Origin: a virus | Virus record (IMG/VR): IMGVR_UViG_3300005526_000008 | Coordinates: 1-64,000 of that record | Strand: one strand, 5' to 3' | Length of the DNA: 64,000 bases | Shown here: in pieces, positions 1 through 64,000 of the stretch | How the letters are laid out: every line of letters starts with the position of its first letter | Position numbering within the stretch: the stretch's first letter is position 1 | The notes under the pieces: generated by a model | Told to the model about the DNA's origin: nothing | The model's database searches: none | What the model saw: only the letters and a program-made list of their open reading frames with translations | Made by a program: the position numbers and the translations under genes

Positions 1-158
1 CCCGGAGCGAAAGTCGTGACACCCGAGGCCGCGACGAGCCGCCCCGCCGTCCCGCCACCAACGGCAGCGGCCGCGACCCCTACGAGGATCGTGGCGGGCG
101 TGGCCGCACCGGTCAGCCGCCGCCGCGCGAAGACCTGGACGATGAAATTCCGTTCTAG
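1..158 (+). CDS. ssb: Single-stranded DNA-binding protein, C-terminal end (5' partial)
   Basis: Reading in the frame that starts at base 3 gives an open stretch to TAG at 156-158. It is low-complexity and rich in Arg, Gly, Pro and Asp, and it ends in DLDDEIPF. A disordered Gly/Pro-rich linker followed by an acidic tip ending D-D-x-I-P-F is the hallmark of bacterial and phage SSB; the tip docks partner repair and replication proteins. The OB-fold that binds ssDNA lies off the left edge. Its presence suggests the DNA replication or recombination module lies immediately left, with the following small genes read from the same strand. The identification rests on the tail alone, but that tail is very specific. 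Confidence 0.85.
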   Translation, partial: RSESRDTRGRDEPPRRPATNGSGRDPYEDRGGRGRTGQPPPREDLDDEIPF

Positions 159-175
159 CAACGATAATTACCGGC

Positions 176-562
176 ATGGCACGGCAGCCGTCGTACCAGG
201 ATGTCCTGCCAATCCGCGACCTGGTCACGGAAGAGGAAGCCTGGGAAGCAAAGCAGTGGCTCGATACCATCGCCGACGAATGGGCGGAGGCGATGGCCGA
301 CCACAGCCGTGCCCAGTCCCGGATAAAGATGGCCGAGGCGGCCGGGATAATGGTTTCATCGGAAAAGAGCGCCATCCGCCAGCAGGCCGACGCACGCACC
401 ACGCCGCACTACGTTCGCGCCGTGGAGGCGGCCTATGTCGCGGAAAAGCGGCGCGAGAAACTCTTTGTCCAGCGCGCCGCGAAAGACCTCATCTGCCGGC
501 TTTTCCAGACCATCCGTGCCGACAAGCGTGAGCGCGGCATCCCCGATCAGGAAAGGAGATGA
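176..562 (+). CDS. Small charged helical protein downstream of ssb
   Basis: The product has 128 aa and is rich in Ala, Arg, Glu and Lys. Long stretches look alpha-helical or coiled-coil from about residue 20 to the end, and no membrane segment or signal peptide is visible. The gene starts 18 bases after the ssb stop, so the two are probably co-transcribed. The Shine-Dalgarno is poor, which suggests translational coupling to ssb. Its layout (a helix, an alanine-rich turn, then R-x-x-A-x-x-R-R) resembles small helical proteins encoded near recombination genes of other alphaproteobacterial phages, but I cannot name the family. A role in DNA metabolism is inferred from position only. Confidence 0.7.
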   Translation: MARQPSYQDVLPIRDLVTEEEAWEAKQWLDTIADEWAEAMADHSRAQSRIKMAEAAGIMVSSEKSAIRQQADARTTPHYVRAVEAAYVAEKRREKLFVQRAAKDLICRLFQTIRADKRERGIPDQERR

Positions 563-563
563 C

Positions 564-1214
564 ATGAAAGAGTATTCGTTCAACGACGATGCCGGCGATT
601 TCCTGCTTGCCCAACTCGCTAAGTCGGGATCCTCGACGAAGCTCAGGCAAGCCGCCCGGACCGCAGGCCACCAACTGGAACTGCTGAAGCCGTCGGTCAT
701 GGGGATGACCCGCGACGGTTTCTATGGCGGCCCGGCGGCGATGGTGCCGGTGGATGCGATGGTCGTCATGCTTGCGCGCGGCAAGAAGGTCGCGACCATC
801 CAAATGATGGCCAACGTGCCGGTGGCAGAGTTGTTCGCGGACATGCGCGAGGCTTCACGGGAACTGTTTCCGGACACCGGGACAGACCCGGAGGCATGGA
901 TGAAACGGATGCCGCCGGCGATGCATTTCATCATCGACCAGATCGGCTCTGTACCAGGGACAAACTCACCGAAGGGAAGCGACAATGCCATCCATGCAGC
1001 ACTTGGCACGCTGCTGAATGTATTGGGTGACGAGAGGGTGGGATGGGTTGCCGACTGGGTGCAGCGGTGTAGCGAAGCAACCATCTGTCCTGCGCTGATC
1101 GGCATGATCGGCCGGGCAAGCAGCGGAACCCCCGGCCTGTGCAGCGTGGCGTGGCCGATGACGCTTCCCTTGGCGCGATACGTCGATGCCGTGATGCCAG
1201 CAGAGGGAGACTGA
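564..1214 (+). CDS. Hypothetical protein (216 aa)
   Basis: The ATG at 564 is preceded by AAAGGAGATGAC, a strong ribosome-binding site, and almost abuts the previous stop. An in-frame start further upstream would overlap the preceding gene and has no such site. The product is soluble and Met/Ala-rich, with an internal helical stretch that reads RGKKVATIQMMANVPVAEL. I do not recognise a family or a catalytic motif. It is transcribed with its neighbours, and the next gene begins 4 bases after its stop. Function unknown. Confidence 0.7.
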   Translation: MKEYSFNDDAGDFLLAQLAKSGSSTKLRQAARTAGHQLELLKPSVMGMTRDGFYGGPAAMVPVDAMVVMLARGKKVATIQMMANVPVAELFADMREASRELFPDTGTDPEAWMKRMPPAMHFIIDQIGSVPGTNSPKGSDNAIHAALGTLLNVLGDERVGWVADWVQRCSEATICPALIGMIGRASSGTPGLCSVAWPMTLPLARYVDAVMPAEGD

Positions 1215-1217
1215 CCG

Positions 1218-1418
1218 ATGGGATGGAACGATCATGTGGAGTTCATCGAAACCGAATGCCTCGACTGCGGCGAGATCGACACCTGGGAATACTGGGACGA
1301 CGTCGCCAAGCAGCGCTACGTCGGGGCGATCGGTGAGATGATCGGCCGCGACGTGAATAAGTCCGGCCACTGCCCGCATTGCGGCTCCCCCAAAGGAGAG
1401 CTCGTCGATGACGAATGA
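1218..1418 (+). CDS. Small zinc-ribbon protein
   Basis: This 66-aa protein has two CxxC pairs, Cys14/Cys17 (CLDC) and Cys52/Cys55 (CPHC), spaced as in a zinc ribbon. The region between them is acidic and aromatic. Such mini zinc-ribbons are common among phage early proteins and usually mediate contacts with nucleic acid or RNA polymerase, but a specific role cannot be assigned. The start lies 4 bases after the preceding stop, and the 3' end overlaps the start of the next gene by 11 bases, which indicates translational coupling in one operon. Confidence 0.7.
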   Translation: MGWNDHVEFIETECLDCGEIDTWEYWDDVAKQRYVGAIGEMIGRDVNKSGHCPHCGSPKGELVDDE

Positions 1419-1635
1419 GCGGAACTGGATGGTCTATTGCGGAACCCTGCTCAACACGAGCAGCGGCGGTGGTGGACTGGAATTCTTCGGCCCGTTCACC
1501 GAGGCCGAGGCAACCACGGTCAGGGCAACGTTCGCCAAGAGCATGATGGCCGGCAGAAACCGCCACGTCGCGGGGACGTTTATGTGCGAGGCAATCCAGT
1601 TGCTGCGGGTGCCCGGGTATGGGGAGAAGAAATAA
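1408..1635 (+). CDS. Hypothetical protein (75 aa)
   Basis: The ATG at 1408 lies inside the end of the zinc-ribbon gene, with AAAGGAG about nine bases upstream. The protein is short, has a Gly-rich turn near residues 19-23, and then an EAEATTVRATFAKS helix. This resembles small phage proteins that pair a beta-hairpin with one helix. There is no signal peptide and no recognised domain. Function unknown. Confidence 0.6.
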   Translation: MTNERNWMVYCGTLLNTSSGGGGLEFFGPFTEAEATTVRATFAKSMMAGRNRHVAGTFMCEAIQLLRVPGYGEKK

Positions 1636-1836
1636 ATGGCACAGCACACCACGCCCGAGGAATGGCTGAAGCACCTGCAGAACCCGGCAATCAACGACAT
1701 CAAGCTCGCCAACTTCGTGCTGACCGACCTCGTGCACTACCAGCCTGACGGCCGCTTCAAGAGCGAGGACATCGCCAAGCTGCTGGCGCTGTTCACCGCG
1801 CTCCGCTTGCATGAAATGAACCGGACGGAGAGCTAG
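1636..1836 (+). CDS. Hypothetical protein (66 aa)
   Basis: The start codon follows the previous stop directly, and GGGGAGAAG lies upstream. The 66-aa product reads as an all-helical, mildly acidic protein containing TPEEWLKHLQNP and later KLLALFTALRLHEM. It is soluble, with no cysteines or membrane segment. I recognise no family. It sits within the run of co-directional early genes and is presumably co-translated with its neighbours. Confidence 0.6.
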   Translation: MAQHTTPEEWLKHLQNPAINDIKLANFVLTDLVHYQPDGRFKSEDIAKLLALFTALRLHEMNRTES

Positions 1837-1838
1837 CC

Positions 1839-2189
1839 GTGCCGTGCTTTGATTGCATCTGGTATCAGCGGCCGCACCCGAGCGAGACCGGGCCGCGCCG
1901 CCAGTCCGGCATCTGCCGCAACGACAACCGCATTGTCCACGCCAACTACCAGTGCATCACCTGGCGCCAGAAGGTGGTCGAGCACGACGAGGTCGGCCTG
2001 ACCAAGGCCGAGGTCGTCTGGGCCCGCGGCAACCGCGAGGATCGCCACATCAAGGCGCTGAATCACTTGTTCCGCCGCATCGAGTTCCAGCCCAATGACG
2101 ACGCCCTGCGCCGCGAATTCGCCGAAGCGCTGGCGAAGTGGCGCAACCACCGTGCCAATTTCGGGATTTCCCTGAACCACACCAAATAG
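1839..2189 (+). CDS. Small Cys-containing protein, probable metal binder
   Basis: The start is GTG at 1839, two bases after the preceding TAG, with GGAG about nine bases upstream. The N-terminus carries CFDC (Cys3/Cys6) plus Cys26 and Cys39, a plausible four-cysteine zinc site. The remainder is charged and helical, with a W-R-N-H-R-A-N segment near the end. The 116-aa length and position fit an early phage regulatory or DNA-interacting protein. That is inference, and no named family is recognised. Confidence 0.6.
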   Translation: MPCFDCIWYQRPHPSETGPRRQSGICRNDNRIVHANYQCITWRQKVVEHDEVGLTKAEVVWARGNREDRHIKALNHLFRRIEFQPNDDALRREFAEALAKWRNHRANFGISLNHTK

Positions 2190-2196
2190 GCGCCGC

Positions 2197-2721
2197 GTGA
2201 GCGCGGCCGCCCCGCCGGAAGAAACCATGCGCGCCGGCGGGCGCGGCAAGTGGTCGGACCCCGGCGTGCCGCACAAGGGCTGGACCTGCGTCGACATCGT
2301 AGATCTCGGCGCGCCCATCGAGACCTGCGAGATGTGCGAGACCATGCAGATCCGCTACGTCCACTACATGCGCCATCCCGAGTATCCCACGGACCTGGGA
2401 TGTGGCTGCATCTGCGCCGGGCACATGGAAGAGGACTACGTCGCGGCGCGCGAGCGCGAGCACAGGGTGCGGCTCGCCGGCGACAAGCGCGACCGCTGGA
2501 CGCGATCGCCGCGCTGGTGGCTCTCGCAGGCCGGCAACCCGTGCTGCGACAGAGAGCAATACCTCGTCGTAGTCTTCGCCAAGACCGGCGGGTGGGGGTT
2601 CCAGGTCATCAACCGGCTCAAGGACATCAAGACCACGGCGCGCAAGCTCTACCCCACCGTGGTCGCGGCCAAGCGGGCCTCGTTCGATGCCATCCTGTGG
2701 TGTAGCGAACATCATAGATGA
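2197..2721 (+). CDS. Conserved Cys-rich protein (CEMC...IRYVHYM type)
   Basis: The product is 174 aa from GTG at 2197. The ATG at 2227, preceded by GGAAGAA, is an equally plausible start and would give 164 aa. The core is W-T-C (Cys31), CEMC (44 and 47), IRYVHYMRHPEYP, then a CGCIC cluster (69, 71, 73). I recognise this arrangement from conserved uncharacterised proteins of alphaproteobacterial phages and plasmids. The cysteines probably bind zinc, and the C-terminal half is basic with many Trp and Lys residues. No catalytic motif is evident. It closes the first sub-block of early genes; a 120-base non-coding gap follows. Confidence 0.65.
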   Translation: MSAAAPPEETMRAGGRGKWSDPGVPHKGWTCVDIVDLGAPIETCEMCETMQIRYVHYMRHPEYPTDLGCGCICAGHMEEDYVAAREREHRVRLAGDKRDRWTRSPRWWLSQAGNPCCDREQYLVVVFAKTGGWGFQVINRLKDIKTTARKLYPTVVAAKRASFDAILWCSEHHR

Positions 2722-2736
2722 TGCTACGGAACGATC

Positions 2737-2767
2737 TTGCCCGGTCCACCATGAAGGACCATATATA
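2737..2767 (+). promoter_or_regulatory. Candidate sigma70-like promoter in the 2722-2841 gap
   Basis: The 120-base gap before the next gene is the longest untranslated stretch in the early region. It contains TTGCCC at 2737-2742 and an AT-rich CATATATA element ending at 2767, a 17-19 base spacer depending on which hexamer is taken. This is unusually AT-rich for the region. A direct repeat or operator is not obvious. It could drive the second early sub-operon starting at 2842. Only weak sequence matching supports it. Confidence 0.3.
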
Positions 2768-2841
2768 GGGGTATTGCCTCGCGGCCCCATAACGGGACCC
2801 CGCCAGTGAACCCGTCTGTTCCACGGGGGAAAGGTAATCCC

Positions 2842-3165
2842 ATGACAACCGATGTCAAACCCCGCATCCAGATATTCGGCCCCGCCGTGCTGGATGCACT
2901 CCTCAAACAGAACTCCGATCCCGCGCCCAGGCAAGCCCTGGCCGACGGGATTTTCCGGCTCCTGCTCCTGCAGGCGTCATACATAGCGAACCGCCCGCAC
3001 CGGGTAGGTTCCATCTATCTCATCGCTCCCATGAGCGATCGGGATCAAACCGAACTTTCCTGGAACATCCAGGACAACCCAAACCTCGGTGGCTTCGGCG
3101 GACAGCACGTCCTCAACGGCGGGCTTGTCAAGCACGAAGACGGCTACTGGGGAATTCACACATGA
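2842..3165 (+). CDS. Hypothetical protein (107 aa)
   Basis: The ATG at 2842 has AAAGG seven bases upstream. A longer in-frame start at 2806 lacks a ribosome-binding site. The protein has an N-terminal helix-rich half with PRQALADGIFRLLLLQAS, a moderately hydrophobic amphipathic helix but not a clear membrane span. The C-terminal half is Gly-rich (GGFGGQHVLNGG). Its stop overlaps the next start in an ATGA arrangement. Function unknown; it is the first gene after the candidate promoter. Confidence 0.6.
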   Translation: MTTDVKPRIQIFGPAVLDALLKQNSDPAPRQALADGIFRLLLLQASYIANRPHRVGSIYLIAPMSDRDQTELSWNIQDNPNLGGFGGQHVLNGGLVKHEDGYWGIHT

Positions 3166-3413
3166 CCGACTGGAACGATCCCGAAGACCGCGCCCGCCTC
3201 ATCGAGAGCATCGGTGCGGAGGCATACAACAGGGTGTTCGAACGCATGCGCCGCCAGATCGTCGTTTCGACGGTGAACGGCCATGCCATCTTTCCAGTCC
3301 AGCATACCCGTTTCGGCCGCCTGTTCCAGGTCAACAACACCGACAGAGCGTTTTCGACCCAGGCCGAGGCCGAAGCGTTTGCCAATGAAATACCGAAAGG
3401 AAACGACCAATGA
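3162..3413 (+). CDS. Hypothetical protein (83 aa)
   Basis: This small soluble protein is translationally coupled to the preceding gene by a 4-base ATGA overlap and to the next by another ATGA overlap. The N-terminus is acidic and helical (DPEDRARLIESIG), followed by a basic segment and a beta-rich region around FPVQHTRFGRLFQV. It has no cysteines or recognised domain. Double coupling argues that it is a real gene expressed in fixed proportion to its neighbours. Confidence 0.6.
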   Translation: MTDWNDPEDRARLIESIGAEAYNRVFERMRRQIVVSTVNGHAIFPVQHTRFGRLFQVNNTDRAFSTQAEAEAFANEIPKGNDQ

Positions 3414-3772
3414 AACTGACATTCCCGCGCAAGGAGGTGGAGCAACTGCTCCAGATCCTCCGCGACGCGAAGATGCCTGTGGTTCAACTGGTCGGCGATG
3501 ATGGCATCTATCTGGTGACATCCGCGGCCAGCAACAAAGGCAAGCCCTTTGTTGTCCACAGCAAGCAATGCAACTCATCCAAGATGGCGTTCGACGAGTG
3601 GTGGGACGCCAAGCGCGCGATTTTCGGCGGCGACGACGGGGTTGAGAAGATCCCGCTGCGCGACGTCGAGGCCGCCCTGGCCACCTATCCGCCGGGCCGC
3701 GACCTCGAGTTCGACATGAGCCCGAATTCGTTCGCCATGATTTCATTCGTGAAAAAAGGAGTTAAGTCATGA
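3410..3772 (+). CDS. DUF3085-like protein
   Basis: The 120-aa product contains the pattern I associate with DUF3085: a beta hairpin with D-D-G-I-Y-L, then V-V-H-S and a cysteine, E-W-W-D-A-K-R, and the acidic I-F-G-G-D-D-G-V-E at residues 71-79. DUF3085 proteins occur on plasmids and phages of Alphaproteobacteria, and their function is unknown. The start has AAAGGAAACGACC upstream and overlaps the preceding stop. The gene is also coupled to the next start, so four genes from 2842 to 4206 form an overlapping chain. Confidence 0.65.
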   Translation: MKLTFPRKEVEQLLQILRDAKMPVVQLVGDDGIYLVTSAASNKGKPFVVHSKQCNSSKMAFDEWWDAKRAIFGGDDGVEKIPLRDVEAALATYPPGRDLEFDMSPNSFAMISFVKKGVKS

Positions 3773-4206
3773 TCACCAAATTCGACAAGGACACCTGCCG
3801 CCTGCTGGGCGATGCAACCCAGCAAGCTCTCACCGAACTGGCTGCCAAGCACGGCCTCAAGGTCGTGGCCGGCGGCGGCACGTTCGAACCGGCGAGCTTC
3901 AACATGAAGGTGAGGTTCTCGCTGTCGGCAGACAATCCAAATACGGCAGCGGCCGAACGCGAGATGTTCAACCGCTACTGCAACTTCTACGGCCTCAGGC
4001 CGGAACACTACGGGACCTTCATCCCGACCGCCAAATACGGTCCGGTGCAGTTGATCGGGTTCAACCTCGGTCGCTCCCGGTTCAAGATCAAGGTGCGGCT
4101 GCCAAGCGGTAAGCTTGTGGCTTTCGACCAAACGCTTATCAGCAAACTCAAGACCCCTGGCACGCTCACCGAGACCAGCTCGCCCTTCGAGGAGGGCCAA
4201 TCATGA
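3769..4206 (+). CDS. Conserved phage hypothetical protein (145 aa)
   Basis: The ATG at 3769 overlaps the preceding stop and has an excellent AAAGGAG site. The protein starts with a helix (TQQALTELAAKHGLKVV), then GGGTFEPASFNMKVRFSL, a beta-strand segment typical of small alphaproteobacterial phage proteins of the type KHGL-V-GG-F-ktk-ef. The C-terminal half contains GPVQLIGFNLGRSRFKIKV, which looks like a nucleic-acid-binding beta barrel. That last point is inference from pattern only. Co-translated with the following gene. Confidence 0.6.
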   Translation: MITKFDKDTCRLLGDATQQALTELAAKHGLKVVAGGGTFEPASFNMKVRFSLSADNPNTAAAEREMFNRYCNFYGLRPEHYGTFIPTAKYGPVQLIGFNLGRSRFKIKVRLPSGKLVAFDQTLISKLKTPGTLTETSSPFEEGQS

Positions 4207-4508
4207 GGGGCCAGGACGGCGACGAGGACACCCGCCGCAAGGCGGACCGTCGCGTGCTGCTCCGGTCGCTCAGGTTGCGCAAACTCTTCGGCGCGTCGCG
4301 GTTCAACGACACCTTCACCGATGTCGAACTCGATGCCCAGACGGCTTTCGTCTGCTGGAACATCGTGGTGAGCGTCATCGACTGCGTGATGGACGCCCGC
4401 GGCGGCTGCGACGAGCAGGCGCTGCAACTCGAAGGCCACAAGGTCGAGGAACTGCTGGAATACGTCGCGGCCTACCTCGACCCCACCAAGCGAAAGGAGA
4501 TCACCTGA
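4203..4508 (+). CDS. Hypothetical protein (101 aa)
   Basis: The gene starts within the stop of the previous one (ATGA), with GGAGGGCC upstream. The N-terminus is strongly basic (RRKADRRVLLRSLRLRK) and could contact nucleic acid. A helical, mixed-charge segment containing VCWNIVVSVIDCVMDA follows, ending in an acidic helix. The stop overlaps the next start in a TGATG arrangement. No domain is recognised. Confidence 0.55.
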   Translation: MRGQDGDEDTRRKADRRVLLRSLRLRKLFGASRFNDTFTDVELDAQTAFVCWNIVVSVIDCVMDARGGCDEQALQLEGHKVEELLEYVAAYLDPTKRKEIT

Positions 4509-4744
4509 TGAAGATCACCCGCACTTCCATGTTCTCGGGCCAGGTCCACACCATGGACCTGCCGATCACTCTGCAACAGCTCGTCCGCTACGAAAACGGC
4601 GCGCTGGTGCAGGACGCGTTCCCCGACCTCAACGGGTCGGAGCGGGAATTCATAATGACCGGCGTCACTCCGGAGGAATGGCACAAATACATGGTGCTGC
4701 CGGAGGACAACGATCATGAGCCGTTCGGCTTGGATGGCTCGTGA
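4508..4744 (+). CDS. Conserved small protein of the IMTGVTPEEW type
   Basis: This is a 78-aa product starting MKITRTSMFSG and ending with R-E-F-I-M-T-G-V-T-P-E-E-W. I recognise this signature from a very widespread family of small hypothetical proteins in phages, plasmids and prophages, always of unknown function. The start has AAAGGAG and overlaps the previous stop; the next gene begins at its own stop codon. Its family association makes it a solid gene despite its size. Confidence 0.7.
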   Translation: MKITRTSMFSGQVHTMDLPITLQQLVRYENGALVQDAFPDLNGSEREFIMTGVTPEEWHKYMVLPEDNDHEPFGLDGS

Positions 4745-5025
4745 TGACGTTCGATCAGTTTCGCGCCTCGGGCGTCGATTGCGACGACCTGGGCGCCGCC
4801 CTGAACGATGCAATGTGGGACAAACCCGCCAAAGGCCGGATCTATCACGATAGCTACTGGATAGAACGCCGGCCCGAAACCGGGTGGGTCAACCAAAGCC
4901 CGGAGGAATGGTACCTCCTGCTCGAACGTTCTGACTTCCTCAGCGACAACCTCTCCGAACTCGAATGCCGCCTTTATCTCTACGTGATCGAGAGCGGCGG
5001 CTTCGATGACGACGAGGTGCCCTGA
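4744..5025 (+). CDS. Conserved small protein (MTFDQFRASG... type, 93 aa)
   Basis: The start is taken as ATG at 4744, with a GTG three bases earlier also possible. The sequence begins MTFDQFR and contains D-D-L-G-A-A-L-N-D-A-M-W, then R-S-D-F-L-S-D-N-L and an E-L-E-C-R-L-Y-L-Y-V helix. I have seen the same order in small proteins found beside IMTGVTPEEW genes on alphaproteobacterial replicons. That neighbourhood is preserved here. It is acidic and soluble; function unknown. Confidence 0.6.
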   Translation: MTFDQFRASGVDCDDLGAALNDAMWDKPAKGRIYHDSYWIERRPETGWVNQSPEEWYLLLERSDFLSDNLSELECRLYLYVIESGGFDDDEVP

Positions 5026-5026
5026 G

Positions 5027-5302
5027 ATGTTTTGCATCATCGTGCAAAACGCCTTCGCGCGTCCCTATCGGTTCTACACCACCCGGGACGCGGCCTTACG
5101 CGCAGCACAGCGCGTTGTTCGGCGGCACAAGTATCCGGTGCACGTCGCTTGGTGCAAGCCGGGCTACGGCCCACCCAATCCGAAGGTTTGGATGGCTTTT
5201 GTGAGCCCGGAAACTGGCACTTACCGCACGGACTACTGGTCCAGCAGCGACAAATTCGACTGCTGGTTTAACGATAACAAGAAGGAAACATCCAATGCGT
5301 AA
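5027..5302 (+). CDS. Hypothetical basic protein (91 aa)
   Basis: The ATG at 5027 lies just after the previous stop, with GAGGTG upstream. The product is basic in its first half (RPYRFYTTRDAALRAAQRVVRRHKYPV) and aromatic later (VWMAFVSPETG, TDYWSSSDKFDCWF). It overlaps the next start by 8 bases. The basic helix plus aromatic strands could suit nucleic-acid contact, but no family is recognised. Confidence 0.55.
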   Translation: MFCIIVQNAFARPYRFYTTRDAALRAAQRVVRRHKYPVHVAWCKPGYGPPNPKVWMAFVSPETGTYRTDYWSSSDKFDCWFNDNKKETSNA

Positions 5303-5609
5303 AGTCATCGACGGCATGTTGTACGACACCGACAAATCAAAGGAGGTGTGCGACATCGGCCGCCGCGGTTTCTCCCGCAACGATTTCGAGTGGGAGGATA
5401 CCCAACTCTGGCTCACCCCTCGCGGCATGTATTTCATTGCCGGCGAAGGTGGAGCGAGATCTCGCTGGGCCGAACGGCTCGGCCAGAACGGCTGTGGACC
5501 CGGTGAAGGCCTCGAGGCCATCACTATCGACGAAGCCAAGCAGCTCGTCGAGAAACACAGCACCGTGGAAGTCTACATTGCCTGCTTCGGCGAACCGGAG
5601 GAGGCATGA
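5295..5609 (+). CDS. Hypothetical protein (104 aa)
   Basis: This protein begins MRKVIDGMLYDTDKS and has a predicted beta-rich N-terminal half (YDTDKS, VCDIG, QLWLTPRGMYFIAGEGG). A helix with EAKQLVEKHS follows. The pattern MLYDT-TA-V-W-LY-TK-G-YF--G-GG resembles a small family widespread in bacteria and phages, of unknown function. The 3' end is coupled to the next gene by an ATGA overlap. Confidence 0.6.
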   Translation: MRKVIDGMLYDTDKSKEVCDIGRRGFSRNDFEWEDTQLWLTPRGMYFIAGEGGARSRWAERLGQNGCGPGEGLEAITIDEAKQLVEKHSTVEVYIACFGEPEEA

Positions 5610-5878
5610 TGGCCGTCTACAGGGTAACCCTGGTGGACGGCTCGATCTTCCTCATGTCAGGCAACATGGAGCAGGCTTCGGCCGGCATCCAGGTGAACTG
5701 GCACGACACCGCCTACGATCGTTCCGGCGGCTGGCAAAGCACCCCGTATCAAACCGCGGATGCGCGCCATAGCCCGTACGACGCGGCCCAGTTGGTCGCG
5801 GAGTATTTCAAGTCCGGGCCCGACGATTGCGAGGAGGTCGAAGACGTCGAGAAGATCGACGTGGAGAAAGACCTATGA
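5606..5878 (+). CDS. Hypothetical acidic-tailed protein (90 aa)
   Basis: Two adjacent ATGs at 5606 and 5609 follow GGAGGAGGC; the second has the better spacing. The N-terminal half appears beta-stranded. The last 25 residues are very acidic (DDCEEVEDVEKIDVEKD), a feature of some phage DNA mimics and host-factor inhibitors. At this length the resemblance is only suggestive. It overlaps its neighbours at both ends. Confidence 0.55.
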   Translation: MMAVYRVTLVDGSIFLMSGNMEQASAGIQVNWHDTAYDRSGGWQSTPYQTADARHSPYDAAQLVAEYFKSGPDDCEEVEDVEKIDVEKDL

Positions 5879-6210
5879 GCTGGTTCGGCCTGCGGCCCCC
5901 GCAAGGGACCAAGACGGCCGCACAATGGGGCTGTCGCGCCATTCTTACCGGGCGCGGCCGCGACCAGTTCATCGACATCCTGTTCGATCGCCAGCAGGGG
6001 GAGCCAGCAGGTGCCATCCCGCTGCCGTTCCAGGACTGGATGCAGGGACGCTTCAACAAATGGATCGCAGCCAACTGCGACCAGAAATGGATCGACCCGA
6101 CTGGCGGCGAGACGTTCAAGCTCGACGACGGCATGTTCCACGCCGTCGCCTGCTGTAACCGCTCGCACGGCTACCTCTACGTCTGCGCCTGGATGGATCA
6201 CGTATTCTGA
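5875..6210 (+). CDS. Hypothetical protein (111 aa)
   Basis: The ATG at 5875 is preceded by GGAGAAAGACCT. An in-frame start further left would add an Arg-rich stretch with no ribosome-binding site, so I rejected it. The product is Trp-rich, with motifs such as PFQDWMQGRFNKW and a CCNRSHGYLYVCAWMDH tail that includes three cysteines and two histidines, possibly metal-binding. It is the last gene before a terminator hairpin. Confidence 0.6.
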   Translation: MSWFGLRPPQGTKTAAQWGCRAILTGRGRDQFIDILFDRQQGEPAGAIPLPFQDWMQGRFNKWIAANCDQKWIDPTGGETFKLDDGMFHAVACCNRSHGYLYVCAWMDHVF

Positions 6211-6217
6211 AAGGCCT

Positions 6218-6252
6218 GCGCGGTCGGGCTCACACCCCGGCCGCGCTTTTCC
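6218..6252 (+). terminator. Intrinsic terminator
   Basis: An 11-bp stem (arms 6218-6228 and 6236-6246, one T-G wobble) with a 7-base loop is followed by TTTT on the plus strand. The U-run is short, so termination may be partial. It lies eight bases downstream of the gene ending at 6210 and divides the early region. Confidence 0.6.
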
Positions 6253-6269
6253 ATTTCTAAAGGAAAAAT

Positions 6270-6701
6270 ATGATGAAAACCATGCACGCGGGCCGCGGGC
6301 ATAACCGCCCCCCGCCAAAGCGATCGCACGAGCTCGCGCTGGAAAGCGCGCCCGTGCAACTGATGATGGCGGAGATGGCTATGCTTCGCAGCTCCGCCAT
6401 CCGCGAATGCAACGATCACATCTTCCAATACGTCAAATCAGCCCCGTGGGAATTCTTCCCATCGCGGCTGCGTAAGTCGCCGACCAAGAGGGCCGTACTG
6501 ATCCGGATATTCCACGCCACGTGGAAACCCGCGATCCAGACCCGCTTGGGACAGATCCGATACATCAACCGCAAGCTCGCCCGCTGCTGCGCCAACTGGC
6601 GCCTGCGGAGCGACACCGAACTCGTCGAGCCGCCGCTCTACGACGGCTACGATATCGGGGTTTATGACAGTGCTCGTTTCCAATGGAGGACTGGCCGATG
6701 A
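6270..6701 (+). CDS. Hypothetical basic protein (143 aa)
   Basis: The start is ATG at 6270, or 6273, with AAAGGAAAAA upstream. The protein is strongly basic (HAGRGHNRPPPKRSHE at the N-terminus, several KR/RR patches later) and helical, with a Trp/Phe-rich middle and CCANWRLR. High charge suggests nucleic-acid binding. It is the first gene after the terminator at 6218-6252, so it may depend on read-through or a promoter I did not recognise. No family assigned. Confidence 0.55.
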   Translation: MMKTMHAGRGHNRPPPKRSHELALESAPVQLMMAEMAMLRSSAIRECNDHIFQYVKSAPWEFFPSRLRKSPTKRAVLIRIFHATWKPAIQTRLGQIRYINRKLARCCANWRLRSDTELVEPPLYDGYDIGVYDSARFQWRTGR

Positions 6702-6931
6702 ACTTCGACCCGCGGTTCGAAATCCACGACAGCACAGGTAAGTGCATTGGCCGTCGCCTTGTCGACCGCAATGCGGCGCGCGATGCCGCGGCCAATGCCA
6801 GCCACGACGTCAAGCACTACGTCACCCTGTGGTGGATCAACGATGACGGCTGCCCGGCCCATCTGCTGGGCCATGCCGCCCGGGGCACGTTCCGTGCCCG
6901 CCCCTGCATGGAGGCCCAGACATGGCGATAA
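6698..6931 (+). CDS. Hypothetical protein (77 aa)
   Basis: The ATG at 6698 overlaps the previous stop and has TGGAGG about nine bases upstream. The sequence opens MNFDPRFEIHDSTGKCIG, then an R-N-A-A-R-D-A-A-A-N helix, then a beta segment with H-Y-V-T-L-W-W-I-N-D-D-G, a compact alpha/beta fold. A Cys/His-containing C-terminal part follows. Function unknown. Confidence 0.55.
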   Translation: MNFDPRFEIHDSTGKCIGRRLVDRNAARDAAANASHDVKHYVTLWWINDDGCPAHLLGHAARGTFRARPCMEAQTWR

Positions 6932-7182
6932 TCTTCGGTGACCCGCCCTATGCTGGTCTCTATTTCGATAGCACGATGCTCGAGGATTTCATCGCGGCCG
7001 GGATCTTGATGGTCGAGGACAAAGTACCTCCGGTCCCGCTGGACTGGCCGCTGATCGACTGGGTCAGGCAGCACGTCGACGAGGTCGCCTTCCGCCACGC
7101 CGTCGAGCGCGGCCGCAAGATGACCCCGGCCGAACGTGGCCAGTATCTGACCAAGGCGCTGGATGATAAGTGCGATGGCTAG
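6922..7182 (+). CDS. Hypothetical protein (86 aa)
   Basis: The gene starts inside the preceding gene (10-base overlap) and overlaps the following one by up to 20 bases. The product is acidic and soluble, with a Pro-rich middle (VPPVPLDWPLIDWV) and a basic C-terminal helix that includes MTPAERGQYLTKAL. No domain is recognised. The dense overlap supports expression as part of the early operon. Confidence 0.55.
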   Translation: MAIIFGDPPYAGLYFDSTMLEDFIAAGILMVEDKVPPVPLDWPLIDWVRQHVDEVAFRHAVERGRKMTPAERGQYLTKALDDKCDG

Positions 7183-7378
7183 TGTCATCGTGTTTCGCCA
7201 TCCAACCACCAAGATCACCTACGAGGTCTTCTTCCGCGACGGCGAGGCCGAAGCTGTGGCCCGTCACCGGCGCGGCAGAAAGCCGATCGACGTCTGGTGG
7301 AACATGCGCGGGGAGCCCAGCTCTCACGTTTTGAAAATCATCGACCTGGCTATCAACATCCGCAACGCGCGGAAATGA
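7163..7378 (+). CDS. Hypothetical protein (71 aa), last early gene
   Basis: The start is ATG at 7163; ATG at 7175 would give 67 aa. The N-terminus is a beta hairpin (ASVIVFRHPTTKITYEVFF), followed by a basic R-H-R-R-G-R-K and a C-terminal helix. It overlaps the previous gene and is followed five bases later by a strong terminator, so it closes the early transcript. Function unknown. Confidence 0.55.
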   Translation: MISAMASVIVFRHPTTKITYEVFFRDGEAEAVARHRRGRKPIDVWWNMRGEPSSHVLKIIDLAINIRNARK

Positions 7379-7381
7379 CAT

Positions 7382-7418
7382 AACCCCCCTGGCACACGCC
7401 GGGGGGGTTTTTCGTTTT
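7382..7418 (+). terminator. Strong intrinsic terminator of the early region
   Basis: AACCCCCC at 7382-7389 pairs with GGGGGGTT at 7402-7409, with further stem pairing around a short loop, and the arm is followed by TTTTTCGTTTTT. It lies directly after the early gene ending at 7378 and works on the plus strand only, because the opposite strand lacks a U-run. The next gene needs its own promoter or read-through. Confidence 0.9.
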
Positions 7419-7461
7419 TCCGTCACAGTGCCATGTCATGCTGTGGAAGGAGGACATGGAG

Positions 7462-7869
7462 ATGCTGAAAGTATTCGCTTTCTTGCTCGTCGCGGCCCTT
7501 GGCATCAACCCCGCGCTGGCCCGCGGCGACCATGGCGGCCACGGCGGCTGGGGTGGTGGCGGCAACTGGGGCCATGGCGGTGGCTGGAACCGCGGCGGAT
7601 CCTGGGGCGGCGGCGGCAACTGGGGCTATCGCGGCGGCGGGGTCGGGTTCTACCCCTTGCCCGTCCCGGTCTGGCGCCCGCCGGCCGTGACCTTCTACGT
7701 TTCCCCGGTGCCGACCTACTACGCGCCGCCGCCGGTCTACTACGCGCCGCCGCGCTATATCGACTATCCGCTGCAGACGCCGGTCGAGCCGGCGCCGCCG
7801 CCGGTGATAACGCGACCATCTAACCCGTGCTGCTGCTTCTGCAGCGGCGGTGTCGCCTATCGCTACTAG
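7462..7869 (+). CDS. Secreted Gly/Pro/Tyr-rich protein (possible moron)
   Basis: The start is ATG at 7462, with GGAGG eight bases upstream; ATG at 7456 is also in frame. The first 20 residues form a classic Sec signal peptide: Lys near the start, a hydrophobic core FAFLLVAALG, then P-A-L-A. A Gly/Trp/Asn/His-rich segment follows, then a Pro/Tyr-rich segment with repeated YYAPP, and a C-terminal CCCFC cluster. It should be exported to the periplasm or surface. It sits alone between the early terminator and the late operon, on the opposite strand to the endolysin. That is the usual setting of a lysogenic-conversion or envelope-modifying gene. No family is recognised; the function is inferred from composition only. 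Confidence 0.7.
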   Translation: MLKVFAFLLVAALGINPALARGDHGGHGGWGGGGNWGHGGGWNRGGSWGGGGNWGYRGGGVGFYPLPVPVWRPPAVTFYVSPVPTYYAPPPVYYAPPRYIDYPLQTPVEPAPPPVITRPSNPCCCFCSGGVAYRY

Positions 7870-8567
7870 GACTGCACCACCCGCACCGTGATCCCCGGCG
7901 GGGCGATCACGCTGACCATGACGGTGACGAGTTTGTCCGGGTCATCCGGCACAGGGGGCGCCGGAACCGCCCGCCCGCCCGACCAGGCCGAGCGTAGCTC
8001 CTGCTCGCTCATCTGGGTGCTGTTGCAATCGACATTGCCCGAAACGCCGGGGGCGGCCCCGGTGTCGGTGAATTGCCACAGCATGTACTTGGGCCAGGTC
8101 GCCTTCGGCCATTCGGGCTGGCTCGCGTCGGTGTACTGGGCAATCCAGAGCTGATGATCGGCCAGCCAGGGGATGTGCTTTTCGCCCACGCCCTCCTTGA
8201 TCAGGTGGCCGCTGTAGATGACCGCCTTGCGCCCGGTCAGGCCCTCCACCGCCTGGAGAAATGCCTGCAAGTCGTTGAGGTCCATCTCATCGTCTTCGTA
8301 GTCGGCGCAGATCAGGTCGTTCGGTCCCGGCTTGGCCGCCTTGATGAACCATTCCGCCTGCTCCTGCTGGCTGCCGGGGCGCATGAAATGGTACGCCCCC
8401 CACAACAGCCCCGCCCGCATCGCCTCGTTGCGGCGCGACGTGTAGGTCTCGTCGACGTTGTAGTTGCCCTCACTTGCCTTGTGGATAATCCCGATAATCC
8501 CGGCGGCGCGGATCGCGCTCCACGATGCGACTTCGTTATGATGGGAAATATCCAAGACGTCGGTCAT
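7866..8567 (-). CDS. Endolysin, GH25 lysozyme (N-acetylmuramidase)
   Basis: This is a GH25 muramidase, which hydrolyses the MurNAc-GlcNAc glycosidic bond of peptidoglycan at lysis. The 233-aa protein has the family signature DISHHN near residue 6 (catalytic Asp6), H-K-A-S-E-G, a G-A-Y-H-F-M-R-P strand, the D89-x-E91 pair in CADYEDD, and L-W-Q-F near residue 163. The GH25 domain ends near residue 195, and a short C-terminal extension of about 35 residues has no recognised wall-binding repeat. There is no signal peptide, so a holin is needed; none is adjacent. It is the last gene of the minus-strand late operon, and its stop shares bases with the stop of the convergent gene. Confidence 0.93.
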   Translation of the reverse strand: MTDVLDISHHNEVASWSAIRAAGIIGIIHKASEGNYNVDETYTSRRNEAMRAGLLWGAYHFMRPGSQQEQAEWFIKAAKPGPNDLICADYEDDEMDLNDLQAFLQAVEGLTGRKAVIYSGHLIKEGVGEKHIPWLADHQLWIAQYTDASQPEWPKATWPKYMLWQFTDTGAAPGVSGNVDCNSTQMSEQELRSAWSGGRAVPAPPVPDDPDKLVTVMVSVIAPPGITVRVVQS

Positions 8568-8578
8568 GGCACAGTCTC

Positions 8579-9265
8579 CTATTGCAGCCGCAGGATGGCA
8601 TGGGTGGCGTCGGCGGTCGGCATGACGATTGTAAAGGTCCCGGCGGAGACGAGTTGGCGGCCGGCGAAATCGCCGAGATAGACCGCCCGGTTGGTCCCGG
8701 TCGTGTTGGTCCCCGACATTCCGCCCAGGCGGTTGTTGGTGTTGTAGATGATGCAGCCGTCACTATCGATCGTCGCCGTGGTCCAACTCACCGTCCCGCC
8801 GAACGAGACGAACGCGATGGTGCCCGTGAGCGTTGGGGCGACGTTGGTCAGCGGCAGCCCGCCCGCGGTGTAGCCGGTGCCGGTGACCTCGTCCGTGGCG
8901 CCGGTCACGTCGGAATAGTTGACCGTGGCGCCGCCATAGGTCCCGGTCGGGCTGTGGCGGATCAGCGCCACCTTGAAGACGTCGCCGGTGAACACCAGCG
9001 AGGTCGCGGAATGGGTGCCGATGGCATTCGGGTAGATCCGGATCGTCGTGGCCGAGACGATGTCGGTTACGATCGTCCCGGCCACGCAGTCGCCGTTGGT
9101 CTCCACGATCGTCATGCCGATGCTGATCCCGGCCATGCTGACGATGCCGTCGATGGTGTCGTTGCTGTGGGTGCTGCCGACCACGGTGACCGGGCCGCCG
9201 AAGCAATGCGCCCCGGCGAACAGTTCAGCCTTGAAGGTGCCCGGCATCGCGGTGGTGATCGCCAT
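8579..9265 (-). CDS. Tail fibre-like protein
   Basis: The true start is ATG at 9265 with GGAGG upstream. The open frame continues further right but only as an out-of-phase copy of the next gene. The product has 228 aa. The N-terminus (MAITTAMPGTFKAELF) leads into a beta-rich insert containing I-S-I-G-M-T-I and T-I-R-I-Y, then a C-terminal region with the order F-K-V-A-L, D-E-V-T-G-T-G-Y-T-A-G-G and W-T-T-A-T-I-D-S-D-G-C-I-I-Y-N. I recognise that C-terminal order from a common phage tail or fibre-associated family. It is near the end of the late operon, among fibre genes. Structural role likely, exact position unknown. Confidence 0.7.
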   Translation of the reverse strand: MAITTAMPGTFKAELFAGAHCFGGPVTVVGSTHSNDTIDGIVSMAGISIGMTIVETNGDCVAGTIVTDIVSATTIRIYPNAIGTHSATSLVFTGDVFKVALIRHSPTGTYGGATVNYSDVTGATDEVTGTGYTAGGLPLTNVAPTLTGTIAFVSFGGTVSWTTATIDSDGCIIYNTNNRLGGMSGTNTTGTNRAVYLGDFAGRQLVSAGTFTIVMPTADATHAILRLQ

Positions 9266-9266
9266 C

Positions 9267-9770
9267 CTACTGTTCCTCCGTGGGGGGGGCCGGTTCGAGC
9301 ACGGCCTCCGGCGTGGGCGGCAAGCCGTGCCGCTTCCGGTAGAGCTGTCCTTCGCCGGCGCCCGGGTTGCGGTCGGCATGCCACAGCCGCTCGACGTGGC
9401 GCATGTGCCGCGCATGGTCGGTGACCACGGCGCGGATCGCGTCGATCACGTCGGCGCCCGTGATGTGTCCCTGCCACGGCGTGCCGTTGGCCGCGGCCTG
9501 GATCTCGGCAAAAAGCTGGCCGAAATCGAGCACGCCCTCGAGCTCTTCGTCGAAGCGCGACATGCGGTTGCGCAGCGCGGCGCTCTCCTCGTCCTGCACC
9601 TGCTTGTAGTGCTCGGCCAGCACATCCATCAGGCGGCCGCGCAGGATCATCCCCGACGCGGTCAGTTCGGAAACCAGGCCATCGACCGGGATCAGGTCCT
9701 CGCAGGTGACACGGGCCCAATCCTCCGGCGAGTGCGGACCGCCATTGGTGGCCAGGACGCGGTTATACAT
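9267..9770 (-). CDS. Hypothetical tail-region protein (167 aa)
   Basis: The start is ATG at 9770 (MYNRVLATNGGPHSPEDW), with AGGAG well placed upstream. A longer frame to 9866 adds only an unlikely Arg/Cys-rich leader. The N-terminal LATNGGPHSPEDWARV pattern recurs in small proteins found beside tail fibres of alphaproteobacterial prophages, as I recall. The rest is helical and acidic, with a Pro/Glu-rich C-terminus. A chaperone or accessory role for the neighbouring fibres is possible but unproven. Confidence 0.6.
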   Translation of the reverse strand: MYNRVLATNGGPHSPEDWARVTCEDLIPVDGLVSELTASGMILRGRLMDVLAEHYKQVQDEESAALRNRMSRFDEELEGVLDFGQLFAEIQAAANGTPWQGHITGADVIDAIRAVVTDHARHMRHVERLWHADRNPGAGEGQLYRKRHGLPPTPEAVLEPAPPTEEQ

Positions 9771-9780
9771 TGCAGATCTC

Positions 9781-11319
9781 CTAAAAAACGCCCTGCATGA
9801 AGAATACGAACCGGCTCGCCGTGCCGCCGGCAAGCGCGAACAGCGTGCCGGGAACGCCCGTCGCATAGACGCCGGGCGCCAGCACGACCGGTCCCTGGAA
9901 GGGCAATATCGAGCCGGCCATGCCGGTGGCGTAGACGCCGATCGGCCCGACGATCGTCGTCGGCAGCCCGGAAACCGTGGCCCATTCCTCGATCGCCGAC
10001 TGGGTCAGGATGTACTGGGTGTCGGCGGCGCCGGCCTGGGCCCATTGCTCGATCGCGATCTGGGCGACCGCGTAGCTGCTGTCCTCGGCCGCGGGGACTG
10101 CCCATTCCTCGATCGCCAGCGCGGTCATGTTGAAGGCGGTCGGCGCGTCGGAAACGATCGCCCATTGCTCGATGAAGGCTCGGTCGACCTGGACCTGCGG
10201 CGTGCCCTGCGCCCACTGATCCATGATCGCCTGGGTCAGCTTGGCCGAGACGATTTCGGGCGCCGGCGCGTAGCTGTCGGACGACCAGGCCGAGAAGCCG
10301 GTGGGTGGAGCGAAGTAAAACGAGCCGGCGGTGTCGTTCAGCGTGTAGATGCCGGTGCCGGGGGTGTTGTTGACATACGAGACCGAAAGCGCCATCGGCC
10401 ATTGCGTCGCCTGCACCGTGAGGCCCTGGCTTGGGATCGTCGGGCTGCCGGAGAATGTGTTGACCCCGTACCAGAGCCCGTTGTTGCGGTTCCACCAGAC
10501 GAAATTGTTGATGGCATCGTAGGCGATGCCCATGACGTCGCCGGACTGGAAGGTGAGGCCGGTGGCGATGTTGTCGAGGTGGTACCCGTTCTGGGCCAGC
10601 ATGTAGAGATAGATGCGTTGGTAGTAGTTGGTCTGGGTCGGGTTCCAGGCCACCACGGACAGCCCGACCGTGGCGTAGCCGCCCGGCGTGCCGTCGACCC
10701 TGATCTCGGCGTAGAACTTTCCGTCGCCGGTCTTGTGGGTGACGATGCTGCGGGCGCCGGGCGTGACGCCGGTGCCGGTGCCGAAGGTTATCCGGGTGTT
10801 GGAGACCGACCGCGTTATCGAGGCCGGATGGTCGGGCGCGAAGCCGAAGTTCGGCTGGCCGGTGCCGTCCAGTTCCATCGCGACCATCATCGCGTTGGAC
10901 TGCGCCGAACCGCCGACCAGCGGGTTGGCCGGGGTGGTGACGTTGCCGCCGCCGCTGACGTACCAGGATTCGGTGTTGTAGGCGGCGTCGATGGTGACGT
11001 TGAGGGTGTTGGCGCAGACGTAGCCGACATAGTAGGTGGTGCCGGCGGTCACGTTCAGGGTGGCGGCCAGTGGGAAGCGGTTGTAGTTGGCCGCGACCGA
11101 AGTGACCGTCGACCCGGTTGCCAGCAGTGCGCTGTGGTTGCCGTCGTAGATGACGGCCTTGAAGCTGATGCCGCTGACCGCGCCCGGCATGTCCATCAGG
11201 ACCGCCGTCACCGTGCCGCTGCACTGCGCCGTGATCTTGCTCAGGTAGGTCGAGTTGACGCCGGCGTTGCCGGTGGATCGGTAGGTCGTGTCGAGACCGA
11301 TGTAACCGCCGGTTGGCAT
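9781..11319 (-). CDS. Tail fibre protein with SPRY-like domain and five WA repeats
   Basis: The product has 512 aa in three parts. The N-terminal beta-rich region (about 1-150) contains the jelly-roll-like G-T-T-Y-Y-V-G-Y pattern. A middle region (about 193-290) reads G-D-G-K-F-Y-A-E-I, then T-V-G-L-S, G-Y-H-L-D-N-I and F-Q-S-G-D-V-M-G-I-A-Y-D, the order expected of a SPRY/concanavalin-like recognition domain. The C-terminal part (about 360-450) holds five copies of an I-E-[QE]-W-A motif at about 20-residue intervals. The last 60 residues are Gly/Val-rich (GVYATG twice). Likely adhesin; a receptor cannot be assigned. Confidence 0.7.
   Translation of the reverse strand: MPTGGYIGLDTTYRSTGNAGVNSTYLSKITAQCSGTVTAVLMDMPGAVSGISFKAVIYDGNHSALLATGSTVTSVAANYNRFPLAATLNVTAGTTYYVGYVCANTLNVTIDAAYNTESWYVSGGGNVTTPANPLVGGSAQSNAMMVAMELDGTGQPNFGFAPDHPASITRSVSNTRITFGTGTGVTPGARSIVTHKTGDGKFYAEIRVDGTPGGYATVGLSVVAWNPTQTNYYQRIYLYMLAQNGYHLDNIATGLTFQSGDVMGIAYDAINNFVWWNRNNGLWYGVNTFSGSPTIPSQGLTVQATQWPMALSVSYVNNTPGTGIYTLNDTAGSFYFAPPTGFSAWSSDSYAPAPEIVSAKLTQAIMDQWAQGTPQVQVDRAFIEQWAIVSDAPTAFNMTALAIEEWAVPAAEDSSYAVAQIAIEQWAQAGAADTQYILTQSAIEEWATVSGLPTTIVGPIGVYATGMAGSILPFQGPVVLAPGVYATGVPGTLFALAGGTASRFVFFMQGVF
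9975..10245 (-). repeat. Five 60-bp repeats coding for I-E-[QE]-W-A
   Basis: Five copies of an I-[EM]-[DEQ]-[QE]-W-A motif occur at 18-20 residue steps in the C-terminal part of the fibre gene at 9781-11319. They are protein-level repeats, with third-base variation between copies. Confidence 0.7.
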
Positions 11320-11324
11320 CTAGA

Positions 11325-12923
11325 TCATGCCACGACGATCGGGCCGATTTGCGCGCTGTCCAGGGCTGCGTTGGTCCAGGCGACGCCGGTGGTGGGATCG
11401 ACCGTGTCGGCGCGCCACGCCATGTTGTACTGGTCCCCGCCGGTCAGGGTGGCGATGGTCGGGGTCGACACCGTGGTGGCACCGATCTTGAGCCGCATCG
11501 CGGCGCTTTTCTGGCCCGGGCCGCTTTTCTGCATCTTTCCGCGGGTGACGACCCCGACGGTCGCGGTCGGTAACAGCGCATCGTGCAAGGTATAATACAT
11601 CATCGGATCGATCGGCGGCGTGAGGCCGTAGAAATCCGCGTGCCCGACGACGTCGTCATAGGTGTAGGTCGTCTGGTCGTCGATGCCGGTGTCGGTCATG
11701 TCGGCGACCACGGAGTAGTTGTGCGGGACTATGACCATGGCCTGCGACCCGGAGCCGGGCTCGCCGAGATACCCGGCGCTGGTTCCGCCGGAGGTCGGGA
11801 ATGCCGGGCCGTAGGTCGCCGGATTGACGAAGGTGTAGTTGTAGATGCCACCGTTGCCGTTGCCGACGATCGCCGCGTCCGACCAGATCGCAATGTAGAC
11901 ATTCTCGGCCGGGGTGTTCCTGCGCAGGCTGTAGCCGCCCGGGATCGGAAACGTGTTGATCCCCGAGCCGGGATTGACCAGTTCGCTCGTTTCAACCAGG
12001 AGCGTGACCGGGAGATATTGGCCGTATTGGTTTGTCGTGACCGAGTAGAGGGCCATGCGCGCCCGACCGGTGATGCCGGCGGCGAAATTGAACTGCAGGC
12101 CGGTCACCATCCCGCTGATCGGAACGGAGCAGACCATGCTGCGCACGACATGCGGCGACAGCGAGGCGGTATGGGAATGATCGGTGTCGGCCACCTTGGA
12201 CACGGTCGCGGGGAACTTGCTGAACTGGATGCTGGCATTGGTGTCGGGGCGGCGCTGAAAACAGCGGATATCGCCCGCCCATGGCACCGTCGTTCCGCTG
12301 CGCCAGACAAAGTCGTCGAGAAGGGGATTAAATGATCCAGGGGCGTAGCCGAGTTGCAGCCGGTTCGCGTAGTTGTGGGCGGTGCCCCCCGCGGTGTCGA
12401 GGCCGCCGAGGAAGAAATCGTTGGTGGTCTTGCCGTTCTTGCGTCCCGCGAACGAGCCGGCGGTGTTGTGGACGACCACCTCGAATTCGAACGACTCCCA
12501 GGTCTCGGGCCGTTTCATCGCCTTTGGCCAGGTTGCCAGCACGACGGTGTTGTCAAACTGTCCCTGGATCAGCGTGATGTCGCCGTTCGACATGAACATG
12601 ATGGTGCATTGCGGCGTGGCGCCGTCAGACAGTTGGAAATACATTCCTCCGTAATAAGTATCCGAGGGATGGGGGAACACCTTGACTGAATGCCGGTGGA
12701 CGCAGTTGATGTGGTGCACCGAATCGTCGGAACTGCTCTTCTTGACCAGCGTGGAGTTATAGTAGGTCGCCTTAATATCGAGCGAGTAGCCGCCCCAGCG
12801 GGCATAGCCGGAGATCAGGAAGAATGAAAAGCTTTCCGGATCCCAGTAGCCGTAGGTCGAATCCAGGTGCACCTCGTAGCCCTGAATGTAGGTGTCGAAG
12901 CCGTCGGCAAAAAACCAGGCCAT
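11325..12923 (-). CDS. Tail fibre protein, paralogue 1 of 3
   Basis: The 532-aa protein starts MAWFFADGFDTY. Its N-terminal 230 residues share an ordered set of motifs with the next two genes: D-S-V-H-H-I, W-E-S-F-E-F-E-V, N-Y-A-N-R-L-Q, then L-D-D-F-V-W-R-S-G-T-T-V-P-W. This layout suggests a lectin-like (concanavalin) fold. A variable middle region is followed by a conserved C-terminus (V-G-H-A-D-F-Y, V-T-R-G-K-M-Q-K-S, W-R-A-D, I-G-P-I-V-V). Conserved ends with a divergent centre indicate duplication followed by diversification. Adhesin or tail-spike role inferred from position and fold pattern. Confidence 0.75.
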   Translation of the reverse strand: MAWFFADGFDTYIQGYEVHLDSTYGYWDPESFSFFLISGYARWGGYSLDIKATYYNSTLVKKSSSDDSVHHINCVHRHSVKVFPHPSDTYYGGMYFQLSDGATPQCTIMFMSNGDITLIQGQFDNTVVLATWPKAMKRPETWESFEFEVVVHNTAGSFAGRKNGKTTNDFFLGGLDTAGGTAHNYANRLQLGYAPGSFNPLLDDFVWRSGTTVPWAGDIRCFQRRPDTNASIQFSKFPATVSKVADTDHSHTASLSPHVVRSMVCSVPISGMVTGLQFNFAAGITGRARMALYSVTTNQYGQYLPVTLLVETSELVNPGSGINTFPIPGGYSLRRNTPAENVYIAIWSDAAIVGNGNGGIYNYTFVNPATYGPAFPTSGGTSAGYLGEPGSGSQAMVIVPHNYSVVADMTDTGIDDQTTYTYDDVVGHADFYGLTPPIDPMMYYTLHDALLPTATVGVVTRGKMQKSGPGQKSAAMRLKIGATTVSTPTIATLTGGDQYNMAWRADTVDPTTGVAWTNAALDSAQIGPIVVA

Positions 12924-12933
12924 CGCGTCCTCG

Positions 12934-14520
12934 CTAACTGACTATGAGGGGGCCGAACAGCAGCGCGTCGACTTCCTGCCAGGTCCAGGCGGCGCCGGTG
13001 GCCGGGTTGGTGACGTCGGTGCGCCAGGTCCAGGTGTAGCCTTCTCTGTTGTTGCCGGCATTGTCGTAATTGTCGCCAGCCCCCAGGACGATGGTCGGGG
13101 TCTGTACCGTGGTGGTGCCGCTGATGAGTTGCATGCAGGCGGTTTTCGTTCCGGCGTCGGTCTTGCGCATGTAGCCGCGGGTGGTCACCCCGAGCACATT
13201 GGTTAGCGCTGAACCGATCTGGGCGGGGGGATACAGGTCGGCGGTGCCGGGCGCGCTGGCGATGACGTAGCCCCAGCCGGCGTCGGTGTTGGGATCGCCG
13301 AGGCACGAGGCGCTGTCGAGGACGATGGTGATGACGAAGTAGTTCACGCCGTCCGGTGACGGTGACAAGCCGCCCGGGGTTCCCGGGAAGCTGGTGAAGG
13401 GCGGGTCGGTGCCGATCCAGCCGACGAGAGTGGGATCTTCGGGATCGTCAAGGATACTGTAGAGACTGTAGAACGCCTCCCACGCCATGTCGGTGACGAT
13501 GCCGATCCAGACTTTCTGGCCGGTCACGACCACCACCGGGGGCGAAAAGATGAAGTCGGTCCATGGGCCTGGCGCGACTATTCCGTTAATCGGGATCGCG
13601 GCACCGAGGACCTCGCCGGGAGCTCCGTTATTGTCGGCGAACAGCGCCAGTTTGACAGTGCCTGGAAAGTCAGTGCCGATATAGCCCGGGGAGAAACTCA
13701 CCACCGTAACCGTCCCGCCGCCTTCCATGACCGCGTAGCTGTAATACGCAAGATTGGCCACCGCGTCGGCGTCGTAGCCGCCGCCGTTGGTATACTGGTC
13801 GGTCTCCCCGACCTTGGTGAACTGGGTGTTCTCGGAATAGGCCGGGAAGCGGGTGAAGCACCGTGCATCGCCGACCCATGGCACCGTCGTTCCGCTGCGC
13901 CACAGAAAGTCGTCGATGAGCGCGTCATACCACGAACTGTAGGCAAGGATCCCGAACGCGTTGGCGTAGCTGTTCGCGGTCGCGCGCGTGTTCATGCTGG
14001 TGCGGGTGAAGTTGTTCACCGCGCTGCCGTTGACGCGTACCGCGAAGCTGCCGAGCGTGGGATGGATGGTGATTTCGAACTCGAAGGACGTCCAGGTCTC
14101 GGGATAGATGAAGGCGTCGGGGAAGACCGCCAGGAGGGTGCCGCTCATGAAATCGCCGCGGAACAGTTGGACCGAGCCGTTGTTCATGATGCCGATACAG
14201 CATTGCGGGGTGAAGCCGTCGTAGAGCTGCAGATAGTAGGTGCCATCCGTTCCCTCCGGGTCCACCGCCTCATGCTGGAGGAAGGCGAGGTTCAGATGGT
14301 GCAGGGCGTCGTTCGAGTTGCTTGCCTTGTAGACGACGGGGATGTCGGACGGGCCGTAAGGAACGAAGAGGGCCCAGCCGCCGTGGCGGCCTTCCTCCGT
14401 CTGGAAATTGCCGGTGCTGGTGTAACTGGTGCCGCTGCCGGTGCCGGAGTCCCAGTATTCCATGAAGGGATCGAGGCTCCCGTCATAGGCGTCGAAGCCG
14501 TCGCCAAAAAACCATGCCAT
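12934..14520 (-). CDS. Tail fibre protein, paralogue 2 of 3
   Basis: This 528-aa paralogue starts MAWFFGDGFDAYDGS. It shares L-H-H-L-N-L, W-T-S-F-E-F-E-I, S-Y-A-N-A-F and L-I-D-D-F-L-W-R-S-G-T-T-V-P-W with its left neighbour. Its middle portion (about 255-430) differs and includes a V-W-I-G-I-V strand segment. The C-terminal T-R-G-Y-M-R-K-T-D and P-L-I-V-S close matches the family. A 28-base stretch at 13875-13902 is identical to 12278-12305 in paralogue 1, so at least part was duplicated or gene-converted recently. Confidence 0.75.
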   Translation of the reverse strand: MAWFFGDGFDAYDGSLDPFMEYWDSGTGSGTSYTSTGNFQTEEGRHGGWALFVPYGPSDIPVVYKASNSNDALHHLNLAFLQHEAVDPEGTDGTYYLQLYDGFTPQCCIGIMNNGSVQLFRGDFMSGTLLAVFPDAFIYPETWTSFEFEITIHPTLGSFAVRVNGSAVNNFTRTSMNTRATANSYANAFGILAYSSWYDALIDDFLWRSGTTVPWVGDARCFTRFPAYSENTQFTKVGETDQYTNGGGYDADAVANLAYYSYAVMEGGGTVTVVSFSPGYIGTDFPGTVKLALFADNNGAPGEVLGAAIPINGIVAPGPWTDFIFSPPVVVVTGQKVWIGIVTDMAWEAFYSLYSILDDPEDPTLVGWIGTDPPFTSFPGTPGGLSPSPDGVNYFVITIVLDSASCLGDPNTDAGWGYVIASAPGTADLYPPAQIGSALTNVLGVTTRGYMRKTDAGTKTACMQLISGTTTVQTPTIVLGAGDNYDNAGNNREGYTWTWRTDVTNPATGAAWTWQEVDALLFGPLIVS

Positions 14521-14526
14521 GTCCGG

Positions 14527-15987
14527 TTACACCACGATGGGGCCGAATTGCAGCGCGCTGACGTTGGTCGGCGTCCACGGCGCGCCGGTGTTGGGGTCGA
14601 GCACATCGGTGCGCCATGTCCATGCGAAATTGGTGCCCAGCGTCACTGTCGGGGTCTGGTAGGTCGTGGCGCCCGACTTGATCTGCACCGTGCCGCTGCG
14701 GAAGCCGGCATCGCTCTTCTGCACGTAGGCGCGGGTGGTCACCGCGACGACGCCGATCGGCGTGGTGCCCAGCGAGCCCAGCGCGTAGAGGTCGGCATGC
14801 CCGGAGACGCTGTCGTAGACATAGGTCGCGGTGGCGTCCTGGTGCGCCTCGCTGACCATTTCGGCGTTGACGGTGGTGTTGATGTTGACCGAGTTGCCGA
14901 CCTGATACTGCCCGGTGCTGGTGGAGGGACTGGCGACCGGGAAACTCGCGTAGGAGACCGTCGCCCCAGTACGACCGATGGTGGTGGTGTTGATGGACAC
15001 CGTCGCGGTCACGTCGTGCGAGATGCCGAACCAGTATTGCACCCCACGGGTTACCGAGACCGGGGTGCCGAAGGTGAAGGTGTTGTTGCCGCCGGCCGGG
15101 TTGACCACCGGAGTGGCGGATCCCAGCACCGCGCCGGGGTTGTTCCCGACATCGGTGAAGATCGCCATCTTGCAGTTGCCGGTGAAGCCGGTGCCGAAGC
15201 TTGCCAGGATGGTGGCGATCGAACCGGTGACGGTCGGCGTGAACGGGGTGTAGCGGGCGGTAGCCGTGACGTCGCTGGTCGTGGTGTTCGGCGTCAGGGT
15301 CTGCACCAGGATGCTGGGTGAGCGGCCGAACTGGGTGCTGACATCGGTCGTCGGCAGTCGCGTGTAACAGCGCAGATCCCCGACCCAGGCCACAGTCGAG
15401 GTGTCGCTGCGCCACAGCAGGTCGTCGATGTGCTGGTAGCCGACAAAGCCGGACATGCCGTATTGCAGCCGGTTGGCATAAGCGTTGGTCGATGGCTTGG
15501 TGTTGATGCCGGACTGGTTGAAGTCGTTGCTGGTGCTGCCATTCCTGCGGATCGAGAACGAGCCGGCCAACTGGCTGATGACGACCTCGAACTCGAACGC
15601 GTACCACGCGTTCAGCACGGTGACCGCGGTGGTCCAGATCGCGAGCTGGGCGCCGGCGGGCGTCCCCGACGTCAGCACGATGGCGCCGTCGGAGCGGAAG
15701 ACGATGCAGACTTGCCCGTTGGAGGCGTCCAGCAGTTGCAGATAAGTCCCCATCGTGGTGCCGCTGAGCGTCGCGGTTTGCTGGAACGCGCAAACGATGT
15801 GGTGCACGCTGTCGTTGGCGCCGCTGTTCTTGACCATCGGCGAGCCGACGTTGCGCATCGCCTGGCTGCCGGTGAACCGGCCCGTCACCAGCGAGAGCGC
15901 GCTGGCGGTGCCGCTGTCCCAGAACCCCACGAGGGCGTCCGCGGGAACCGCGTAGAGATCGAAGCCGTCGCCGAAGCACCATGCCAT
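14527..15987 (-). CDS. Tail fibre protein, paralogue 3 of 3
   Basis: The 486-aa product starts MAWCFGDGFDLYAV. It has the paralogue core D-S-V-H-H-I-V, W-Y-A-F-E-F-E-V-V, A-Y-A-N-R-L-Q-Y and H-I-D-D-L-L-W-R-S, with C-terminal T-R-A-Y-V-Q-K-S-D-A-G and F-G-P-I-V-V. The middle part (about 235-370) is a beta-sandwich-like region with F-G-T-G-F-T-G-N-C-K-M-A-I-F. It is promoter-proximal among the three copies, with a ribosome-binding site AAGGACAGCAACC. Probable trimeric fibre component, as for the other copies. Confidence 0.75.
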   Translation of the reverse strand: MAWCFGDGFDLYAVPADALVGFWDSGTASALSLVTGRFTGSQAMRNVGSPMVKNSGANDSVHHIVCAFQQTATLSGTTMGTYLQLLDASNGQVCIVFRSDGAIVLTSGTPAGAQLAIWTTAVTVLNAWYAFEFEVVISQLAGSFSIRRNGSTSNDFNQSGINTKPSTNAYANRLQYGMSGFVGYQHIDDLLWRSDTSTVAWVGDLRCYTRLPTTDVSTQFGRSPSILVQTLTPNTTTSDVTATARYTPFTPTVTGSIATILASFGTGFTGNCKMAIFTDVGNNPGAVLGSATPVVNPAGGNNTFTFGTPVSVTRGVQYWFGISHDVTATVSINTTTIGRTGATVSYASFPVASPSTSTGQYQVGNSVNINTTVNAEMVSEAHQDATATYVYDSVSGHADLYALGSLGTTPIGVVAVTTRAYVQKSDAGFRSGTVQIKSGATTYQTPTVTLGTNFAWTWRTDVLDPNTGAPWTPTNVSALQFGPIVV

Positions 15988-16002
15988 GGTTGCTGTCCTT
16001 CT

Positions 16003-17142
16003 TTAGGCGATCTTCTGGATGCCGTAGGTGATGTGGCTTGGACCGATCGCGAAATAGGAGATGATGTCGTAGGTGTTGGCCGGCGTGCTGAGCGTGCCGG
16101 CCGCACCCCCGAGCGGGAACCAGTTCGAGGCGAAGGTCAGGGTGCGGCTGCCGGTGCCGTCCTGGCGCACCACGATGTTGCCGTTGTCGCCGGCCAGGCA
16201 GTTGCTCGGATTACCCATCGTGCGGTTGCCGGCCAGCACCACCGAGAACTGGTTGCCGAGGTTGAAGTCCACGACGATGGTCGCGGCGTCGGTCAGCGTC
16301 ACCGGCGGCGTATGCTGGCGCGCGGTCCAGGTGTTGACCGCGGTCAGCACCGCGGCGCCGCTGTCGCCGGTGCGCGAGAAGGCGAAGCCCAGCACCGTGC
16401 CCAGGGCGAACGGACTGGCGCTCGAGGAGCCGATCGGCGTGACGCTCAGTTCGCGATAGCCCGTCTGCGCGACCAGCGCGGTCATGTTGAACATGATCCA
16501 CGCCGCGGTGTTGGCGGTGTCGAACAGCCGGATCTGCCCATCGATGACACTCGAGGAACCGCCAAGCGTGTCGAGCACCGAGGACCAGTCGGTGCCGTTG
16601 TAGTCGAGCACGTCGAGGTAGATCGCGGTGCTGCCGTTCTGGGTGCCGTTGTTGAGCCGCAGCTTGCCGGGGCCGGGATCGGCGTTGGAGAGCCCGGTGT
16701 CGAAGCTGTACATGATGCTGATCGCGCCGCCGACCGGCCCGGCCCCGCCGGCGCCGTAGGAGGTGACGCTGAGCCCGTCGCTCTGCAGCATCGCCGTGCT
16801 CAGCGAGGGGATGTTGACGATGGCTCCGGTGGCGCCGCCGACCGAGAGGGTGAAGGCGCTCGACTGGTTCGACACCAGGAACACCCGGTAGGCCGGCAGC
16901 CCGCCGGTCGGCGTCACCAGCGGGATGGTCAGCTTGCACGCCGAGGGCAGGCCGGTGCACTTGAACACCTGGTTGCGCGAGTACTGGCTGAAAGAGAGCG
17001 TGGTGTTACCCGCCGCCATGTTGACGCTGATCTGCGAGTTGAAGGCGGCCTCGAGCTTGACCACCGCGTCGTTGATCGCGGGGACCTTATCAATCTGAGT
17101 CGGGGCGACCTGGTTGATCTCGAGAATGGGCGAAACGGGCAT
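16003..17142 (-). CDS. Tail fibre / tip-proximal structural protein (379 aa)
   Basis: This mid-sized beta-rich protein starts MPVSPILEINQVAPTQIDKVPAINDAV. That N-terminal helix with D-A-V-V-K-L-E-A-A-F is typical of fibre proteins docking on a baseplate hub. The remaining sequence has low charge, is rich in Thr/Ser/Gly, and includes W-T-A-R-Q (about residue 275) followed by a C-terminal domain with G-N-R-T-M-G-N-P-S-N-C. The T-L-T-G-N-R pattern is a common tail-fibre C-terminal motif. It lies directly downstream of the hub gene. Confident as a structural protein, uncertain in exact role. Confidence 0.7.
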   Translation of the reverse strand: MPVSPILEINQVAPTQIDKVPAINDAVVKLEAAFNSQISVNMAAGNTTLSFSQYSRNQVFKCTGLPSACKLTIPLVTPTGGLPAYRVFLVSNQSSAFTLSVGGATGAIVNIPSLSTAMLQSDGLSVTSYGAGGAGPVGGAISIMYSFDTGLSNADPGPGKLRLNNGTQNGSTAIYLDVLDYNGTDWSSVLDTLGGSSSVIDGQIRLFDTANTAAWIMFNMTALVAQTGYRELSVTPIGSSSASPFALGTVLGFAFSRTGDSGAAVLTAVNTWTARQHTPPVTLTDAATIVVDFNLGNQFSVVLAGNRTMGNPSNCLAGDNGNIVVRQDGTGSRTLTFASNWFPLGGAAGTLSTPANTYDIISYFAIGPSHITYGIQKIA

Positions 17143-17152
17143 GGCGTGTTCC

Positions 17153-20100
17153 TCAGTAAGCAGGCAGTTCGGCGTAGCCCTGGAAGCCCATCCCGACCAC
17201 GGATGAGACCTGGTAGACCGCGAGGTAGAGCGTCGACGTCGCCTGGTAGAAGCTGTCGGTGGTCATCTGCCCCGACGTGTAGACGAAGGTCGCCGCGGTC
17301 AGGCCCATGTAGGACCGCGTGTATGACAGCGGATTGGCCGGGTTGAACACCAGGATCGCGCCCGGGCCGGGCAGGATGTAGGCGTTGTAGAGCTCGGCGG
17401 CTTCGAACAACGGCGCGGTGTCGGTGCCGTCGATCAGCGGGCTGCCCATCCGGGTGCGCCGGGTCCAGTAGATATTCAGCCCGGTCCCGTCGACGGCGCC
17501 GCGGCGCATCCAGACCGGGGCGTAAGGCATCAGGTCGAAACCGCGATAGGTGAAGGCGCTGATCGGGGCCTGGTCGAGGAAGCGGCCGCTGGGCACCAGC
17601 TTCCACAACTCCTGGACGTTGATTTCCGCCAGCGACAGTGTGTTGCCGCCGATCTTGCCGGCCTGCAGCATGATGAAGCGTTCGCCGGCGGTGTGGGTGT
17701 TGGTGGCCCACTCGGTGCCGCGGCGGCCGCGCAGCAATTCGGACAGCGTGTACGAACCGTCGTTGTTGAGGGTCACGGTCTGGTACTGGATGATCTCCGC
17801 GCCCAGCAGCGCCGCGTTGGTCCCCTGCAGCATCTGGTCATAGGTGCAGCTCAGCGGGAATGTACTGCTGCCGTTCAGGATGATGGTGACGGTGTTGAGG
17901 TAGTCGGTGGAGAACTTCGCCGCGGTGTCGCCGAGCGCGTCGAGCGTGGTGGCCCAGTTCACGGAGAAGGGGATGTTGATGTAGTCGTTCCAGGTCGCGG
18001 AATTGTCGGTCGAGCGGAATATCTCGCCGGTGATCCAACTGCCCGCGGTGCTGCCGACGGCGTAGTAGATCCGCGTTGAGACCCCGCCGGTGTCGTCGCT
18101 GTCCTGCAGCAGCGGCACGTTGAACTGCAGGAAATCGGCGAACGGCGCCTGGGCGACGGTCTGCGGCAGGCTGCCGTAGGTGGCGCCCTTGATCGTCGAC
18201 GGCAGTTCGTAGGTGGTGTTGTCCTCGAAGGCGGCGTTGATGTGGATCGACAGGTCGGCGCCGATGTGCTGCTCCTCGATGCGCACCTCGTAGATGTCGC
18301 CGCTGTCCATGTTGACGGTGACGTTGTCGGCCGGATCGAGCCAAAGATATTTCCACGGCAGCACCGTCTGCACCGTGTCGCGCTCGGCCCACATCGTCCA
18401 CAGCCACTTGGTGGCAATCTGGGTGGCCTCGAGATTGTTGGTGATTATCGGCAGGTCGATGGTCATGCGGCGTTTCGACCACACCGTCGGCACCGGCGCC
18501 TCGGTGCGCTTGGCGTAGGTGGCGCCGGTCTGAAAATCCAGATCGACGTCCTGGAACCGCAGCGACAGGATCATCGGCAGTTCCTGCTGCTGGGCTTCCT
18601 TGACTCGCCAGAACTGCGACGGGTCGTTTTCGTCGAGGCTGACCAGGTCGCGCTGCGGAATGGTGACCATCGAGGGCTGGCCGCGCGGGATGAATTTGAG
18701 CGTGTAGTCGCTCTCGATCATATCGATCTGGTAGACGTGGCAGAGGTCCGCGATTGCCGCGCCGGCCGATTTCAGTTCCTGGATGCAATAGCCTCGCGTC
18801 GTCTGGGTGACCAGGTTGAGGTCCAGCATCTCGTCGGTCATGCCGACCCGGTGGCAGATGTCGCGGATGATGGTGGCGACCGGCACGGCGTTCCTGTCGT
18901 CCACCCGGAACATGTAGGCGACCACGAGCTCGCCCGCGCCGGCGGCGGCGAAGCCTCCCACGTTCGAGGCGACGTAGGCGACGTAATTGCCGTAGGAGTT
19001 GGAATTGACCCCGGCGGCGGAGTTCGCCCAGTGGATGTTGTTGTAGGCTTCTTCGGTGCGGACCGGGCTTTCGGTGACCCGGCCGGTCGCCATGTCGATG
19101 TCGATGAACAGGTGGTCGCCGTCGAAGAAGATCTGAAACAGGCCGCCGCCGGTGAGCGGGATGTAGCCCAGCGTGGTGTCGGCGTAGCGGTTGGTCCAGC
19201 CCAGCCCGGCGCCGCGGCCGGTCCAGCCGACGCCCGTCAGGGATGACCATTTTATGTAATTCTGGCCGCCGGCATCGATGATGATGCTGTCATCGGTGGC
19301 GTAATAGAATGTCCGCCAACTCATGCTGACGCTGGTGATCAGCGGTTCGCCCCAGTCCGCGAGGTTGATGGTGCCGGTCAGCTTGAAGTTGCCCGAGGAG
19401 CCCTGCACCGACGGGTCCTGGCCGGCGATGATGTCGGTGTACAGCAACACTCGGTAGAGCGGGTCGACACTCCCCCCGTAGCCGTTGAGGATCCAGAGCT
19501 GGCGGGTACCGGAGATCTGGTCGTCGTTGCCCAACTGGAACTCGTGGTATCCGTTCGGATACTCGACCGGATACGGGTTGCTGATGAGCATTCCCAGCGG
19601 GTCGATCAGGAACACGCCGGGTCCGCTGAGCACGCCCACGATCATGTCGGACACGCCGGCGGTCGAGTTGCCCTGGCCGTAAACGGCGATGCCGTTGCAG
19701 GTGTAGTAGCGGTCGGGCGCGGTGCGCGGCACCATGAGGGTGTAGGCGCCGCTGAACGTCATCGGTCCCGGCTGGATGGTGATCAGGGCGCTGTGCACGC
19801 CGTTATGGCCGGCGACATAGACCATTCCGGACGGGCCGCCGGCAATCCAGTCCGCCTCGAATTGCGGGCCGAGGGCGGTTGGCAGCAGGCCGCCCTCGAA
19901 GAAGATCCGGTCGTAGTCGGCCGACAACACCTCGGACATCGTGTAGATGCTGTAGGTTATCACCCCCCAATTAACGTAGGAGAACAGGTTGTCGTAGACG
20001 CTGCGGGGGTAGTAGAGGCAGAACACCATGCCGCGATCCCAGTCGACCGCGGTGCGGTAGTTGCTCCACCATTTCGTGGTGTGACGCGCGAGGATCTTCC

Positions 20101-20752
20101 AGGCGGTGTAGCTCTCGGCCGTGGTCGAGACAATGACCGTCGATTGCGGCATGCGGTTGCCGAAATGCGACATATCGGCCTCGTCGTAGAGCATGTAGGC
20201 AAGGCCGCGATAGGCCGGGCACGAGGCGCCCGGAATGACGTTCTCCTGCACCCATTTCACCATTTTCGGGTCGGGGAGTTGGGCCTCGTCGCCGGGGTAG
20301 GTGCGGATGGTGAAACGGTACTTGCACTGGTCCTCGGGGAACAGCGCGGTCCAGTCCATGAATAGCTTGCCATCGAGATAGAGCTTCTTGAACGTCACCG
20401 GCCCTTCGCAAACCGCCAGTGCCACGCTCTGGTTGTAGTTGTAGGCGATCGTGCCGAAGGCCTTGCCGACGGTATGCTCGTGGGTGGAGATCGGGCCCTG
20501 CCAGATCATGTTGACCGGCAGCCGCATCGTTCCCCACACGATGGGGATCGGCTTGCCGTAGCTCGAGTTCATGATCTGGACGTCGGGGACCAGCGGCTTG
20601 GCCTTGGCGCGGCCGAAGATCAGCGAGCCGATGATGCCGCCGGCCAGGGAGCCGATCATGGAACCGAACGGCCCGCCCACCATGCCGCCGATATAGCCGC
20701 CGGCCATGCTCAGAGCTGACGTGCCGACCTGGGCTCCCATCTGCGAGCCCAT
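17153..20752 (-). CDS. Tail hub / host-specificity protein (GTA gp15-like)
   Basis: The 1199-aa central tail-tip protein starts with a Gly-zipper hydrophobic region (about 14-50: G-G-Y-I-G-G-M-V-G-G and repeats), followed by D-V-Q-I-M-N-S-S-Y-G-K-P-I-P-I-V-W-G, a signature of GTA-like tail-tip proteins. Residues about 630-700 carry V-G-M-T-D-E-M-L-D and I-A-D-L-C-H-V-Y-Q-I-D, part of the putative phage tail protein 3 (PF13550-type) region, consistent with the hub of tip-attachment proteins. The C-terminus contains L-L-R-G-R-R-G-T-E-W-A, typical of these hubs. It follows NlpC/P60, DUF2163 and DUF2460 genes, the conserved order of the GTA tail module. Expected to bridge tail tube and fibres. 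Confidence 0.85.
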   Translation of the reverse strand: MGSQMGAQVGTSALSMAGGYIGGMVGGPFGSMIGSLAGGIIGSLIFGRAKAKPLVPDVQIMNSSYGKPIPIVWGTMRLPVNMIWQGPISTHEHTVGKAFGTIAYNYNQSVALAVCEGPVTFKKLYLDGKLFMDWTALFPEDQCKYRFTIRTYPGDEAQLPDPKMVKWVQENVIPGASCPAYRGLAYMLYDEADMSHFGNRMPQSTVIVSTTAESYTAWKILARHTTKWWSNYRTAVDWDRGMVFCLYYPRSVYDNLFSYVNWGVITYSIYTMSEVLSADYDRIFFEGGLLPTALGPQFEADWIAGGPSGMVYVAGHNGVHSALITIQPGPMTFSGAYTLMVPRTAPDRYYTCNGIAVYGQGNSTAGVSDMIVGVLSGPGVFLIDPLGMLISNPYPVEYPNGYHEFQLGNDDQISGTRQLWILNGYGGSVDPLYRVLLYTDIIAGQDPSVQGSSGNFKLTGTINLADWGEPLITSVSMSWRTFYYATDDSIIIDAGGQNYIKWSSLTGVGWTGRGAGLGWTNRYADTTLGYIPLTGGGLFQIFFDGDHLFIDIDMATGRVTESPVRTEEAYNNIHWANSAAGVNSNSYGNYVAYVASNVGGFAAAGAGELVVAYMFRVDDRNAVPVATIIRDICHRVGMTDEMLDLNLVTQTTRGYCIQELKSAGAAIADLCHVYQIDMIESDYTLKFIPRGQPSMVTIPQRDLVSLDENDPSQFWRVKEAQQQELPMILSLRFQDVDLDFQTGATYAKRTEAPVPTVWSKRRMTIDLPIITNNLEATQIATKWLWTMWAERDTVQTVLPWKYLWLDPADNVTVNMDSGDIYEVRIEEQHIGADLSIHINAAFEDNTTYELPSTIKGATYGSLPQTVAQAPFADFLQFNVPLLQDSDDTGGVSTRIYYAVGSTAGSWITGEIFRSTDNSATWNDYINIPFSVNWATTLDALGDTAAKFSTDYLNTVTIILNGSSTFPLSCTYDQMLQGTNAALLGAEIIQYQTVTLNNDGSYTLSELLRGRRGTEWATNTHTAGERFIMLQAGKIGGNTLSLAEINVQELWKLVPSGRFLDQAPISAFTYRGFDLMPYAPVWMRRGAVDGTGLNIYWTRRTRMGSPLIDGTDTAPLFEAAELYNAYILPGPGAILVFNPANPLSYTRSYMGLTAATFVYTSGQMTTDSFYQATSTLYLAVYQVSSVVGMGFQGYAELPAY

Positions 20753-20755
20753 GGT

Positions 20756-21190
20756 TCAGATCTCCATGTCGGGGAAAGCCAGCACGTCGATCGCGCGCAG
20801 CGACCGGGTGACCGGGTTGTCGTCGTAGGGTTCCTCGGCCACCCCGGCATCGATCCGGACGTGCAGGATGTGCGGCCGGTACTCCTTCATGGTGAAGAAG
20901 CCGACATGACAGGGCAATTTGACCTGGGCGAACACCCCGATGCAGCCGGTGAGGTTGCCGGTGAGCGACATCGGCTTGAGCCATTTGCGCATCGTGGTCA
21001 GCACCAGGCGGCGCGGATGCGGCTGATGGGAGTAGTCCGGCATGTCCTCGTGCGGCACCCCGAAATATTTCGCCACGACGATGCCGAGGCCGAGGCAGTC
21101 GAGGCCGCGTTCGGTGCGGCCGCGATGCACGAACGGCACGTAAAGCCATTGGCGCGCCTGGAAGACGATTTCGTCGCGGGTCATCCTCAT
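20756..21190 (-). CDS. NlpC/P60-family cysteine peptidase (GTA gp14-like)
   Basis: The 144-aa product reads R-G-L-D-C-L-G-L near residue 30 (catalytic Cys32), C-H-V-G-F-F near residue 95 (catalytic His95), and a third polar residue expected at His110. This is the NlpC/P60 papain-like fold that cuts peptide cross-links of peptidoglycan. In GTA-like tails the enzyme is a component of the tail tip and helps the tail cross the cell wall. The ATG at 21190 overlaps the stop of the previous gene (ATGA); a second ATG lies at 21184. Confidence 0.88.
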   Translation of the reverse strand: MRMTRDEIVFQARQWLYVPFVHRGRTERGLDCLGLGIVVAKYFGVPHEDMPDYSHQPHPRRLVLTTMRKWLKPMSLTGNLTGCIGVFAQVKLPCHVGFFTMKEYRPHILHVRIDAGVAEEPYDDNPVTRSLRAIDVLAFPDMEI

Positions 21191-22551
21191 GCGTCCGGAT
21201 AGGACAGCATGCGGTCGATGCCGGGGATGTCGGTCTCGGCGCGCATGTTGAGGATATTGTTGAATTTTTTCAGGCAGGTATCGCGCCTCTTGTCGCAGCC
21301 CGGGTGGTACCAGAACTTGTCGTTGATCGCGATCGGCATCATCATGCCGAGATACATCGAAACGGTGTTGCTGGCCGGGTCGTAGGTTTTCAGTTCCATC
21401 GACACGCCGGTATTGTTGCCGGTCATCCACTCGAGCGAACCGGCATCGAGATAGGGGTCGCCGAAATTCTCGATGATGATGCCGCCGAGGATGTCGCCGC
21501 TTTTGGTGACGCTGCCCCGAAGGCCGGTGCCGATGGTTATGGTGAGACCGATCGGCCGGTCGTTGGGGCCGATCCAGGCAAGGCCGGCAAGGGCGAGATT
21601 GCTGTGGATCAGCACGTCGGCGATACGGCCGATCGCCTGCTCCTTCTTGGTGTCGGTGAAGAACTCGACCGTGCAGGTGTTGATGCCGTCGCTGATCTCG
21701 ACGAGGGTGCGGATCGAGACGCTGTTGGTGGTCATGATCGAGGCGGTGGCCCCGTAGCTCGCCCCGGCCGGATAGGACAGCGGATTGGAGTGGAAGCTGT
21801 GGCGATCGAGGACGCCGAGCACGATGCCGATCTGGCGGTAGGCGGGGACGCATTCCCAGACCACCTGGAAGTCCTCGACGTTGGCGCCGACCGTTATCGC
21901 CCACGGTGGCTCGCCCGGGCCGGTGGTGCCCTGGTTCTTCGCTTTGAAGATCGCCTGCATCAGTCCTTCGTCGGTCGGGTTGGTCGGGCGCACGTAGAAC
22001 CCGGCCGGGACGAGTTGGCCGGCTTGCCAGTATTGCGGCTTGATCGGCACCTTGCACTTGCTGTCACCGAGATCGGCCCGGCACAGCGGCGAGTAGAAAT
22101 TGCCCAACTCCTGCACCAGCGCCTGGGTCAGGCCGCGCAGTTCGGCCGAGAAGGTACCGTTCGGCGAGACCACGGTCTCGCCCAGCCAGCCGGTGCGCAT
22201 GCGGATCGGCGTGAAGCCCGGGGATTTCCAGTTGATGAAGAACAGGTAGACCCGGGCGTAGTCGAACATGCGGTTCTTGACGTCGCGCTCGGTGACCCCG
22301 CCGGGACTGTCGCTGAAAAACCCCATCACGTTGAGGTTGTCGATCTGGCCGGTCGAGCCCGACTGGATCGCGGTCTGCGAGAACCCCGCGGTCGACAGGT
22401 AGGTGATGCCCTCAACCACGATGTCGACGTCGAAGGTGGTGAAGCCGAACTGTGCGCCGTCGGTGCGCACGATGTGCCAGCACGCCGCCAGGGTGGTCAC
22501 CCCCTGGGCGAGGTGGGCTTTCATCGTGCTGTCGACGGAGTTTTTCGGCAT
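21187..22551 (-). CDS. DUF2163 tail protein (GTA gp13-like), enlarged
   Basis: The N-terminal half starts MPKNSVDSTMKAHLAQGVTT, with C-W-H-I-V-R-T-D-G and F-T-T-F-D-V-D-I, the DUF2163 pattern of baseplate or tail-tip proteins in GTA-like tails. The C-terminus retains G-C-D-K-R-R-D-T-C-L-K-K-F-N-N and I-P-G-I-D, matching the second conserved domain (BR0599-like), whose cysteines are usually metal-binding or structural. At 454 aa it is well above the roughly 290 aa of GTA homologues. The extra segment (about residues 185-350) is unusual. It overlaps both flanking genes, so the module is translated together. Confidence 0.85.
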   Translation of the reverse strand: MPKNSVDSTMKAHLAQGVTTLAACWHIVRTDGAQFGFTTFDVDIVVEGITYLSTAGFSQTAIQSGSTGQIDNLNVMGFFSDSPGGVTERDVKNRMFDYARVYLFFINWKSPGFTPIRMRTGWLGETVVSPNGTFSAELRGLTQALVQELGNFYSPLCRADLGDSKCKVPIKPQYWQAGQLVPAGFYVRPTNPTDEGLMQAIFKAKNQGTTGPGEPPWAITVGANVEDFQVVWECVPAYRQIGIVLGVLDRHSFHSNPLSYPAGASYGATASIMTTNSVSIRTLVEISDGINTCTVEFFTDTKKEQAIGRIADVLIHSNLALAGLAWIGPNDRPIGLTITIGTGLRGSVTKSGDILGGIIIENFGDPYLDAGSLEWMTGNNTGVSMELKTYDPASNTVSMYLGMMMPIAINDKFWYHPGCDKRRDTCLKKFNNILNMRAETDIPGIDRMLSYPDA

Positions 22552-23207
22552 CAGGAGATTTCCCGGATTTCGACGACCGGGATCGAATCCCAGGAGTAGA
22601 TTTCAGTCGTCGTGATGGTGGCCTGCATCTGGTCGACGTCGAAGCGCACCGGCACGTCGAATTCGCAGGCGACGCCGATCTGGTTGTTGGCGACGCCCCA
22701 GATCGCATTGTCGTTGAGCGTGATCAGGCCGTTGGTGGTGTTGACGGACCAGCGCGGCTGGAACACCTCGATGCCGTTGACCATCACGCGAACGCTGCCC
22801 GACACCGGCTTGGTAATGTTGCGGGTATAGACGCGACTGCCGTCGCCGTAGGTCTTAACGATCTGAAAGACCTTGCTGTTGGCGTTGGTGATGAACATCA
22901 CCGGGATCGGCAGCAGGTCGCCGGGGGCGTATTGCCAGCGGGGCACACGATAATCGATCCAGTCACGAAAGCGAAATCCGTAGGCGCGACCGTACCGGGC
23001 GGCAAAAAAATCGATCAGGGTTTCGATCTGCATCTGGGTTTTCAGCCCGTGCTTGACGTCCCATTTGCCGCGCGATTTGCCCCAGTTGATGTTGCGCTGT
23101 TCGGAGCCTGACGACAGCGTCACGACGCTGGTGGAAAACCGCATGCCGCCGACCGCACCCTGGGAAATATCGGGCGGGAACTGCACTTCGTCGAAGGAGA
23201 TGCCCAT
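22551..23207 (-). CDS. DUF2460 distal tail protein (GTA gp12-like)
   Basis: The 218-aa protein starts MGISFDEVQFPPDIS. The pattern G-G-x-x-F-S-T-x-V, then R-N-I-N-W-G-K-S-R-G-K-W-D and Y-G-F-R-F-R-D-W-I-D-Y, is the well-conserved DUF2460 (phage TIGR02217-type) signature. In GTA-like tails this protein forms the ring connecting the tail tube to the baseplate. Length agrees with the family (about 205-220 aa). It lies directly downstream of the tape measure gene, and its start shares a base with that gene's stop. Confidence 0.9.
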   Translation of the reverse strand: MGISFDEVQFPPDISQGAVGGMRFSTSVVTLSSGSEQRNINWGKSRGKWDVKHGLKTQMQIETLIDFFAARYGRAYGFRFRDWIDYRVPRWQYAPGDLLPIPVMFITNANSKVFQIVKTYGDGSRVYTRNITKPVSGSVRVMVNGIEVFQPRWSVNTTNGLITLNDNAIWGVANNQIGVACEFDVPVRFDVDQMQATITTTEIYSWDSIPVVEIREIS

Positions 23208-26200
23208 TACGGAATGCTCCTCGCGCGCGCCCGGGCCATCGCCGTGTTCATGTGGTTCTGGACCTGGTCGCGCGAGGCCATGAAGCTCTGCGCGTCAGGC
23301 GTACTGACGTTCCAGGTGTGGTTGTGAACATCCCCGCCACCCCCGCCACCGCCGAAATTGCCGGCCGAGACGCCGAGCCGGCCGGAGCCGTCGCGGCGCA
23401 ATGGCAGGATCGCCTCGCTGCCGCCCTCACCGGCGATGCCCTGGCCGCCGGCGAAGCGGAATACCGTCGGGGCCTCGACGACGGAGTTGCGCAGGCTGGA
23501 AAGGTTGGTCACGCCGCCATTGGCGAAACGGCGCAGGCCGGGCACGCCGCCCTTGGCGTAGATGCCGGTGGGCGCGAAGGTGGCGCCGCCGCCGCCAAAG
23601 TCGCCGAAGCCGCCGCCCATGCCGCCGCCCATGCCGAAATCGCCGCCCATGCCGCCCATGCCGCCGCTGAAATCGCCGGCCATGCTGGGTGTTGGCACGT
23701 CGGTCCAGCCGCCCTCGCCGCCGCCGAAATCCCCGCCGCCGTAATCCCCGCTAAAACTGCTCTTGTAGGCGCCGCCGACGTCGTAGGAGCTGTCGTAGAA
23801 GCCTGAGTCCGCGGTGCTCTCGGTGCCGTAGTATCTTCCGCCGCCGCCATAGATGTTGGAGCCTTCGAGGCGGTTGCCTGGGCCGCTGCCGATCGAGGCG
23901 CGCGGGCTGCCGCTGAGTGAATCGGTGGCACCGCCGGTTCCCTTGACCGGGTTGCCGAGGATGTATCGGCCGATCAGGCCGCCGGCCTTGTAGGTGCCCT
24001 CGCCGAACAGCTTGTCGGTGCTCCAGCCGGTGAAGCCGCCGGCGTGCTGCATGATGCGCTGGAGCAGGCCGCCCTGGAACAGGTTGCTTATGCCACTGAA
24101 GAGGCCCCCGCCGCCCCCGCCCCCGCCACCGCCGGTGGTGGCGGCGAAGGGCTTGGTCTGGCTGTCGCGCTGCCACGACGGCACGTAGCTGGTGCCGCTC
24201 TTGTCGTCGGCCGCACTGAGGCGCGGACCGCCGCCGACCGACAGACCATCGCTGGCGCCGCTGCCGTCGGGGCGTTCCTCGGCGCCGTTGTAGAGGCCGA
24301 CGACTGCGTCTGTGGCGGTGGCGGCGATGCCGCCAAAGCCCCAGGTGCCGCCGCCGCTCATGTCGGCGGTAGTGCCGCCGGCCATTCCGCCGCCCTCGGC
24401 GGCGTATTGTTCCGTAGCAGTAGCGTAGCTGCCGGCGGTTTGCTTGCTGCCGGCGACCGCCCCGCCGGTGCCCCAGGTGCCGCCGCTGGTGCTGGTGCCG
24501 CTGTCGCCGCTGCCGGAACTGAACAGGTTGCCGATCCAACTGCCGACGCGGCCGAGCATGCCGTAATCCGAGGTGCCGCTTCCGCTGCTGCCGCCCCCGC
24601 CGCCCCCGCCGCCGCCACCGCCTCCGCCGCCCCCGCCACCACCGCCGCCGCTCAAGGCTTGATTGGAAGCCTTCTTGAGCGTGCCGAGGATGTCGTAAAC
24701 GCCGCCGCCCGGTCCTTGCGAATCCCCGGCACTGCCCTTCTCGGGCGTGTCGCTGCCGAATATCGAGTTGAACAGGCCCTGCATCGCCTTTTCGAACGGC
24801 TTGGTGATGAAGGTCTGGATGGCGATCTTCTGCAGCGCGTTGCCGAGGCCGAGCACCGCTTCGCCGGCGGTTTGCGAGCCGGTGAGCACGCTCTCGAACG
24901 AGCCCGAAATCGCGTGTGCCGCACTCTGGGCCGCGTCGCGGTATTCCTGCATCGACCTGGTGCGTTCGTTGAGCGCGTCCTGCTCCTGGTTGGCGCGGAT
25001 CAGATCCTTGCCGGCCTGCGAATCCTGCAGCCCGGGTTCTTTGGAGAACCTTTGCGCCAGTTCGGTGTAGCGCCTGGTGCGGTCGAGCTCGAGCGGATCG
25101 GCGAACGGGCCGGCCGCGTTGAGCGCGTTCTGGACCTGCTGGCTGCGCTGCATGCCTTCCAGGTCGCTCTTGGCCTGGGCCTGGGACTGGGTGAATTCCT
25201 GGGCTTTCGCCAGGTTGAGGAGTTGCTGTTTGCGCGCCTGCTCGTCGACGATGCCGCTGCCGCGCTGGCGCACTTCGGCCTCGACCTGCATCTGCGCGTT
25301 CAGCGCACGCAGCTTCTCGGTCTGCTCCGCGAGCGTGCCGGTATAGGTTTGCTGGATGCGCTGCTGGTCTCCGATCGCGGTCTGGGTTTGCGCCTCGGTC
25401 AGGCGCTGTTCCTGGGTTTGTCCCTGAATGACCCGCCGGCGTTCCAGAGCGGTGGTCGGACCCTGCAACTCCGGCAGTTGGTTTACATCGGGGGTGATGA
25501 CCCGCTGCGCTTCACCGGGCTGGTTGCCCAGCGCGATGCGCCGGTTCGAGGTCTGGACCTCGGCGTCGAGGGCGTCCTTCAGTCCCTGGAGCGTGCGTTG
25601 GCCGGTAGCGAGGTTGTTCGCCTTCAGTCGTTGCGCGACGGCGTTTATTTCCCCGATCAGCCTGGGGGTCTTGTTGCGCCAGTTTGGCTGGATATCGCCG
25701 CCGCGCGTTATGATCCTGTAAGCGTCGGCCGCATCCTCGGGGGTCAGGATGTCGTTTGGATCCGCCCCGCCCGTGCCGCCGCCGGTCGCGCCACCGGCGG
25801 GAGCTGGGGTCGAGGTTACCGGTGTGCCCGGAGTGAGTTGGGTAACCGTCGGCAATTCGGGCTCGCCAACCGAGGTAGCGATCTGGCCCAATGGCAAATT
25901 CAGGTTGACGCCGGGATGGGCCCTGAGCAGGGCCTCGCGCGCGGCGTTGCCCCAGCGCGCGCCGGGGATTTTCGAGGCCACCTGCATCTGCACGTCGGGC
26001 GGAGCGGTGAGCGCGGAAGGATATTGTTTGAGATCGACCCCGGCTTTCGGCGCGAAATCCCGCCAGGTGCTGGGCTCGATCTGCATGTAGCCCTCGGCCG
26101 GCGCGTCGCCATACCGGCCCTCTTTCTGCACGATATTGGAACCGAAGCCCGCGCGGCCGCCGCCGCTTTCGGGGCCCGCGATGATGCCATAGATGCCGGT

Positions 26201-28834
26201 GATCGAAGCCCGCGCGCCGCCGCCGGTCAGCGTCGGGCCGGGCATCTGACCAGCCTGGGTCAAGGTCTGGAGTATCCTGCTGAGTTCGTCGCCGAAGCCG
26301 CGCATCCAGGGCGGCAAAGCCGTGCCGGCGATCGTGGCCGCGGTCTGTTCCGCCAGTTGCCGGCTTTTCTCGTGCAACTGGTTCATCGCCTCGATGATGC
26401 CCGACTGCTTCTGCAGCGCCTCGGCGATGCGCTGTTCCGCGTCGACCTGCCGGACCTTGGCCTCGGCGGTTGCCTTGGCTTTTTCGCCCTCCTCGCCTTC
26501 GATGCGTAACGCGGCCTCGAGCGAAGCCAGGGCCATGGCCGAGGCTTTCTGGTACTCCTGCTGAAGCTGGACCCGTTGCTGGGCCTGCTGCATCGGCACG
26601 CCCTGGTCCAGCAGGCCCTGGACCTGGATGTTGCCTTCCTGGCGACTTTGGACGGCGCCGCGAAGTCGGCCGGCCTGCTCTGCCGCCTGGGCGCCGAACA
26701 GTTGGTAGCTTTCGCGACGGTAGGCTTCCTCGGTGGCTCTGGCCTGGTCGCTGGTGAGCCTGACCTCTTTCCCGATCTCGACGCCGTACTGGTTCCGCGG
26801 CGTGTAGGCGCCTTCACCGGAGGGCAACTGGCCGCTGCGCTTGCGCTGCAGGATGTCGGCCTCGACGCCGCTGGCCAGGGCGTAGGCCTGGCGCGCGATC
26901 GGGTCGGCCCCGGCGAAACGCTGGGCGTCGGTGGCGCGCTGGTTGACCGCCGCGGTTTCGGCGGTGATCTGCGAAACCAGGGCGCGGCCCTGGGTGATGC
27001 GTTGCGACATCGCCACGGAGAGCGCGTCGAACGCGGCTGCGTCGGCGCGCACCGGATCGCCGCTGACTTTGAGGGCCGCCTTGTAGGCGGTGTCGGCGCG
27101 CAGCAGGTCCTCGGCGGCGCTTTGGCCTTTCTCCATCGCCACGGCAAGCTGGTTCTGCAGTTCGATCTGTTCCTGCACAGCCTCGTGCTGTGGCTGGAAA
27201 GTCTGCTGCATCCGCTGTTGATGGGTGAGCTGTTCGATCGTTTGCTCGACGCGGCCGCGGTTCGAGCGATCGTCAAGCTGCAGGGCGGCGTCGAGGCCCT
27301 GGCCGCGCCGCAGGGTGACCGGCTGGCCGGGGCGTATCTGCTGGTAATACTGGATCGCTTCCTGGGCCCGCTGGCGCTGGTTGGGATCCAGTCCCATCAG
27401 GTATTCGGAGATCTGCCCCTGCTCGAGCGCCGCTTCCTCGGGGCGTTGCAGGATGCGTCGCGACCGCTCCAGCCGCGAAATGTCGAACTGGCGCTGCCGT
27501 TCGCCTTCTTCAGCGCCGCCGAATGATTGCGCGTAGGCCCCCGCGACCTTGCCGCGGGGGTCGTCGGTTAGTTTGAGGATGCCTTCGACGCCGAGGATCT
27601 GCTCCGGCCGGGTCTGGCCGAGCGGGCCGAGAACCCCGGCGGCGTCGGTGCGTCGCTGCCAGATCTCGGCTGCCGAGAGCGGCCGCGTGTCTTCTTGTGG
27701 CTTTGGTTCGTAAGCGTTGACGAGGTTCTGGGCGTCGCGTCCCAGGCGGTTGAAGAACGCGCCGAAGAGGCTGTCTTCCTTTTCTCTGCCTTGGCGACTC
27801 CGGATTTCCTGCTCGTTTTGGCCGTACTGGCCCTGCGTCAGGTGGCGGAAGAGGTTGGTGACCGTGTTGTTTTCGGAGAACTCAGCAAACCGGTTGTAGT
27901 ATTTCTCGTACTGGGCGCGCTCTTCCGGCGGCAGGCCCTGGATGCGCGCGAATTCCCTGCGTTCTTCGTTGTCGGGGGTGGCCCAGCCACGGCCCCAGAG
28001 CCCGGCCCGGCCAAAAAAGTTGCCGGTAAGGCTGTATTTGCGCTCGAGGTCCTCGAGTTCGTCGCGACGCCGTTGGTTTGTCTGCTCCTGCCGCTGGGTG
28101 CTGACATTCTGCTGGTCCATCAGCGCGCGTACGCTTGCCTCGCGTGCCTCGCGCTGACGGGTGAGTTCGGGAATGTAGGGTTGCCGCTCCAGGCGGAGCA
28201 TGTCGGCGCCGGAGAACTGGTTGCCGAAGATGCCCTGCGCGACCCGCAAGCCGGCTTCCGAATCGCGGAACTGGCCGAGTTGGTTCCTGATCCGGTCGAG
28301 CACCATGTCGGCGCGGTTGACCGGGATGCCCTCGAGGCTGACCTTCAACTGGTCGAGCATCACCCGGGTCTGGTTACCCTCGGCGGTTTGCCCGCGCAGC
28401 GCCGCGGTGATGCGCGACAAGCCGGTTGCCAGGTCGGCGTTGGTGACGTTGAGTTGCTGGGCCTTGCTGACGAAGCGGTCGATGCCCTCGACCGAAGTTT
28501 GCATCTGCAGCGCGAAGCCCTGCGCCTGGGTCAGCATCTGGGAGTATTGGGCGAACGCCTGCTGCGAGCCCGACATCGCGCCGCGCAGCGTATTGAGTTG
28601 CGTCACCAGTCCTTCGAGGGTGCCGCCGTAGCTCTTGGTGGCGTCGGCCAGCTTGCTCAGTTCGCTGGCATTCGCGCTGTAGGAGGTGGAGAGGTCGGTG
28701 AAGTTCGAGACCAGTTGCTTGCTGGCGGCCCCGGTCAGTTGGGCTTGCTGGACCAGGGTCTGGAGAACGGAAACAGCGCGTTGTGCGGCGGAAGAGTCGA
28801 TGTCGAACGAGAGTGAGGCGCTGCTGCCGCTCAT
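23207..28834 (-). CDS. Tape measure protein with SLT transglycosylase domain
   Basis: At 1875 aa this is the largest gene in the window, which is usual for a tape measure. If about 1.5 angstrom per residue applies, the tail would be near 280 nm. The N-terminal 200 residues are helical with coiled-coil patterns, and 220-860 is rich in Gln/Arg/Glu helices. Around 880-985 lies a lysozyme-like domain: G-P-E-S-G-G-G (candidate catalytic Glu), then G-Y-M-Q-I-E-P-S-T-W, typical of soluble lytic transglycosylases. After 1300 come A-I-Q-T-F-I-T-K-P-F-E-K-A-M, a known tape-measure C-terminal segment, and long poly-Gly tracts. It follows the tail chaperone frameshift genes by 6 bases. Confidence 0.9.
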   Translation of the reverse strand: MSGSSASLSFDIDSSAAQRAVSVLQTLVQQAQLTGAASKQLVSNFTDLSTSYSANASELSKLADATKSYGGTLEGLVTQLNTLRGAMSGSQQAFAQYSQMLTQAQGFALQMQTSVEGIDRFVSKAQQLNVTNADLATGLSRITAALRGQTAEGNQTRVMLDQLKVSLEGIPVNRADMVLDRIRNQLGQFRDSEAGLRVAQGIFGNQFSGADMLRLERQPYIPELTRQREAREASVRALMDQQNVSTQRQEQTNQRRRDELEDLERKYSLTGNFFGRAGLWGRGWATPDNEERREFARIQGLPPEERAQYEKYYNRFAEFSENNTVTNLFRHLTQGQYGQNEQEIRSRQGREKEDSLFGAFFNRLGRDAQNLVNAYEPKPQEDTRPLSAAEIWQRRTDAAGVLGPLGQTRPEQILGVEGILKLTDDPRGKVAGAYAQSFGGAEEGERQRQFDISRLERSRRILQRPEEAALEQGQISEYLMGLDPNQRQRAQEAIQYYQQIRPGQPVTLRRGQGLDAALQLDDRSNRGRVEQTIEQLTHQQRMQQTFQPQHEAVQEQIELQNQLAVAMEKGQSAAEDLLRADTAYKAALKVSGDPVRADAAAFDALSVAMSQRITQGRALVSQITAETAAVNQRATDAQRFAGADPIARQAYALASGVEADILQRKRSGQLPSGEGAYTPRNQYGVEIGKEVRLTSDQARATEEAYRRESYQLFGAQAAEQAGRLRGAVQSRQEGNIQVQGLLDQGVPMQQAQQRVQLQQEYQKASAMALASLEAALRIEGEEGEKAKATAEAKVRQVDAEQRIAEALQKQSGIIEAMNQLHEKSRQLAEQTAATIAGTALPPWMRGFGDELSRILQTLTQAGQMPGPTLTGGGARASITGIYGIIAGPESGGGRAGFGSNIVQKEGRYGDAPAEGYMQIEPSTWRDFAPKAGVDLKQYPSALTAPPDVQMQVASKIPGARWGNAAREALLRAHPGVNLNLPLGQIATSVGEPELPTVTQLTPGTPVTSTPAPAGGATGGGTGGADPNDILTPEDAADAYRIITRGGDIQPNWRNKTPRLIGEINAVAQRLKANNLATGQRTLQGLKDALDAEVQTSNRRIALGNQPGEAQRVITPDVNQLPELQGPTTALERRRVIQGQTQEQRLTEAQTQTAIGDQQRIQQTYTGTLAEQTEKLRALNAQMQVEAEVRQRGSGIVDEQARKQQLLNLAKAQEFTQSQAQAKSDLEGMQRSQQVQNALNAAGPFADPLELDRTRRYTELAQRFSKEPGLQDSQAGKDLIRANQEQDALNERTRSMQEYRDAAQSAAHAISGSFESVLTGSQTAGEAVLGLGNALQKIAIQTFITKPFEKAMQGLFNSIFGSDTPEKGSAGDSQGPGGGVYDILGTLKKASNQALSGGGGGGGGGGGGGGGGGGGGSSGSGTSDYGMLGRVGSWIGNLFSSGSGDSGTSTSGGTWGTGGAVAGSKQTAGSYATATEQYAAEGGGMAGGTTADMSGGGTWGFGGIAATATDAVVGLYNGAEERPDGSGASDGLSVGGGPRLSAADDKSGTSYVPSWQRDSQTKPFAATTGGGGGGGGGGLFSGISNLFQGGLLQRIMQHAGGFTGWSTDKLFGEGTYKAGGLIGRYILGNPVKGTGGATDSLSGSPRASIGSGPGNRLEGSNIYGGGGRYYGTESTADSGFYDSSYDVGGAYKSSFSGDYGGGDFGGGEGGWTDVPTPSMAGDFSGGMGGMGGDFGMGGGMGGGFGDFGGGGATFAPTGIYAKGGVPGLRRFANGGVTNLSSLRNSVVEAPTVFRFAGGQGIAGEGGSEAILPLRRDGSGRLGVSAGNFGGGGGGGDVHNHTWNVSTPDAQSFMASRDQVQNHMNTAMARARARSIP
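24590..24651 (-). repeat. Simple GGN codon tract (poly-glycine) in the tape measure gene
   Basis: About 20 consecutive glycine codons (GGN on the minus strand, CCN on the plus strand) form a low-complexity tract near residue 1400 of the tape measure. Codon third positions vary, so it is not a simple slippage repeat. It separates the conserved C-terminal tape-measure helix from the Gly/Ser-rich tail. Shorter Gly runs occur at about 24105-24135 and about 23330-23355. Confidence 0.8.
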
Positions 28835-28840
28835 CGCGAT

Positions 28841-29697
28841 TTACCCACCTCGTTGTTCCGCCGCCTTGTGTTCATCCTCGATATCCTCGAACGGATGACC
28901 TTTCTCGTTGCAGACCTTAAGCCACACCCGGTCGAGGCTCAAAATCACGTCGATTTCCCAAGGCTCTAGCGAGATCTGGGAAAGCCGGCACCAGGCGTCG
29001 ATCTCCATCCAGTTCAACGCCGAGATCTCGTGACGGCCGCGCGAGATCAGGTTGAACCACTCGAACAGGTAGAATAGCTGCCGTGGCTGCGGTGGCGCCA
29101 TCAATGCGATCTTGTGCGGTTTCTTGCGCGCCCGCCGATAGTTTCTGAGCGCGTCCGCGACTATTCCGCTGCCTGCAGGTCCGGGGAGGGGCTTGTGGAT
29201 TCGGAACTGGTATCGGGCGTAGCGTTCGAGGGCACTGGTGGCGCCGGCAAAAAATTTCCGTTGTTCAGCATGAAGTTGGTGGCCTGGAGACGCAGGTAGT
29301 CGAAACGCTCGTCGCTCCAGAAGATCTTGGCATTCTCCTCCGAGTAGGGCAGCGGTTCGCCGGGGGTGAGTTCGTCGAAATTCCACCCCACGGTGCAGGC
29401 GACCAGCAGGAGCGTGTCGGTCTCGTAGACATGCTGCGGGTCGGCGATCTGTTCGGCGGTCAACTGCTGGTCGGCGCGCATGCGGTTGATCGCGGTGATG
29501 GTCTGGCGGAACGCCTTGCTGGTCTGGCCGCGCAGGGTGATCGATGCGACGGTTCCGTCGGCGTTGTGCATTTTCTCGAAGGTTTCGGAGTGGCGGATTT
29601 CCATCGGCGCGCCGTCGTTGGCGCGCACCGGCATGACGCTGACCAGGCTGAATTTCGTTTTGTCGTGGCCGTTCGGTTTGATTTCGCTCTCGGACAT
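28841..29697 (-). CDS. Tail assembly chaperone GT fusion by -1 programmed frameshift
   Basis: Ribosomes reading the G-type gene meet the canonical slippery heptamer T TTT TTG at 29254-29248 (codons AAT TTT TTG). Slipping back one base continues in a frame open to TAA at 28841-28843, giving a fusion of about 285 aa. The C-terminal part reads A-G-A-T-S-A-L-E-R-Y, then F-Y-L-F-E-W-F-N-L-I-S-R-G and a basic end. This is the lambda gpG/gpGT arrangement conserved in siphophages between the tail tube and tape measure genes: the two products chaperone tape measure and tail tube assembly in a fixed ratio. The downstream frame has no start of its own after the shift. Confidence 0.85.
29161..29697 (-). 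CDS. Tail assembly chaperone, G-type (unshifted product)
   Basis: The 178-aa product starts at ATG 29697 (MSESEIKPNG), with AGGAAGG nine bases upstream. GTG at 29706, which gives 181 aa, overlaps the previous stop and is an alternative. The body has a beta/alpha core with T-V-A-S-I-T-L-R-G-Q-T and A-F-R-Q-T-I-T-A-I-N-R-M, and the last 30 residues are disordered Pro/Ser/Thr (P-S-N-A-T-P-D-T-S-S-E-S-T). The shape fits lambda gpG-like chaperones, where a disordered tail follows the frameshift site. Product 2 (the GT fusion) shares residues 1 to about 150. Confidence 0.8.
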   Translation of the reverse strand: MSESEIKPNGHDKTKFSLVSVMPVRANDGAPMEIRHSETFEKMHNADGTVASITLRGQTSKAFRQTITAINRMRADQQLTAEQIADPQHVYETDTLLLVACTVGWNFDELTPGEPLPYSEENAKIFWSDERFDYLRLQATNFMLNNGNFLPAPPVPSNATPDTSSESTSPSPDLQAAE

Positions 29698-29702
29698 GCT
29701 GC

Positions 29703-30047
29703 TCACCCTTCCTCGTAGGGGGTGTCTTCGTCGTCCTCGGGCTGGTCCTCCTCGACACTTTCCTCGACGTCGTCCTCGTTTTCCTCGTCCTCGTCCTCAT
29801 CGGTGATGCCGACGATGTCGTCGTCGTAATCGTCGTCATCGTCGTCGTCATCTTCGTCTTCGTCGGGGTCCTCGAGCACGTCGGCTTCGTCGTAATCGTC
29901 GTCGCCGAGGGCTTCGAGGATGGCTTGCTGGATCGCCGCGGGGTCGTCCAGCGGCGGCTCGTAGCCGGGATCGCCCGGGCCGGGAACGATCTCATATTGG
30001 CCGATCGTGGGGAATCCTTCGATCGGCTCTTCGCCGGTTCCACTCAT
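29703..30047 (-). CDS. Very acidic protein (114 aa)
   Basis: The ATG at 30047 has GGAGG upstream; an in-frame start at 30080 is also open. About 55 of the last 65 residues are Asp or Glu, in runs of D-E-D-D, plus a short hydrophobic I-V-G-I-T. Such acidic tails occur in DNA mimics, chaperones and low-complexity spacer proteins. It lies between tail tube and tail chaperones and overlaps the next gene. A tail-assembly accessory or head-tail charge-buffer role is possible, but unproven. Composition is clear, function unknown. Confidence 0.65.
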   Translation of the reverse strand: MSGTGEEPIEGFPTIGQYEIVPGPGDPGYEPPLDDPAAIQQAILEALGDDDYDEADVLEDPDEDEDDDDDDDDYDDDIVGITDEDEDEENEDDVEESVEEDQPEDDEDTPYEEG

Positions 30048-30126
30048 GATGAGGTCCTCCTCGGCGCCACCTGTACCCACGATTGGCAGGCGGCGCCAGA
30101 GGAACCAACAACTTACGGGCTGGAGG

Positions 30127-30303
30127 TCAGCCCCGGATCACGAAACCGAAGACCTTCCAGCCGAGCAGGAACAGCAGGATGAACAGCGGAAACCATCCGC
30201 CGCGGGTCCAGTAGACCTGCCCCTGCGGACCGCCCCAGACGCCGAAGCCCCAGAACATGATCCACAGCAGCATGAGCAGCCAAAAGATAAAGCCGATGTC
30301 CAT
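30127..30303 (-). CDS. Small two-helix membrane protein (58 aa)
   Basis: This gene is under 60 codons, so it is easily missed. ATG at 30303 follows AGGA about eight bases upstream. The protein has two hydrophobic segments: residues 4-24 (Phe/Trp/Leu/Met-rich) and about 41-56 (Phe/Leu/Val-rich), joined by a short hydrophilic loop Q-G-Q-V-Y-W-T-R-G-G. Topology suggests an N-in/C-in hairpin. It lies between the tail tube gene and the acidic gene, so it is either virion-associated or a holin-like protein placed away from the endolysin. Confidence 0.6.
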   Translation of the reverse strand: MDIGFIFWLLMLLWIMFWGFGVWGGPQGQVYWTRGGWFPLFILLFLLGWKVFGFVIRG

Positions 30304-30312
30304 TTGGGTGTC

Positions 30313-31518
30313 CTAAGCCAGGCTGTCCTGGATCTGGAACGTGGTGAGCGGCCCGGTGGCATCGAAGGTGACGTTCTCCAGCGCGGAGTAGTTGAAGGAC
30401 TGGATCAGTGCCATGTCGCTGTCCGACTTGGTGCTGCCCATCAGCTTGACGCGCGGCATGACGAAGGAAACGAAATCGGCGCTCGGCCCCGAGCCGATCG
30501 TCAGCATGAGGTGGATGCCGACCTCGACTTCGTTGCGGAACGTGTTGAAGATGTTCTCGTTCTCGAACATGGCCGTGAGCGTCCCGGTGGTGCGGAAGCG
30601 GCCCTGGAAGATGTGCGGCACGATGTTGCTGCCGACCACCGGATCGGCGCCGAGCGCGCCAGCGAGCTGGATGTTCATCCCGGTGATGACCGCGACATCG
30701 ACGCCGTTGAACTCGACGATGCCGTTGACCGCGGCGAGCGAGGACGAGGTCGTGGTGGGCGTGGGCGTGGTGAGCTGTTGGGTTGGGCTCTGGATCATGT
30801 TCATGCCGATGACCTGGCTGCTGAACGTCACCAGTCCGGTGGCCGGCAGGGCGATGCTGGTTTGGCCGAACTTGCAGCCGACGAACAGTTCGGACTGCGA
30901 GATGTCCGAGAAGAAGTGCTCGATCGAGTAGCTCTTGTAGAGCGCGCCGCTGGGCGGGATGGAGATTTTTTTGCCGACCACCTTGATGGTGCCGCCGGTC
31001 AGTGCCCCGGGCGTGGACGTGCTCGGGATGTCGCGCGAGGTGATCACCGTGTCGCTCAGCGTGTTGATGCGGATGTTGAGCCCGTTCAGCGCGACGTTGG
31101 GCGCGGTCAGCCCGGAGAACCGGATGACGTCGTGGTTGCGCAGGCCGGCGGTGAGGAAGCCGGTGCCGGTGATGGTGCCGTAAGCCGGCGGCCCGGTGAC
31201 GAGGGCCAGGGTCGGCGAGATTGGCCCGACCTGGATCCCGGCAGTGAAATTGTTCCTCAGGATCCCCTGCCAGAAATCGTTGAAGCTGCCCGGGCTGATC
31301 TGGCCGGCGAAGGTGCCTTGCGGCCGCAGCACGCCGTGGCGGGCGTCGCGGATCTGTTGGCTGACCAGGATTTCCTGGCTTTCGTAGGTATCCTTGCCGA
31401 GGGCCAGATCGCTTGAGACGCGGCGCAGGTACTTGCCGCCGGTGACCGGGCTCACGCCTTCGGCGATCTCCTCGACGATGGAGACTTGTTTGGCAACGCC
31501 AGTGGCGAATGTGGGCAT
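30313..31518 (-). CDS. Major tail tube protein
   Basis: The 401-aa product begins MPTFATGVAKQVSIVEE with a beta-strand-rich body: L-R-R-V-S-S-D-L-A, R-H-G-V-L-R-P-Q-G-T-F-A-G, then Y-S-I-E-H-F-F-S-D-I near residue 195. This matches large siphophage tail tube proteins in which E-H-F-x-D or E-x-F-x-D precedes the core strands. It also has repeated F-x-G-x-x-V and N-I-Q-L-A-G-A-L-G patterns. Position between tail terminator (upstream) and chaperone G/GT (downstream) is diagnostic. A long length suggests an added surface domain. Confidence 0.82.
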   Translation of the reverse strand: MPTFATGVAKQVSIVEEIAEGVSPVTGGKYLRRVSSDLALGKDTYESQEILVSQQIRDARHGVLRPQGTFAGQISPGSFNDFWQGILRNNFTAGIQVGPISPTLALVTGPPAYGTITGTGFLTAGLRNHDVIRFSGLTAPNVALNGLNIRINTLSDTVITSRDIPSTSTPGALTGGTIKVVGKKISIPPSGALYKSYSIEHFFSDISQSELFVGCKFGQTSIALPATGLVTFSSQVIGMNMIQSPTQQLTTPTPTTTSSSLAAVNGIVEFNGVDVAVITGMNIQLAGALGADPVVGSNIVPHIFQGRFRTTGTLTAMFENENIFNTFRNEVEVGIHLMLTIGSGPSADFVSFVMPRVKLMGSTKSDSDMALIQSFNYSALENVTFDATGPLTTFQIQDSLA

Positions 31519-31535
31519 CCGACTTCTCCGTTAGG

Positions 31536-31973
31536 TTACGGGGGCTCGTGCGCGAACCATTGGATTTGCACGGGCAGGTTGATCCAGTCTTCAAACGGAA
31601 CTGGCGCCGGAACGGTCGAGGAAGTGACGTAGAGCACGATGCCTTGCGGCGTGGTGACCGACAGGCCACGCCGGAAGGCCCGGATGACTGCGGAGGCGAG
31701 CTGGTTCTGCAGCCGGGTGCCGGTGTCGCGCGGCACCATCACCGAGACCTGGTAGGTCCCGGTCCATTGCTGGACGCTGTCCGCCCCGACGCCCATGGGC
31801 ATGCGGGCGCGACCGGCCATTTCGGGTTTGAGATACGGCTTGCCCTTGGTCGGCACGTAGACCTTTTCGGGCCACGCGATCGCCGCGTCGCCGTTGATGC
31901 CGGGCAACACCGCGTTGGCCAGGATGCCGTTGAGAGCGTCGTCGAAGTGGCGGAGTTCGAGGTCGAGGCCCAT
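31536..31973 (-). CDS. Tail terminator protein
   Basis: The 145-aa product starts MGLDLELRHFDDALNGILAN. The N-terminal pattern of helix, then W-P-E-K-V-Y-V-P, and later W-T-G-T-Y-Q-V-S-V (residues about 70-78) and an A-S-A-V-I-R-A-F-R-R-G helix matches tail terminator proteins (gpU/DUF4128-like). These form a hexameric ring that caps the tail tube and joins it to the neck. It sits next to the gp10-like gene and just upstream of the tail tube gene, as expected. Confidence 0.8.
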   Translation of the reverse strand: MGLDLELRHFDDALNGILANAVLPGINGDAAIAWPEKVYVPTKGKPYLKPEMAGRARMPMGVGADSVQQWTGTYQVSVMVPRDTGTRLQNQLASAVIRAFRRGLSVTTPQGIVLYVTSSTVPAPVPFEDWINLPVQIQWFAHEPP

Positions 31974-31974
31974 C

Positions 31975-32409
31975 TCAGCCTCCCAACCGGGTCAGGAGTT
32001 CGCGCGCCATTGCCGGCAATTCGGTGACGGTCTGGGTCATCATGTGGCGACCGCCCTGGTGGTAATGGTGCCCGCCGCTGTCGGCTCCGACGAAGCCATA
32101 CTCGATGCGCCGGGCGTAGACGGTCGGGTTGATGATGGTGACGACGTCGCCGGCCTTGATCCTCTCGACCTCCTTGGCGGCCTTGGCCTTGTCGACCCCC
32201 TGGGAATTCCTGATCGCCTCGGCGCTGGCCTTCGGTGTCGCGTCGCCCTTCTTGATGACGCTCCAGTTGGCGCGCAGGAAGCCGGTGCGCACCGGGGTCA
32301 GTTCCTTGACCCGGTTGACCGCCTCGAACGCCAGCACCTGGACGAACATGTCGGCGCGGGCACCCATCTTGGTGGCCCAGGCGGAAACGTCGGTGGAGAA
32401 ATCGGCCAT
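31975..32409 (-). CDS. HK97 gp10-like neck protein
   Basis: This 144-aa protein begins MADFSTDVSAWATKMGAR. It shows the family signature: a helical N-terminal half, V-R-T-G-F-L-R-A-N-W, then V-Y-A-R-R-I-E-Y-G near residue 97, H-H-Y-H-Q-G-G and an A-R-E-L end. The HK97 gp10 family lies between the connector and the tail terminator, where it helps complete the head-tail neck. ATG at 32409 shares one base with the preceding stop, and its 3' end is adjacent to the tail terminator gene. Confidence 0.85.
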   Translation of the reverse strand: MADFSTDVSAWATKMGARADMFVQVLAFEAVNRVKELTPVRTGFLRANWSVIKKGDATPKASAEAIRNSQGVDKAKAAKEVERIKAGDVVTIINPTVYARRIEYGFVGADSGGHHYHQGGRHMMTQTVTELPAMARELLTRLGG

Positions 32410-33122
32410 CACCTGGCCTGTATCTGAAAGGAGAAGTTGACCCCGTTCAGGCTCTGCACGCCGACCGACATGATCGAGCGGATGTCGCCGCCGGCGAAGA
32501 TGAGCTGGTCGTTGATCTTGGGCTGAGGTGCGGGCACTCCTTTGCCCGCGATCATGACGCCGATGCTGTCGAGCTCGACCCATCCCATCGCCCACATCTT
32601 GGTGCGCGAGAGCTGGTAGCCGTAGACCGCCAGGTCGGCGGCGTAGTTGGTGCGGATGACGCGCTTGCCGATCAGGCTGGCCGGGGCGGTGGTGCCGGAG
32701 ACCGCGACCACCGGGAAGCCGTTGTCGCGCGACAGCGTGTCGGTGAAGGTGACGGTGGGGGTGCCGAACACCGGGTTGCCGGCGATGTCGGTGAGCGGGA
32801 TACCGTCGCCGTCGGTCATCACCGTGGGCGGCATCGCCATGACGGTGAGCAGGGAACTGTTGACCATCAGCTTGTCGCCGGGGACGAGGCGGCCGGTGAC
32901 GGTGGTGCCGGAGATGGCGATGAATGCCTGGCCGCCGGTGACCGATCCGGCGATGACCATGAGATCTGAAAGGGATAGGTCGGGCGGGTTGCGGTAGGGT
33001 TCGGGGCCGGCGAGTTCCGAGACCGCGCGCAGGATGATTTCCTCGCCGCGGCTCTGCATGCGGCCGGCGACGCGGTCCTGGACGTATTGCGCGCGGGAGT
33101 AGCATTTGAGTGTGCTGCTCAT
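32409..33122 (-). CDS. Hypothetical head-tail connector protein (237 aa)
   Basis: The product begins MSSTLKCYSRAQYVQDRV with a helix, then a long beta-rich central region containing T-V-T-G-R-L-V-P-G-D-K-L and V-V-A-V-S-G-T-T, with few charged residues. There is no recognised domain. It sits between the connector-like gene and the gp10-like gene, so a neck or connector role is likely from position. Both ends overlap neighbours by 1 to 4 bases. Confidence 0.6.
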   Translation of the reverse strand: MSSTLKCYSRAQYVQDRVAGRMQSRGEEIILRAVSELAGPEPYRNPPDLSLSDLMVIAGSVTGGQAFIAISGTTVTGRLVPGDKLMVNSSLLTVMAMPPTVMTDGDGIPLTDIAGNPVFGTPTVTFTDTLSRDNGFPVVAVSGTTAPASLIGKRVIRTNYAADLAVYGYQLSRTKMWAMGWVELDSIGVMIAGKGVPAPQPKINDQLIFAGGDIRSIMSVGVQSLNGVNFSFQIQAR

Positions 33123-33733
33123 GGCGTCACCGAGATGTAGGCTTCGAGCAGGGTGCGTGCGCCGGGCGGGATGGCGCCGACCCCGGTCGGGTAGAACTGG
33201 CCGGTGAAGATGCCGGCGGTTTGTTCCATGGCGAGGTTCGGGTCGGCCGCCTGGGCGGTGTGCATGGCCGAAGCGGTCAGCCGCATCGCCTCGTAGATCG
33301 CGGTTGGCAGGCCGTCGCCGACCTGCCAGGCGGAGCTGAACGGGTCGGGCGGCACGCCGACCGGGTATCCGGCAACGTAGCGCACCTCGATGTTGGGCAC
33401 GGTGCTGCGGGGGAGCCGGCCGTAGCCCATGAAGCTGAGCTTGCGCGGCACCTGGTGGTCGATCCGCCAGCCGGGCTGTCGCATCCCGGCCGGCAGGATC
33501 TTGCCGATGCCGTCGATCTCGACCGAGGAGATCGACACCACCGGGCTGTTCTGGAGCATGACGTAGTCGGTGTAGTTGGTCTGGTAGAGTTCGTGGTAGC
33601 TGGCCTGTTCGAGATCGCGCGCGAGGTAGTCGCGGAAGGCGCCGGTCACCGCGTCAGCGATGATCTGCGACCGCTCGAGATCCTCGATGCAGAGATAGGC
33701 CGCGACATCCTCGGCTGAGATCCAACTGGCCAT
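33119..33733 (-). CDS. Head-tail connector (adaptor) protein, gp6-like
   Basis: The 204-aa protein opens with MASWISAEDVAAYLCI, then a helix A-V-T-G-A-F-R-D-Y-L-A-R, then V-S-S-V-E-I-D-G and I-E-V-R-Y-V-A-G-Y. This matches the connector/adaptor pattern (helical ends with a central beta hairpin) seen in phage HK97 gp6-type and related proteins. It lies downstream of the capsid protein and overlaps the next gene by 4 bases (ATGA). Confidence 0.75.
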   Translation of the reverse strand: MASWISAEDVAAYLCIEDLERSQIIADAVTGAFRDYLARDLEQASYHELYQTNYTDYVMLQNSPVVSISSVEIDGIGKILPAGMRQPGWRIDHQVPRKLSFMGYGRLPRSTVPNIEVRYVAGYPVGVPPDPFSSAWQVGDGLPTAIYEAMRLTASAMHTAQAADPNLAMEQTAGIFTGQFYPTGVGAIPPGARTLLEAYISVTP

Positions 33734-33736
33734 CAG

Positions 33737-34012
33737 TTACTGGGAAGAACCCCCTCTTGCGTGGTTGCCGGGGGTGTCCGCATGGCCGGCGCGGCCGTGC
33801 CGTGCTGACGCGGGTTCGGCCTTGGCCTTGGCTGCCTTGGGTTCGCCGCCGGGGCCTTCGACCGCGACCGCACCACGGGCGGCCATTTCCGCGGCGAGGT
33901 TCGGCGTCAGCATCTCGACGGTCAGGATGCCGGTTTCGGGGTCGCAGATGTGCTCGACGCCGTCGATCGAGATCGAGCCGATGCCGGGTTGCAGCTTGTA
34001 GTACTGGGCCAT
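33737..34012 (-). CDS. Small protein between capsid and connector genes (91 aa)
   Basis: ATG at 34012 follows AAAAGGAGAG six bases upstream. The short protein starts with M-A-Q-Y-Y-K-L-Q-P-G, has a beta-hairpin-like core (S-I-S-I-D-G-V-E-H-I-C-D), an E-A-M-A-A-R-G helix, and a basic disordered tail (R-H-G-R-A-G-H-A-D). Small proteins in this position are often capsid-associated (decoration or adaptor) proteins. It is preceded by a hairpin in the gap after the capsid gene. Confidence 0.6.
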   Translation of the reverse strand: MAQYYKLQPGIGSISIDGVEHICDPETGILTVEMLTPNLAAEMAARGAVAVEGPGGEPKAAKAKAEPASARHGRAGHADTPGNHARGGSSQ

Positions 34013-34028
34013 CACGTTCTCTCCTTTT

Positions 34029-34070
34029 GGGTTGACGGGACTGGGGGAGGCTGTCCCGTCCCATCAACCC
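34029..34070 (-). other. Intergenic hairpin after the capsid gene
   Basis: An imperfect stem between GGGTTGACGGGAC (34029-34041) and GTCCCGTC...TCAACCC (34053-34070) has a three-base bulge. It lacks a U-run on the minus strand, and a ribosome-binding site follows. It may stabilise the abundant capsid mRNA or partly attenuate transcription. It is not a strong terminator. Confidence 0.45.
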
Positions 34071-34097
34071 TAATCGCACCGGGGGGGTTGCGGGGAA

Positions 34098-35609
34098 CTA
34101 ACCCGGGGCGATGTTCGTGATGAAGCCAAGCGATGGCGGGAAGTAATGCTGTAGGACCTCGTCACTATAGCAACCGTATTCATACTTCCGCGTGCGTAAC
34201 GGCCACTCAATCTGATAGTAATCTTTGCGTGTTCGCACCTGATATACATTGGTTACGTCGTTCAGGGCGTACGGCAACTCGGAAGTGGTGAACATTATAT
34301 TGCCGGGCGGCATGTCTGGGTGCAGTTTTATTGGAATTTCCTGCGCCTGCCCCATGCCGAACGGGTTGAGGTAGCCGCGCACAGACGAACCGCCGCGAAC
34401 CTGGTTCTGCGCGGTAGCAATGGTAAATCGAGACAGAGGAACAGAGCCAGATGGCGCAGTAAGTACTTTCCTGCGAAAGTAATTTTGTTCTTGCGACGAC
34501 ACCCACATCTCATCTGGACTTAGCTTATAGTTGTCCCAGAACGACTGTAGTGCTGCATCTACTTCAACTATACCTCCAGACCCGTCCGGAGTTAGTGGCG
34601 TGCCGATGCCGTCGGTGCCGGTTGGCATCGCGGCCCAGTAGGCGCCCGAGCCGGCCTTGGCCGCGATCGCGGCGAAGCCGTCGAACACCAGGCTGTTGAC
34701 GCTGTTGTCGCCCGAAACCGAGGCGAAGGTCTGGGTGCCGGCGCCGGGCATCGGGCCAGGGAACAGCAGCGAGTTGATGGCGGTGATGGCGACCAGATAC
34801 TGGGTGCCCGCCGAGCCCACGTACCACGCATAACCGAACGCACCGACCACCGGCGCCACGCGGGCCGAGATCTGTGCAGTCGCTGTCGTCGTGGCCACCG
34901 TGCCCAGCGTCGAGGGCGCCGCGGCGCCGCCGCCATAGGTGTCGACCGTGCCGTCCGCGTTGGTGCGCGAGATGACCCCGGGCACGCCGGTGGTCATGTT
35001 CGCCAGTCGCTTGCCTTCCATCGTCAGCGCCACGCAGCCGACCTGCACCGTGATGCCGGTGCCGATGGTCCCGCCGGTGGTAATATTAGTGACCGATGGA
35101 GTGGGCGTTGTGCCCAGCCCGGTGATGCCGTTGCCGCCGAGGAGAATGCGCTCCTCTTGAATCATCAAAGCGCGCAATAGCGACTGCACAGCAGTAGACT
35201 TCAAGTCCTGAAAGCCTTCCGAGGACATGTCAGCCTCGAACGACACGTAGTTATCAAGACCAATGCCACGATACGCTGCGAAGTATTCTTTGACCGTCTG
35301 GTCCATCACGCCACCACGATTGCCCTGACCGAGGCCAGCGGACACATTAGTGGTGTTTATAGCTGTAATTGCTCTCCAATTCGCCTGGATCCCGCGTCCA
35401 CCACTTACCCGCGGGATCTTATTGCGGAGCGGCGTGAGGACGGGATAGAGCAGCTTGGCCGGTGCCTCGAGGTCGTAGACCTGCAGGCCCGTGGTCGCGG
35501 TGCTCGGTTGGACAAAGAACTTGGTCAGCGGCGAAGCGCCAAGCTGCGGCGTGTTTGCGGCCATGACTTCACGTACCGCCCGCACGCTCTCGGACACGGA
35601 TCCTGACAT
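34098..35609 (-). CDS. Major capsid protein (HK97 fold)
   Basis: The 503-aa product shows the capsid pattern: N-terminal helix (S-V-S-E-S-V-R-A-V-R-E-V-M), then I-P-R-V-S-G-G-R-G and the E-loop-like N-V-S-A-G-L-G-Q-G-N-R-G-G near residues 88-100, and A-L-M-I-Q-E-E-R-I-L-L-G-G-N near residues 145-160, a recognised element. The C-terminal region has Q-N-Y-F-R-R-K-V and F-G-M-G-Q-A-Q-E-I-P-I-K. The segment between about 155 and 345 looks like an inserted domain (G-Y-A-W-Y-V-G-S-A-G-T-Q-Y). Base composition differs between these parts. Next to a structured leader and a terminator, so it is probably transcribed from its own promoter. Confidence 0.88.
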   Translation of the reverse strand: MSGSVSESVRAVREVMAANTPQLGASPLTKFFVQPSTATTGLQVYDLEAPAKLLYPVLTPLRNKIPRVSGGRGIQANWRAITAINTTNVSAGLGQGNRGGVMDQTVKEYFAAYRGIGLDNYVSFEADMSSEGFQDLKSTAVQSLLRALMIQEERILLGGNGITGLGTTPTPSVTNITTGGTIGTGITVQVGCVALTMEGKRLANMTTGVPGVISRTNADGTVDTYGGGAAAPSTLGTVATTTATAQISARVAPVVGAFGYAWYVGSAGTQYLVAITAINSLLFPGPMPGAGTQTFASVSGDNSVNSLVFDGFAAIAAKAGSGAYWAAMPTGTDGIGTPLTPDGSGGIVEVDAALQSFWDNYKLSPDEMWVSSQEQNYFRRKVLTAPSGSVPLSRFTIATAQNQVRGGSSVRGYLNPFGMGQAQEIPIKLHPDMPPGNIMFTTSELPYALNDVTNVYQVRTRKDYYQIEWPLRTRKYEYGCYSDEVLQHYFPPSLGFITNIAPG

Positions 35610-35833
35610 ATGAGGGGTCTCTCACCACCGCGCCCGCAGTTGCGGTGTTCAACGGGAAGACCGGCGCCACCCGGCGCGGTCGAGCAGATCGCCCCTCTCG
35701 GCGAGGGATCCGCGAAAGCATCGTTCCTGCCGCGTGCCCGGACGCGGCCTCTCGGGCAGCCGGTGCTCAATCCGGCATAGCGAGCGCTACCTGGAACAAA
35801 GCTTTTTCAGATCGGGACTCTCATTTCAAGCCC
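35610..35833 (-). promoter_or_regulatory. Structured 5' leader of the capsid gene
   Basis: About 220 bases without a gene lie between the terminator and the capsid start. The strand read by the capsid gene contains a perfect hairpin (arms 35729-35735 and 35742-35748, loop of 6) within a longer weak stem, plus another short one near 35692-35706. I see no convincing -35/-10 pair; TTGAAA near 35830 lacks a good -10. The most likely content is a promoter with a long structured leader controlling the capsid gene. Confidence 0.4.
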
Positions 35834-35865
35834 AAAAAAAGGCCGTGCCCCCAGAGCACGGCCTT
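35834..35865 (-). terminator. Strong intrinsic terminator before the capsid gene
   Basis: On the minus strand a 10-bp stem (arms 35839-35848 and 35856-35865) with a 7-base loop is followed by a run of seven T. It lies about 70 bases downstream of the 534-aa gene and ends that transcription block. Confidence 0.9.
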
Positions 35866-35937
35866 GAAGTTGTTAGGAAGGAAACGTCCCGAGCCTGCTA
35901 TGCACCCAAAACGCTTCCCGGGGACAAGAATAAACTG

Positions 35938-37542
35938 TTACGGCACCAACGGCACCCCGCCGCCCTGGTGCACCCGGCCGATCAGGAACTTCGCGGCGCT
36001 GCCGCCCTCCGGATCCGCGTTCTGCAACTGCTCCAACTTCTCCATGTCGTTCTCTTGCGTGTGCGTTCCCGGCACGCTGTCCTCGGCCTTGCTCACCGGC
36101 ACCGCCTTCTGCATCCCCGGCGAACGCACCGACTGGCTGGCGATCTGGTCGTACCGCGTCTTCAACAGGCTGAGCGCGTCACCCTTCTCGTTGAGCGCCT
36201 TGCTCAGTTGCGGCACCGCCTTGCGCAACTCGCCCAGTTCCTCCAACGCCTCGGCCATCGTCATCTGGCCCATGCCCGGGATCTGGATCTCGGCCTCGCC
36301 CTGCAGGATCTTCTGCAACGGCTGGTCGAGGATCGGCTCGCCGCGCTGCAGGCCCACATTGCGCGGATCGCCGCCCTGGCCGCCGGCCATGTCCGGCTGC
36401 TGCGGTTGCTGCCCGCCACCCATCGCCTGCTGCAGCGATCCCGAGATCACCACGATGATGCTGGCCAACCGGGTGATGGTGTCGATCGGGTTCTGCGGCG
36501 TGTCGTCGGAGATGTCAGCCGGGCCGCCGGCACCGCCCGGCCCGCCTTGCGCCGCCATGGCGCCCTGACCCTGCGCACCCTGTTCGTCGCCGCCGTCATC
36601 GGGTTCGTCGCCCTCGTCGTCGCCGCTGTCATTCTGGTCACTGCTCTGGCCGCGCTGGGCACCGAAGGGCGAGCCGCCGCCGTTGGCCTTCTTCTTCGGC
36701 GGGAACTCCTTCTCCAACGGCTCGAACACCAGCGGATATTGCTCCGCGACTTCCTCCGGGATCGAATCCGGATCGCTCCCCAGCAAGGCGTCGGCGATGC
36801 CGCGCGCGTCCTCGATCATGCTCGAGCCCAGCCCGGCGATCTCGGTCATCAGGTCCAGCGGGTCGGTGAGATACGCCGCCAGATCTTCGGGGAGATCAGT
36901 CTTCAGCAGCATCTCATCGCCGAACTGGCTTTCGATCTTGATCAACTCGCCGGCCTGCTCCGCCCGCTCCATGTCCTCCTCGTCGTCGGGGATCCGGGCG
37001 GTGTCGTTGGCGAGTTGCTTGAGCAGCACGATGCCATGGCCCATGAAGCGGTCGAGAGCGGCGGCCGTCGAGGCCACGACGGGCTCGTTGTCGTCGGCAT
37101 AGATCGGCGTGCCGGCCTTAATCGCCTGGACGCTCACTTCCATCTTCATCAGCGCGTTGGCGAACGCCGAGACGTGGTTCAGTCCCTTGGCCAACGGCTC
37201 CGGGTCCGGCCCATACTCGGCCTCGAGTTGTTCCCCAAGCGCGTTGCCGAACTCGGTGAAGCTCTTGGTCAGCAGGTCGTTGGTGTCCGGCGATGCCGAC
37301 GCGACTATTCCGGCGACACTGTCGTAAAGCGTGTCGACGAGCCCTGAAACATCTTTACGCATGGTGCGCTCCTTTCTGTGCGGCGGTGTTACCCAGGAAG
37401 TGTCGAGCAGCGGGACTGGCCGTTTGCGGCGCTGGCGTGGCCGCAAATCGGTGTTCGTCAGCCCTCCGAAAGCGTTGGTGCCCTGGGTGAAACCACCTCC
37501 GCCGCCTCCCGTCGAAGTCCCTCCGCCACCTGCCCCGCTCAT
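35938..37542 (-). CDS. Scaffold-like head protein (534 aa), possible dual start
   Basis: The product is acidic, helical and low in aromatic residues. The central portion has Glu/Asp-rich helices (D-D-E-E-D-M-E-R-A-E-Q-A-G-E-L). A Pro/Gly/Gln/Asp linker occupies residues about 280-340, and the C-terminus has a coiled-coil-like E-L-R-K-A-V-P-Q-L-S-K-A-L. It lies just upstream of the capsid gene, which fits a scaffolding protein. ATG at 37542 overlaps the preceding stop (ATGA) and adds a Gly-rich 60-residue leader. ATG at 37362 has AAAGGAG six bases upstream and would give 474 aa. Either or both may be used. Scaffold role inferred, not proven. Confidence 0.65.
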   Translation of the reverse strand: MSGAGGGGTSTGGGGGGFTQGTNAFGGLTNTDLRPRQRRKRPVPLLDTSWVTPPHRKERTMRKDVSGLVDTLYDSVAGIVASASPDTNDLLTKSFTEFGNALGEQLEAEYGPDPEPLAKGLNHVSAFANALMKMEVSVQAIKAGTPIYADDNEPVVASTAAALDRFMGHGIVLLKQLANDTARIPDDEEDMERAEQAGELIKIESQFGDEMLLKTDLPEDLAAYLTDPLDLMTEIAGLGSSMIEDARGIADALLGSDPDSIPEEVAEQYPLVFEPLEKEFPPKKKANGGGSPFGAQRGQSSDQNDSGDDEGDEPDDGGDEQGAQGQGAMAAQGGPGGAGGPADISDDTPQNPIDTITRLASIIVVISGSLQQAMGGGQQPQQPDMAGGQGGDPRNVGLQRGEPILDQPLQKILQGEAEIQIPGMGQMTMAEALEELGELRKAVPQLSKALNEKGDALSLLKTRYDQIASQSVRSPGMQKAVPVSKAEDSVPGTHTQENDMEKLEQLQNADPEGGSAAKFLIGRVHQGGGVPLVP

Positions 37543-40500
37543 GCGGGGGCGCCCTTGTGGCGGAAATGCTTGATCGCGTGCTCCGGCACGTGTTCGCCGT
37601 AGCGACTCAGATGCCGGTAGAGAATTCCCACGCCTTCATCGGTGAGCGCCCCGACCAGCGCCGATCCCAGGATCGTCCCGGCGGGTCCCAGGAACGACCC
37701 GGCCGTCCCACCCAGCGCCCGCCCGGCTGCCCCGGCGATCACCCGTCCGACCGCAGGCCCGGCATATTCGTTGAAGGCGATCTGCGCTCCGCCGCCGGCG
37801 AGGTTGCGCACGATGCCCTCGGCTGCCGGCGCCTCGTGGTGCGGGCTGCGGTCGCCCATCGCGTGGCCCAGCGCCTGGCCGCCCTTCAGGCCACCGATCG
37901 AGCCGGCGAAGCCGCCCATCGTCTGCAGCCCGAACTTGGTGGCGTTCGAAACCATGCCGCCCGCCGGCATCATGTGCGAAGCGAGGTTGCCGACCACGTC
38001 CCACCCCGCCTGGCTCAGCCCGTAGGTGCCGACCTGCCCGAGCATGTGCGATGCGCCGAAATCGGCGCCGCCAAACCTCCCGCCATGGCCGGCAGGCGCC
38101 TGGGTTGGCGCCATCCCGGGGCTTTCCGGCGGCCGCCGCATGGCGAAGTCACCAACCGATTGCGGCCCGGGCGAGTCCGGGGTGGGCATGTGCTGCCGCG
38201 CCCCGCTGATCGCGCCCACCTGTGGCGGGGCGTTGTGGCCCGCAGCACGGAACTGACCGATATGGCCGCGCGGATGGCGCTGCTCGTCGAACCGGTCGGC
38301 CATGCCGAAGAGCTTGTAGAGATCGCCCAGCGGCGCCGCCTTGCCGAGCGTGTTGAGCCGGAAGAACACCTGCTCACGCACATGCTGCATGCCGGCGACG
38401 TGCTGCTCGTTGTCGTCGGCGCTGTTGTTCCGGGCGACGGCGCCCTCGCGGCCCTTCTGGTAGAGGGTATCGAGCAAATCGGTGAACGCACCCTGATCGT
38501 CGAGGCCCTTGCGCTGGCGCGCCTCGGTGATCTTGTCGTTGTTCAGCATCTCGGTCTTGAAGCTCTCGATCGACTTCTGGTTCTCCAATCCGCTCGCGCT
38601 CACCGTGGGCACCGAGGTTCGCTTGGTGATGTTCAGATAGCCGTCCTGCAACGCCTTGTTCAGGCTGCTCTTCTGGTTCTGGTCGAGGCCAGCGAGGTTG
38701 GCGACGAACGACAGCGCCCGATGCATCTGGGTGTATTCTTCGGGGTTCAACGGCATGGCGCCGGCCATCTTGAGCTGCCGCAGCAGGGCTCCGCCGACCG
38801 CCGCGGGATCGTGCGGGATATCGTGCCAGACCTTCTGATTGCCGAAGATGCCGCGGTTTCTCTTGTCGAAATCGCTGCCCAGCAGCAGTTGCTTGCGGGT
38901 GTCCCGGTCGAAGAGTTCGGTCCGGCCGCCCTCGAACAGATCACGCAGCGAGGCGTAGAACCGGTCGTGCTTGTCGCTTGAGAAGTGCTGGTTGCCGATA
39001 TGCTGCAATCCGTTGATGTGCTTCTCGACGAACCACTTGCGGACCGACTCCTCTTCCTTCTTGCCCTGCGGCTCGCCCATCTTGCGTTGGGCATAGGTGA
39101 AGCTGGTCGGGCCAACTTCGTTGATGTGACCCGCCGCAATCCCGTCCGCGATCGCCTTGTCGACCTCCGCGCCGTTGTTCACCTGAGCCTTGTTCGGCCG
39201 GTTGCCGCCATGGCCCCCACCACCCTGCTGGTCCCCGCCACGCAAGAAGTTACTGACGCTGTTGACCTCGGAGCCGTATCCGATGTTCTGGTACTCGCCT
39301 TCCTTGTTCTTGACGTGGATGGCATGCAGGAACTTTTCCTTGCCATCCTTGTCCTTGAACTTGACGCCGAAGACCGCCTCGTCCGGCCGTTTCAGGCCGC
39401 CCGGCAGCTCGAAATGCGCCTGGACATTACGCCACCGCCACTTCTTCGGGTTGAGCTCGACCTTCTTCTTGCCCGGCCCGGCCTGCAAATCGATGATGCC
39501 TATCGCGGCCATCGGCCCGACCACGCCGACCACGTATTTCCAGTTCTGCCGCAGCCACTTGCCGGCATCGCTGTTCCAGAAATCGGCCGCCCCCTTGGCC
39601 ATCTTCTTAATCGTATCGAAAGCCTTCTTCGGGTCGCGGTGGGCGTGGACGCCGTCGTATAACTGCTTCATCTGGCCTTTGAGTTGACCCCGATAGGCCG
39701 CGGTGAGTTCGTTGTAGTCGGCCCAGCCCTGCGCCATCTTGTCGGAGAATTCCGGCGTTTTGCGCTTGATCCACTCCGCGAAGACGTTGTTCGCCGGGAT
39801 CCGCGCCTGGATCGCGGCCTCCTCGGCCAGGGCCAGTTCCTCGAGATGCTGCTTGGCCGCGATGACGTGCCGTTCCAACCCCTGGTTGAAAGCCTTGTTC
39901 GCTTCGTCGGCGATCCCCGCCTTGATCTCGTCGTAGCCCGCGGCCGTGCCGACCCCAGGCAGACGCGGCTCAAAGAAGCCCGTTATCGCCGGCTTGCCCT
40001 TTCTTGCCTTGCGCGTCTTGATAAACGGGTTGCGGATGAGCCGCTGTTCTTCCTGGGTCAGGTCCTCCTTCTCGGACGCCCGCGCCACCTCGGCGGCATC
40101 CTCGAGTTGCGGAATTTCGTCCTTGATCTGGGTGATGCGGGAGTCGACCTCATGCTCCCATCGCGGGATCCGCTCCTGCAGTTCCGCGACGATGCCTTCC
40201 TTGGTCTTGGCTTCCAGCTTGTGGCCGATGCTGGTTGCGACCGCCCGCAACTGCTCGACCGACGGTGACGGCTTGGTCAGCAGGACGTGGTTCCAATCCG
40301 CCCGCACCGAACCGAGTTTGGCGATAAGCTGGCCTTGCTCGTGCTTGAGGCCGATGGCGGCGGTCCCATGCTCTTTGACCTGCGCTCTGCGGCCGGCATA
40401 GACCGCCTCGATCTCGTCGCGCGCCCGCTGGCGCATTTCTAAAGCGCCGTTCCAGATCCTGCGTTGGTCGACGGTGAGCGGGTCGTGATGTATGGCCTCG

Positions 40501-42488
40501 CCCAGTTCGTTATGCGTCGTCACGATCTGATCGTCGACGCTGTCGATCAGGCGATCGGCATCGTTCCGGCGCGGCAGGTTGCGCTGTCTCTTGCTTTTCA
40601 GCGCGAGCAACTGGCGATCGACGAACGCTTCGAAGTGGTCCTCGACCTGTTTCTGATACCAGGTCACCGGGCCGGCATGCATCGCGGCGCCCTCGCGCGC
40701 AACCCAATCCTCGACAGCGATGTCGCCTTGATGCTTCCTGATCTGCGACGGCTTCACCCTGGAGCCGTCCGGCACCTCGATCTTCAGGTGCGGATTGTCG
40801 GCCATATAGGTCGCGGAGAAGGTGTCGGTGGCGCTCTTCTCGGCGCGGTCATGCATCGCGGCGCGCGCCATCGCGCCTTCCTTGGTCGCCACCTGGTCAC
40901 GCAATCGGCCAAGCGCCGCGCGCAGCAATTCCTTCTGCCCACCGCGAGCCGCGACAATGCCAAGCGCCAAACCCAGGCCACTGCCGAGCACGGCGCCGTG
41001 GAGCGCGCCCGTCCGCGCCGCCTGCCCCTTCGAGCGGAACTTGCCGGTGTGCGGATCGCGCGGATGCTGGATCGCGAACGCCGCCAACCCAGCGCCCGTC
41101 AATGCCCCGGCCCCGGCGCCGAGAAGGCCAAGTCCGGCGACATGCCCGGCGATCACGCCGGCACGCACGCCGACATTGCGCGGCACCCGGAAATGCCCCG
41201 CCTGCTCGCCGAACGCGGTCTCGGCCGCGTGCTGGATCGCGCTGGGCGGCCCCTGCATCGGCGGCGGGGGTGGCGGCGGCTTGGTGAACATCCGGGTGGC
41301 GCGCGCGACCGGGCCGCGCAGGAAGCGCAGCGAGCGCATCGCGGCGGCGCCCCCGGCGCTCACAGCCGGGCCGAACGATACTTTGGTGAGAAACTCCGAC
41401 AGATCCTGCTTGGCGAGGTCCGGCAACGTCAGCAGTTCGGCCTGCTTGGCCAGCACCGCCGGATCGTCCCAGATCGGCCCGACCATGTCCCTGACCTGCT
41501 CGTCGATCTTCTTCACCCGTCGCGGAAAGAGCGTGTCCTGGTAGGGCCCGATCGTGCCCTGCACGTGATGCAGCGTCCTGGCATAGGCGATGCCGGGAAG
41601 CGCCGCCCCGACCATGGCAGCGGCCGCACGGCCAGCGATCGGGCCCTTGGTGCGCGCGACCATCTGTCCGACCCGCGCCGCCGGGTAGTTCGCCAGCGAA
41701 AAAGCGTGGCTGATGCCGCGGCCGACCGCGCGCCCGCCCCGCCCCGCCGCGTTCACGAGCCGATCGCCCGCCGCCACCCCGGCGGTCGGTCCCGGCATTG
41801 GAAACGCGCCGCCATGACGATTGAGGATGGGAACCACCCGGCGCGCCACGCCGATCGGCGCGTCGATCCCGGCGGCACGGCCCATGATCCCGACGAGTTT
41901 GCCGCCCTGACGGCCGAGCGCTCCGGCAATGCTGGTGACGCCGCGATCGATCACCGACCCTCCGCCCTGCCAGGGCAGGCCGGGACGGGCCGTCGCCCCG
42001 GCAATGGCGCCGAGGCCGATGCCCGCCGCGGCCGCGACCTTGGGGCCGAACACCGTGTAGCGGGTTTCCGGGATGACCTGGGTTTGCGCCGCCTGCAGCA
42101 GGGCGTTGTCGCCATCGCCGGGACCGCCGCCGGCTGGACGCGGCGCCACGGTGCCGCCGCCGCCACCTCCACCAGTTCCACCGCCGCCCCGGCCGCTCGA
42201 GCGGAACTGGCCGCCGCGACCGCGGGGATGACGGGCGCCCTCGAAGGGCTGGCGCGCTTTCTCCAGTTCGCCCAGCGCCATGGTCTGCTGCGTCAGCAAC
42301 CGGGCATCGAGCATGGCCAGCGCGTGGGCATGCGGGTCGGGGCCCGAGTACCAGCGCTTGTAGAGCTTCTTCACCCCGCCGAGCTTGACCACCATGTCGG
42401 GATGCGTCGCCTTGACGATCTCGTTATGCGCGGCGACACGCTTTCTTAACTCGCCGATGATGTCCGGATTGAACATCGGCTTGCTCAT
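37539..42488 (-). CDS. Giant Gly/Ala-rich head-region protein with three HPR-x-G-F motifs
   Basis: The 1649-aa protein has no recognised enzymatic domain. Order: an N-terminal charged region with R-H-P-R-G-R-G-G-Q-F at about 86-95, a Gly tract, glycine-zipper hydrophobic stretches (about 155-330 and 445-520; G-x-G-x-G-A-x-A-G), a second motif H-P-R-D-P-H-T-G-K-F at 475-484, a long Lys/Glu-rich helical section (about 545-1060), then a Trp-containing K-Y-V-V-G-V-V-G-P-M-A-A-I-G segment, a polar region, a third motif H-P-R-G-H-I-G-Q-F at 1405-1413, and a C-terminal zipper. It starts in an ATGA overlap with the upstream protease fusion. Probable internal virion protein, by position and composition only. 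Confidence 0.6.
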   Translation of the reverse strand: MSKPMFNPDIIGELRKRVAAHNEIVKATHPDMVVKLGGVKKLYKRWYSGPDPHAHALAMLDARLLTQQTMALGELEKARQPFEGARHPRGRGGQFRSSGRGGGGTGGGGGGGTVAPRPAGGGPGDGDNALLQAAQTQVIPETRYTVFGPKVAAAAGIGLGAIAGATARPGLPWQGGGSVIDRGVTSIAGALGRQGGKLVGIMGRAAGIDAPIGVARRVVPILNRHGGAFPMPGPTAGVAAGDRLVNAAGRGGRAVGRGISHAFSLANYPAARVGQMVARTKGPIAGRAAAAMVGAALPGIAYARTLHHVQGTIGPYQDTLFPRRVKKIDEQVRDMVGPIWDDPAVLAKQAELLTLPDLAKQDLSEFLTKVSFGPAVSAGGAAAMRSLRFLRGPVARATRMFTKPPPPPPPMQGPPSAIQHAAETAFGEQAGHFRVPRNVGVRAGVIAGHVAGLGLLGAGAGALTGAGLAAFAIQHPRDPHTGKFRSKGQAARTGALHGAVLGSGLGLALGIVAARGGQKELLRAALGRLRDQVATKEGAMARAAMHDRAEKSATDTFSATYMADNPHLKIEVPDGSRVKPSQIRKHQGDIAVEDWVAREGAAMHAGPVTWYQKQVEDHFEAFVDRQLLALKSKRQRNLPRRNDADRLIDSVDDQIVTTHNELGEAIHHDPLTVDQRRIWNGALEMRQRARDEIEAVYAGRRAQVKEHGTAAIGLKHEQGQLIAKLGSVRADWNHVLLTKPSPSVEQLRAVATSIGHKLEAKTKEGIVAELQERIPRWEHEVDSRITQIKDEIPQLEDAAEVARASEKEDLTQEEQRLIRNPFIKTRKARKGKPAITGFFEPRLPGVGTAAGYDEIKAGIADEANKAFNQGLERHVIAAKQHLEELALAEEAAIQARIPANNVFAEWIKRKTPEFSDKMAQGWADYNELTAAYRGQLKGQMKQLYDGVHAHRDPKKAFDTIKKMAKGAADFWNSDAGKWLRQNWKYVVGVVGPMAAIGIIDLQAGPGKKKVELNPKKWRWRNVQAHFELPGGLKRPDEAVFGVKFKDKDGKEKFLHAIHVKNKEGEYQNIGYGSEVNSVSNFLRGGDQQGGGGHGGNRPNKAQVNNGAEVDKAIADGIAAGHINEVGPTSFTYAQRKMGEPQGKKEEESVRKWFVEKHINGLQHIGNQHFSSDKHDRFYASLRDLFEGGRTELFDRDTRKQLLLGSDFDKRNRGIFGNQKVWHDIPHDPAAVGGALLRQLKMAGAMPLNPEEYTQMHRALSFVANLAGLDQNQKSSLNKALQDGYLNITKRTSVPTVSASGLENQKSIESFKTEMLNNDKITEARQRKGLDDQGAFTDLLDTLYQKGREGAVARNNSADDNEQHVAGMQHVREQVFFRLNTLGKAAPLGDLYKLFGMADRFDEQRHPRGHIGQFRAAGHNAPPQVGAISGARQHMPTPDSPGPQSVGDFAMRRPPESPGMAPTQAPAGHGGRFGGADFGASHMLGQVGTYGLSQAGWDVVGNLASHMMPAGGMVSNATKFGLQTMGGFAGSIGGLKGGQALGHAMGDRSPHHEAPAAEGIVRNLAGGGAQIAFNEYAGPAVGRVIAGAAGRALGGTAGSFLGPAGTILGSALVGALTDEGVGILYRHLSRYGEHVPEHAIKHFRHKGAPA

Positions 42489-45400
42489 GTCGCCCGTATC
42501 GCTTTGCGCTTACGGGCGCGCGTCTCGGCGGCGAGCTCTTCGTTCGAGGAGCCGATCGTGCCCCCGGAAACCGTGTGGGCCAGGGCGTTGGTGTAGCCGC
42601 GCCACTTCTGCAAATCGGACAATAAATCGAGCGCTTCATATAGCTCGTCAAAATGTACGATTTCTCCGGACGGGGCGCTCTTGCCCATAGCGGCGCGCTC
42701 ATGCGCGTCGAGTTCGGCAAGCTTTGCTCCCATGGTCGGATGGCGCCGGGCTTCCGACAACGGCATGTTCAGACTGGTGTCCTTCTTGCCGTGCAGCCGG
42801 ACCCAGTCGTCCACCTCGTCGGGGTGCATCAGGTAGATCTTCTTGGTCGGCTTGCCGAACCGGGTGAAATGATCGGTGCCGATGCCATCCGGGTTGTGCA
42901 CCAGGTGACCGGAGTGCTCGGTCGAGGTGCCCGGGATCTTCATGACGATCGCCGCGTCCTTGTCGACGTGCGGCCGCATCTTGTCGTGCGCGGCATGAGC
43001 GTCCGCGACGTTGTGCCAGAAATGCTCGGCATGCTCCCGCGCCCGAGCGACCTTGGCATCGCGGCCGAGGATCGCCTTGCCGGCCCAGTCCTCGACCGCC
43101 TTGTGATGGCCCTCCATGTCGACGTGGCCCATTTCCTTCTTCCATCGCGCCTTGGCCGCGGCGACCCGCTGGGCGTGCTCGGCTGACGAGAGTTGGCCGA
43201 TGGCCTTGCGGGTCGTGCGCGAGGCGTAAGCGCTCTGGGCGGAATGCATCAGCGATTTCGCGCCGGCCCCCGCCACGCCAACGACGTCCTTGCCAACCAT
43301 ACCGCCAAGCTTGCTACCGACCCGGCTTGCCGCCTGCGTGGCGGTCATGCCGACATACGGCACGCGTCCTCTGGGCCAGAGGCGTTCGGCCATCCGCACG
43401 GCCGCGCCCGTGCCAAGATGGGAGCCGACCATGCTGGCCCCCCCGACCAGCGGTCCCTTGAACTGCGCTTCGGCGAGCTGCCCGGCGATGCCGGTGCCGC
43501 CCCGCTCCGCCCGGATGTAGCTCTTGCTCTTCTGCCGATCCTGGAATTTGGCCCGATCGCCACGACCAAGGGTCTTGTCGTTGAAGATGGTGACGTCGTT
43601 CTTGACCAGCCGGTCAGCCAGCATCGCCACCAACAGGCCGTCATCGCTCTTGCCCATGCGTCGCGCCTGATTGAGCGCGATAGCGATAGCCTGCTTGCGA
43701 TCGGTGACCTTGGGCATCTTCCGCTTGGGCAGGTTGGAGCGGAACGACTTCAGTTTGCCATGCTTGAACTCGTGCATGGTCTCGTGGATTTTCTCCTGCT
43801 CCGCCGCGCTGGCCTTCTTGGCCAGTTCGCCATACGGGTTCTCGCCCTTGAAGATGTTGCTGAGCAGGCCGCCCGAGGGGCCGTATTGCTGCTCGGGCAT
43901 GCCCGGCATCGTCACCTGCTTGGGATCGTTGTTGTCTTTGGGCATCGACCAGAACGGCTTCGGCCCCCACTGGTCGGCGCGCGCCTGCTTCCATTGGCTG
44001 ACCGTGTTGTCGTCCTGCAGCAGGATGTTCTTGCGCAGCCGGCCGATCAGTTCAGCCTTCATGGCTTCGGGGTCGGCGTAGGACGGACGTTTCGGCTTGC
44101 CCAGCATGTAGCCGCCAACGAGAGCGGCCCCGACGGATGTCTTGGGGAGCTTGCGGATGGTTCCGACCACCGCCTTGCCGGGTAGGCTGCCGACAGCTTT
44201 CGCGCCGGCTTTGATGCCTTGGCCGATCGCTCCGATCATGCCTTTCTCGAGATTGCCACGACGTTCCTGCTTGTCCGACATTTCTGACCGGCCGCGGCGC
44301 TGCCCTAGGGCATATCCTGCCGCCCCGGTCGCCAGGACAGCCGTGGCGGCGCGAGGATGCGCGGCAATCGTTTGCCCAAATTTGCCTGCGGTTTTAATGG
44401 TCTGCGCGCCTATCGGGCTGTTGATCGCTTTCATCGCCCCGCGCCGCGCCATGCCGCTCGCCTTGTTGCCGGCCGCCGCGACCGACTGTCCGGCCGGGCT
44501 CGCCATGGCGGAACTGGCCATGCCGGTGGCCTTCTGCCTGAACGACGTCGCGGCCCCGCTGGCTTTCTGCCCCAACGACGTCGCGGCTCCTTTAACCGAA
44601 CGTCCGGCCTGGCCCAGGCTACCGATGACTTTGCGCCCGGTCGGGCTTTCGATGGCGTTGAGCGCGCCGCGCATGATCGACCCGCCGATCCCCTTGTCGA
44701 GATCACCGCGACGCTCCTGCTTCTCGGCATTGCGGCGCCGCGACATGGCGGCGATGCCCAGGCCGGTCGCGGCCGCGCCGCCGGCTGCGAGACCATGGCC
44801 GACGTTACGACCAACGGTTCGTCCGGTGCCCATCGCGCGCCACATGCGTTGGGCTGCTTCGTGGTCGCTTGCTCCGCGGGCCTTGGCGGCAGTGAACATT
44901 CTGCTGCCAACACGCTGTCCTACTTTCGCGCCAATGCTTTCGCCCACGCGTCCTGGCTTGCGCAACGCCGCCATCGCGCCCTGCGCAAGCTTCGCTCCGA
45001 ACGCCTTGTCGAGATCGCCGCGCCGTTCCTGCTTTTTGGCCTTGCCGTCGCGGTTTTCGATCTTGCGGCCGATATGGATGCCAAGTCCGCCGCCACTGAT
45101 CATGCCGCCAACGCCGCCAGTCCCCGCGCCGGTAAAGATCGGCGCGCCGGTAAGGTCATAATGACTGGCAGTACCGCTAAGCATGCGCCGATGGAGGCCG
45201 TGAGCCGCCAACCGCGCTCCGCCCTTTGCGCCGAGGTGGCCTCCCAGCATTGCGCCGCCGACGCCCAACGCAAGCGGCACGATGAACTTGTTCATCTTGC
45301 CGGTCGGGGCCGACTTCTTGGCGTCGAACTGCATCCGCTCGCCCGGCGCGCGTGGCCGGCCGAAACGCTGGGTCAGCTTCTTGTCGATATGCTTGACGGT

Positions 45401-47197
45401 GTGGTGGGACGCCTGATGGGCGGCAACCCCGCCGGCAAGGCCGCCGGCAACTGCGGTGCCCGCCACCGTGCCCAGCAGGATCTTCTTCTGCCGCGATGTC
45501 AGTTGCTCGCCAACCCCGCGCACGATCTTCTCGCCGTGCCGGATCAGGCCGGGCTTGCCGGCGCCGGCCGTCGCCGTGATCGGCCCGATCCCCTTGGCCT
45601 GGTTGCGCGCGATCATCTTGTCCGCGATCTTCGCCCCGAGCCGGCGACCGCCCTGGAAACCCGCCTTCACGCCGGCCGCGGCGCCGGCCATGCCGATATA
45701 GTGCGGAAGAACCTTGATCCCGGCATGGCGTCCCATCGCCAACCCGGCCGCGCCCAACGCCCGCCCGGCGCCGAGCGCCGCACCGCCAAGGCCTTTCTCG
45801 ACCGGCTTATCCATGGCGTGGCCCTTTCCCATGACCGCGTCGGCAATGCCGCGCACGCGTTTGCCCGCGCTCACCGCGCGCATCGTGGACGCCTTCACCT
45901 GCTTGAAGCTGTTCGGCCGCGCCGACGTCTTGGCGTTCAACCGGTGGTAGATTTCGAGCCGCCCTGCCTTCTTCGCCCGCCGCCGCCGCATGGCGGTATC
46001 GAGCAGCGCTCCGCCTGCACCGCCCACCAGGGCGCCGCCGAGGCCGAGGGCGCCGGCGCCGATCAACCCCCCATAGCGACGGCCCGCCCAGCCGCCGATA
46101 TCCCCGGCCTTCACGCCGGCGGCGAACCCGGGACTGCCCTTCATGCGGTGGTAGAGCGATGACGCATGGAGGCCAGCTTGCGTGCCCAACTTCTCGCCGT
46201 GCTTCAGCCCAAGCAGCGTGCCGCCGACCGCGCCGGCGCCACCGAGCGTGAACCGTCCGACCTTCTCGCCGGTCTTGCTGGCGAACGCGCCGGTATGCTC
46301 GCGCGGATGCTTGGAGACATCCCAACGCTTGACCATGCCGCCATCCGGCGCACCCTTGAAGGTGCTCGACATGCGAAACCCCTGCTTGGGTTTCGGCGCC
46401 TTGGGGATCCTCAGGTTGCTGGAGGGGGCCTTTCCTCCCGCCACCTGCGCCGCCTCCGCCATCGATGGCGCCTTAGCGCCGGCGAGCGCGCTGCCCGCCA
46501 TGCTGCCGATTTCACCACCAACGACATGGCCGACCGCCGTTCCGGCCGGGCCCAGCGCCGATCCCGCCACCGCGCCGATCTTGCTGCCGATAAAGTTGCC
46601 GGCAACGCTGCCGGCCAGTTCCCCGGCGATGCCCTTGCGCAACTGCGCGAAGCTTGGCGGCGGCAGCAGTTCGGCGAAACTGCGCGGGACACCTTTCAGC
46701 AGGACCTCCTCGAGGCTGCCGTCCTGCTTCTGCATCTCCATGATTCGCGCGCCGGGGATGCACGGACTGTCGACGAACGAAATCTCCTGGATGCGCGGGG
46801 TGTAGCGTGTGCACCCCGAGGCCTGGTCCGCCCATTTCTTGACGTAGCCGCCGCCGATCGAGAAGCCGGTGTAGCCGCCCTCCTCGACCTTCGCCCAGTC
46901 GACCGGATCCAACACTTTGACGCAGATATCCACCGCCTTGGCGTCGTCGTTGTAGACGATCTCGGCCACCTTGCCGGCGAGGTGCTTCGGGTTGTGCATC
47001 GCGCGGATGTTCCCGAAGCTCTTGCCCATTGTGGCCTTGGAGTAGCCGTCGCTCCATTTCTGGAACTCGGGCTTGGCCGAGAGATAATCCATTATCTCCT
47101 TGGACTTATCCGGCTCCTCGACCGCCGCCCGTCCCCACACCAGACGCTTTTCCTCGTCCGCCTTGGTCAGCGGCAGGAAGAAGGTGAACTCCGTCAT
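42485..47197 (-). CDS. Prohead protease fused to a 1,400-aa Gly-zipper protein
   Basis: Residues 1-160 resemble phage prohead serine proteases (HK97 gp4/XkdF type): N-I-R-A-M-H-N-P with candidate catalytic His68, E-G-G-Y-T-G-F-S-I-G-G with Ser113, and I-Q-E-I-S-F-V-D-S-P at 136-145 with Glu138 or Asp143 as the third residue. Such proteases cut scaffold and capsid during maturation. Normal proteases are about 180-230 aa; here about 1,400 residues follow. They contain repeated Gly-zipper segments, an H-P-R-E-H-T-G-A-F motif (297-305), and three K-Q-E-R-R-G-[DN]-L-[DE]-K copies (722, 826 and 976). Start ATG 47197 follows GGAGG. The fusion is on one continuous frame. Confidence 0.7.
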   Translation of the reverse strand: MTEFTFFLPLTKADEEKRLVWGRAAVEEPDKSKEIMDYLSAKPEFQKWSDGYSKATMGKSFGNIRAMHNPKHLAGKVAEIVYNDDAKAVDICVKVLDPVDWAKVEEGGYTGFSIGGGYVKKWADQASGCTRYTPRIQEISFVDSPCIPGARIMEMQKQDGSLEEVLLKGVPRSFAELLPPPSFAQLRKGIAGELAGSVAGNFIGSKIGAVAGSALGPAGTAVGHVVGGEIGSMAGSALAGAKAPSMAEAAQVAGGKAPSSNLRIPKAPKPKQGFRMSSTFKGAPDGGMVKRWDVSKHPREHTGAFASKTGEKVGRFTLGGAGAVGGTLLGLKHGEKLGTQAGLHASSLYHRMKGSPGFAAGVKAGDIGGWAGRRYGGLIGAGALGLGGALVGGAGGALLDTAMRRRRAKKAGRLEIYHRLNAKTSARPNSFKQVKASTMRAVSAGKRVRGIADAVMGKGHAMDKPVEKGLGGAALGAGRALGAAGLAMGRHAGIKVLPHYIGMAGAAAGVKAGFQGGRRLGAKIADKMIARNQAKGIGPITATAGAGKPGLIRHGEKIVRGVGEQLTSRQKKILLGTVAGTAVAGGLAGGVAAHQASHHTVKHIDKKLTQRFGRPRAPGERMQFDAKKSAPTGKMNKFIVPLALGVGGAMLGGHLGAKGGARLAAHGLHRRMLSGTASHYDLTGAPIFTGAGTGGVGGMISGGGLGIHIGRKIENRDGKAKKQERRGDLDKAFGAKLAQGAMAALRKPGRVGESIGAKVGQRVGSRMFTAAKARGASDHEAAQRMWRAMGTGRTVGRNVGHGLAAGGAAATGLGIAAMSRRRNAEKQERRGDLDKGIGGSIMRGALNAIESPTGRKVIGSLGQAGRSVKGAATSLGQKASGAATSFRQKATGMASSAMASPAGQSVAAAGNKASGMARRGAMKAINSPIGAQTIKTAGKFGQTIAAHPRAATAVLATGAAGYALGQRRGRSEMSDKQERRGNLEKGMIGAIGQGIKAGAKAVGSLPGKAVVGTIRKLPKTSVGAALVGGYMLGKPKRPSYADPEAMKAELIGRLRKNILLQDDNTVSQWKQARADQWGPKPFWSMPKDNNDPKQVTMPGMPEQQYGPSGGLLSNIFKGENPYGELAKKASAAEQEKIHETMHEFKHGKLKSFRSNLPKRKMPKVTDRKQAIAIALNQARRMGKSDDGLLVAMLADRLVKNDVTIFNDKTLGRGDRAKFQDRQKSKSYIRAERGGTGIAGQLAEAQFKGPLVGGASMVGSHLGTGAAVRMAERLWPRGRVPYVGMTATQAASRVGSKLGGMVGKDVVGVAGAGAKSLMHSAQSAYASRTTRKAIGQLSSAEHAQRVAAAKARWKKEMGHVDMEGHHKAVEDWAGKAILGRDAKVARAREHAEHFWHNVADAHAAHDKMRPHVDKDAAIVMKIPGTSTEHSGHLVHNPDGIGTDHFTRFGKPTKKIYLMHPDEVDDWVRLHGKKDTSLNMPLSEARRHPTMGAKLAELDAHERAAMGKSAPSGEIVHFDELYEALDLLSDLQKWRGYTNALAHTVSGGTIGSSNEELAAETRARKRKAIRAT

Positions 47198-47221
47198 CGA
47201 TGGACCTCCATCACTGACGGA

Positions 47222-48727
47222 TCAGGCCGCGTCGCGGCGAACCGATACGCGCGAGGTCACCTCCGGTTCCCAGTCGATGATCGCCTGAGCGAGGTCGAGC
47301 GGGATCTCCTCCGCCGAGGCCAGCGCCTCGGTGACCCATTTCTTCAACTGGATCTGGTCAGGGTTCTCCATCAGCCATTCGGTGACCGAGGCGTCGACAT
47401 CGCGCTTGGCGAGGCCCTCCTCGGGCACTTCCATCGCGGTCCAGGCCAGCAGGTCGGCGGCGTGGTCGGCGGCGATTTCGGCCGCGGCGCCCTGGTCGTC
47501 CTCGTCCAGTTCGAGAATCGCCTCGACCATCTCGTCCGGCGCGATCTTCATCAGGTCAGCGATGAAATCGGCCTTCTCGATCTCGTCGTACTCGACGTCG
47601 TCGTCGGACTTGCTGACCTTCTTCTTGCCCTTCTTGCCGTTCCACTGGCTCGCGCCGCGGGTCTCGTCGTTCTGCACTGTCGCGGCGCCACTGCCGCCAT
47701 CGGCCCCGGCCACGCTGCCCAGGCCGCCAGTTGTGCCGCTGCGACGGAGCACCGTAGTGGGCTGCAGGTTGGGTGCGCCACCCTCTGGCCCGGCTGTGCC
47801 CGACCCCGGACTCGGGCTTTCGCCACCGGTCTGCCCCGGCATCGCCTTGCTGTTGCCGACCCGGCTGCCGCCGCCGGGGCCGCTGCCACGGTGCGGAATG
47901 GTGCGCTTGATCGCACCGTCCGAATTGGTCTCGCTGCCGTGCAGCTTCGAGCCAGCGTAGGTCGAGGCGTTGCCGGCCAGCGAATCCACCACGTCGCCGG
48001 CTTGCACGCCCTGGGCGTAGATCCGCTTGCCGGATGAGGGCATCTCGGCGTCGAGGATGTTCTTCTTCAGTTGGGTCTCGGCCGGATCAGCGGTCAGCCA
48101 CGCCTCCACCACTGCCTCGACGCGGTCGTCGGGCTGGCCATACAAGCCGTGGATCATGTTGTGGTACTCGCTGGTGTAGCTGCCGATCTTGTGCAGCAGG
48201 TGGGCGCGGACGTTGTCGTTCAGCGCCTCCTCGACCATCTTCGCCAGCGCCTGCTCGGGCGCCGGGATCGGGGCCTGCTTGCGCAGTGGGATCTCTTCCG
48301 ACCCGGCGGCCGAATTCCAGATCGCCCGCTTGAGCGGTTCGTCGCCGGCGGCGAACCATTCCTCGGCCACCTCGGTGGCAAGGTTCTCATCGACGTCGGC
48401 CAGCATGTTGGCCTGCTTGGCGAGTTCGGTTCGATAGAACCCGATCTTCACCAGAAGCTCGGCCTTGCGCTCCGGGGTGGGACAGGCATCAACGAAGGCG
48501 GCGAGTTCGTCATCCAGCAGTTGCTGGGTCTCGGCCTGATCAGTGGTTTCTGTGGTCACGGGACCCTCCTGCTTGCTGATGAAACCAGGCTTCCTGCGCC
48601 TGGGAGGTTTCGGAATGGCGGTGGTGACGTTGTGGGGACGCTGGTCCTGGTTCTGCCGCCCGGCGTAGATGCGCCCACCGATCTCGAAGAGATCCGGCAC
48701 CAGCAGGCCAAGGTTGTTCGGGTTCAT
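47222..48727 (-). CDS. Acidic head-region protein (501 aa), possible dual start
   Basis: The body has two helical acidic halves (residues about 65-235 and 380-500) separated by a Gly/Ser/Pro linker (about 250-370). Alanine and glutamate dominate, and K-K-G-K-K-K-V-S-K is the only basic patch. ATG at 48727 overlaps the MuF stop (ATGA). A GTG at 48559 has GGAGGG six bases upstream, which would give 445 aa. Both are plausible; the first 56 residues contain a basic P-P-R-R-R-K. No domain is recognised. Position between MuF and the protease fusion suggests a head or scaffold-like role. Confidence 0.6.
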   Translation of the reverse strand: MNPNNLGLLVPDLFEIGGRIYAGRQNQDQRPHNVTTAIPKPPRRRKPGFISKQEGPVTTETTDQAETQQLLDDELAAFVDACPTPERKAELLVKIGFYRTELAKQANMLADVDENLATEVAEEWFAAGDEPLKRAIWNSAAGSEEIPLRKQAPIPAPEQALAKMVEEALNDNVRAHLLHKIGSYTSEYHNMIHGLYGQPDDRVEAVVEAWLTADPAETQLKKNILDAEMPSSGKRIYAQGVQAGDVVDSLAGNASTYAGSKLHGSETNSDGAIKRTIPHRGSGPGGGSRVGNSKAMPGQTGGESPSPGSGTAGPEGGAPNLQPTTVLRRSGTTGGLGSVAGADGGSGAATVQNDETRGASQWNGKKGKKKVSKSDDDVEYDEIEKADFIADLMKIAPDEMVEAILELDEDDQGAAAEIAADHAADLLAWTAMEVPEEGLAKRDVDASVTEWLMENPDQIQLKKWVTEALASAEEIPLDLAQAIIDWEPEVTSRVSVRRDAA

Positions 48728-50964
48728 GCCGCGACCGCCATGAGATGCCCCCGTCTCGGTTTGAAGATGTATTGCAGCGTGCAGCGGCAGTTGATGACCT
48801 CGTCGGCCGCCGCCGTGTCATCCAGCGGCCAGCGGATCTGATTGCCGGCCGAGGTGATGAAATGCGTGGTCATGCCGTCGACCTCCTTGCCGTTGAGGTC
48901 GCGGTGGGTGTCGCGGGTACGGTTGTCAGCCGTCGCCAGCCAGCGCTTGGTAACCTCGAGCTCCGGGTTCTGGTCGAGGATCTGTTGCGCCCGCGACAGG
49001 CCGCCATAGCTTTCGGCCCGGATCGATTCGGTGCGCGCGATGGTCTGCGCCCGCAACGCCAGCATCCGGCGGTGATAAGCGTCGACCATGGCATTGATCT
49101 TGTCGGCATCGAGCGGCGTGTTGCTCGCGATCGCGGCGCGCAGCGTGCGGTCGTAGCGCTTGTCGCGCAGTTCGCGCTCGAGCGCGCGCGGGTCGAGCTG
49201 GTCGAGTTGGGTACGGAAAGAGGCCACGACGCTTTGCTGGTAGGTGGTCAGGCCGATCGCCTGGCGGATGGTGCGCGCGACCTCGATCGGACCAATTCCT
49301 TCCAGCACCGACTGATCGCGCACCGCGGCGCGGATCGCCTCGCGTTGAGCGTTGCTCATCTCGACGATCTGGCGCAGCGCGTATTCGGCGATGTGGCGCT
49401 CCTGCGCCGGATCGAAGAGGTCGAAATCGACGTCGATGCGGTAGCGCGGATCGTCCGGCTGGACGACCGGCGCCGTCGTCAATCCCTTGGCGAAAGAGTC
49501 GGAGATCAACGGGGCCAGCGCCTCGGCGAAGCCGTCGCCGAAATTGATCGGCCGTTCGTCGAGGCCCAGCAGGCGATCGATCCAGCGACGATAGGCCCGC
49601 GCCAGGCTGATCGACGCCTCGTCCTCGGGCGTGGCCGCCTTGGCCAGTAGCGGCAGGCCGTCGGCGGACTTCTTGAGCCGGCGATGCACCGCCTTGACGG
49701 CGTGGTAGGCCAGCAGCGAAACCCCGGCGGCGGTCAGGCCGATCGCGGCGCCGAGTTTGCCGCCATGGATCGCGCCGGCCTTGGCGGCGGCCGGGCCAGC
49801 TTCCCAGATCGGCTGCTTGAACTGGCGAAACCCGGCCTCGATCTTCGCCTCGTTCACCAGTCGGTCGGCGATGTGGCGCTCGAGTTCCTTGACCCGGCGC
49901 GCGGTCTGGAGGTCATGCCGCCCCAGGAACCGCTTCATGTCCGCTTCGATCTTGGCCTTCTTCTTACTGCGCCGACCCATCATCCCGGCCACAGTGTCGC
50001 CGCCGCGATGCTGCTCGACGATCTGCGGGGCGATGTTGACCTTGCCGGTCTTGCGTTGCTGGACATGGCCCGAGCGCGCCTGACGCCGGAAGCCGCGGGT
50101 TTTCAGGTCCTCGAAATCCTTGATCTGCCGGTTGATGTCGGAAATCTCGAGATGTGCCGGCCTTACCGCGTTTGTCGCGGCGGCTTCGGCGCGTTCGGCC
50201 GCATTGGTCGGATCGCCGCCAACGGCCAGGACCTCCTTGGTGATCAACCGCTCCCGCCACGCTATCGCCGGCTTGAGCTTCTTCTCCTTCAGGTCCCAGA
50301 TCTCGCGGTCGTAGATGAGCTTGTTCTGCTTGTTGCCGATAATCGGCCGGAACGGCTTGAACTCGACCGCGGGCGCCGGACGCGCCTGCCGCTTCAGATC
50401 GTTCAGGATCTCGTTGTAGGTCTCGTGGACCTCTTCGTTGGTCATCCGCGGCGCGCCGCCCGCCATGCCCATTTCGTTGCGTTCGTTGACGAGTTTGCGC
50501 GCCTTCATCTCGAGCACGGTTTCCGAACCGTACATCGCCTCGATCAGGGTCTTCTTCGGCTGCTTCTTGCCCCGTTGCTTCGGCACCGTCTCGCGGAGCT
50601 GCTCGGCCCAGCGATTGTACTGCTTCATCCAATCGCGGGTTCGCGCCTCCCGCAACGCGCGCCTGGCGGCGTTGATCTCGTGCTGCGCCTCGACCGCCTT
50701 GGTGCGGAACGCCGCCTCGGCCTCGGCCGAAGCCTGCGACCGGCGCTTGAATTCGCGCGCGCCAGCTTCCTTGAGTCCGTGGTAGGCGCCGACGCCCGCA
50801 CCGATACCCCCGCCGACGCCGCCGCCTGCCGCGAGAACGCCAGCCTGCACCCCGCCGGCCTTCCAGCGCGAACGCGCGGCATTGCGCCGCTGGATCAATT
50901 CCGCCGGCGTCAGGGGCGCGCCCGGACTATGTTTGAGCAGGGACAATCGGCACTGAACCCACAA
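48724..50964 (-). CDS. MuF / SPP1 gp7-type minor head protein with N-terminal Gly-zipper
   Basis: The C-terminal 130 residues carry the MuF/SPP1 gp7 pattern: I-A-R-T-E-S-I-R-A-E (about 641), W-L-A-T-A-D-N-R-T-R-D-T-H-R-D-L-N-G (about 675-692), and E-V-I-N-C-R-C-T near 720. This minor head protein binds the portal and goes into the host with the DNA. The N-terminal half is longer than in SPP1 gp7: a Gly-zipper (about 45-65), a coiled coil, and a second hydrophobic zipper near 400-425. The first codon (TTG, 50964) lies inside the terminator U-run. TTG at 50946 or a later codon could be the real start, so the N-terminus is uncertain. Confidence 0.75.
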   Translation of the reverse strand: MWVQCRLSLLKHSPGAPLTPAELIQRRNAARSRWKAGGVQAGVLAAGGGVGGGIGAGVGAYHGLKEAGAREFKRRSQASAEAEAAFRTKAVEAQHEINAARRALREARTRDWMKQYNRWAEQLRETVPKQRGKKQPKKTLIEAMYGSETVLEMKARKLVNERNEMGMAGGAPRMTNEEVHETYNEILNDLKRQARPAPAVEFKPFRPIIGNKQNKLIYDREIWDLKEKKLKPAIAWRERLITKEVLAVGGDPTNAAERAEAAATNAVRPAHLEISDINRQIKDFEDLKTRGFRRQARSGHVQQRKTGKVNIAPQIVEQHRGGDTVAGMMGRRSKKKAKIEADMKRFLGRHDLQTARRVKELERHIADRLVNEAKIEAGFRQFKQPIWEAGPAAAKAGAIHGGKLGAAIGLTAAGVSLLAYHAVKAVHRRLKKSADGLPLLAKAATPEDEASISLARAYRRWIDRLLGLDERPINFGDGFAEALAPLISDSFAKGLTTAPVVQPDDPRYRIDVDFDLFDPAQERHIAEYALRQIVEMSNAQREAIRAAVRDQSVLEGIGPIEVARTIRQAIGLTTYQQSVVASFRTQLDQLDPRALERELRDKRYDRTLRAAIASNTPLDADKINAMVDAYHRRMLALRAQTIARTESIRAESYGGLSRAQQILDQNPELEVTKRWLATADNRTRDTHRDLNGKEVDGMTTHFITSAGNQIRWPLDDTAAADEVINCRCTLQYIFKPRRGHLMAVAA

Positions 50965-50987
50965 AAAAAGCGGCCCTCTGGCCGCTT
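50962..50987 (-). terminator. Strong intrinsic terminator before the MuF gene
   Basis: On the minus strand an 8-bp stem (arms 50968-50975 and 50980-50987) with a 4-base loop is followed by seven T. It ends the block containing the 127-aa gene and lies at the very beginning of the MuF frame. Confidence 0.88.
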
Positions 50988-51031
50988 GAAGTCAAGTTTT
51001 GCCCGATGACTGAAACAAAAGCAACTTTTCC

Positions 51032-51415
51032 TCAATCGGCGTCGAAAAGCCGCCCGTAGATCTTGTCGAGGACCGCTGCCTGCTTGGGTGACAACGTGGC
51101 CCGGGGTTGCTTCAGGATCGAGGCGAGGAACTCGGCCTCCCACGAGCTCATTTCGCTGGGATATTCGAGGCACTCGCGTGCCTGCTCGCGCCAGGCCACC
51201 GGCTTCGACGATTTCCAACCCGGGGGCGGCGGCGTGAACGGGTTCGCTCCGTTCGGCTTGGCGCCGCCCAGCGCTTCTTCCCAGGTCAGCTTGTGCTCGC
51301 GCAACAGGTCGTTGGCCATCTTGGCCGCGTTCGCCCGTTCGCCGGGGAAATCGCTGCCGAGCATGCCGCAGAACTGGATCAGGCGCTTCAGCTTGTCAGC
51401 GGGAAGAATGGCCAT
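51032..51415 (-). CDS. DUF2786-like hypothetical protein (127 aa)
   Basis: The N-terminus has the pattern L-K-R-L-I-Q-F-C-G-M-L-G-S-D-F-P-G-E-R-A-N-A-A-K-M-A, then L-L-R-E-H-K-L-T-W-E-E. I associate this with a widespread phage family related to DUF2786. The C-terminus W-E-A-E-F-L-A-S-I-L with L-S-P-K-Q-A-A-V-L-D-K-I matches the same proteins. Function is unknown, but such proteins are often encoded near replication or DNA-modification genes, so its place in the head block is unusual. ATG at 51415 is used; GTG at 51445 is an alternative. Confidence 0.7.
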   Translation of the reverse strand: MAILPADKLKRLIQFCGMLGSDFPGERANAAKMANDLLREHKLTWEEALGGAKPNGANPFTPPPPGWKSSKPVAWREQARECLEYPSEMSSWEAEFLASILKQPRATLSPKQAAVLDKIYGRLFDAD

Positions 51416-51464
51416 GACGGGCCCATGCCCGCATGAATTCAGCACACCGGCAAGGGTTTATTTA

Positions 51465-51632
51465 CTAGTACCAGCCAAAGCGCGGGCCGCCGACCAGGCC
51501 GAAGATGACCATGATCAGCAGGATGAAGAGGATGATGCCCAGAGGGTTGCCCCAGGCGACATGCCCGGCATTGTAGCCCCATCCGCCTCCGGCGAGCAGC
51601 AGCACGAGCAGCACGATCAGCAAGATCAGCAT
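51465..51632 (-). CDS. Small two-helix membrane protein (55 aa)
   Basis: This gene is shorter than 60 codons. ATG at 51632 has AGGAGG eight bases upstream, the best ribosome-binding site in the area. The first 14 residues are almost all Leu, Ile, Val and Met, followed by a Gly/Trp/His/Tyr loop and a second hydrophobic stretch (about 33-48). It resembles DUF3309-type small membrane proteins only loosely. A holin role, or an inner-membrane anchor, is possible; it is separated from the endolysin by more than 40 kb. Confidence 0.65.
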   Translation of the reverse strand: MLILLIVLLVLLLAGGGWGYNAGHVAWGNPLGIILFILLIMVIFGLVGGPRFGWY

Positions 51633-51644
51633 GGTGAAGGCCTC

Positions 51645-52163
51645 CTATACAACGGTCGGCCAGATGCAGCTCAGGTTCGGGCAGGTAAGGGTTTCCTGAA
51701 TGGACCAGATGTGCGCGCGGGTGCAGGTGAACCACGTGGTCAGCAGGTTGGGGTCGTGGACATGCAGGGTGTTCGCCTTGTCGTAGAACGTCGCCACCGG
51801 CATCGTGCTCTTGTACGTGCTGCGCTTGATCACCGCGCTTTCCCAGTGCCCGATCAGGCATTCGGGACACTGCCAGGAAAATGTCGGCGGCGGTTTCGCC
51901 TGGGGAACGGCACCCCATTGCACCGGTTCGTCGCCAACGCGTTGATCGGGCGCCCGCCGCTCCGGCCGGCCGATCTCCGCGATAGTCCAGCGCGGCTTCT
52001 CGAACAGATGGCCGCGCACCGCGTCGGGCTTCGGGCTGATCGGTGGCGGATAGTAGAGCAGCGACGGCAAGCCGCCGGGAATTTGCGGGATCTCGGGCGG
52101 CGCCGGCGGCACCGGCGGGTCGGGAGGGTCCGGCGGCTTCGGAAACGGCGTGGGAAGGATCAT
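51645..52163 (-). CDS. Proline-rich protein with Cys pairs (172 aa)
   Basis: The N-terminal 45 residues are Pro-rich (repeated P-P-D-P-P and P-P-A-P-P-E-I-P). A basic middle follows, then CPEC near residue 99, F-T-C and C-P-N-L-S-C near the C-terminus, possibly a zinc site. No membrane segment is visible. It lies next to the 55-aa membrane gene and overlaps the upstream 138-aa gene by ATGA. Function unknown; a minor virion or assembly protein is possible. Confidence 0.6.
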   Translation of the reverse strand: MILPTPFPKPPDPPDPPVPPAPPEIPQIPGGLPSLLYYPPPISPKPDAVRGHLFEKPRWTIAEIGRPERRAPDQRVGDEPVQWGAVPQAKPPPTFSWQCPECLIGHWESAVIKRSTYKSTMPVATFYDKANTLHVHDPNLLTTWFTCTRAHIWSIQETLTCPNLSCIWPTVV

Positions 52164-52576
52164 GGACCGGGCTTGAACCGCGCCTTGTCGATCGCGTCCG
52201 GCTCAATGTCCTGGTCGTGCTGCGCCGCCATCACGCGAGCAAAGCGGCGCGCCTTGAGGTCCTGAAACACCTTCAGCACATGCGCGCCCTCGCCCACCAG
52301 GTCGTGCGGGAAATCCTCGATCCACACCAGCATGTCGTTGATTATCCGCGACATGGTGTTGCGCGCTTCGGGCGCGTCCATCAGCTTGGCTGGCCGGATG
52401 GTCAGTCCCTCGACCATCACTGGCGCGCCGACATCAAGCGGACGGTTCATCACCGGCACCACCTGGGGCGGCTGGCCCGTTAGCGCGTTCTGCCCCGGAT
52501 CCCAGTCCGGCACGTAGCTCTTGTCGCCGGCCTGCGCGGCCACGCGGGCGGGCGGAATGGGTTTCGCGTCACTCAT
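52160..52576 (-). CDS. Hypothetical protein (138 aa)
   Basis: ATG at 52576 is preceded by GGAGAGAG. A longer in-frame opening to 52792 is rejected: it is basic, low-complexity and lacks a ribosome-binding site. The protein starts M-S-D-A-K-P-I-P-P and carries a beta-hairpin-like P-V-M-V-E-G-L-T-I-R-P-A-K-L and a long C-terminal helix. Stop and next start overlap (ATGA). No family recognised. Confidence 0.6.
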   Translation of the reverse strand: MSDAKPIPPARVAAQAGDKSYVPDWDPGQNALTGQPPQVVPVMNRPLDVGAPVMVEGLTIRPAKLMDAPEARNTMSRIINDMLVWIEDFPHDLVGEGAHVLKVFQDLKARRFARVMAAQHDQDIEPDAIDKARFKPGP

Positions 52577-52638
52577 AGAATTCTCTCTCCAAGGGCCGAA
52601 CCGGCGGCGGCTGCCGCCTGTCCGTCGCCTGTCAGACA

Positions 52639-53433
52639 TCAGGTTTGGGTTGATCCCAGCATGCTGCGTAGCCGGGCGGTTTGCTCGATGCTGCCATGCA
52701 CCCCGTTGGTTATCGCGGGTACATGCTCGGCGGCGTCCTCTTCGATACTCCACTGCTTGGCGACCTGCAGTGTCACGGTAATCTGGTCGCATTGCCGGAG
52801 CACGTTGCCCTGCAACTCGGCCAGCATGCGCAGTGCGTTGGCGATCCGTTCCGCGGCATCGACCTCCTGCTGGGTCAACGACGCGGGCGGCGTTCCCGAT
52901 GGTTCCGCCGGCGCCGGCGGTTCTACCGCCGCCACTTCGGCGCGCAGTTCGCCGACGTGGTCGATCGCCCAGTCGAGCCGTTCGCCGATCTCGGCAAGAT
53001 GCGTCTCGGGTTCCGGTCCGGTGCAGAAGATCAAAGCTTCATTGAGCGAGACGCTGTAGTGCTCGCATTGCTCGATCCAGTTTTCGCGGGTTTCCAGGAA
53101 CGTGCTTTGCGCTCGCACCGCCCTGAACACGCGATCGATATCCTCCTGGGTGGGAGGCTCCGAACCGACGACTTCAACGCCGTTGGACGGCGGCGCCACT
53201 GTCGAGCCGCCGGCATTCGTCGCGGTCACGACGCAGGTGAAGGTCCTGCCCACGTATGCCGGATAGATGGGGAAGTCGGCAGTGTCAGTGCCGACATCCG
53301 CTGTCCCGTCATTCCATTGATAAGAGTATGCGGTCGGTTCGTTTTGCCAGTTGCCCATTGTGCAATTCAACACATTGCCATTCTGGGACGCGTAGGGGAC
53401 GTCGACATTGACTGGAGGTAGGACGCCGCTCAT
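52639..53433 (-). CDS. Ig-like-domain protein (264 aa)
   Basis: Residues 1-90 form a probable Ig-like or PKD-type beta sandwich: Y-S-Y-Q-W-N-D-G-T, then Y-V-G-R-T-F-T-C-V-V-T-A-T-N-A-G-G-S. Such domains decorate phage capsids or tails and bind carbohydrates or host surfaces weakly. The rest is a long helical, acidic segment with E-V-D-A-A-E-R-I-A-N-A-L-R-M-L-A and a Pro-rich linker (about 175-190). Likely a structural accessory protein. It lies in the block between portal and MuF. Confidence 0.7.
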   Translation of the reverse strand: MSGVLPPVNVDVPYASQNGNVLNCTMGNWQNEPTAYSYQWNDGTADVGTDTADFPIYPAYVGRTFTCVVTATNAGGSTVAPPSNGVEVVGSEPPTQEDIDRVFRAVRAQSTFLETRENWIEQCEHYSVSLNEALIFCTGPEPETHLAEIGERLDWAIDHVGELRAEVAAVEPPAPAEPSGTPPASLTQQEVDAAERIANALRMLAELQGNVLRQCDQITVTLQVAKQWSIEEDAAEHVPAITNGVHGSIEQTARLRSMLGSTQT

Positions 53434-53456
53434 GGCATGGGCTCCTTTGGGTTAGG

Positions 53457-53981
53457 TCAGACCGCGACGAGATCCCCGTAGACGAAGATCGTGCAGGTGG
53501 CGGGCTCGCCCTGCACCGTATCCATCGTGAACCACAGATCGCCGTGCTGAACCTTGCCGGCCACCGTCGGGTCGAGGAGGACCACGACCGCCTGCGGTTC
53601 GGTCGTGCCGTCCAGCGCCGAGAACGTCAGCGAGGCGATCTTGTCGCCTTCCTTGTTGTTCCGAGTGTAGATGCTGCCGGCCGCGGCGGTCAGCGGCATG
53701 CTGGCGCCCGACGCCACGACCTTGTCGGGGAGGAACAACCCGCTGCCGATCAGCGAGGTGTCGAAGCGCTGGTCCTCGAGCGTGTTCAGGTCAGCGTTGA
53801 TTGCCATCATCGGATAGCGGCCGGCCTGCACCAGGTTGCAGCCGCTGGACTGCAGATCCTGCACTTCGGTGCCGAACGGCACGTCGCGGATCACCCCGCG
53901 ATTGTCGGCGGTATAGGTGTGGCCATTGCGGGAAAGGAAGGACGATCCGGGGGAAGGCGCGATCAACATGGCGGTCGGCAT
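53457..53981 (-). CDS. Probable capsid decoration / minor head protein (174 aa)
   Basis: This beta-rich protein starts M-P-T-A-M-L-I-A-P-S-P-G-S-S-F. It has Y-T-A-D-N-R-G-V-I and I-A-S-L-T-F-S-A-L-D-G, and ends with a strand I-F-V-Y-G-D-L. Uncharged and compact, it resembles small phage capsid-associated proteins in composition. The gene lies immediately downstream of the 1129-aa gene, with a 9-base gap, and just upstream of the Ig-like gene. A decoration role is inferred only. Confidence 0.55.
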   Translation of the reverse strand: MPTAMLIAPSPGSSFLSRNGHTYTADNRGVIRDVPFGTEVQDLQSSGCNLVQAGRYPMMAINADLNTLEDQRFDTSLIGSGLFLPDKVVASGASMPLTAAAGSIYTRNNKEGDKIASLTFSALDGTTEPQAVVVLLDPTVAGKVQHGDLWFTMDTVQGEPATCTIFVYGDLVAV

Positions 53982-53990
53982 TTAATCCTC

Positions 53991-56900
53991 CTATTGGCTC
54001 TGTTGTGCCGCGGGTTGTGCCCGAGACTGGGTGTGACGTCTACTTGCGGCCAGGATTGCTCTGACCTGGGCGAGCTGGTGCGGCGAATAGCCGCCGCCGG
54101 AAATCGAGCGCAGATGTGCCCGCACGGTCTCGTTGAGGTCGCTGGTATAGATATCGCGGGCCGGACTGTTCTTGCCCATCACTAACTGGCCGGGCATCGC
54201 CTTCAGGCGGTCGATCTGCTTCTTCGTTTCCTGCTGGCGCTTCTTGCGGTTGATCAGGATGTGCGTGCCGCCGGCGACAATCGGAGCGATTTCAAGCGTC
54301 CGCCCGACATGGCCGCCGATCCTGGCACCCTTCTCGCCAGCAATGGCCGCGCCGGTAAGACGTCCCAGGCGCCAGAGCGGGGTTTTCATGGTGCCTTGCG
54401 CGCGCAGTTCGTTCACGACCGGAGCAACGCGCGGATGGGTCGCAAGCTTGGCTGCCGCCCGTCGGGCCGCGACCGCGGCAACCCCGGCCCCGAACATCAT
54501 CCGCGGCGAGATCTTCTCCACCGCCTTTTCCTTATCCTTGCCACCCATGAAGTGCTGCGCGGCTTTGGCTCCAGCATAGGCATACGGCGCGTATTCGGCA
54601 GCGAAACCCACGGTGCGCCCGAGCTTGGCGCCACGATGGCCACCAAGCGCCGCCCCGGTAAACCCGCCAACATTCGCCATGACGCCCTCGCGAAACCCGC
54701 CACCACGGAAGGCTTTGGCTTCGTGGTGCAACGCTTGAACGCGCGAGCTGCCGACGATGCGCTGACCTCTTGGCGTGGCCGCCAACTGCTTCGCCTTTCC
54801 GGCGATAGCTTGGCCGCCACGGCTGCCCGCGATCGCCGATCCGGCACGCTTGAAGCCGCTGCCGATCGCGCCCTTCGCGCGCGTGGCCGCGCCGCTGATC
54901 TGGCCCAACAACGGCTTCAGGTGGGTCGCACCGAAGTTCATCGCCGAACCGATGATGCCTTTCTGCAGTCTGGCGTCAGCAGAGTCCCCACTCTTGGACG
55001 CTTCCCACCGCGCCGGCTTGACGCCCAACAGCCAGCGTTCGTGGCGGGTGATCCCGCCGGACAAGGCGCGGCGCATGTGCTTCTGGGTGTTCAGCCGCAA
55101 TCCCTGGCGGCGTCGGCGAATTCGCGGCCGCATCGAGCGGCGCAACAGCAGGGCCGGGTTGTCGGTGTAGCTGAACCCCGGCGAGTAACCGGGATCGGCC
55201 AGCATGAAATCGTCGAAGTCCTTACGCAGCCCGGCGGCGCCGCTGATCTTGCCAACCCCGAAATGCCGCTCGACCTCGCGTGCGGCGTGTTTCACGTGAA
55301 GCCCAGGATGTGCCGGCGGCGGCAGACCGCCCGGTGGCTCGGGCACCGGCCCGCTCAACGACAGCCGTATGCCATGGCCATGCTTCATCGCCTGCTTCAG
55401 CCGGGCATGATGGATCTTGCCGGGCGGCTGGTCGCCGGGCTGGTCGGTCGGGCCGCGACCGGGTGCGTTGATGACCCCTGTGGCGTTGGTCCAACCCTTG
55501 CGCATCGCACCCTCGTTCTTCTTGCCGAGTTGCGGCGCCTTTCGGGACCGCGGGAAATCACCCTGCTGTTCAACCTTGCCTGAAGTGTATCTCGTTTTCA
55601 GACCAACTCCGTGCTTAAGCGAGGAAAAGTAGCGTGTGATCGCTCGATGATGGGGCGTTATGATAGTGTGAGGCTTCTCAGGCGTTGCACCGAGAGCCAT
55701 CGAAAAAGAATAGTCAGCACTTGATGCCCCTGGAGGGATTTTGGTCGGATGGTTGTGAAATGTGTTTGACCCTTGGAAATCACGAAATCCTTTGATCGGC
55801 ATTTTAACCTGAGTGGAATACGGCCTTCCGGTGACGCGATGACTTACATGCCCCTTTGGATCGGTGATGATCAGCCGTTCCCTGCGCAAAGCATTGGCCC
55901 GCAACAGATCTCGCTTGATCTCAGGAAATGACGGTTTTTTGCCGATCGCCGTCGGCCGCCGGATCAGATCGCCAATATGCTGCCCGGCAATTCGCAGCAC
56001 ACGGGTGAGTGGCGCTCGCTTGATGAAAACGTTGTTCGGCGACATCCGGTAACGCTCGGTGCCGGTCAGCTTGCCGTGCTTGCGGCTGCTGAACTTCTTG
56101 CCGAACTCGCGCTTGAACGGCTCGAACGTCTCGGGCTGGTTCTCGGTGTGCAGGCGGTCGAATACCCGGCGATGAGCGTATTGCATGAACAGCCGGAGCG
56201 GCTCGAGTTCGCGCTGCATCGTCGCGTCCATGGCGAAGTCGTAGTGGCCGACCCCGACCTTGTGCACCGCCATCAGCGCCGCATGCTTGTAGGCCCGTGC
56301 CGCCAGCCCCGGCGGCGTGCCTTTGGGGATAAGGCCTTTCTTGTAACCGTATTCGACCGCGCCTTTCTGGTGATCGCGCACCACGCCAATCGAACGGCGC
56401 AGGATCTCGACCATGCGCGGATGGCGCATCGCTTCGGTGAAGGTGCTGGGGTTCTCGATCGTCAGGTCACGATGCGGCCCAACCTTCTGTTTGCCCTTCT
56501 TTTTCGGCGGCTCGGCCAACGCTTCGGCCAGCAAAGGCCGTCCCATCGGGTAGGGCAGCAGCGATTCCGGCAGCGTGCTGCGATAGGCCTGGGGCAGGTG
56601 CAGCTTGAAGCGGGCGTTCATCGAGCCAACCGCCTGCTCGGTGCCGCGGGTGTCCCAGACGCTGCGGCTGGCGCGTGTATCGGAGCGTTGCTGACCCTGC
56701 CGGAACAGGCCGATCGCTGCCTTCGACGGCGCTCCGGTGCTGCCCTGGCGTACCGAGATCGCGGTTTCGGCGTGATGGCGGGGACTGCGCGCGGCCGCGA
56801 CGCGTTGCTGATGCTCGGCCGCCGACAGCAAGCCGGTGGTGTCGCGTTTCTTCAATCCGATCGGTTCGCCTGCCACGATGGGTTCGACAATGTTCTTCGC

Positions 56901-57380
56901 CCACTCGACATGCGCATCGGTCGCGCCGCCATCCTTGCCGTGGGAGGCTATGATCTGCCCTTTTGAATGGTGCAGTTGGTTGATGTCGTCCCTGAACTTG
57001 ACGGTCTTGCCGACATGATCGTGGATGTGGCTGACCCAGTTGTTTAACGCCTTTCTCCGGCGCTGCCCCAGGTCGGTGGTGGGTTCAGGACCGTGCGCGG
57101 GCGGCGGCCCGTGAAACTGCTGTGGCTTCGGCGCCGGCGAAGGCGCGGCCGATTTGGGCGCCACGGAGGGACGCGGAGCCGCCGCTGCCGGGGGTGGCGT
57201 TTTGAAGGCTGTCCGCGGTGCAGACGCGGCGGTTGAACGGAATCTGCGCCGCATCGCCCCGGCAATACGCGCCCCTTTGCCTCGCATAAGCATGCCGGCC
57301 GCGATACCACCACCCGCCAATAACCCGGCCCCAGCAATCCTGGACGCCCAACCGGGTTTGTCAGGCTCCCGCTTTTTCAT
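53991..57380 (-). CDS. Giant head-region protein with JAMM-like domain
   Basis: The 1129-aa protein overlaps the portal gene stop (ATGA). Residues 12-35 form a Gly-rich hydrophobic segment, then a disordered Pro/Ala region (50-100). Around 475-605 is a JAMM/Mpr-like domain: strand R-L-I-I-T-D-P-K-G, then F-H-N-H-P-T with His542 and His544, and S-S-A-D with Asp554, a metalloprotease-like H-x-H...D motif with one extra residue in the loop. From about 800 come Gly-zipper stretches (G-A-x-x-G-G-H-R-G-A-K-L-G). The JAMM region is AT-richer than the surroundings. Virion-associated role inferred; proteolytic activity not proven. Confidence 0.65.
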   Translation of the reverse strand: MKKREPDKPGWASRIAGAGLLAGGGIAAGMLMRGKGARIAGAMRRRFRSTAASAPRTAFKTPPPAAAAPRPSVAPKSAAPSPAPKPQQFHGPPPAHGPEPTTDLGQRRRKALNNWVSHIHDHVGKTVKFRDDINQLHHSKGQIIASHGKDGGATDAHVEWAKNIVEPIVAGEPIGLKKRDTTGLLSAAEHQQRVAAARSPRHHAETAISVRQGSTGAPSKAAIGLFRQGQQRSDTRASRSVWDTRGTEQAVGSMNARFKLHLPQAYRSTLPESLLPYPMGRPLLAEALAEPPKKKGKQKVGPHRDLTIENPSTFTEAMRHPRMVEILRRSIGVVRDHQKGAVEYGYKKGLIPKGTPPGLAARAYKHAALMAVHKVGVGHYDFAMDATMQRELEPLRLFMQYAHRRVFDRLHTENQPETFEPFKREFGKKFSSRKHGKLTGTERYRMSPNNVFIKRAPLTRVLRIAGQHIGDLIRRPTAIGKKPSFPEIKRDLLRANALRRERLIITDPKGHVSHRVTGRPYSTQVKMPIKGFRDFQGSNTFHNHPTKIPPGASSADYSFSMALGATPEKPHTIITPHHRAITRYFSSLKHGVGLKTRYTSGKVEQQGDFPRSRKAPQLGKKNEGAMRKGWTNATGVINAPGRGPTDQPGDQPPGKIHHARLKQAMKHGHGIRLSLSGPVPEPPGGLPPPAHPGLHVKHAAREVERHFGVGKISGAAGLRKDFDDFMLADPGYSPGFSYTDNPALLLRRSMRPRIRRRRQGLRLNTQKHMRRALSGGITRHERWLLGVKPARWEASKSGDSADARLQKGIIGSAMNFGATHLKPLLGQISGAATRAKGAIGSGFKRAGSAIAGSRGGQAIAGKAKQLAATPRGQRIVGSSRVQALHHEAKAFRGGGFREGVMANVGGFTGAALGGHRGAKLGRTVGFAAEYAPYAYAGAKAAQHFMGGKDKEKAVEKISPRMMFGAGVAAVAARRAAAKLATHPRVAPVVNELRAQGTMKTPLWRLGRLTGAAIAGEKGARIGGHVGRTLEIAPIVAGGTHILINRKKRQQETKKQIDRLKAMPGQLVMGKNSPARDIYTSDLNETVRAHLRSISGGGYSPHQLAQVRAILAASRRHTQSRAQPAAQQSQ

Positions 57381-59155
57381 TTGCCGCGCTTTGCCGACCT
57401 CAACTGCGCCGCATGTTTGTGCGCCATCTGCTCGCCGTGCGCCAAGGCTGCTTTAACGCCGGGATGTTCATGGAAAGGCACGACATTCGATCCGGCAGCG
57501 TCCACCATTTGACCTTCAGCGCCCACCATGGCGCCCGTCATTTGGCCATTTGCCGGAGTTTCGGCGCCGTTTGCCGGAGTTTGCGGCGCGATCCCCAGCG
57601 CCTCGATGATCTCCGGCGGCAGGCCCTGCACGAGTTCGTCGACCGATGGGTCGCCCTCGCCGGGCGCGCCGCCCAGTCCGGCCATCTCCTGGCCCGGCAT
57701 CGTCGGCTGCGGCAGGCCGGTGACGTCCCAGCCGTTCGCGATGATCTTCTTGATGCCCTCGATCGAGAGGAAGCCCATCGGGCCGATGCCGCGCACGAAG
57801 GGCGGCACGCCGAGCGGTTCCATGCCGCGCTCGGTGCGGATGTCGTCGAGCGAGATCGCGCCCTCGTTGACCAGGACGACGTCGCGCTGTTCCTTCTCCG
57901 CGGGGTCGACTTTTCTGAAATCGTCCCACACCATCTCGATGTCCGGAAACCCGAACCAATCGGCAATGATGTAGTCGAGGAGACTCTTTATCCACGTCAT
58001 AAGTGGGGCGAGGCCCTCCTGCAGGGCCTGTTCGTACATCGTCTCGCCGGTCGCGCGGTTGACCAGGCGAACGAACGGGGTCGGCGGCAGCGAGAAGCAG
58101 AAGGCGATGATACGCGCCAGCCACTCGTCAAACTGGTCGACCAGCGCCTCGGGCGAGCGGGTCATCACCGGGGTCACGCCGCCCGGGGCAAAGCGCATCT
58201 TCCGCCGGGTTACCGCGTCGTTGACGATGGTGTCCCAATAGGCTTGGAACTCGGCGATCTGTTGCGTGGTCCAGGTCGGAGGCACCTGCCACACCGCGTC
58301 GGGGATGGTGCCGTCGGTGAAGTAGGCGAGTTGCTGCGCCTGACGCCGCAGGCCGATATTCGCGGTGACCAGCACCTGCTCAACCGGGCTGCAGCCGTAG
58401 ACCTTGTTCACCCGCCGGTTGCGCGGCGCGTAGATCATGTCCTCCTTGGAGAACTCGGCCGCGACGATGCCCTTCATGACCTGTTGGTAGGCTGGCCCGT
58501 CGAGCGGGGTGCGGCCGTCGTAGTTGAGCAGCGGCTTGATCATCGAGCCGTCGATGAGCTCAAAGCCGACCGTCTCGCCGCCGCGGTTCTTCTTGCGCAC
58601 GATGGTCGCGGCATCGATGACCAGGTGTTCCTCGACGAGTTGCGACACCCATTGCTGCCAGCCGATCTCACCGTCGGGGCGCTCGAAAATGGCCTCGAGC
58701 TGGCGACAGCGGTCGTCGGTCTTGGGCCGCGACGCCTGATCGCCCTGCTTCTTCGGCATGATCGACTTCTTGAGGTTGCCGATCTGGTCCTTGCGGGTTT
58801 CGATGGCGAGGCGGATCAGGTCGTAGCCGCCCACGGCCGGGTCGGCGATGGCGCGCAGGCTTTCGAAGTTGATCGGCTCGAAGGAGCGCGGCGTATAGAT
58901 AGTATTGTACGAAGTGGGGTAATCGAAACGCCGACCACCCGCCCCGGGCGCCACGGGATCGAGCGGCCGGCCCGGCGGAAAGAACGGCAGTTCCGTAGAC
59001 CCTGCCTGCCCCATCCCCAACCAGGTTCGCATCTGCCCGGAAATCCGCTGTATCAGTCCCGCCTCGACCGGGGTTGATGGGGCGTTGTCGCGGTTCATTC
59101 CCGGCAGGTTCATCGGCCGGTGCGGCATGTTCCAGGAACTAGGCGTGAGCGCCAC
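57377..59155 (-). CDS. Portal protein
   Basis: This 592-aa protein has the portal layout: a long N-terminal segment, R-R-F-D-Y-P, then a beta region E-T-V-G-F-E-L-I-D, I-Y-A-P-R-N-R-R-V-N-K-V-Y-G-C-S-P-V-E-Q-V-L near residue 250, and A-Y-W-D-T-I-V-N-D. The Y-G-x-S-P motif followed by a helix is typical of SPP1/HK97-like portals. The C-terminal 100 residues are Pro/Gly/Gln-rich. Portals form the dodecameric channel through which DNA enters and leaves. It is upstream of the MuF-type and protease genes, as usual. Confidence 0.9.
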   Translation of the reverse strand: MALTPSSWNMPHRPMNLPGMNRDNAPSTPVEAGLIQRISGQMRTWLGMGQAGSTELPFFPPGRPLDPVAPGAGGRRFDYPTSYNTIYTPRSFEPINFESLRAIADPAVGGYDLIRLAIETRKDQIGNLKKSIMPKKQGDQASRPKTDDRCRQLEAIFERPDGEIGWQQWVSQLVEEHLVIDAATIVRKKNRGGETVGFELIDGSMIKPLLNYDGRTPLDGPAYQQVMKGIVAAEFSKEDMIYAPRNRRVNKVYGCSPVEQVLVTANIGLRRQAQQLAYFTDGTIPDAVWQVPPTWTTQQIAEFQAYWDTIVNDAVTRRKMRFAPGGVTPVMTRSPEALVDQFDEWLARIIAFCFSLPPTPFVRLVNRATGETMYEQALQEGLAPLMTWIKSLLDYIIADWFGFPDIEMVWDDFRKVDPAEKEQRDVVLVNEGAISLDDIRTERGMEPLGVPPFVRGIGPMGFLSIEGIKKIIANGWDVTGLPQPTMPGQEMAGLGGAPGEGDPSVDELVQGLPPEIIEALGIAPQTPANGAETPANGQMTGAMVGAEGQMVDAAGSNVVPFHEHPGVKAALAHGEQMAHKHAAQLRSAKRGK

Positions 59156-59437
59156 TTAACGGGCGCCGAAGACGGTGGTGGCGCCGGTGATCGCGATCAC
59201 GCGCTTGCAGGCAATGTCGTATTTGACCCCGGCGGTCACCGCCAGAGTGATCACCGAGGAGCTTTCCTTGGGCTCGAAGGTGATGGTGCCGGTGGCGTCG
59301 ACCATGAACCCGGAGATCCAGGTGATGTTGCCGGCCGGGGCGACGCGTTGTGGCAGGTTGGGCCCGGTGATCGGCCCGGCCGAGGGCGTCACCACGAACA
59401 TCTGGGTCCAGCGGTCTGAATAAAGCGGATCGGGCAT
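59156..59437 (-). CDS. Small protein next to the portal gene (93 aa)
   Basis: The product starts M-P-D-P-L-Y-S-D-R-W-T-Q-M-F-V-V-T and is beta-rich: I-T-W-I-S-G-F-M-V, T-I-T-F-E-P-K-E-S-S-S-V and D-I-A-C-K-R-V. The central domain resembles small beta-sandwich decoration or spike-accessory proteins. Its stop touches the portal start. Function unknown. Confidence 0.6.
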   Translation of the reverse strand: MPDPLYSDRWTQMFVVTPSAGPITGPNLPQRVAPAGNITWISGFMVDATGTITFEPKESSSVITLAVTAGVKYDIACKRVIAITGATTVFGAR

Positions 59438-59495
59438 CAGCTCTGCTCCAGGAAGCGGCTATGTCCGCGACCATAGGCAGCGATGTTCGTTTATT

Positions 59496-59831
59496 TCAAG
59501 GATATGGCCATTTTTGCCTTGCCAGTTGCGCCCGCGAGACCATCCAGAGCTCGTTGGCCAGCGGCACCGGGTCGATCCCCAGGCGCTCCCACCACGCCAG
59601 TTCGTTGCCCGCATTCTCCACCGCGTCGTGGCAGCGGCGACAGATTGGAATAACCCAACAATCGCCGGATTTCAGCCCCCTTGCCCGAGGCTGCATGAAT
59701 TTCAGATGATGCGGATCGGAAGGTGGGGCGGCACCACAGACGATGCATCGCAGAGTGCAGACGAAGACGAGATGATCTCGCGAACGTGGTCGAGCCGGCT
59801 TCTCAATCAACACCGAGGCACGTGCTTCCAA
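59496..59831 (-). CDS. HNH-type nuclease, DUF968-like
   Basis: A zinc-binding core is visible: C29-I-V-C32, H41-H42, C64-R-R-C67-H68, then E-L-A-W-W-E-R-L-G-I-D-P. I recognise this as the DUF968-like HNH family, common next to phage packaging genes; related HNH proteins help terminase cut or package DNA. TTG at 59831 and GTG at 59813 are both possible starts; the gene overlaps the following frame by up to 25 bases, so the exact N-terminus is uncertain. Confidence 0.8.
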   Translation of the reverse strand: MEARASVLIEKPARPRSRDHLVFVCTLRCIVCGAAPPSDPHHLKFMQPRARGLKSGDCWVIPICRRCHDAVENAGNELAWWERLGIDPVPLANELWMVSRAQLARQKWPYP

Positions 59832-60355
59832 ATTCTTCCAGCGCGGATTGACCAGATCATTGGTTGTCCAACGCCATACCTGCGCGCAAGCGTTCGTTGG
59901 CTGTCAGTAGATGAGCAGATTTCTCGGATCTTCTGTTCCGTGAGGTTGCTTCGGTACAAGGGATGATCAGTTCCTCGTGGTATGCGGCCGTGCCGATCGC
60001 GATCATCAGAATTTTCGAGCGCCGTTGCCCATCGAAGATTGCCTTTGTGGCAGTTGCGACTGTTTCCATCCCAATGAGCCGTCTGATGAAAGCGACTTGG
60101 TCGCGGTCCATGAAAGGCTTCACAAACCAAAACATGCGCAGTGACGTATCGCTTTTCACAATTTCGCTGAAGCCCGTATTGAAAATACCGTCCGTTCCAT
60201 CGGGGCTTAATGATCTTGCCGGCCTTGCTATTTGATCCGTCGCGCTCACGACGAAGGTGTCCATACTCACTCACACCATAATTGTCGTTCCATTCCACAA
60301 CGCGCCATTCCGCATCGGGTGGAACCGGATCAGCCGGAGTGTTGTTTTTGCTCAT
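59807..60355 (-). CDS. NUMOD4/HNH homing-type endonuclease
   Basis: Order: NUMOD4-like W-R-V-V-E-W-N-D-N-Y-G-V-S (residues 17-29), a basic region, H-V-L-V-C-E-A-F near 74, H-W-D-G-N at 94-98 and N-L-R-W-A-T-A-L-E-N (106-115, the HNH core), then a C-terminal helix-turn-helix with T-L-A-R-R-Y-G-V-G. This is the layout of freestanding homing endonucleases that copy themselves into related phages. It is AT-richer than its neighbours, another sign of recent arrival. It lies directly upstream of the DUF968-like nuclease. Confidence 0.88.
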   Translation of the reverse strand: MSKNNTPADPVPPDAEWRVVEWNDNYGVSEYGHLRRERDGSNSKAGKIIKPRWNGRYFQYGLQRNCEKRYVTAHVLVCEAFHGPRPSRFHQTAHWDGNSRNCHKGNLRWATALENSDDRDRHGRIPRGTDHPLYRSNLTEQKIREICSSTDSQRTLARRYGVGQPMIWSIRAGRIWKHVPRC

Positions 60356-60358
60356 AAA

Positions 60359-60670
60359 TTATTCGACGCTCCACTCACGATAGGGCGGCCCGCGTACCAC
60401 CGGATAGAGGACCAACTGAAATTTGTCGTCCTCGGTGGTGATCTGGGCAATCATCTGGCCGCCGCACATGAGGCAGCTCAGATGCTGTCGCCATTCCAAC
60501 CGGCTATAAATCGTCTGCCCGCTGCAGAAACCGCAGGTGATCCAGCCCGGCGTGAGCCCTATCTGCTGGCGTTTGGCGAATTCCCCGCGGGCGTATTGGC
60601 GCCGCCGGCCGACCTCGAACATCGAGCGCAAATGCCCCAGCGGATCCTTGCCATGCTCGCTACTCATCAT
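60359..60670 (-). CDS. Zinc-ribbon protein (103 aa)
   Basis: Two CxxC pairs (Cys46/Cys49 and Cys66/Cys69) are spaced by 16 residues, the zinc-ribbon pattern. The N-terminal half is basic and helical. ATG at 60670 and 60667 are adjacent; the second has better spacing from GGAGAGG. The gene overlaps the next one by about 8-11 bases. Function unknown; a DNA-binding role is possible. Confidence 0.65.
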   Translation of the reverse strand: MMSSEHGKDPLGHLRSMFEVGRRRQYARGEFAKRQQIGLTPGWITCGFCSGQTIYSRLEWRQHLSCLMCGGQMIAQITTEDDKFQLVLYPVVRGPPYREWSVE

Positions 60671-60992
60671 CCTCTCCGAACCGGTAGCCGGTTTCGTTGA
60701 CGGATATCAGCGCGAGATAGGCCGTTCCGCCCATCGCTTCCACGACTTTGTAGTTCCAGATGCTGTCGTCGATCAGTTCGCGGGCCACCGCGCGCAACCA
60801 CGCCGCGGTGTCGTTCTGCACCTGCTTGTCGCGATAGCCGCCGAAGGTGACGAATTCAGAGGCGCCGCCCTCGTAGGCCGGGGCTATCCCCTCGAGGGCG
60901 GCGTTCTGCGGATCGGCCATGCACGCGGCAACCTTGGCATCGCATTGATGTACCAACGCGTGCCACTTGCCGATGATGACCGGGTCGGTCAC
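60660..60992 (-). CDS. Hypothetical protein (110 aa)
   Basis: This soluble alpha/beta protein has T-F-G-G-Y-R-D-K-Q-V and helix A-A-W-L-R-A-V-A-R-E-L. No signature is recognised. It overlaps its downstream neighbour by about 8-11 bases and starts in an ATGA overlap with its upstream neighbour. Part of a co-translated block. Confidence 0.55.
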   Translation of the reverse strand: MTDPVIIGKWHALVHQCDAKVAACMADPQNAALEGIAPAYEGGASEFVTFGGYRDKQVQNDTAAWLRAVARELIDDSIWNYKVVEAMGGTAYLALISVNETGYRFGEDDE

Positions 60993-61363
60993 CTGCGGTG
61001 CTCGACGACTGGCGTGCCTTCGCCGATGCGACGGATTTCCAGCACCCGCTTACGGGCCACGAAGCGTTCGGCGATCTTCTGCATCGCCTCGGCGTTCTCG
61101 CTTTCCGGCTCAAGCACGGTGGGGGTGAAGGTGATGCCCTTCTCGTCGATAGAGATCGCGTGGGCCTCGACGATGGTCTCGAGCCCGCGCTCGCGGATTT
61201 CCTCCGGCAGGTCGGGGTCGTCCGGCAGGCGCTGGAGGTAGCGGATGCGCACCAGTTCGCGCGCCGGGCAGGCGACCTTGAACAGGTCGAAATCGGCGGC
61301 GTCGGGGGGTAGCGGTAGCTCGGGCGGTTCGCCCATCTCGCGTCTCCGCGATGCGTTACTCAT
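60989..61363 (-). CDS. Hypothetical protein (124 aa)
   Basis: ATG at 61363 follows AGGAG six bases upstream. The protein is acidic and Glu-rich with a long helix (I-R-E-R-G-L-E-T-I-V-E-A-H) and a C-terminal basic end. No domain is recognised. It starts 29 bases after the repeat-protein stop and is coupled to the next gene by ATGA. Confidence 0.55.
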   Translation of the reverse strand: MSNASRRREMGEPPELPLPPDAADFDLFKVACPARELVRIRYLQRLPDDPDLPEEIRERGLETIVEAHAISIDEKGITFTPTVLEPESENAEAMQKIAERFVARKRVLEIRRIGEGTPVVEHRR

Positions 61364-61391
61364 CACATTCTCCTATACCATGATTACTGCC

Positions 61392-64000
61392 TCACGCCAT
61401 CATCATGACGCGCGCTTGGCTGGCGAGGGCCTGGGTTCTGGCCGAAACGGCGACGTGACCCGCACCAGCAATGTCAACGCCCATGAAGATGGTTCGTGCC
61501 GAACCAATCTGGACGTTGCCCTGGCCGACGATGATCGCCGAAACCGGGCACATCGCATAGGCGGTGAAGCCGCCGCCGCCGACGCCGTCGATCTGCGTGG
61601 CTGCGACCTGGCGGGTGTTGCCCCTGACGGTGACGCTGGCCTGAGCGTCGATGGTAACGACGGCAGCACGCAACGCCGTAGCGTTGACGTTGACCGCGCC
61701 CTGTCCGGCGATCGCGATTGTCGCGAACTGCGCCTTGTAGGCATCGACGGCCACGCTGCCCTGGGCCGCGATCGATGTGGCGCCGTAGGTGATGCGCGCG
61801 GCATCGATGCTGACGCTGGCCTGGGCCGCGATCGCGCTGGCCGCGACCATGCGCTGGGTGGTGGAGATGCTGACCGTGGCCGAGGCCGCGATCGCGGTGG
61901 TGCCTTCCTGCCGCCCTTGCTGGATTGCGTTGACGAGGAGGGTGCCGACGCCGCCGATCGAGACCGTGGCGAACTGGCGTACGCCGGCGGCGATGCTGAC
62001 TGTGCCCAGTCCAGCAACCGCCACCGCCGTAACTTGGGTCAGGACGCTGCCGGCACTAACCGCGCCCTGCGCGGCCGTCGCCACCGCCGCCGGGCGTATA
62101 CCGCCGGCGGCAGCACTGACCGCGCCGACGCCAACGATCGAGGCGGCTGCGGGTTGCGCTTCACCCCCCGCGCCGAGGACGTTGCCGACGCCGGCGACGC
62201 TGACGGCAGCGAATTGGAGCTGCGCGGCCGCGACGCTGACCGCGCCCTGGCTGTCGATCGATGCTATGGCTGGTGAGCTGCGCCGCGCGTCGACCGCGAC
62301 GTTGCCCAGGCCGCCGATCGTGATGGTCGCTGTCTGCACGCCGGCCGCTGCGGCACTTGCGGCGAACGCCCCAAGGCCCGCGATGGTCGTGGCGGCCGGT
62401 AGGTTCAGGACGGCGGAGGCGGCGACGCTGCCGGTGGCCGCGATCGCGATTGCTGCCGGTAGATTAAGGGTGGCGGATGCCGTGATGCTGCCGACGCCAG
62501 CGATCGTCGTGGCGGCGGTGTAGGAAACCGCCCCGCTGACGAACTGCGCATCAGCCGTGACGTTGCCGACGCCCGCGATGCTGGCCGTGGCATAGATCAG
62601 CTTGCCGGCCGAGGCCGCGACACTGCCAACGCCGCCGATCGTCGCCGCGGCATAGACGATCTTGCCGGCATCGACCGCAACGCTGCCCTGTCCGGCAATC
62701 GGGATCGTCGCGAACCGGCGCGCGATCGCGTCAACGCTGACCGCGGCCTGGCCCGCAATGGCGACATTGCCCGGCTGCGAGCCGGCCGAATTCGCGCCGA
62801 ACGCGCCAACGCCAGCGATCGCGATCGTCGCGAACTGCCGTTGTATCGCCGTGACGCTGACGGTGCCGAAACCCGGGATGCCAGCGGCAGCAGCTTCCGG
62901 CGTTACGGCAGCGGCGCTGACGTTGCCGACGCCCGCAATCGTCGTCGCAGCATAAATCAGCTTGCCGGCCGCTACCCCGACGGTACCGACACCGGCGCTC
63001 GTGCTGGCCGCCACCATGCGCTGGATAGCGGCAACGCCGACTGCGCCCAGGCCGGCGCTCGTGCTGGCGGCCGGCTGCGCCCTGATGGCATTGATCGCAA
63101 CGCTGCCAATGCCAGCACTCGTGCTGGCCGCGACCTGACGCTGGACGGCAGACGCCGCGACGTTGCCAATGGCCGCGATAGTGACGGCAGCGGTCCATAC
63201 AGTGCCTGCTGGGGCTACCTTGGTCGCGTCGACCGCGATGCTGGCGACGCCCGCGATCGTCGTGGCGCCATAGGAAACTTGCCGTGCGCTGACGGCAACG
63301 TTTCCCGTCGCGGCCATGCTCGCCACAGGTTCGATAGTTGCCGGCAAAGCAGATAGGGGAATCAGGCCTGCCGCTGTGGGTAAGGGAGCATAGAATTGGA
63401 TTGACCGGACGGCGACATAGCCGCCTTGGATTGGTCTGTGATCGAATATTGCCGCCTTGAAGGAGTCCGCTGTCGGACGGTCCGCATCGATCAAAGTCAA
63501 AGCGATGGGGGTGGAATAGCCGTTGATGTCGGCTTCGAGACGGTTCGCGGTGACGGTGTAGGCCGTCACGTTGATCGCGCCGACGGCGGAATTGGCTGCG
63601 CCTAAGATGTCGCCGTAGGCCGGACCGCCCCATGTAGAAACGTCGAGATGGCTAGAGGCGCCAGGGGCGAAGGGGGTTAAGTCAATTTCCACGCCGTTGT
63701 CGCCGGACGGCGAAAAAACAGAAAGAACCACACATCCGGTAGATGATCCTGAAATATTTTGACCGGTTTGGGTGTGGACGGTTCGCACCGTCGTAGCTGT
63801 CAGCAGTAAGTTACGGGCTTCGCCGATGAAAGCCGCGGACATCGTTGGCAGATAGCCGTCGGGGGTCAGTTCGGCGCTGTTGTAGCCCGTAGTCGTCCAG
63901 CCGGCGTCCGCGAGCGGGTCGTTGCCGACGAGGGTGTTGATGCCGACGACGCCGACCCCTTGCACCCAAGCTCGGCCCTGTGGAGATCCTCCGATGAAGT
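61392..64000 (-). CDS. Giant repeat protein (5' partial at right edge)
   Basis: At least 870 codons read continuously to the right edge; a GTG at 63965 could start an 857-aa product, but the codons further right read F-I-G-G-S-P-Q-G-R-A-W, so the gene probably continues. The N-terminal part is beta-rich and non-repetitive. From about residue 213 (of the 857) it consists of about 31 repeats of about 20 residues with consensus A-A-x-T-I-A-G-x-G-x-V-x-V-x-A. The pattern suggests a beta-solenoid or long fibre. It belongs to the late operon; a surface or tail fibre is the likeliest role. Confidence 0.75.
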   Translation of the reverse strand, partial: FIGGSPQGRAWVQGVGVVGINTLVGNDPLADAGWTTTGYNSAELTPDGYLPTMSAAFIGEARNLLLTATTVRTVHTQTGQNISGSSTGCVVLSVFSPSGDNGVEIDLTPFAPGASSHLDVSTWGGPAYGDILGAANSAVGAINVTAYTVTANRLEADINGYSTPIALTLIDADRPTADSFKAAIFDHRPIQGGYVAVRSIQFYAPLPTAAGLIPLSALPATIEPVASMAATGNVAVSARQVSYGATTIAGVASIAVDATKVAPAGTVWTAAVTIAAIGNVAASAVQRQVAASTSAGIGSVAINAIRAQPAASTSAGLGAVGVAAIQRMVAASTSAGVGTVGVAAGKLIYAATTIAGVGNVSAAAVTPEAAAAGIPGFGTVSVTAIQRQFATIAIAGVGAFGANSAGSQPGNVAIAGQAAVSVDAIARRFATIPIAGQGSVAVDAGKIVYAAATIGGVGSVAASAGKLIYATASIAGVGNVTADAQFVSGAVSYTAATTIAGVGSITASATLNLPAAIAIAATGSVAASAVLNLPAATTIAGLGAFAASAAAAGVQTATITIGGLGNVAVDARRSSPAIASIDSQGAVSVAAAQLQFAAVSVAGVGNVLGAGGEAQPAAASIVGVGAVSAAAGGIRPAAVATAAQGAVSAGSVLTQVTAVAVAGLGTVSIAAGVRQFATVSIGGVGTLLVNAIQQGRQEGTTAIAASATVSISTTQRMVAASAIAAQASVSIDAARITYGATSIAAQGSVAVDAYKAQFATIAIAGQGAVNVNATALRAAVVTIDAQASVTVRGNTRQVAATQIDGVGGGGFTAYAMCPVSAIIVGQGNVQIGSARTIFMGVDIAGAGHVAVSARTQALASQARVMMMA
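61430..63335 (-). repeat. About 31 tandem 60-bp coding repeats
   Basis: The repeats code for about 20-residue units of the protein above and share a core of about six positions. Nucleotide copies are divergent, with occasional insertions of 2-6 residues, so they are long-diverged units, not a recent expansion. Some adjacent copies (about 63000-63130) are closer to each other. Confidence 0.8.

Follow-up and report, generated by a model that had tools for sequence, protein, structure and literature searches.

The window analysed here is a 64,000-nucleotide stretch of viral DNA. Three tandem open reading frames on the minus strand, which we call A, B and C, exactly fill positions 11325-15987. 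Gene A (14527-15987, 486 aa) comes first, followed by B (12934-14520, 528 aa) and C (11325-12923, 532 aa). The reading frames and domain HMMs mark each as a putative adhesin with an N, an M and a Ct domain. Gaps of 6 nt (A-B) and 10 nt (B-C) separate the genes. All three are intact, co-directional and closely spaced; hence, no silent copy is apparent. An earlier note on this DNA had described three tandem paralogous tail fibre genes, and the reading frames, pairwise identities and domain HMMs bear out the three paralogues. 'Tail fibre' will do as a working name; 'tail-tip lectin-like adhesin' is better suited to the domains.

The placement is that of a tail-tip module. A-C come directly after a gene for an Rcc01698-like (gene-transfer-agent type) tail-tip/hub protein (17153-20752, minus strand; Pfam and PHROGs) and a gene for a 379-aa protein directly upstream of A (16003-17142, minus strand). 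A one-sequence phmmer search found homologues of the 379-aa protein in 7 of the 99 other clusters of family contigs (24 of the 99 have less than 2.5 kb of upstream DNA). In all 7, the protein ends at, or just overlaps, the first fibre ORF. A GH25 endolysin gene lies downstream of A-C. Next after C is gene D (11319-9781), which has an M-type domain at its start (10876-11289, minus strand). An HMM built without window sequences recovers this domain at 1e-10 (residues 14-115). Because D and the fibres have the M domain in common, counts of D genes in the clusters were set aside. A SPRY-like stretch may come after the M-type domain of D (0.084, under the cut-off).

Domains and predicted folds

In gene A, the N domain spans 15337-15987 (HMM and fold), M spans 14833-15333 (HMM, fold and Pfam) and Ct spans 14533-14826 (HMM). 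The corresponding segments of B, all from HMMs, are 13837-14520, 13279-13824 and 12946-13269. Those of C are 12231-12923 and 11694-12227 (both HMM and fold) and 11334-11669 (HMM). All lie on the minus strand. HMMs built only from non-window sequences found N, M and Ct in this order in all three genes, and 0 of 80 shuffled controls entered the match list. The M profile matched A at 4e-55, B at 8e-21 and C at 9e-23.

Whole-alignment protein identity is 36% for C against A and 36% for C against B. Domain by domain, the pairwise identities among A, B and C are 41-44% for N, 21-29% for M (18-29% in larger alignments) and 42-52% for Ct. Thus, the ends (41-52%) are conserved and the centres (18-29%) variable, as the earlier note had claimed. 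Judged by sequence, the centres are one homologous, very divergent domain and the copies are old. We rejected a sister grouping of B and C: although it appears in the N tree at 88, the tree program gave a long-branch warning.

AlphaFold models had a mean pLDDT of 89.1 for A and 84.5 for C. Fold matches were given to domains from the VIA rows; Foldseek rows carry no residue ranges. Residues 1-198 of the A model match residues 115-311 of 8zdo_a, from the Douge baseplate, with Z 15.4 and rmsd 3.3 over 180 aligned residues. The modelled N domain of C matches the same segment (Z 14.8). That of A also matches ERGIC-53 (Z 13.5) and pro-concanavalin A (Z 13.1). The predicted N domain of A, and likewise that of C, therefore has a concanavalin A-like lectin/glucanase fold. 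For M, the best structural match of both A (Z 18.7) and C (Z 18.1) is 9jwb_Z, a lectin-like sandwich, and M of A also matches the lectin-like domain of Cwp84 (4ci7, Z 14.0). The entry of 9jwb_Z carries a capsid title. Ct had no match of its own in the structure search of the models, which is uninformative.

With E 0.01 as the limit, DUF4082 (PF13313) is found in 65 of 111 M domains. Gene A scores 16.5 bits at full length and 20.4 bits with M alone, against a gathering score of 28.4 bits; full-length B and C had no match at 0.1. Hence, A, B and C fall below DUF4082 membership, and M is related to it in predicted fold and partly by sequence. The NCBIfam model NF041539 (choice-of-anchor R) matches 8 of 54 aligned family members at 0.001 (best 3.7e-11), and C had no match to it at that level. 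Sugar binding by the lectin-like N and M folds is putative and unproven from fold. In a passage of the Cwp84 paper, its authors say that the lectin-like domain may do something else (PMC4089489).

Exchange of the M domain between phages

Members of the family are frequent in metagenome viruses, one scan yielding 181 matching stretches. Among cellular genomes, a first scan found none and a second found one locus, in Caldovatus sediminis (L122). A DNA search with bases 9781-15987 found no close relative among 50,697 phage records. Relatives with names infect Brevundimonas, Sphingomonas and Mesorhizobium, which suggests alphaproteobacterial hosts. Merging of contigs that share DNA reduced 183 sequences, the window among them, to 100 clusters; domains covering less than 75-80% of their profile were left out of the counts. 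The nearest relative of a gene from a multi-copy set was almost always on another contig (N 43 of 44, M 44 of 45, Ct 44 of 44). On these counts we rejected recent tandem duplication as the general origin of the copies. Between contigs, median identity is 54.5% for N, 32.1% for M and 55.7% for Ct.

Fourteen between-contig pairs had an N identity of 75% or more; in 10 of them, M fell under 55% or was absent from one partner. Both thresholds were set after the identities had been seen. In the pair L163/L082, the single exact block of at least 60 nt is 547 nt long (codons 221-403) and covers just the centre; outside it, N is 73% and Ct 69% identical in DNA. L126 has an N like that of L081 (92% nt) and an M like that of L100 (99% nt). 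Between L107 and L073, DNA identity is mostly 97-100% across residues 1-180 of N, falls to 50% in M and is back at 97% where Ct starts. AU tests rejected M as a clade in 5 of 6 examined pairs with N at least 75% (p at most 0.00122). The 6 pairs were picked after the identities had been seen, and the tests ran on 47 M domains selected by hand and left out L081/L126 and three M-lacking pairs. For L121 and L116, the tree itself joins the M domains (support 80) and hence shows no discordance.

Within the contig sequences, these comparisons show that M has been replaced, lost and transferred whole among related phages, the breaks falling at the N/M and M/Ct borders or close to them; all these relatives are contigs from metagenomes, and a chimeric assembly could also arise at conserved borders. 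Since none of the relatives is close to the window phage, the swaps are shown in relatives and none in A, B and C themselves. The earlier note's idea hung on the middles being structurally alike and on a recombination signal. A and C share the same best match for M, and the within-contig runs described below, the AU tests and the 547-nt block supply the signal. Its own ground for giving up the idea did not arise.

Tandem copies and competing explanations

The earlier note had read a stretch of 28 identical nucleotides in B and C as recent exchange between copies. The identity is exact: the tract in C (12278-12305, minus strand) lies at a WRSGTTVPW motif near the end of N, and its counterpart in B is 13875-13902 (minus strand). 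The run exceeds chance. Codon-resampled B-C pairs reached 28 nt in 4 of 2000 cases in one test and 0 of 500 in another, as did 0 of 272 between-contig pairs of similar protein identity (to within 3 points). Comparing B or C with other contigs, 0 of 204 pairs did so (maximum 22). The longest exact runs involving A are 14 nt (A-B) and 12 nt (A-C), and A is outside the 28-nt run. The match fits a short within-genome exchange. Recent exchange would concern some 28 nt and not the genes as a whole.

The note had also proposed a cassette system for switching receptor specificity. Under programmed switching, the tandem would serve as a store of centres, to be moved by recombination or inversion into an expressed copy, giving new specificity within one lineage. 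Recombinase-driven fibre switching of the Gin/Min type relies on a recombinase of the serine or tyrosine class together with direct or invertible repeats. Conserved ends, variable centres and the B-C tract would suit such a system. So would long exact runs in tandem copies: among 105 full-length genes (those with a split Ct or without M left out), the longest run was at least 28 nt in 4 of 23 within-contig pairs, 2 of the 23 pairing adjacent copies with a non-adjacent L114 copy. Identity within genomes is also slightly raised, most in N (54.3 against 51.0 shuffled; 9 of 5000 shuffles as high), less in M and Ct (169 and 232 of 5000). However, all four long runs lie in N or Ct and none in M, the longest run of each pair alone being scored. 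Co-resident M domains are about as distant as other pairs (medians 30.4% and 32.1%), although they are alike in some (63% for copies 1 and 3 of L064, 53% for the two of L017). Copies also keep their positional identity in the related phages L024 and L027: same-position copies are 95/94/98% and 85/74/86% identical, and the two L024 copies 53/27/46% (L024/L027, L064 and L017 values within contigs are from an earlier 87-cluster set). In two other contigs, A- and C-type M domains come first and last, though clustering by position is weak overall. Strict positional orthology of M was rejected (11 changes against 14.6 shuffled, 19 of 500 as low for 'first'); in L012 and L129, M of both copies falls in the C-type clade. 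No silent copy is apparent. The 75,329-base record, which may be incomplete, had no match at E 0.1 to reverse transcriptase (PF00078) or to recombinases (PF00589, PF00239), and the lack of a reverse transcriptase, integrase or resolvase match there provisionally sets aside a diversity-generating retroelement or recombinase switch. Of 35 inverted repeats in 10000-17000, the longest 25 measure 16-32 nt, none of them perfect. We find no evidence that A, B and C undergo programmed switching, which we consider highly improbable. The cassette idea stands between phages (10 of 14 pairs, 547-nt block). As the nearest relatives of tandem copies are on other contigs, it is unsupported among those copies; strong exchange is seen between phages and involves single domains.

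Plain tandem duplication within the lineage, followed by drift with a faster-evolving centre, would account for the uniform N-M-Ct architecture, the tight spacing and M being the least conserved domain. Conversely, it does not fit nearest relatives on other contigs, the abrupt M break in close relatives such as L107/L073 or the 5 of 6 pairings rejected by M trees, and an identical 547-nt centre between ends of 69-73% is impossible by drift. We regard this as unlikely. Alternatively, in line with the hetero-trimer that the note had proposed, the three paralogues might co-assemble in one mixed fibre, their centres differing to fit each other. Co-directional, closely spaced genes are consistent with this, and the conserved ends could make a common interface. 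However, of the 100 clusters (window included) 77 have one copy, 19 two and 4 three, counts that refer to the stretch available and are too low, many clusters being fragments. Single copies in 77 clusters suggest that the protein can work alone, and a mixed fibre appears about as unlikely.

Most likely, A-C are tail-tip adhesins of modular build that form a new family of a known type. The explanation we favour, and think likely, is that they are old paralogous lectin-like adhesins whose M domain is swapped between phages, renewing the grip on glycans. The hub protein gene is followed downstream by the three genes, each encoding a chain of concanavalin-like N, DUF4082/Cwp84-lectin-like M and conserved Ct. 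One phage may then display several lectin-like adhesins with different M domains, and M would set the surface glycan gripped. During co-infection, M could be renewed by homologous recombination within the conserved border segments, and copy number would shift over long times through whole-gene gain or loss. Trading of M probably changes which bacterial surface sugars are gripped. A broader version, which we hold as possible and somewhat less probable than not, is that M is a domain-sized cassette travelling among the tail-tip proteins of many phages, which would draw on a common pool of glycan-binding specificities. Recombination would then fall in fixed borders, around GDIRCYTRMPASD at the end of N and around YVYDS at the start of Ct; M would also occur in other proteins, such as that of gene D, and tandem copies would let one phage carry several specificities together. 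On the explanation we favour, the family is a domain-resolved example of phages renewing probable host-binding proteins, illustrated by L163/L082 with its identical centre and divergent gene ends. It also offers a natural series for tying one exchangeable domain to glycan specificity.

Comparison with known systems

Searches of the literature for this family, for tandem or exchanging fibre modules and for DUF4082 gave nothing on the family among the matches listed (titles and opening lines), and DUF4082 together with phage gave no match. The closest named genes are in Brevundimonas phages Leszy (USN15043.1) and Delta (DELTA_31), found by tblastn of A at 4e-9 and 1e-9, and Sphingomonas phage Lucius ('putative tail fiber', QJD54463.1; 7e-4). 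These genes are annotated as hypothetical or 'putative'. They match the N HMM at 9e-40 to 2e-41 and the Ct HMM at 8e-22 to 2e-32, values inflated by the presence of the records in the training sets. Like the window, Leszy and Delta have this gene after the tail-tip genes and then a second, Ct-bearing gene. Unlike A-C, all three lack a significant M domain, and the second gene of Leszy and Delta has no recognisable N.

By its 311-residue length, 8zdo_a would be BppU (gp23) of mycobacteriophage Douge, and the segment matching the N models (115-311) is read as its CBM. In a section of PMC13033339, the BppU CBM (residues 116-311) and other Douge domains bound host glycans. Sequence identity is about 10%. 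A match to the Douge central fibre (gp20) spans parts of N and M with rmsd 77; hence, the two domains have no arrangement in common with it. DUF4082 and the Cwp84 lectin-like domain resemble M in fold and weakly in sequence. According to part of PMC11406892, a Cwp84-like domain occurs in Vp4 Gp120 and Deep-Blue Gp176, homologues of A511 Gp106; at 1,174 and 1,169 aa these are longer than A-C. Recent exchange of single domains within phage tail proteins was reported by Smug et al. 2023 (PMC10684548), in sections that do not name the A-C family. Compared with the shuffling described there, what is exchanged here is a cassette inside the protein, flanked by a conserved end on either side.

Three tandem fibre genes and their relatives

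The window covers the first 64,000 bases of an IMG/VR virus record totalling 75,329 bases. Its minus strand encodes a 1199-aa hub/tip protein (Phage-tail_3 and Rcc01698_C domains), a 379-aa protein and the three fibre genes A (15987-14527), B (14520-12934) and C (12923-11325). Gene D (11319-9781) is directly after C; beyond it, the same strand carries two shorter ORFs and then a GH25 endolysin gene. Read by eye, a putative ribosome-binding stretch is plausible just 5' of A and of C, and weak for B. Between the head and tail modules, at 35938-47197, are three large genes (534, 1649 and 1570 aa). A PHROGs search at 0.001 matched neither of the first two; the sole Pfam match of the third was DUF6496.

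The A, B and C proteins align along their whole length. Pairwise identity is 41-44% in the N-terminal domain (N), 21-29% in the middle domain (M) and 42-52% in the C-terminal domain (Ct), which bears out the earlier note's description of conserved ends and variable centres. An HMM trained on 114 M domains, none from the window, matched A (4e-55), C (9e-23) and B (8e-21), with 0 of 80 shuffled controls among its hits in the same search. On these matches the centres are homologous, not unrelated. By this HMM, gene D also opens with a lectin-like domain of the M type (1e-10), possibly followed by a SPRY-like domain (0.084, below cut-off). D may thus be a fourth adhesin-like gene that reuses these modules.

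Together with the window, the relatives (viral contigs, three named phages and one cellular locus) number 183 sequences, mostly metagenome assemblies, which fall into 100 DNA-distinct clusters. The cellular locus, Caldovatus sediminis NZ_BMKS01000004.1, is the sole cellular-genome match to the N-M-Ct family and possibly a prophage. In the stretch examined, 77 clusters have one gene with an N domain, 19 have two and 4 have three, numbers that are undercounted because many contigs are fragments. Three copies are adjacent in the window and in relative L064; L114 and L129 have three with one set apart. Ten N-Ct genes lack M. Relatives L017 and L113 carry two fibre copies and strong homologues of the window's hub, 379-aa and F genes.

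Predicted folds

The AlphaFold2 models of A and C are confident (mean pLDDT 89.1 and 84.5). In both, N is predicted to have a concanavalin-like fold, matching 8zdo_a (A: Z 15.4, rmsd 3.3, 180 aligned; C: Z 14.8, rmsd 3.4, 184 aligned). The length and residue range of 8zdo_a fit the carbohydrate-binding module of Douge BppU, which bound mycobacterial glycans (PMC13033339). The modelled N of C also matches the TM4 gp23 receptor-binding domain (9n6a; Z 13.1, rmsd 3.2, 174 aligned).

The modelled M domains of A and C, only 20-23% identical, have one and the same best match, 9jwb_Z, from an entry titled cyanophage capsid (A: Z 18.7, rmsd 2.0, 147 aligned; C: Z 18.1, rmsd 2.2, 152 aligned). Both match the Bxb1 tail tip (Z 13.9 and 14.0), and that of A matches the Cwp84 lectin-like domain (Z 14.0, rmsd 2.4, 137 aligned). 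DUF4082 is matched in sequence by 65 of 111 M domains at E <=0.01 (best 2.8e-8), the M of A falling below the cut-off. Matches to the Douge central fibre span parts of N and M with an rmsd of 77, so N and M are not arranged in common with it. A, B and C are putative sugar-binding proteins.

Old copies, short exchanges and traded centres

From their comparison, the tandem copies are old. Among the relatives examined, the nearest relative of a copy in a tandem set was on the same contig for 1 of 44 N, 1 of 45 M and 0 of 44 Ct domains. Position by position, phages L024 and L027 are 95/94/98% and 85/74/86% identical (N/M/Ct); the two copies of L024 are 53/27/46% identical to each other. A 48-row M tree joins A to L025 and to the first copies of L007 and L018 (98), and C to the last copies of the same two relatives (99). 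Clustering by position is weak in a larger M tree, where the C-type clade includes both copies of L012 and both of L129. Copies 1 and 3 of L064, with M 63% identical, count against a strict rule, and so does within-genome identity, which slightly exceeds that of shuffled sets, most for N (54.3 against 51.0; 9 of 5000 shuffles as high) and less for M (169 of 5000) and Ct (232 of 5000).

The earlier note took a 28-nt identity as a sign of exchange between copies. This run, found only between B and C, is longer than expected: its length was reached in 4 of 2000 and 0 of 500 codon-resampled pairs (two tests) and in 0 of 272 real between-contig pairs of similar identity. Exact runs of at least 28 nt occur in 4 of 23 within-contig pairs: L121 (44), L116 (36), L113 (32) and B-C (28). 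Matched-identity pairs between contigs have such runs in 2 of 959, 5 of 1306 and 4 of 2194 cases for the first three. On a small scale, then, the earlier note was right to infer exchange; the tracts are short, and all four lie within N or Ct. They may represent three events, L121 and L116 being near relatives (flanks ~95% identical). By eye, the nine-residue form WRSGTTVPW occurs only in B and C among the rows listed, many rows being missed by the pattern; the relatives' motif at the site of the B-C run usually has ten residues.

Centres move between phages. N is at least 75% identical in 14 between-contig pairs, and in 10 of these M is below 55% or present in one partner only. Among these, identities (N/M/Ct) are, for example, 96/34/87 for L107/L073, 95/33/90 for L081/L126, 84/40/85 for L120/L084, 79/40/82 for L089/L036 and 75/32/77 for L112/L010; one partner lacks M in L047/L064, L026/L045 and L052/L041. 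The 14 pairs are completed by L024/L027 (twice), L118/L183 and L163/L082. DNA identity falls, then rises again, at or near the domain borders, and M-domain pairing was rejected in 5 of 6 pairs examined (p <=0.00122). In L126, N is L081-like (92% nt) and M is L100-like (99% nt). L163/L082 show the opposite pattern: their single exact block of at least 60 nt is 547 nt long (codons 221-403) and spans M, while DNA identity is 73% in N (90-97% in the last ~30 codons) and 69% in Ct. For L121/L116 (90/52/81) the M domains are already paired in the tree, which indicates fast divergence or near-type replacement, not discordance. Between their flanks these two differ sharply across the two fibre genes, with a break near the first copy's N/M border, and one stretch of L121's second copy matches L116's first at 86%.

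Five relatives (L036, L017, L107, L112 and L032) have Ct inserts of ~150-180 residues. Pfam found a SPRY domain in that of L036 (11474-11926; 3.5e-8), a weaker match, below cut-off, in that of L017 (12870-13401) and no match in those of L107 and L112. On these matches, SPRY inserted in Ct is a further module.

Proposed working and known systems

The A, B and C proteins are probably modular lectin-like adhesins at the tail tip. Conservation and swaps suggest a division of labour, with the conserved N and Ct probably used for attachment and assembly and M for the choice of ligand. Recombination in the conserved border segments would allow M to be traded between co-infecting phages, and two or three copies would let one particle or lineage keep several specificities. 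The analysis lends no support to the earlier note's alternative, in which the copies are a switching cassette: neither a recombinase nor a reverse transcriptase was matched in the 75,329-base record, which may be incomplete, all three genes appear intact, and M domains of one genome seldom resemble each other.

Among the literature matches listed, no paper was found on this tandem N-M-Ct family with its exchangeable centre, a main caveat to which is that its sequences are mostly metagenome assemblies. Domain shuffling is established for phage receptor-binding proteins (PMC10684548) and a Cwp84-like lectin domain has already been reported in phage baseplate proteins (PMC11406892).
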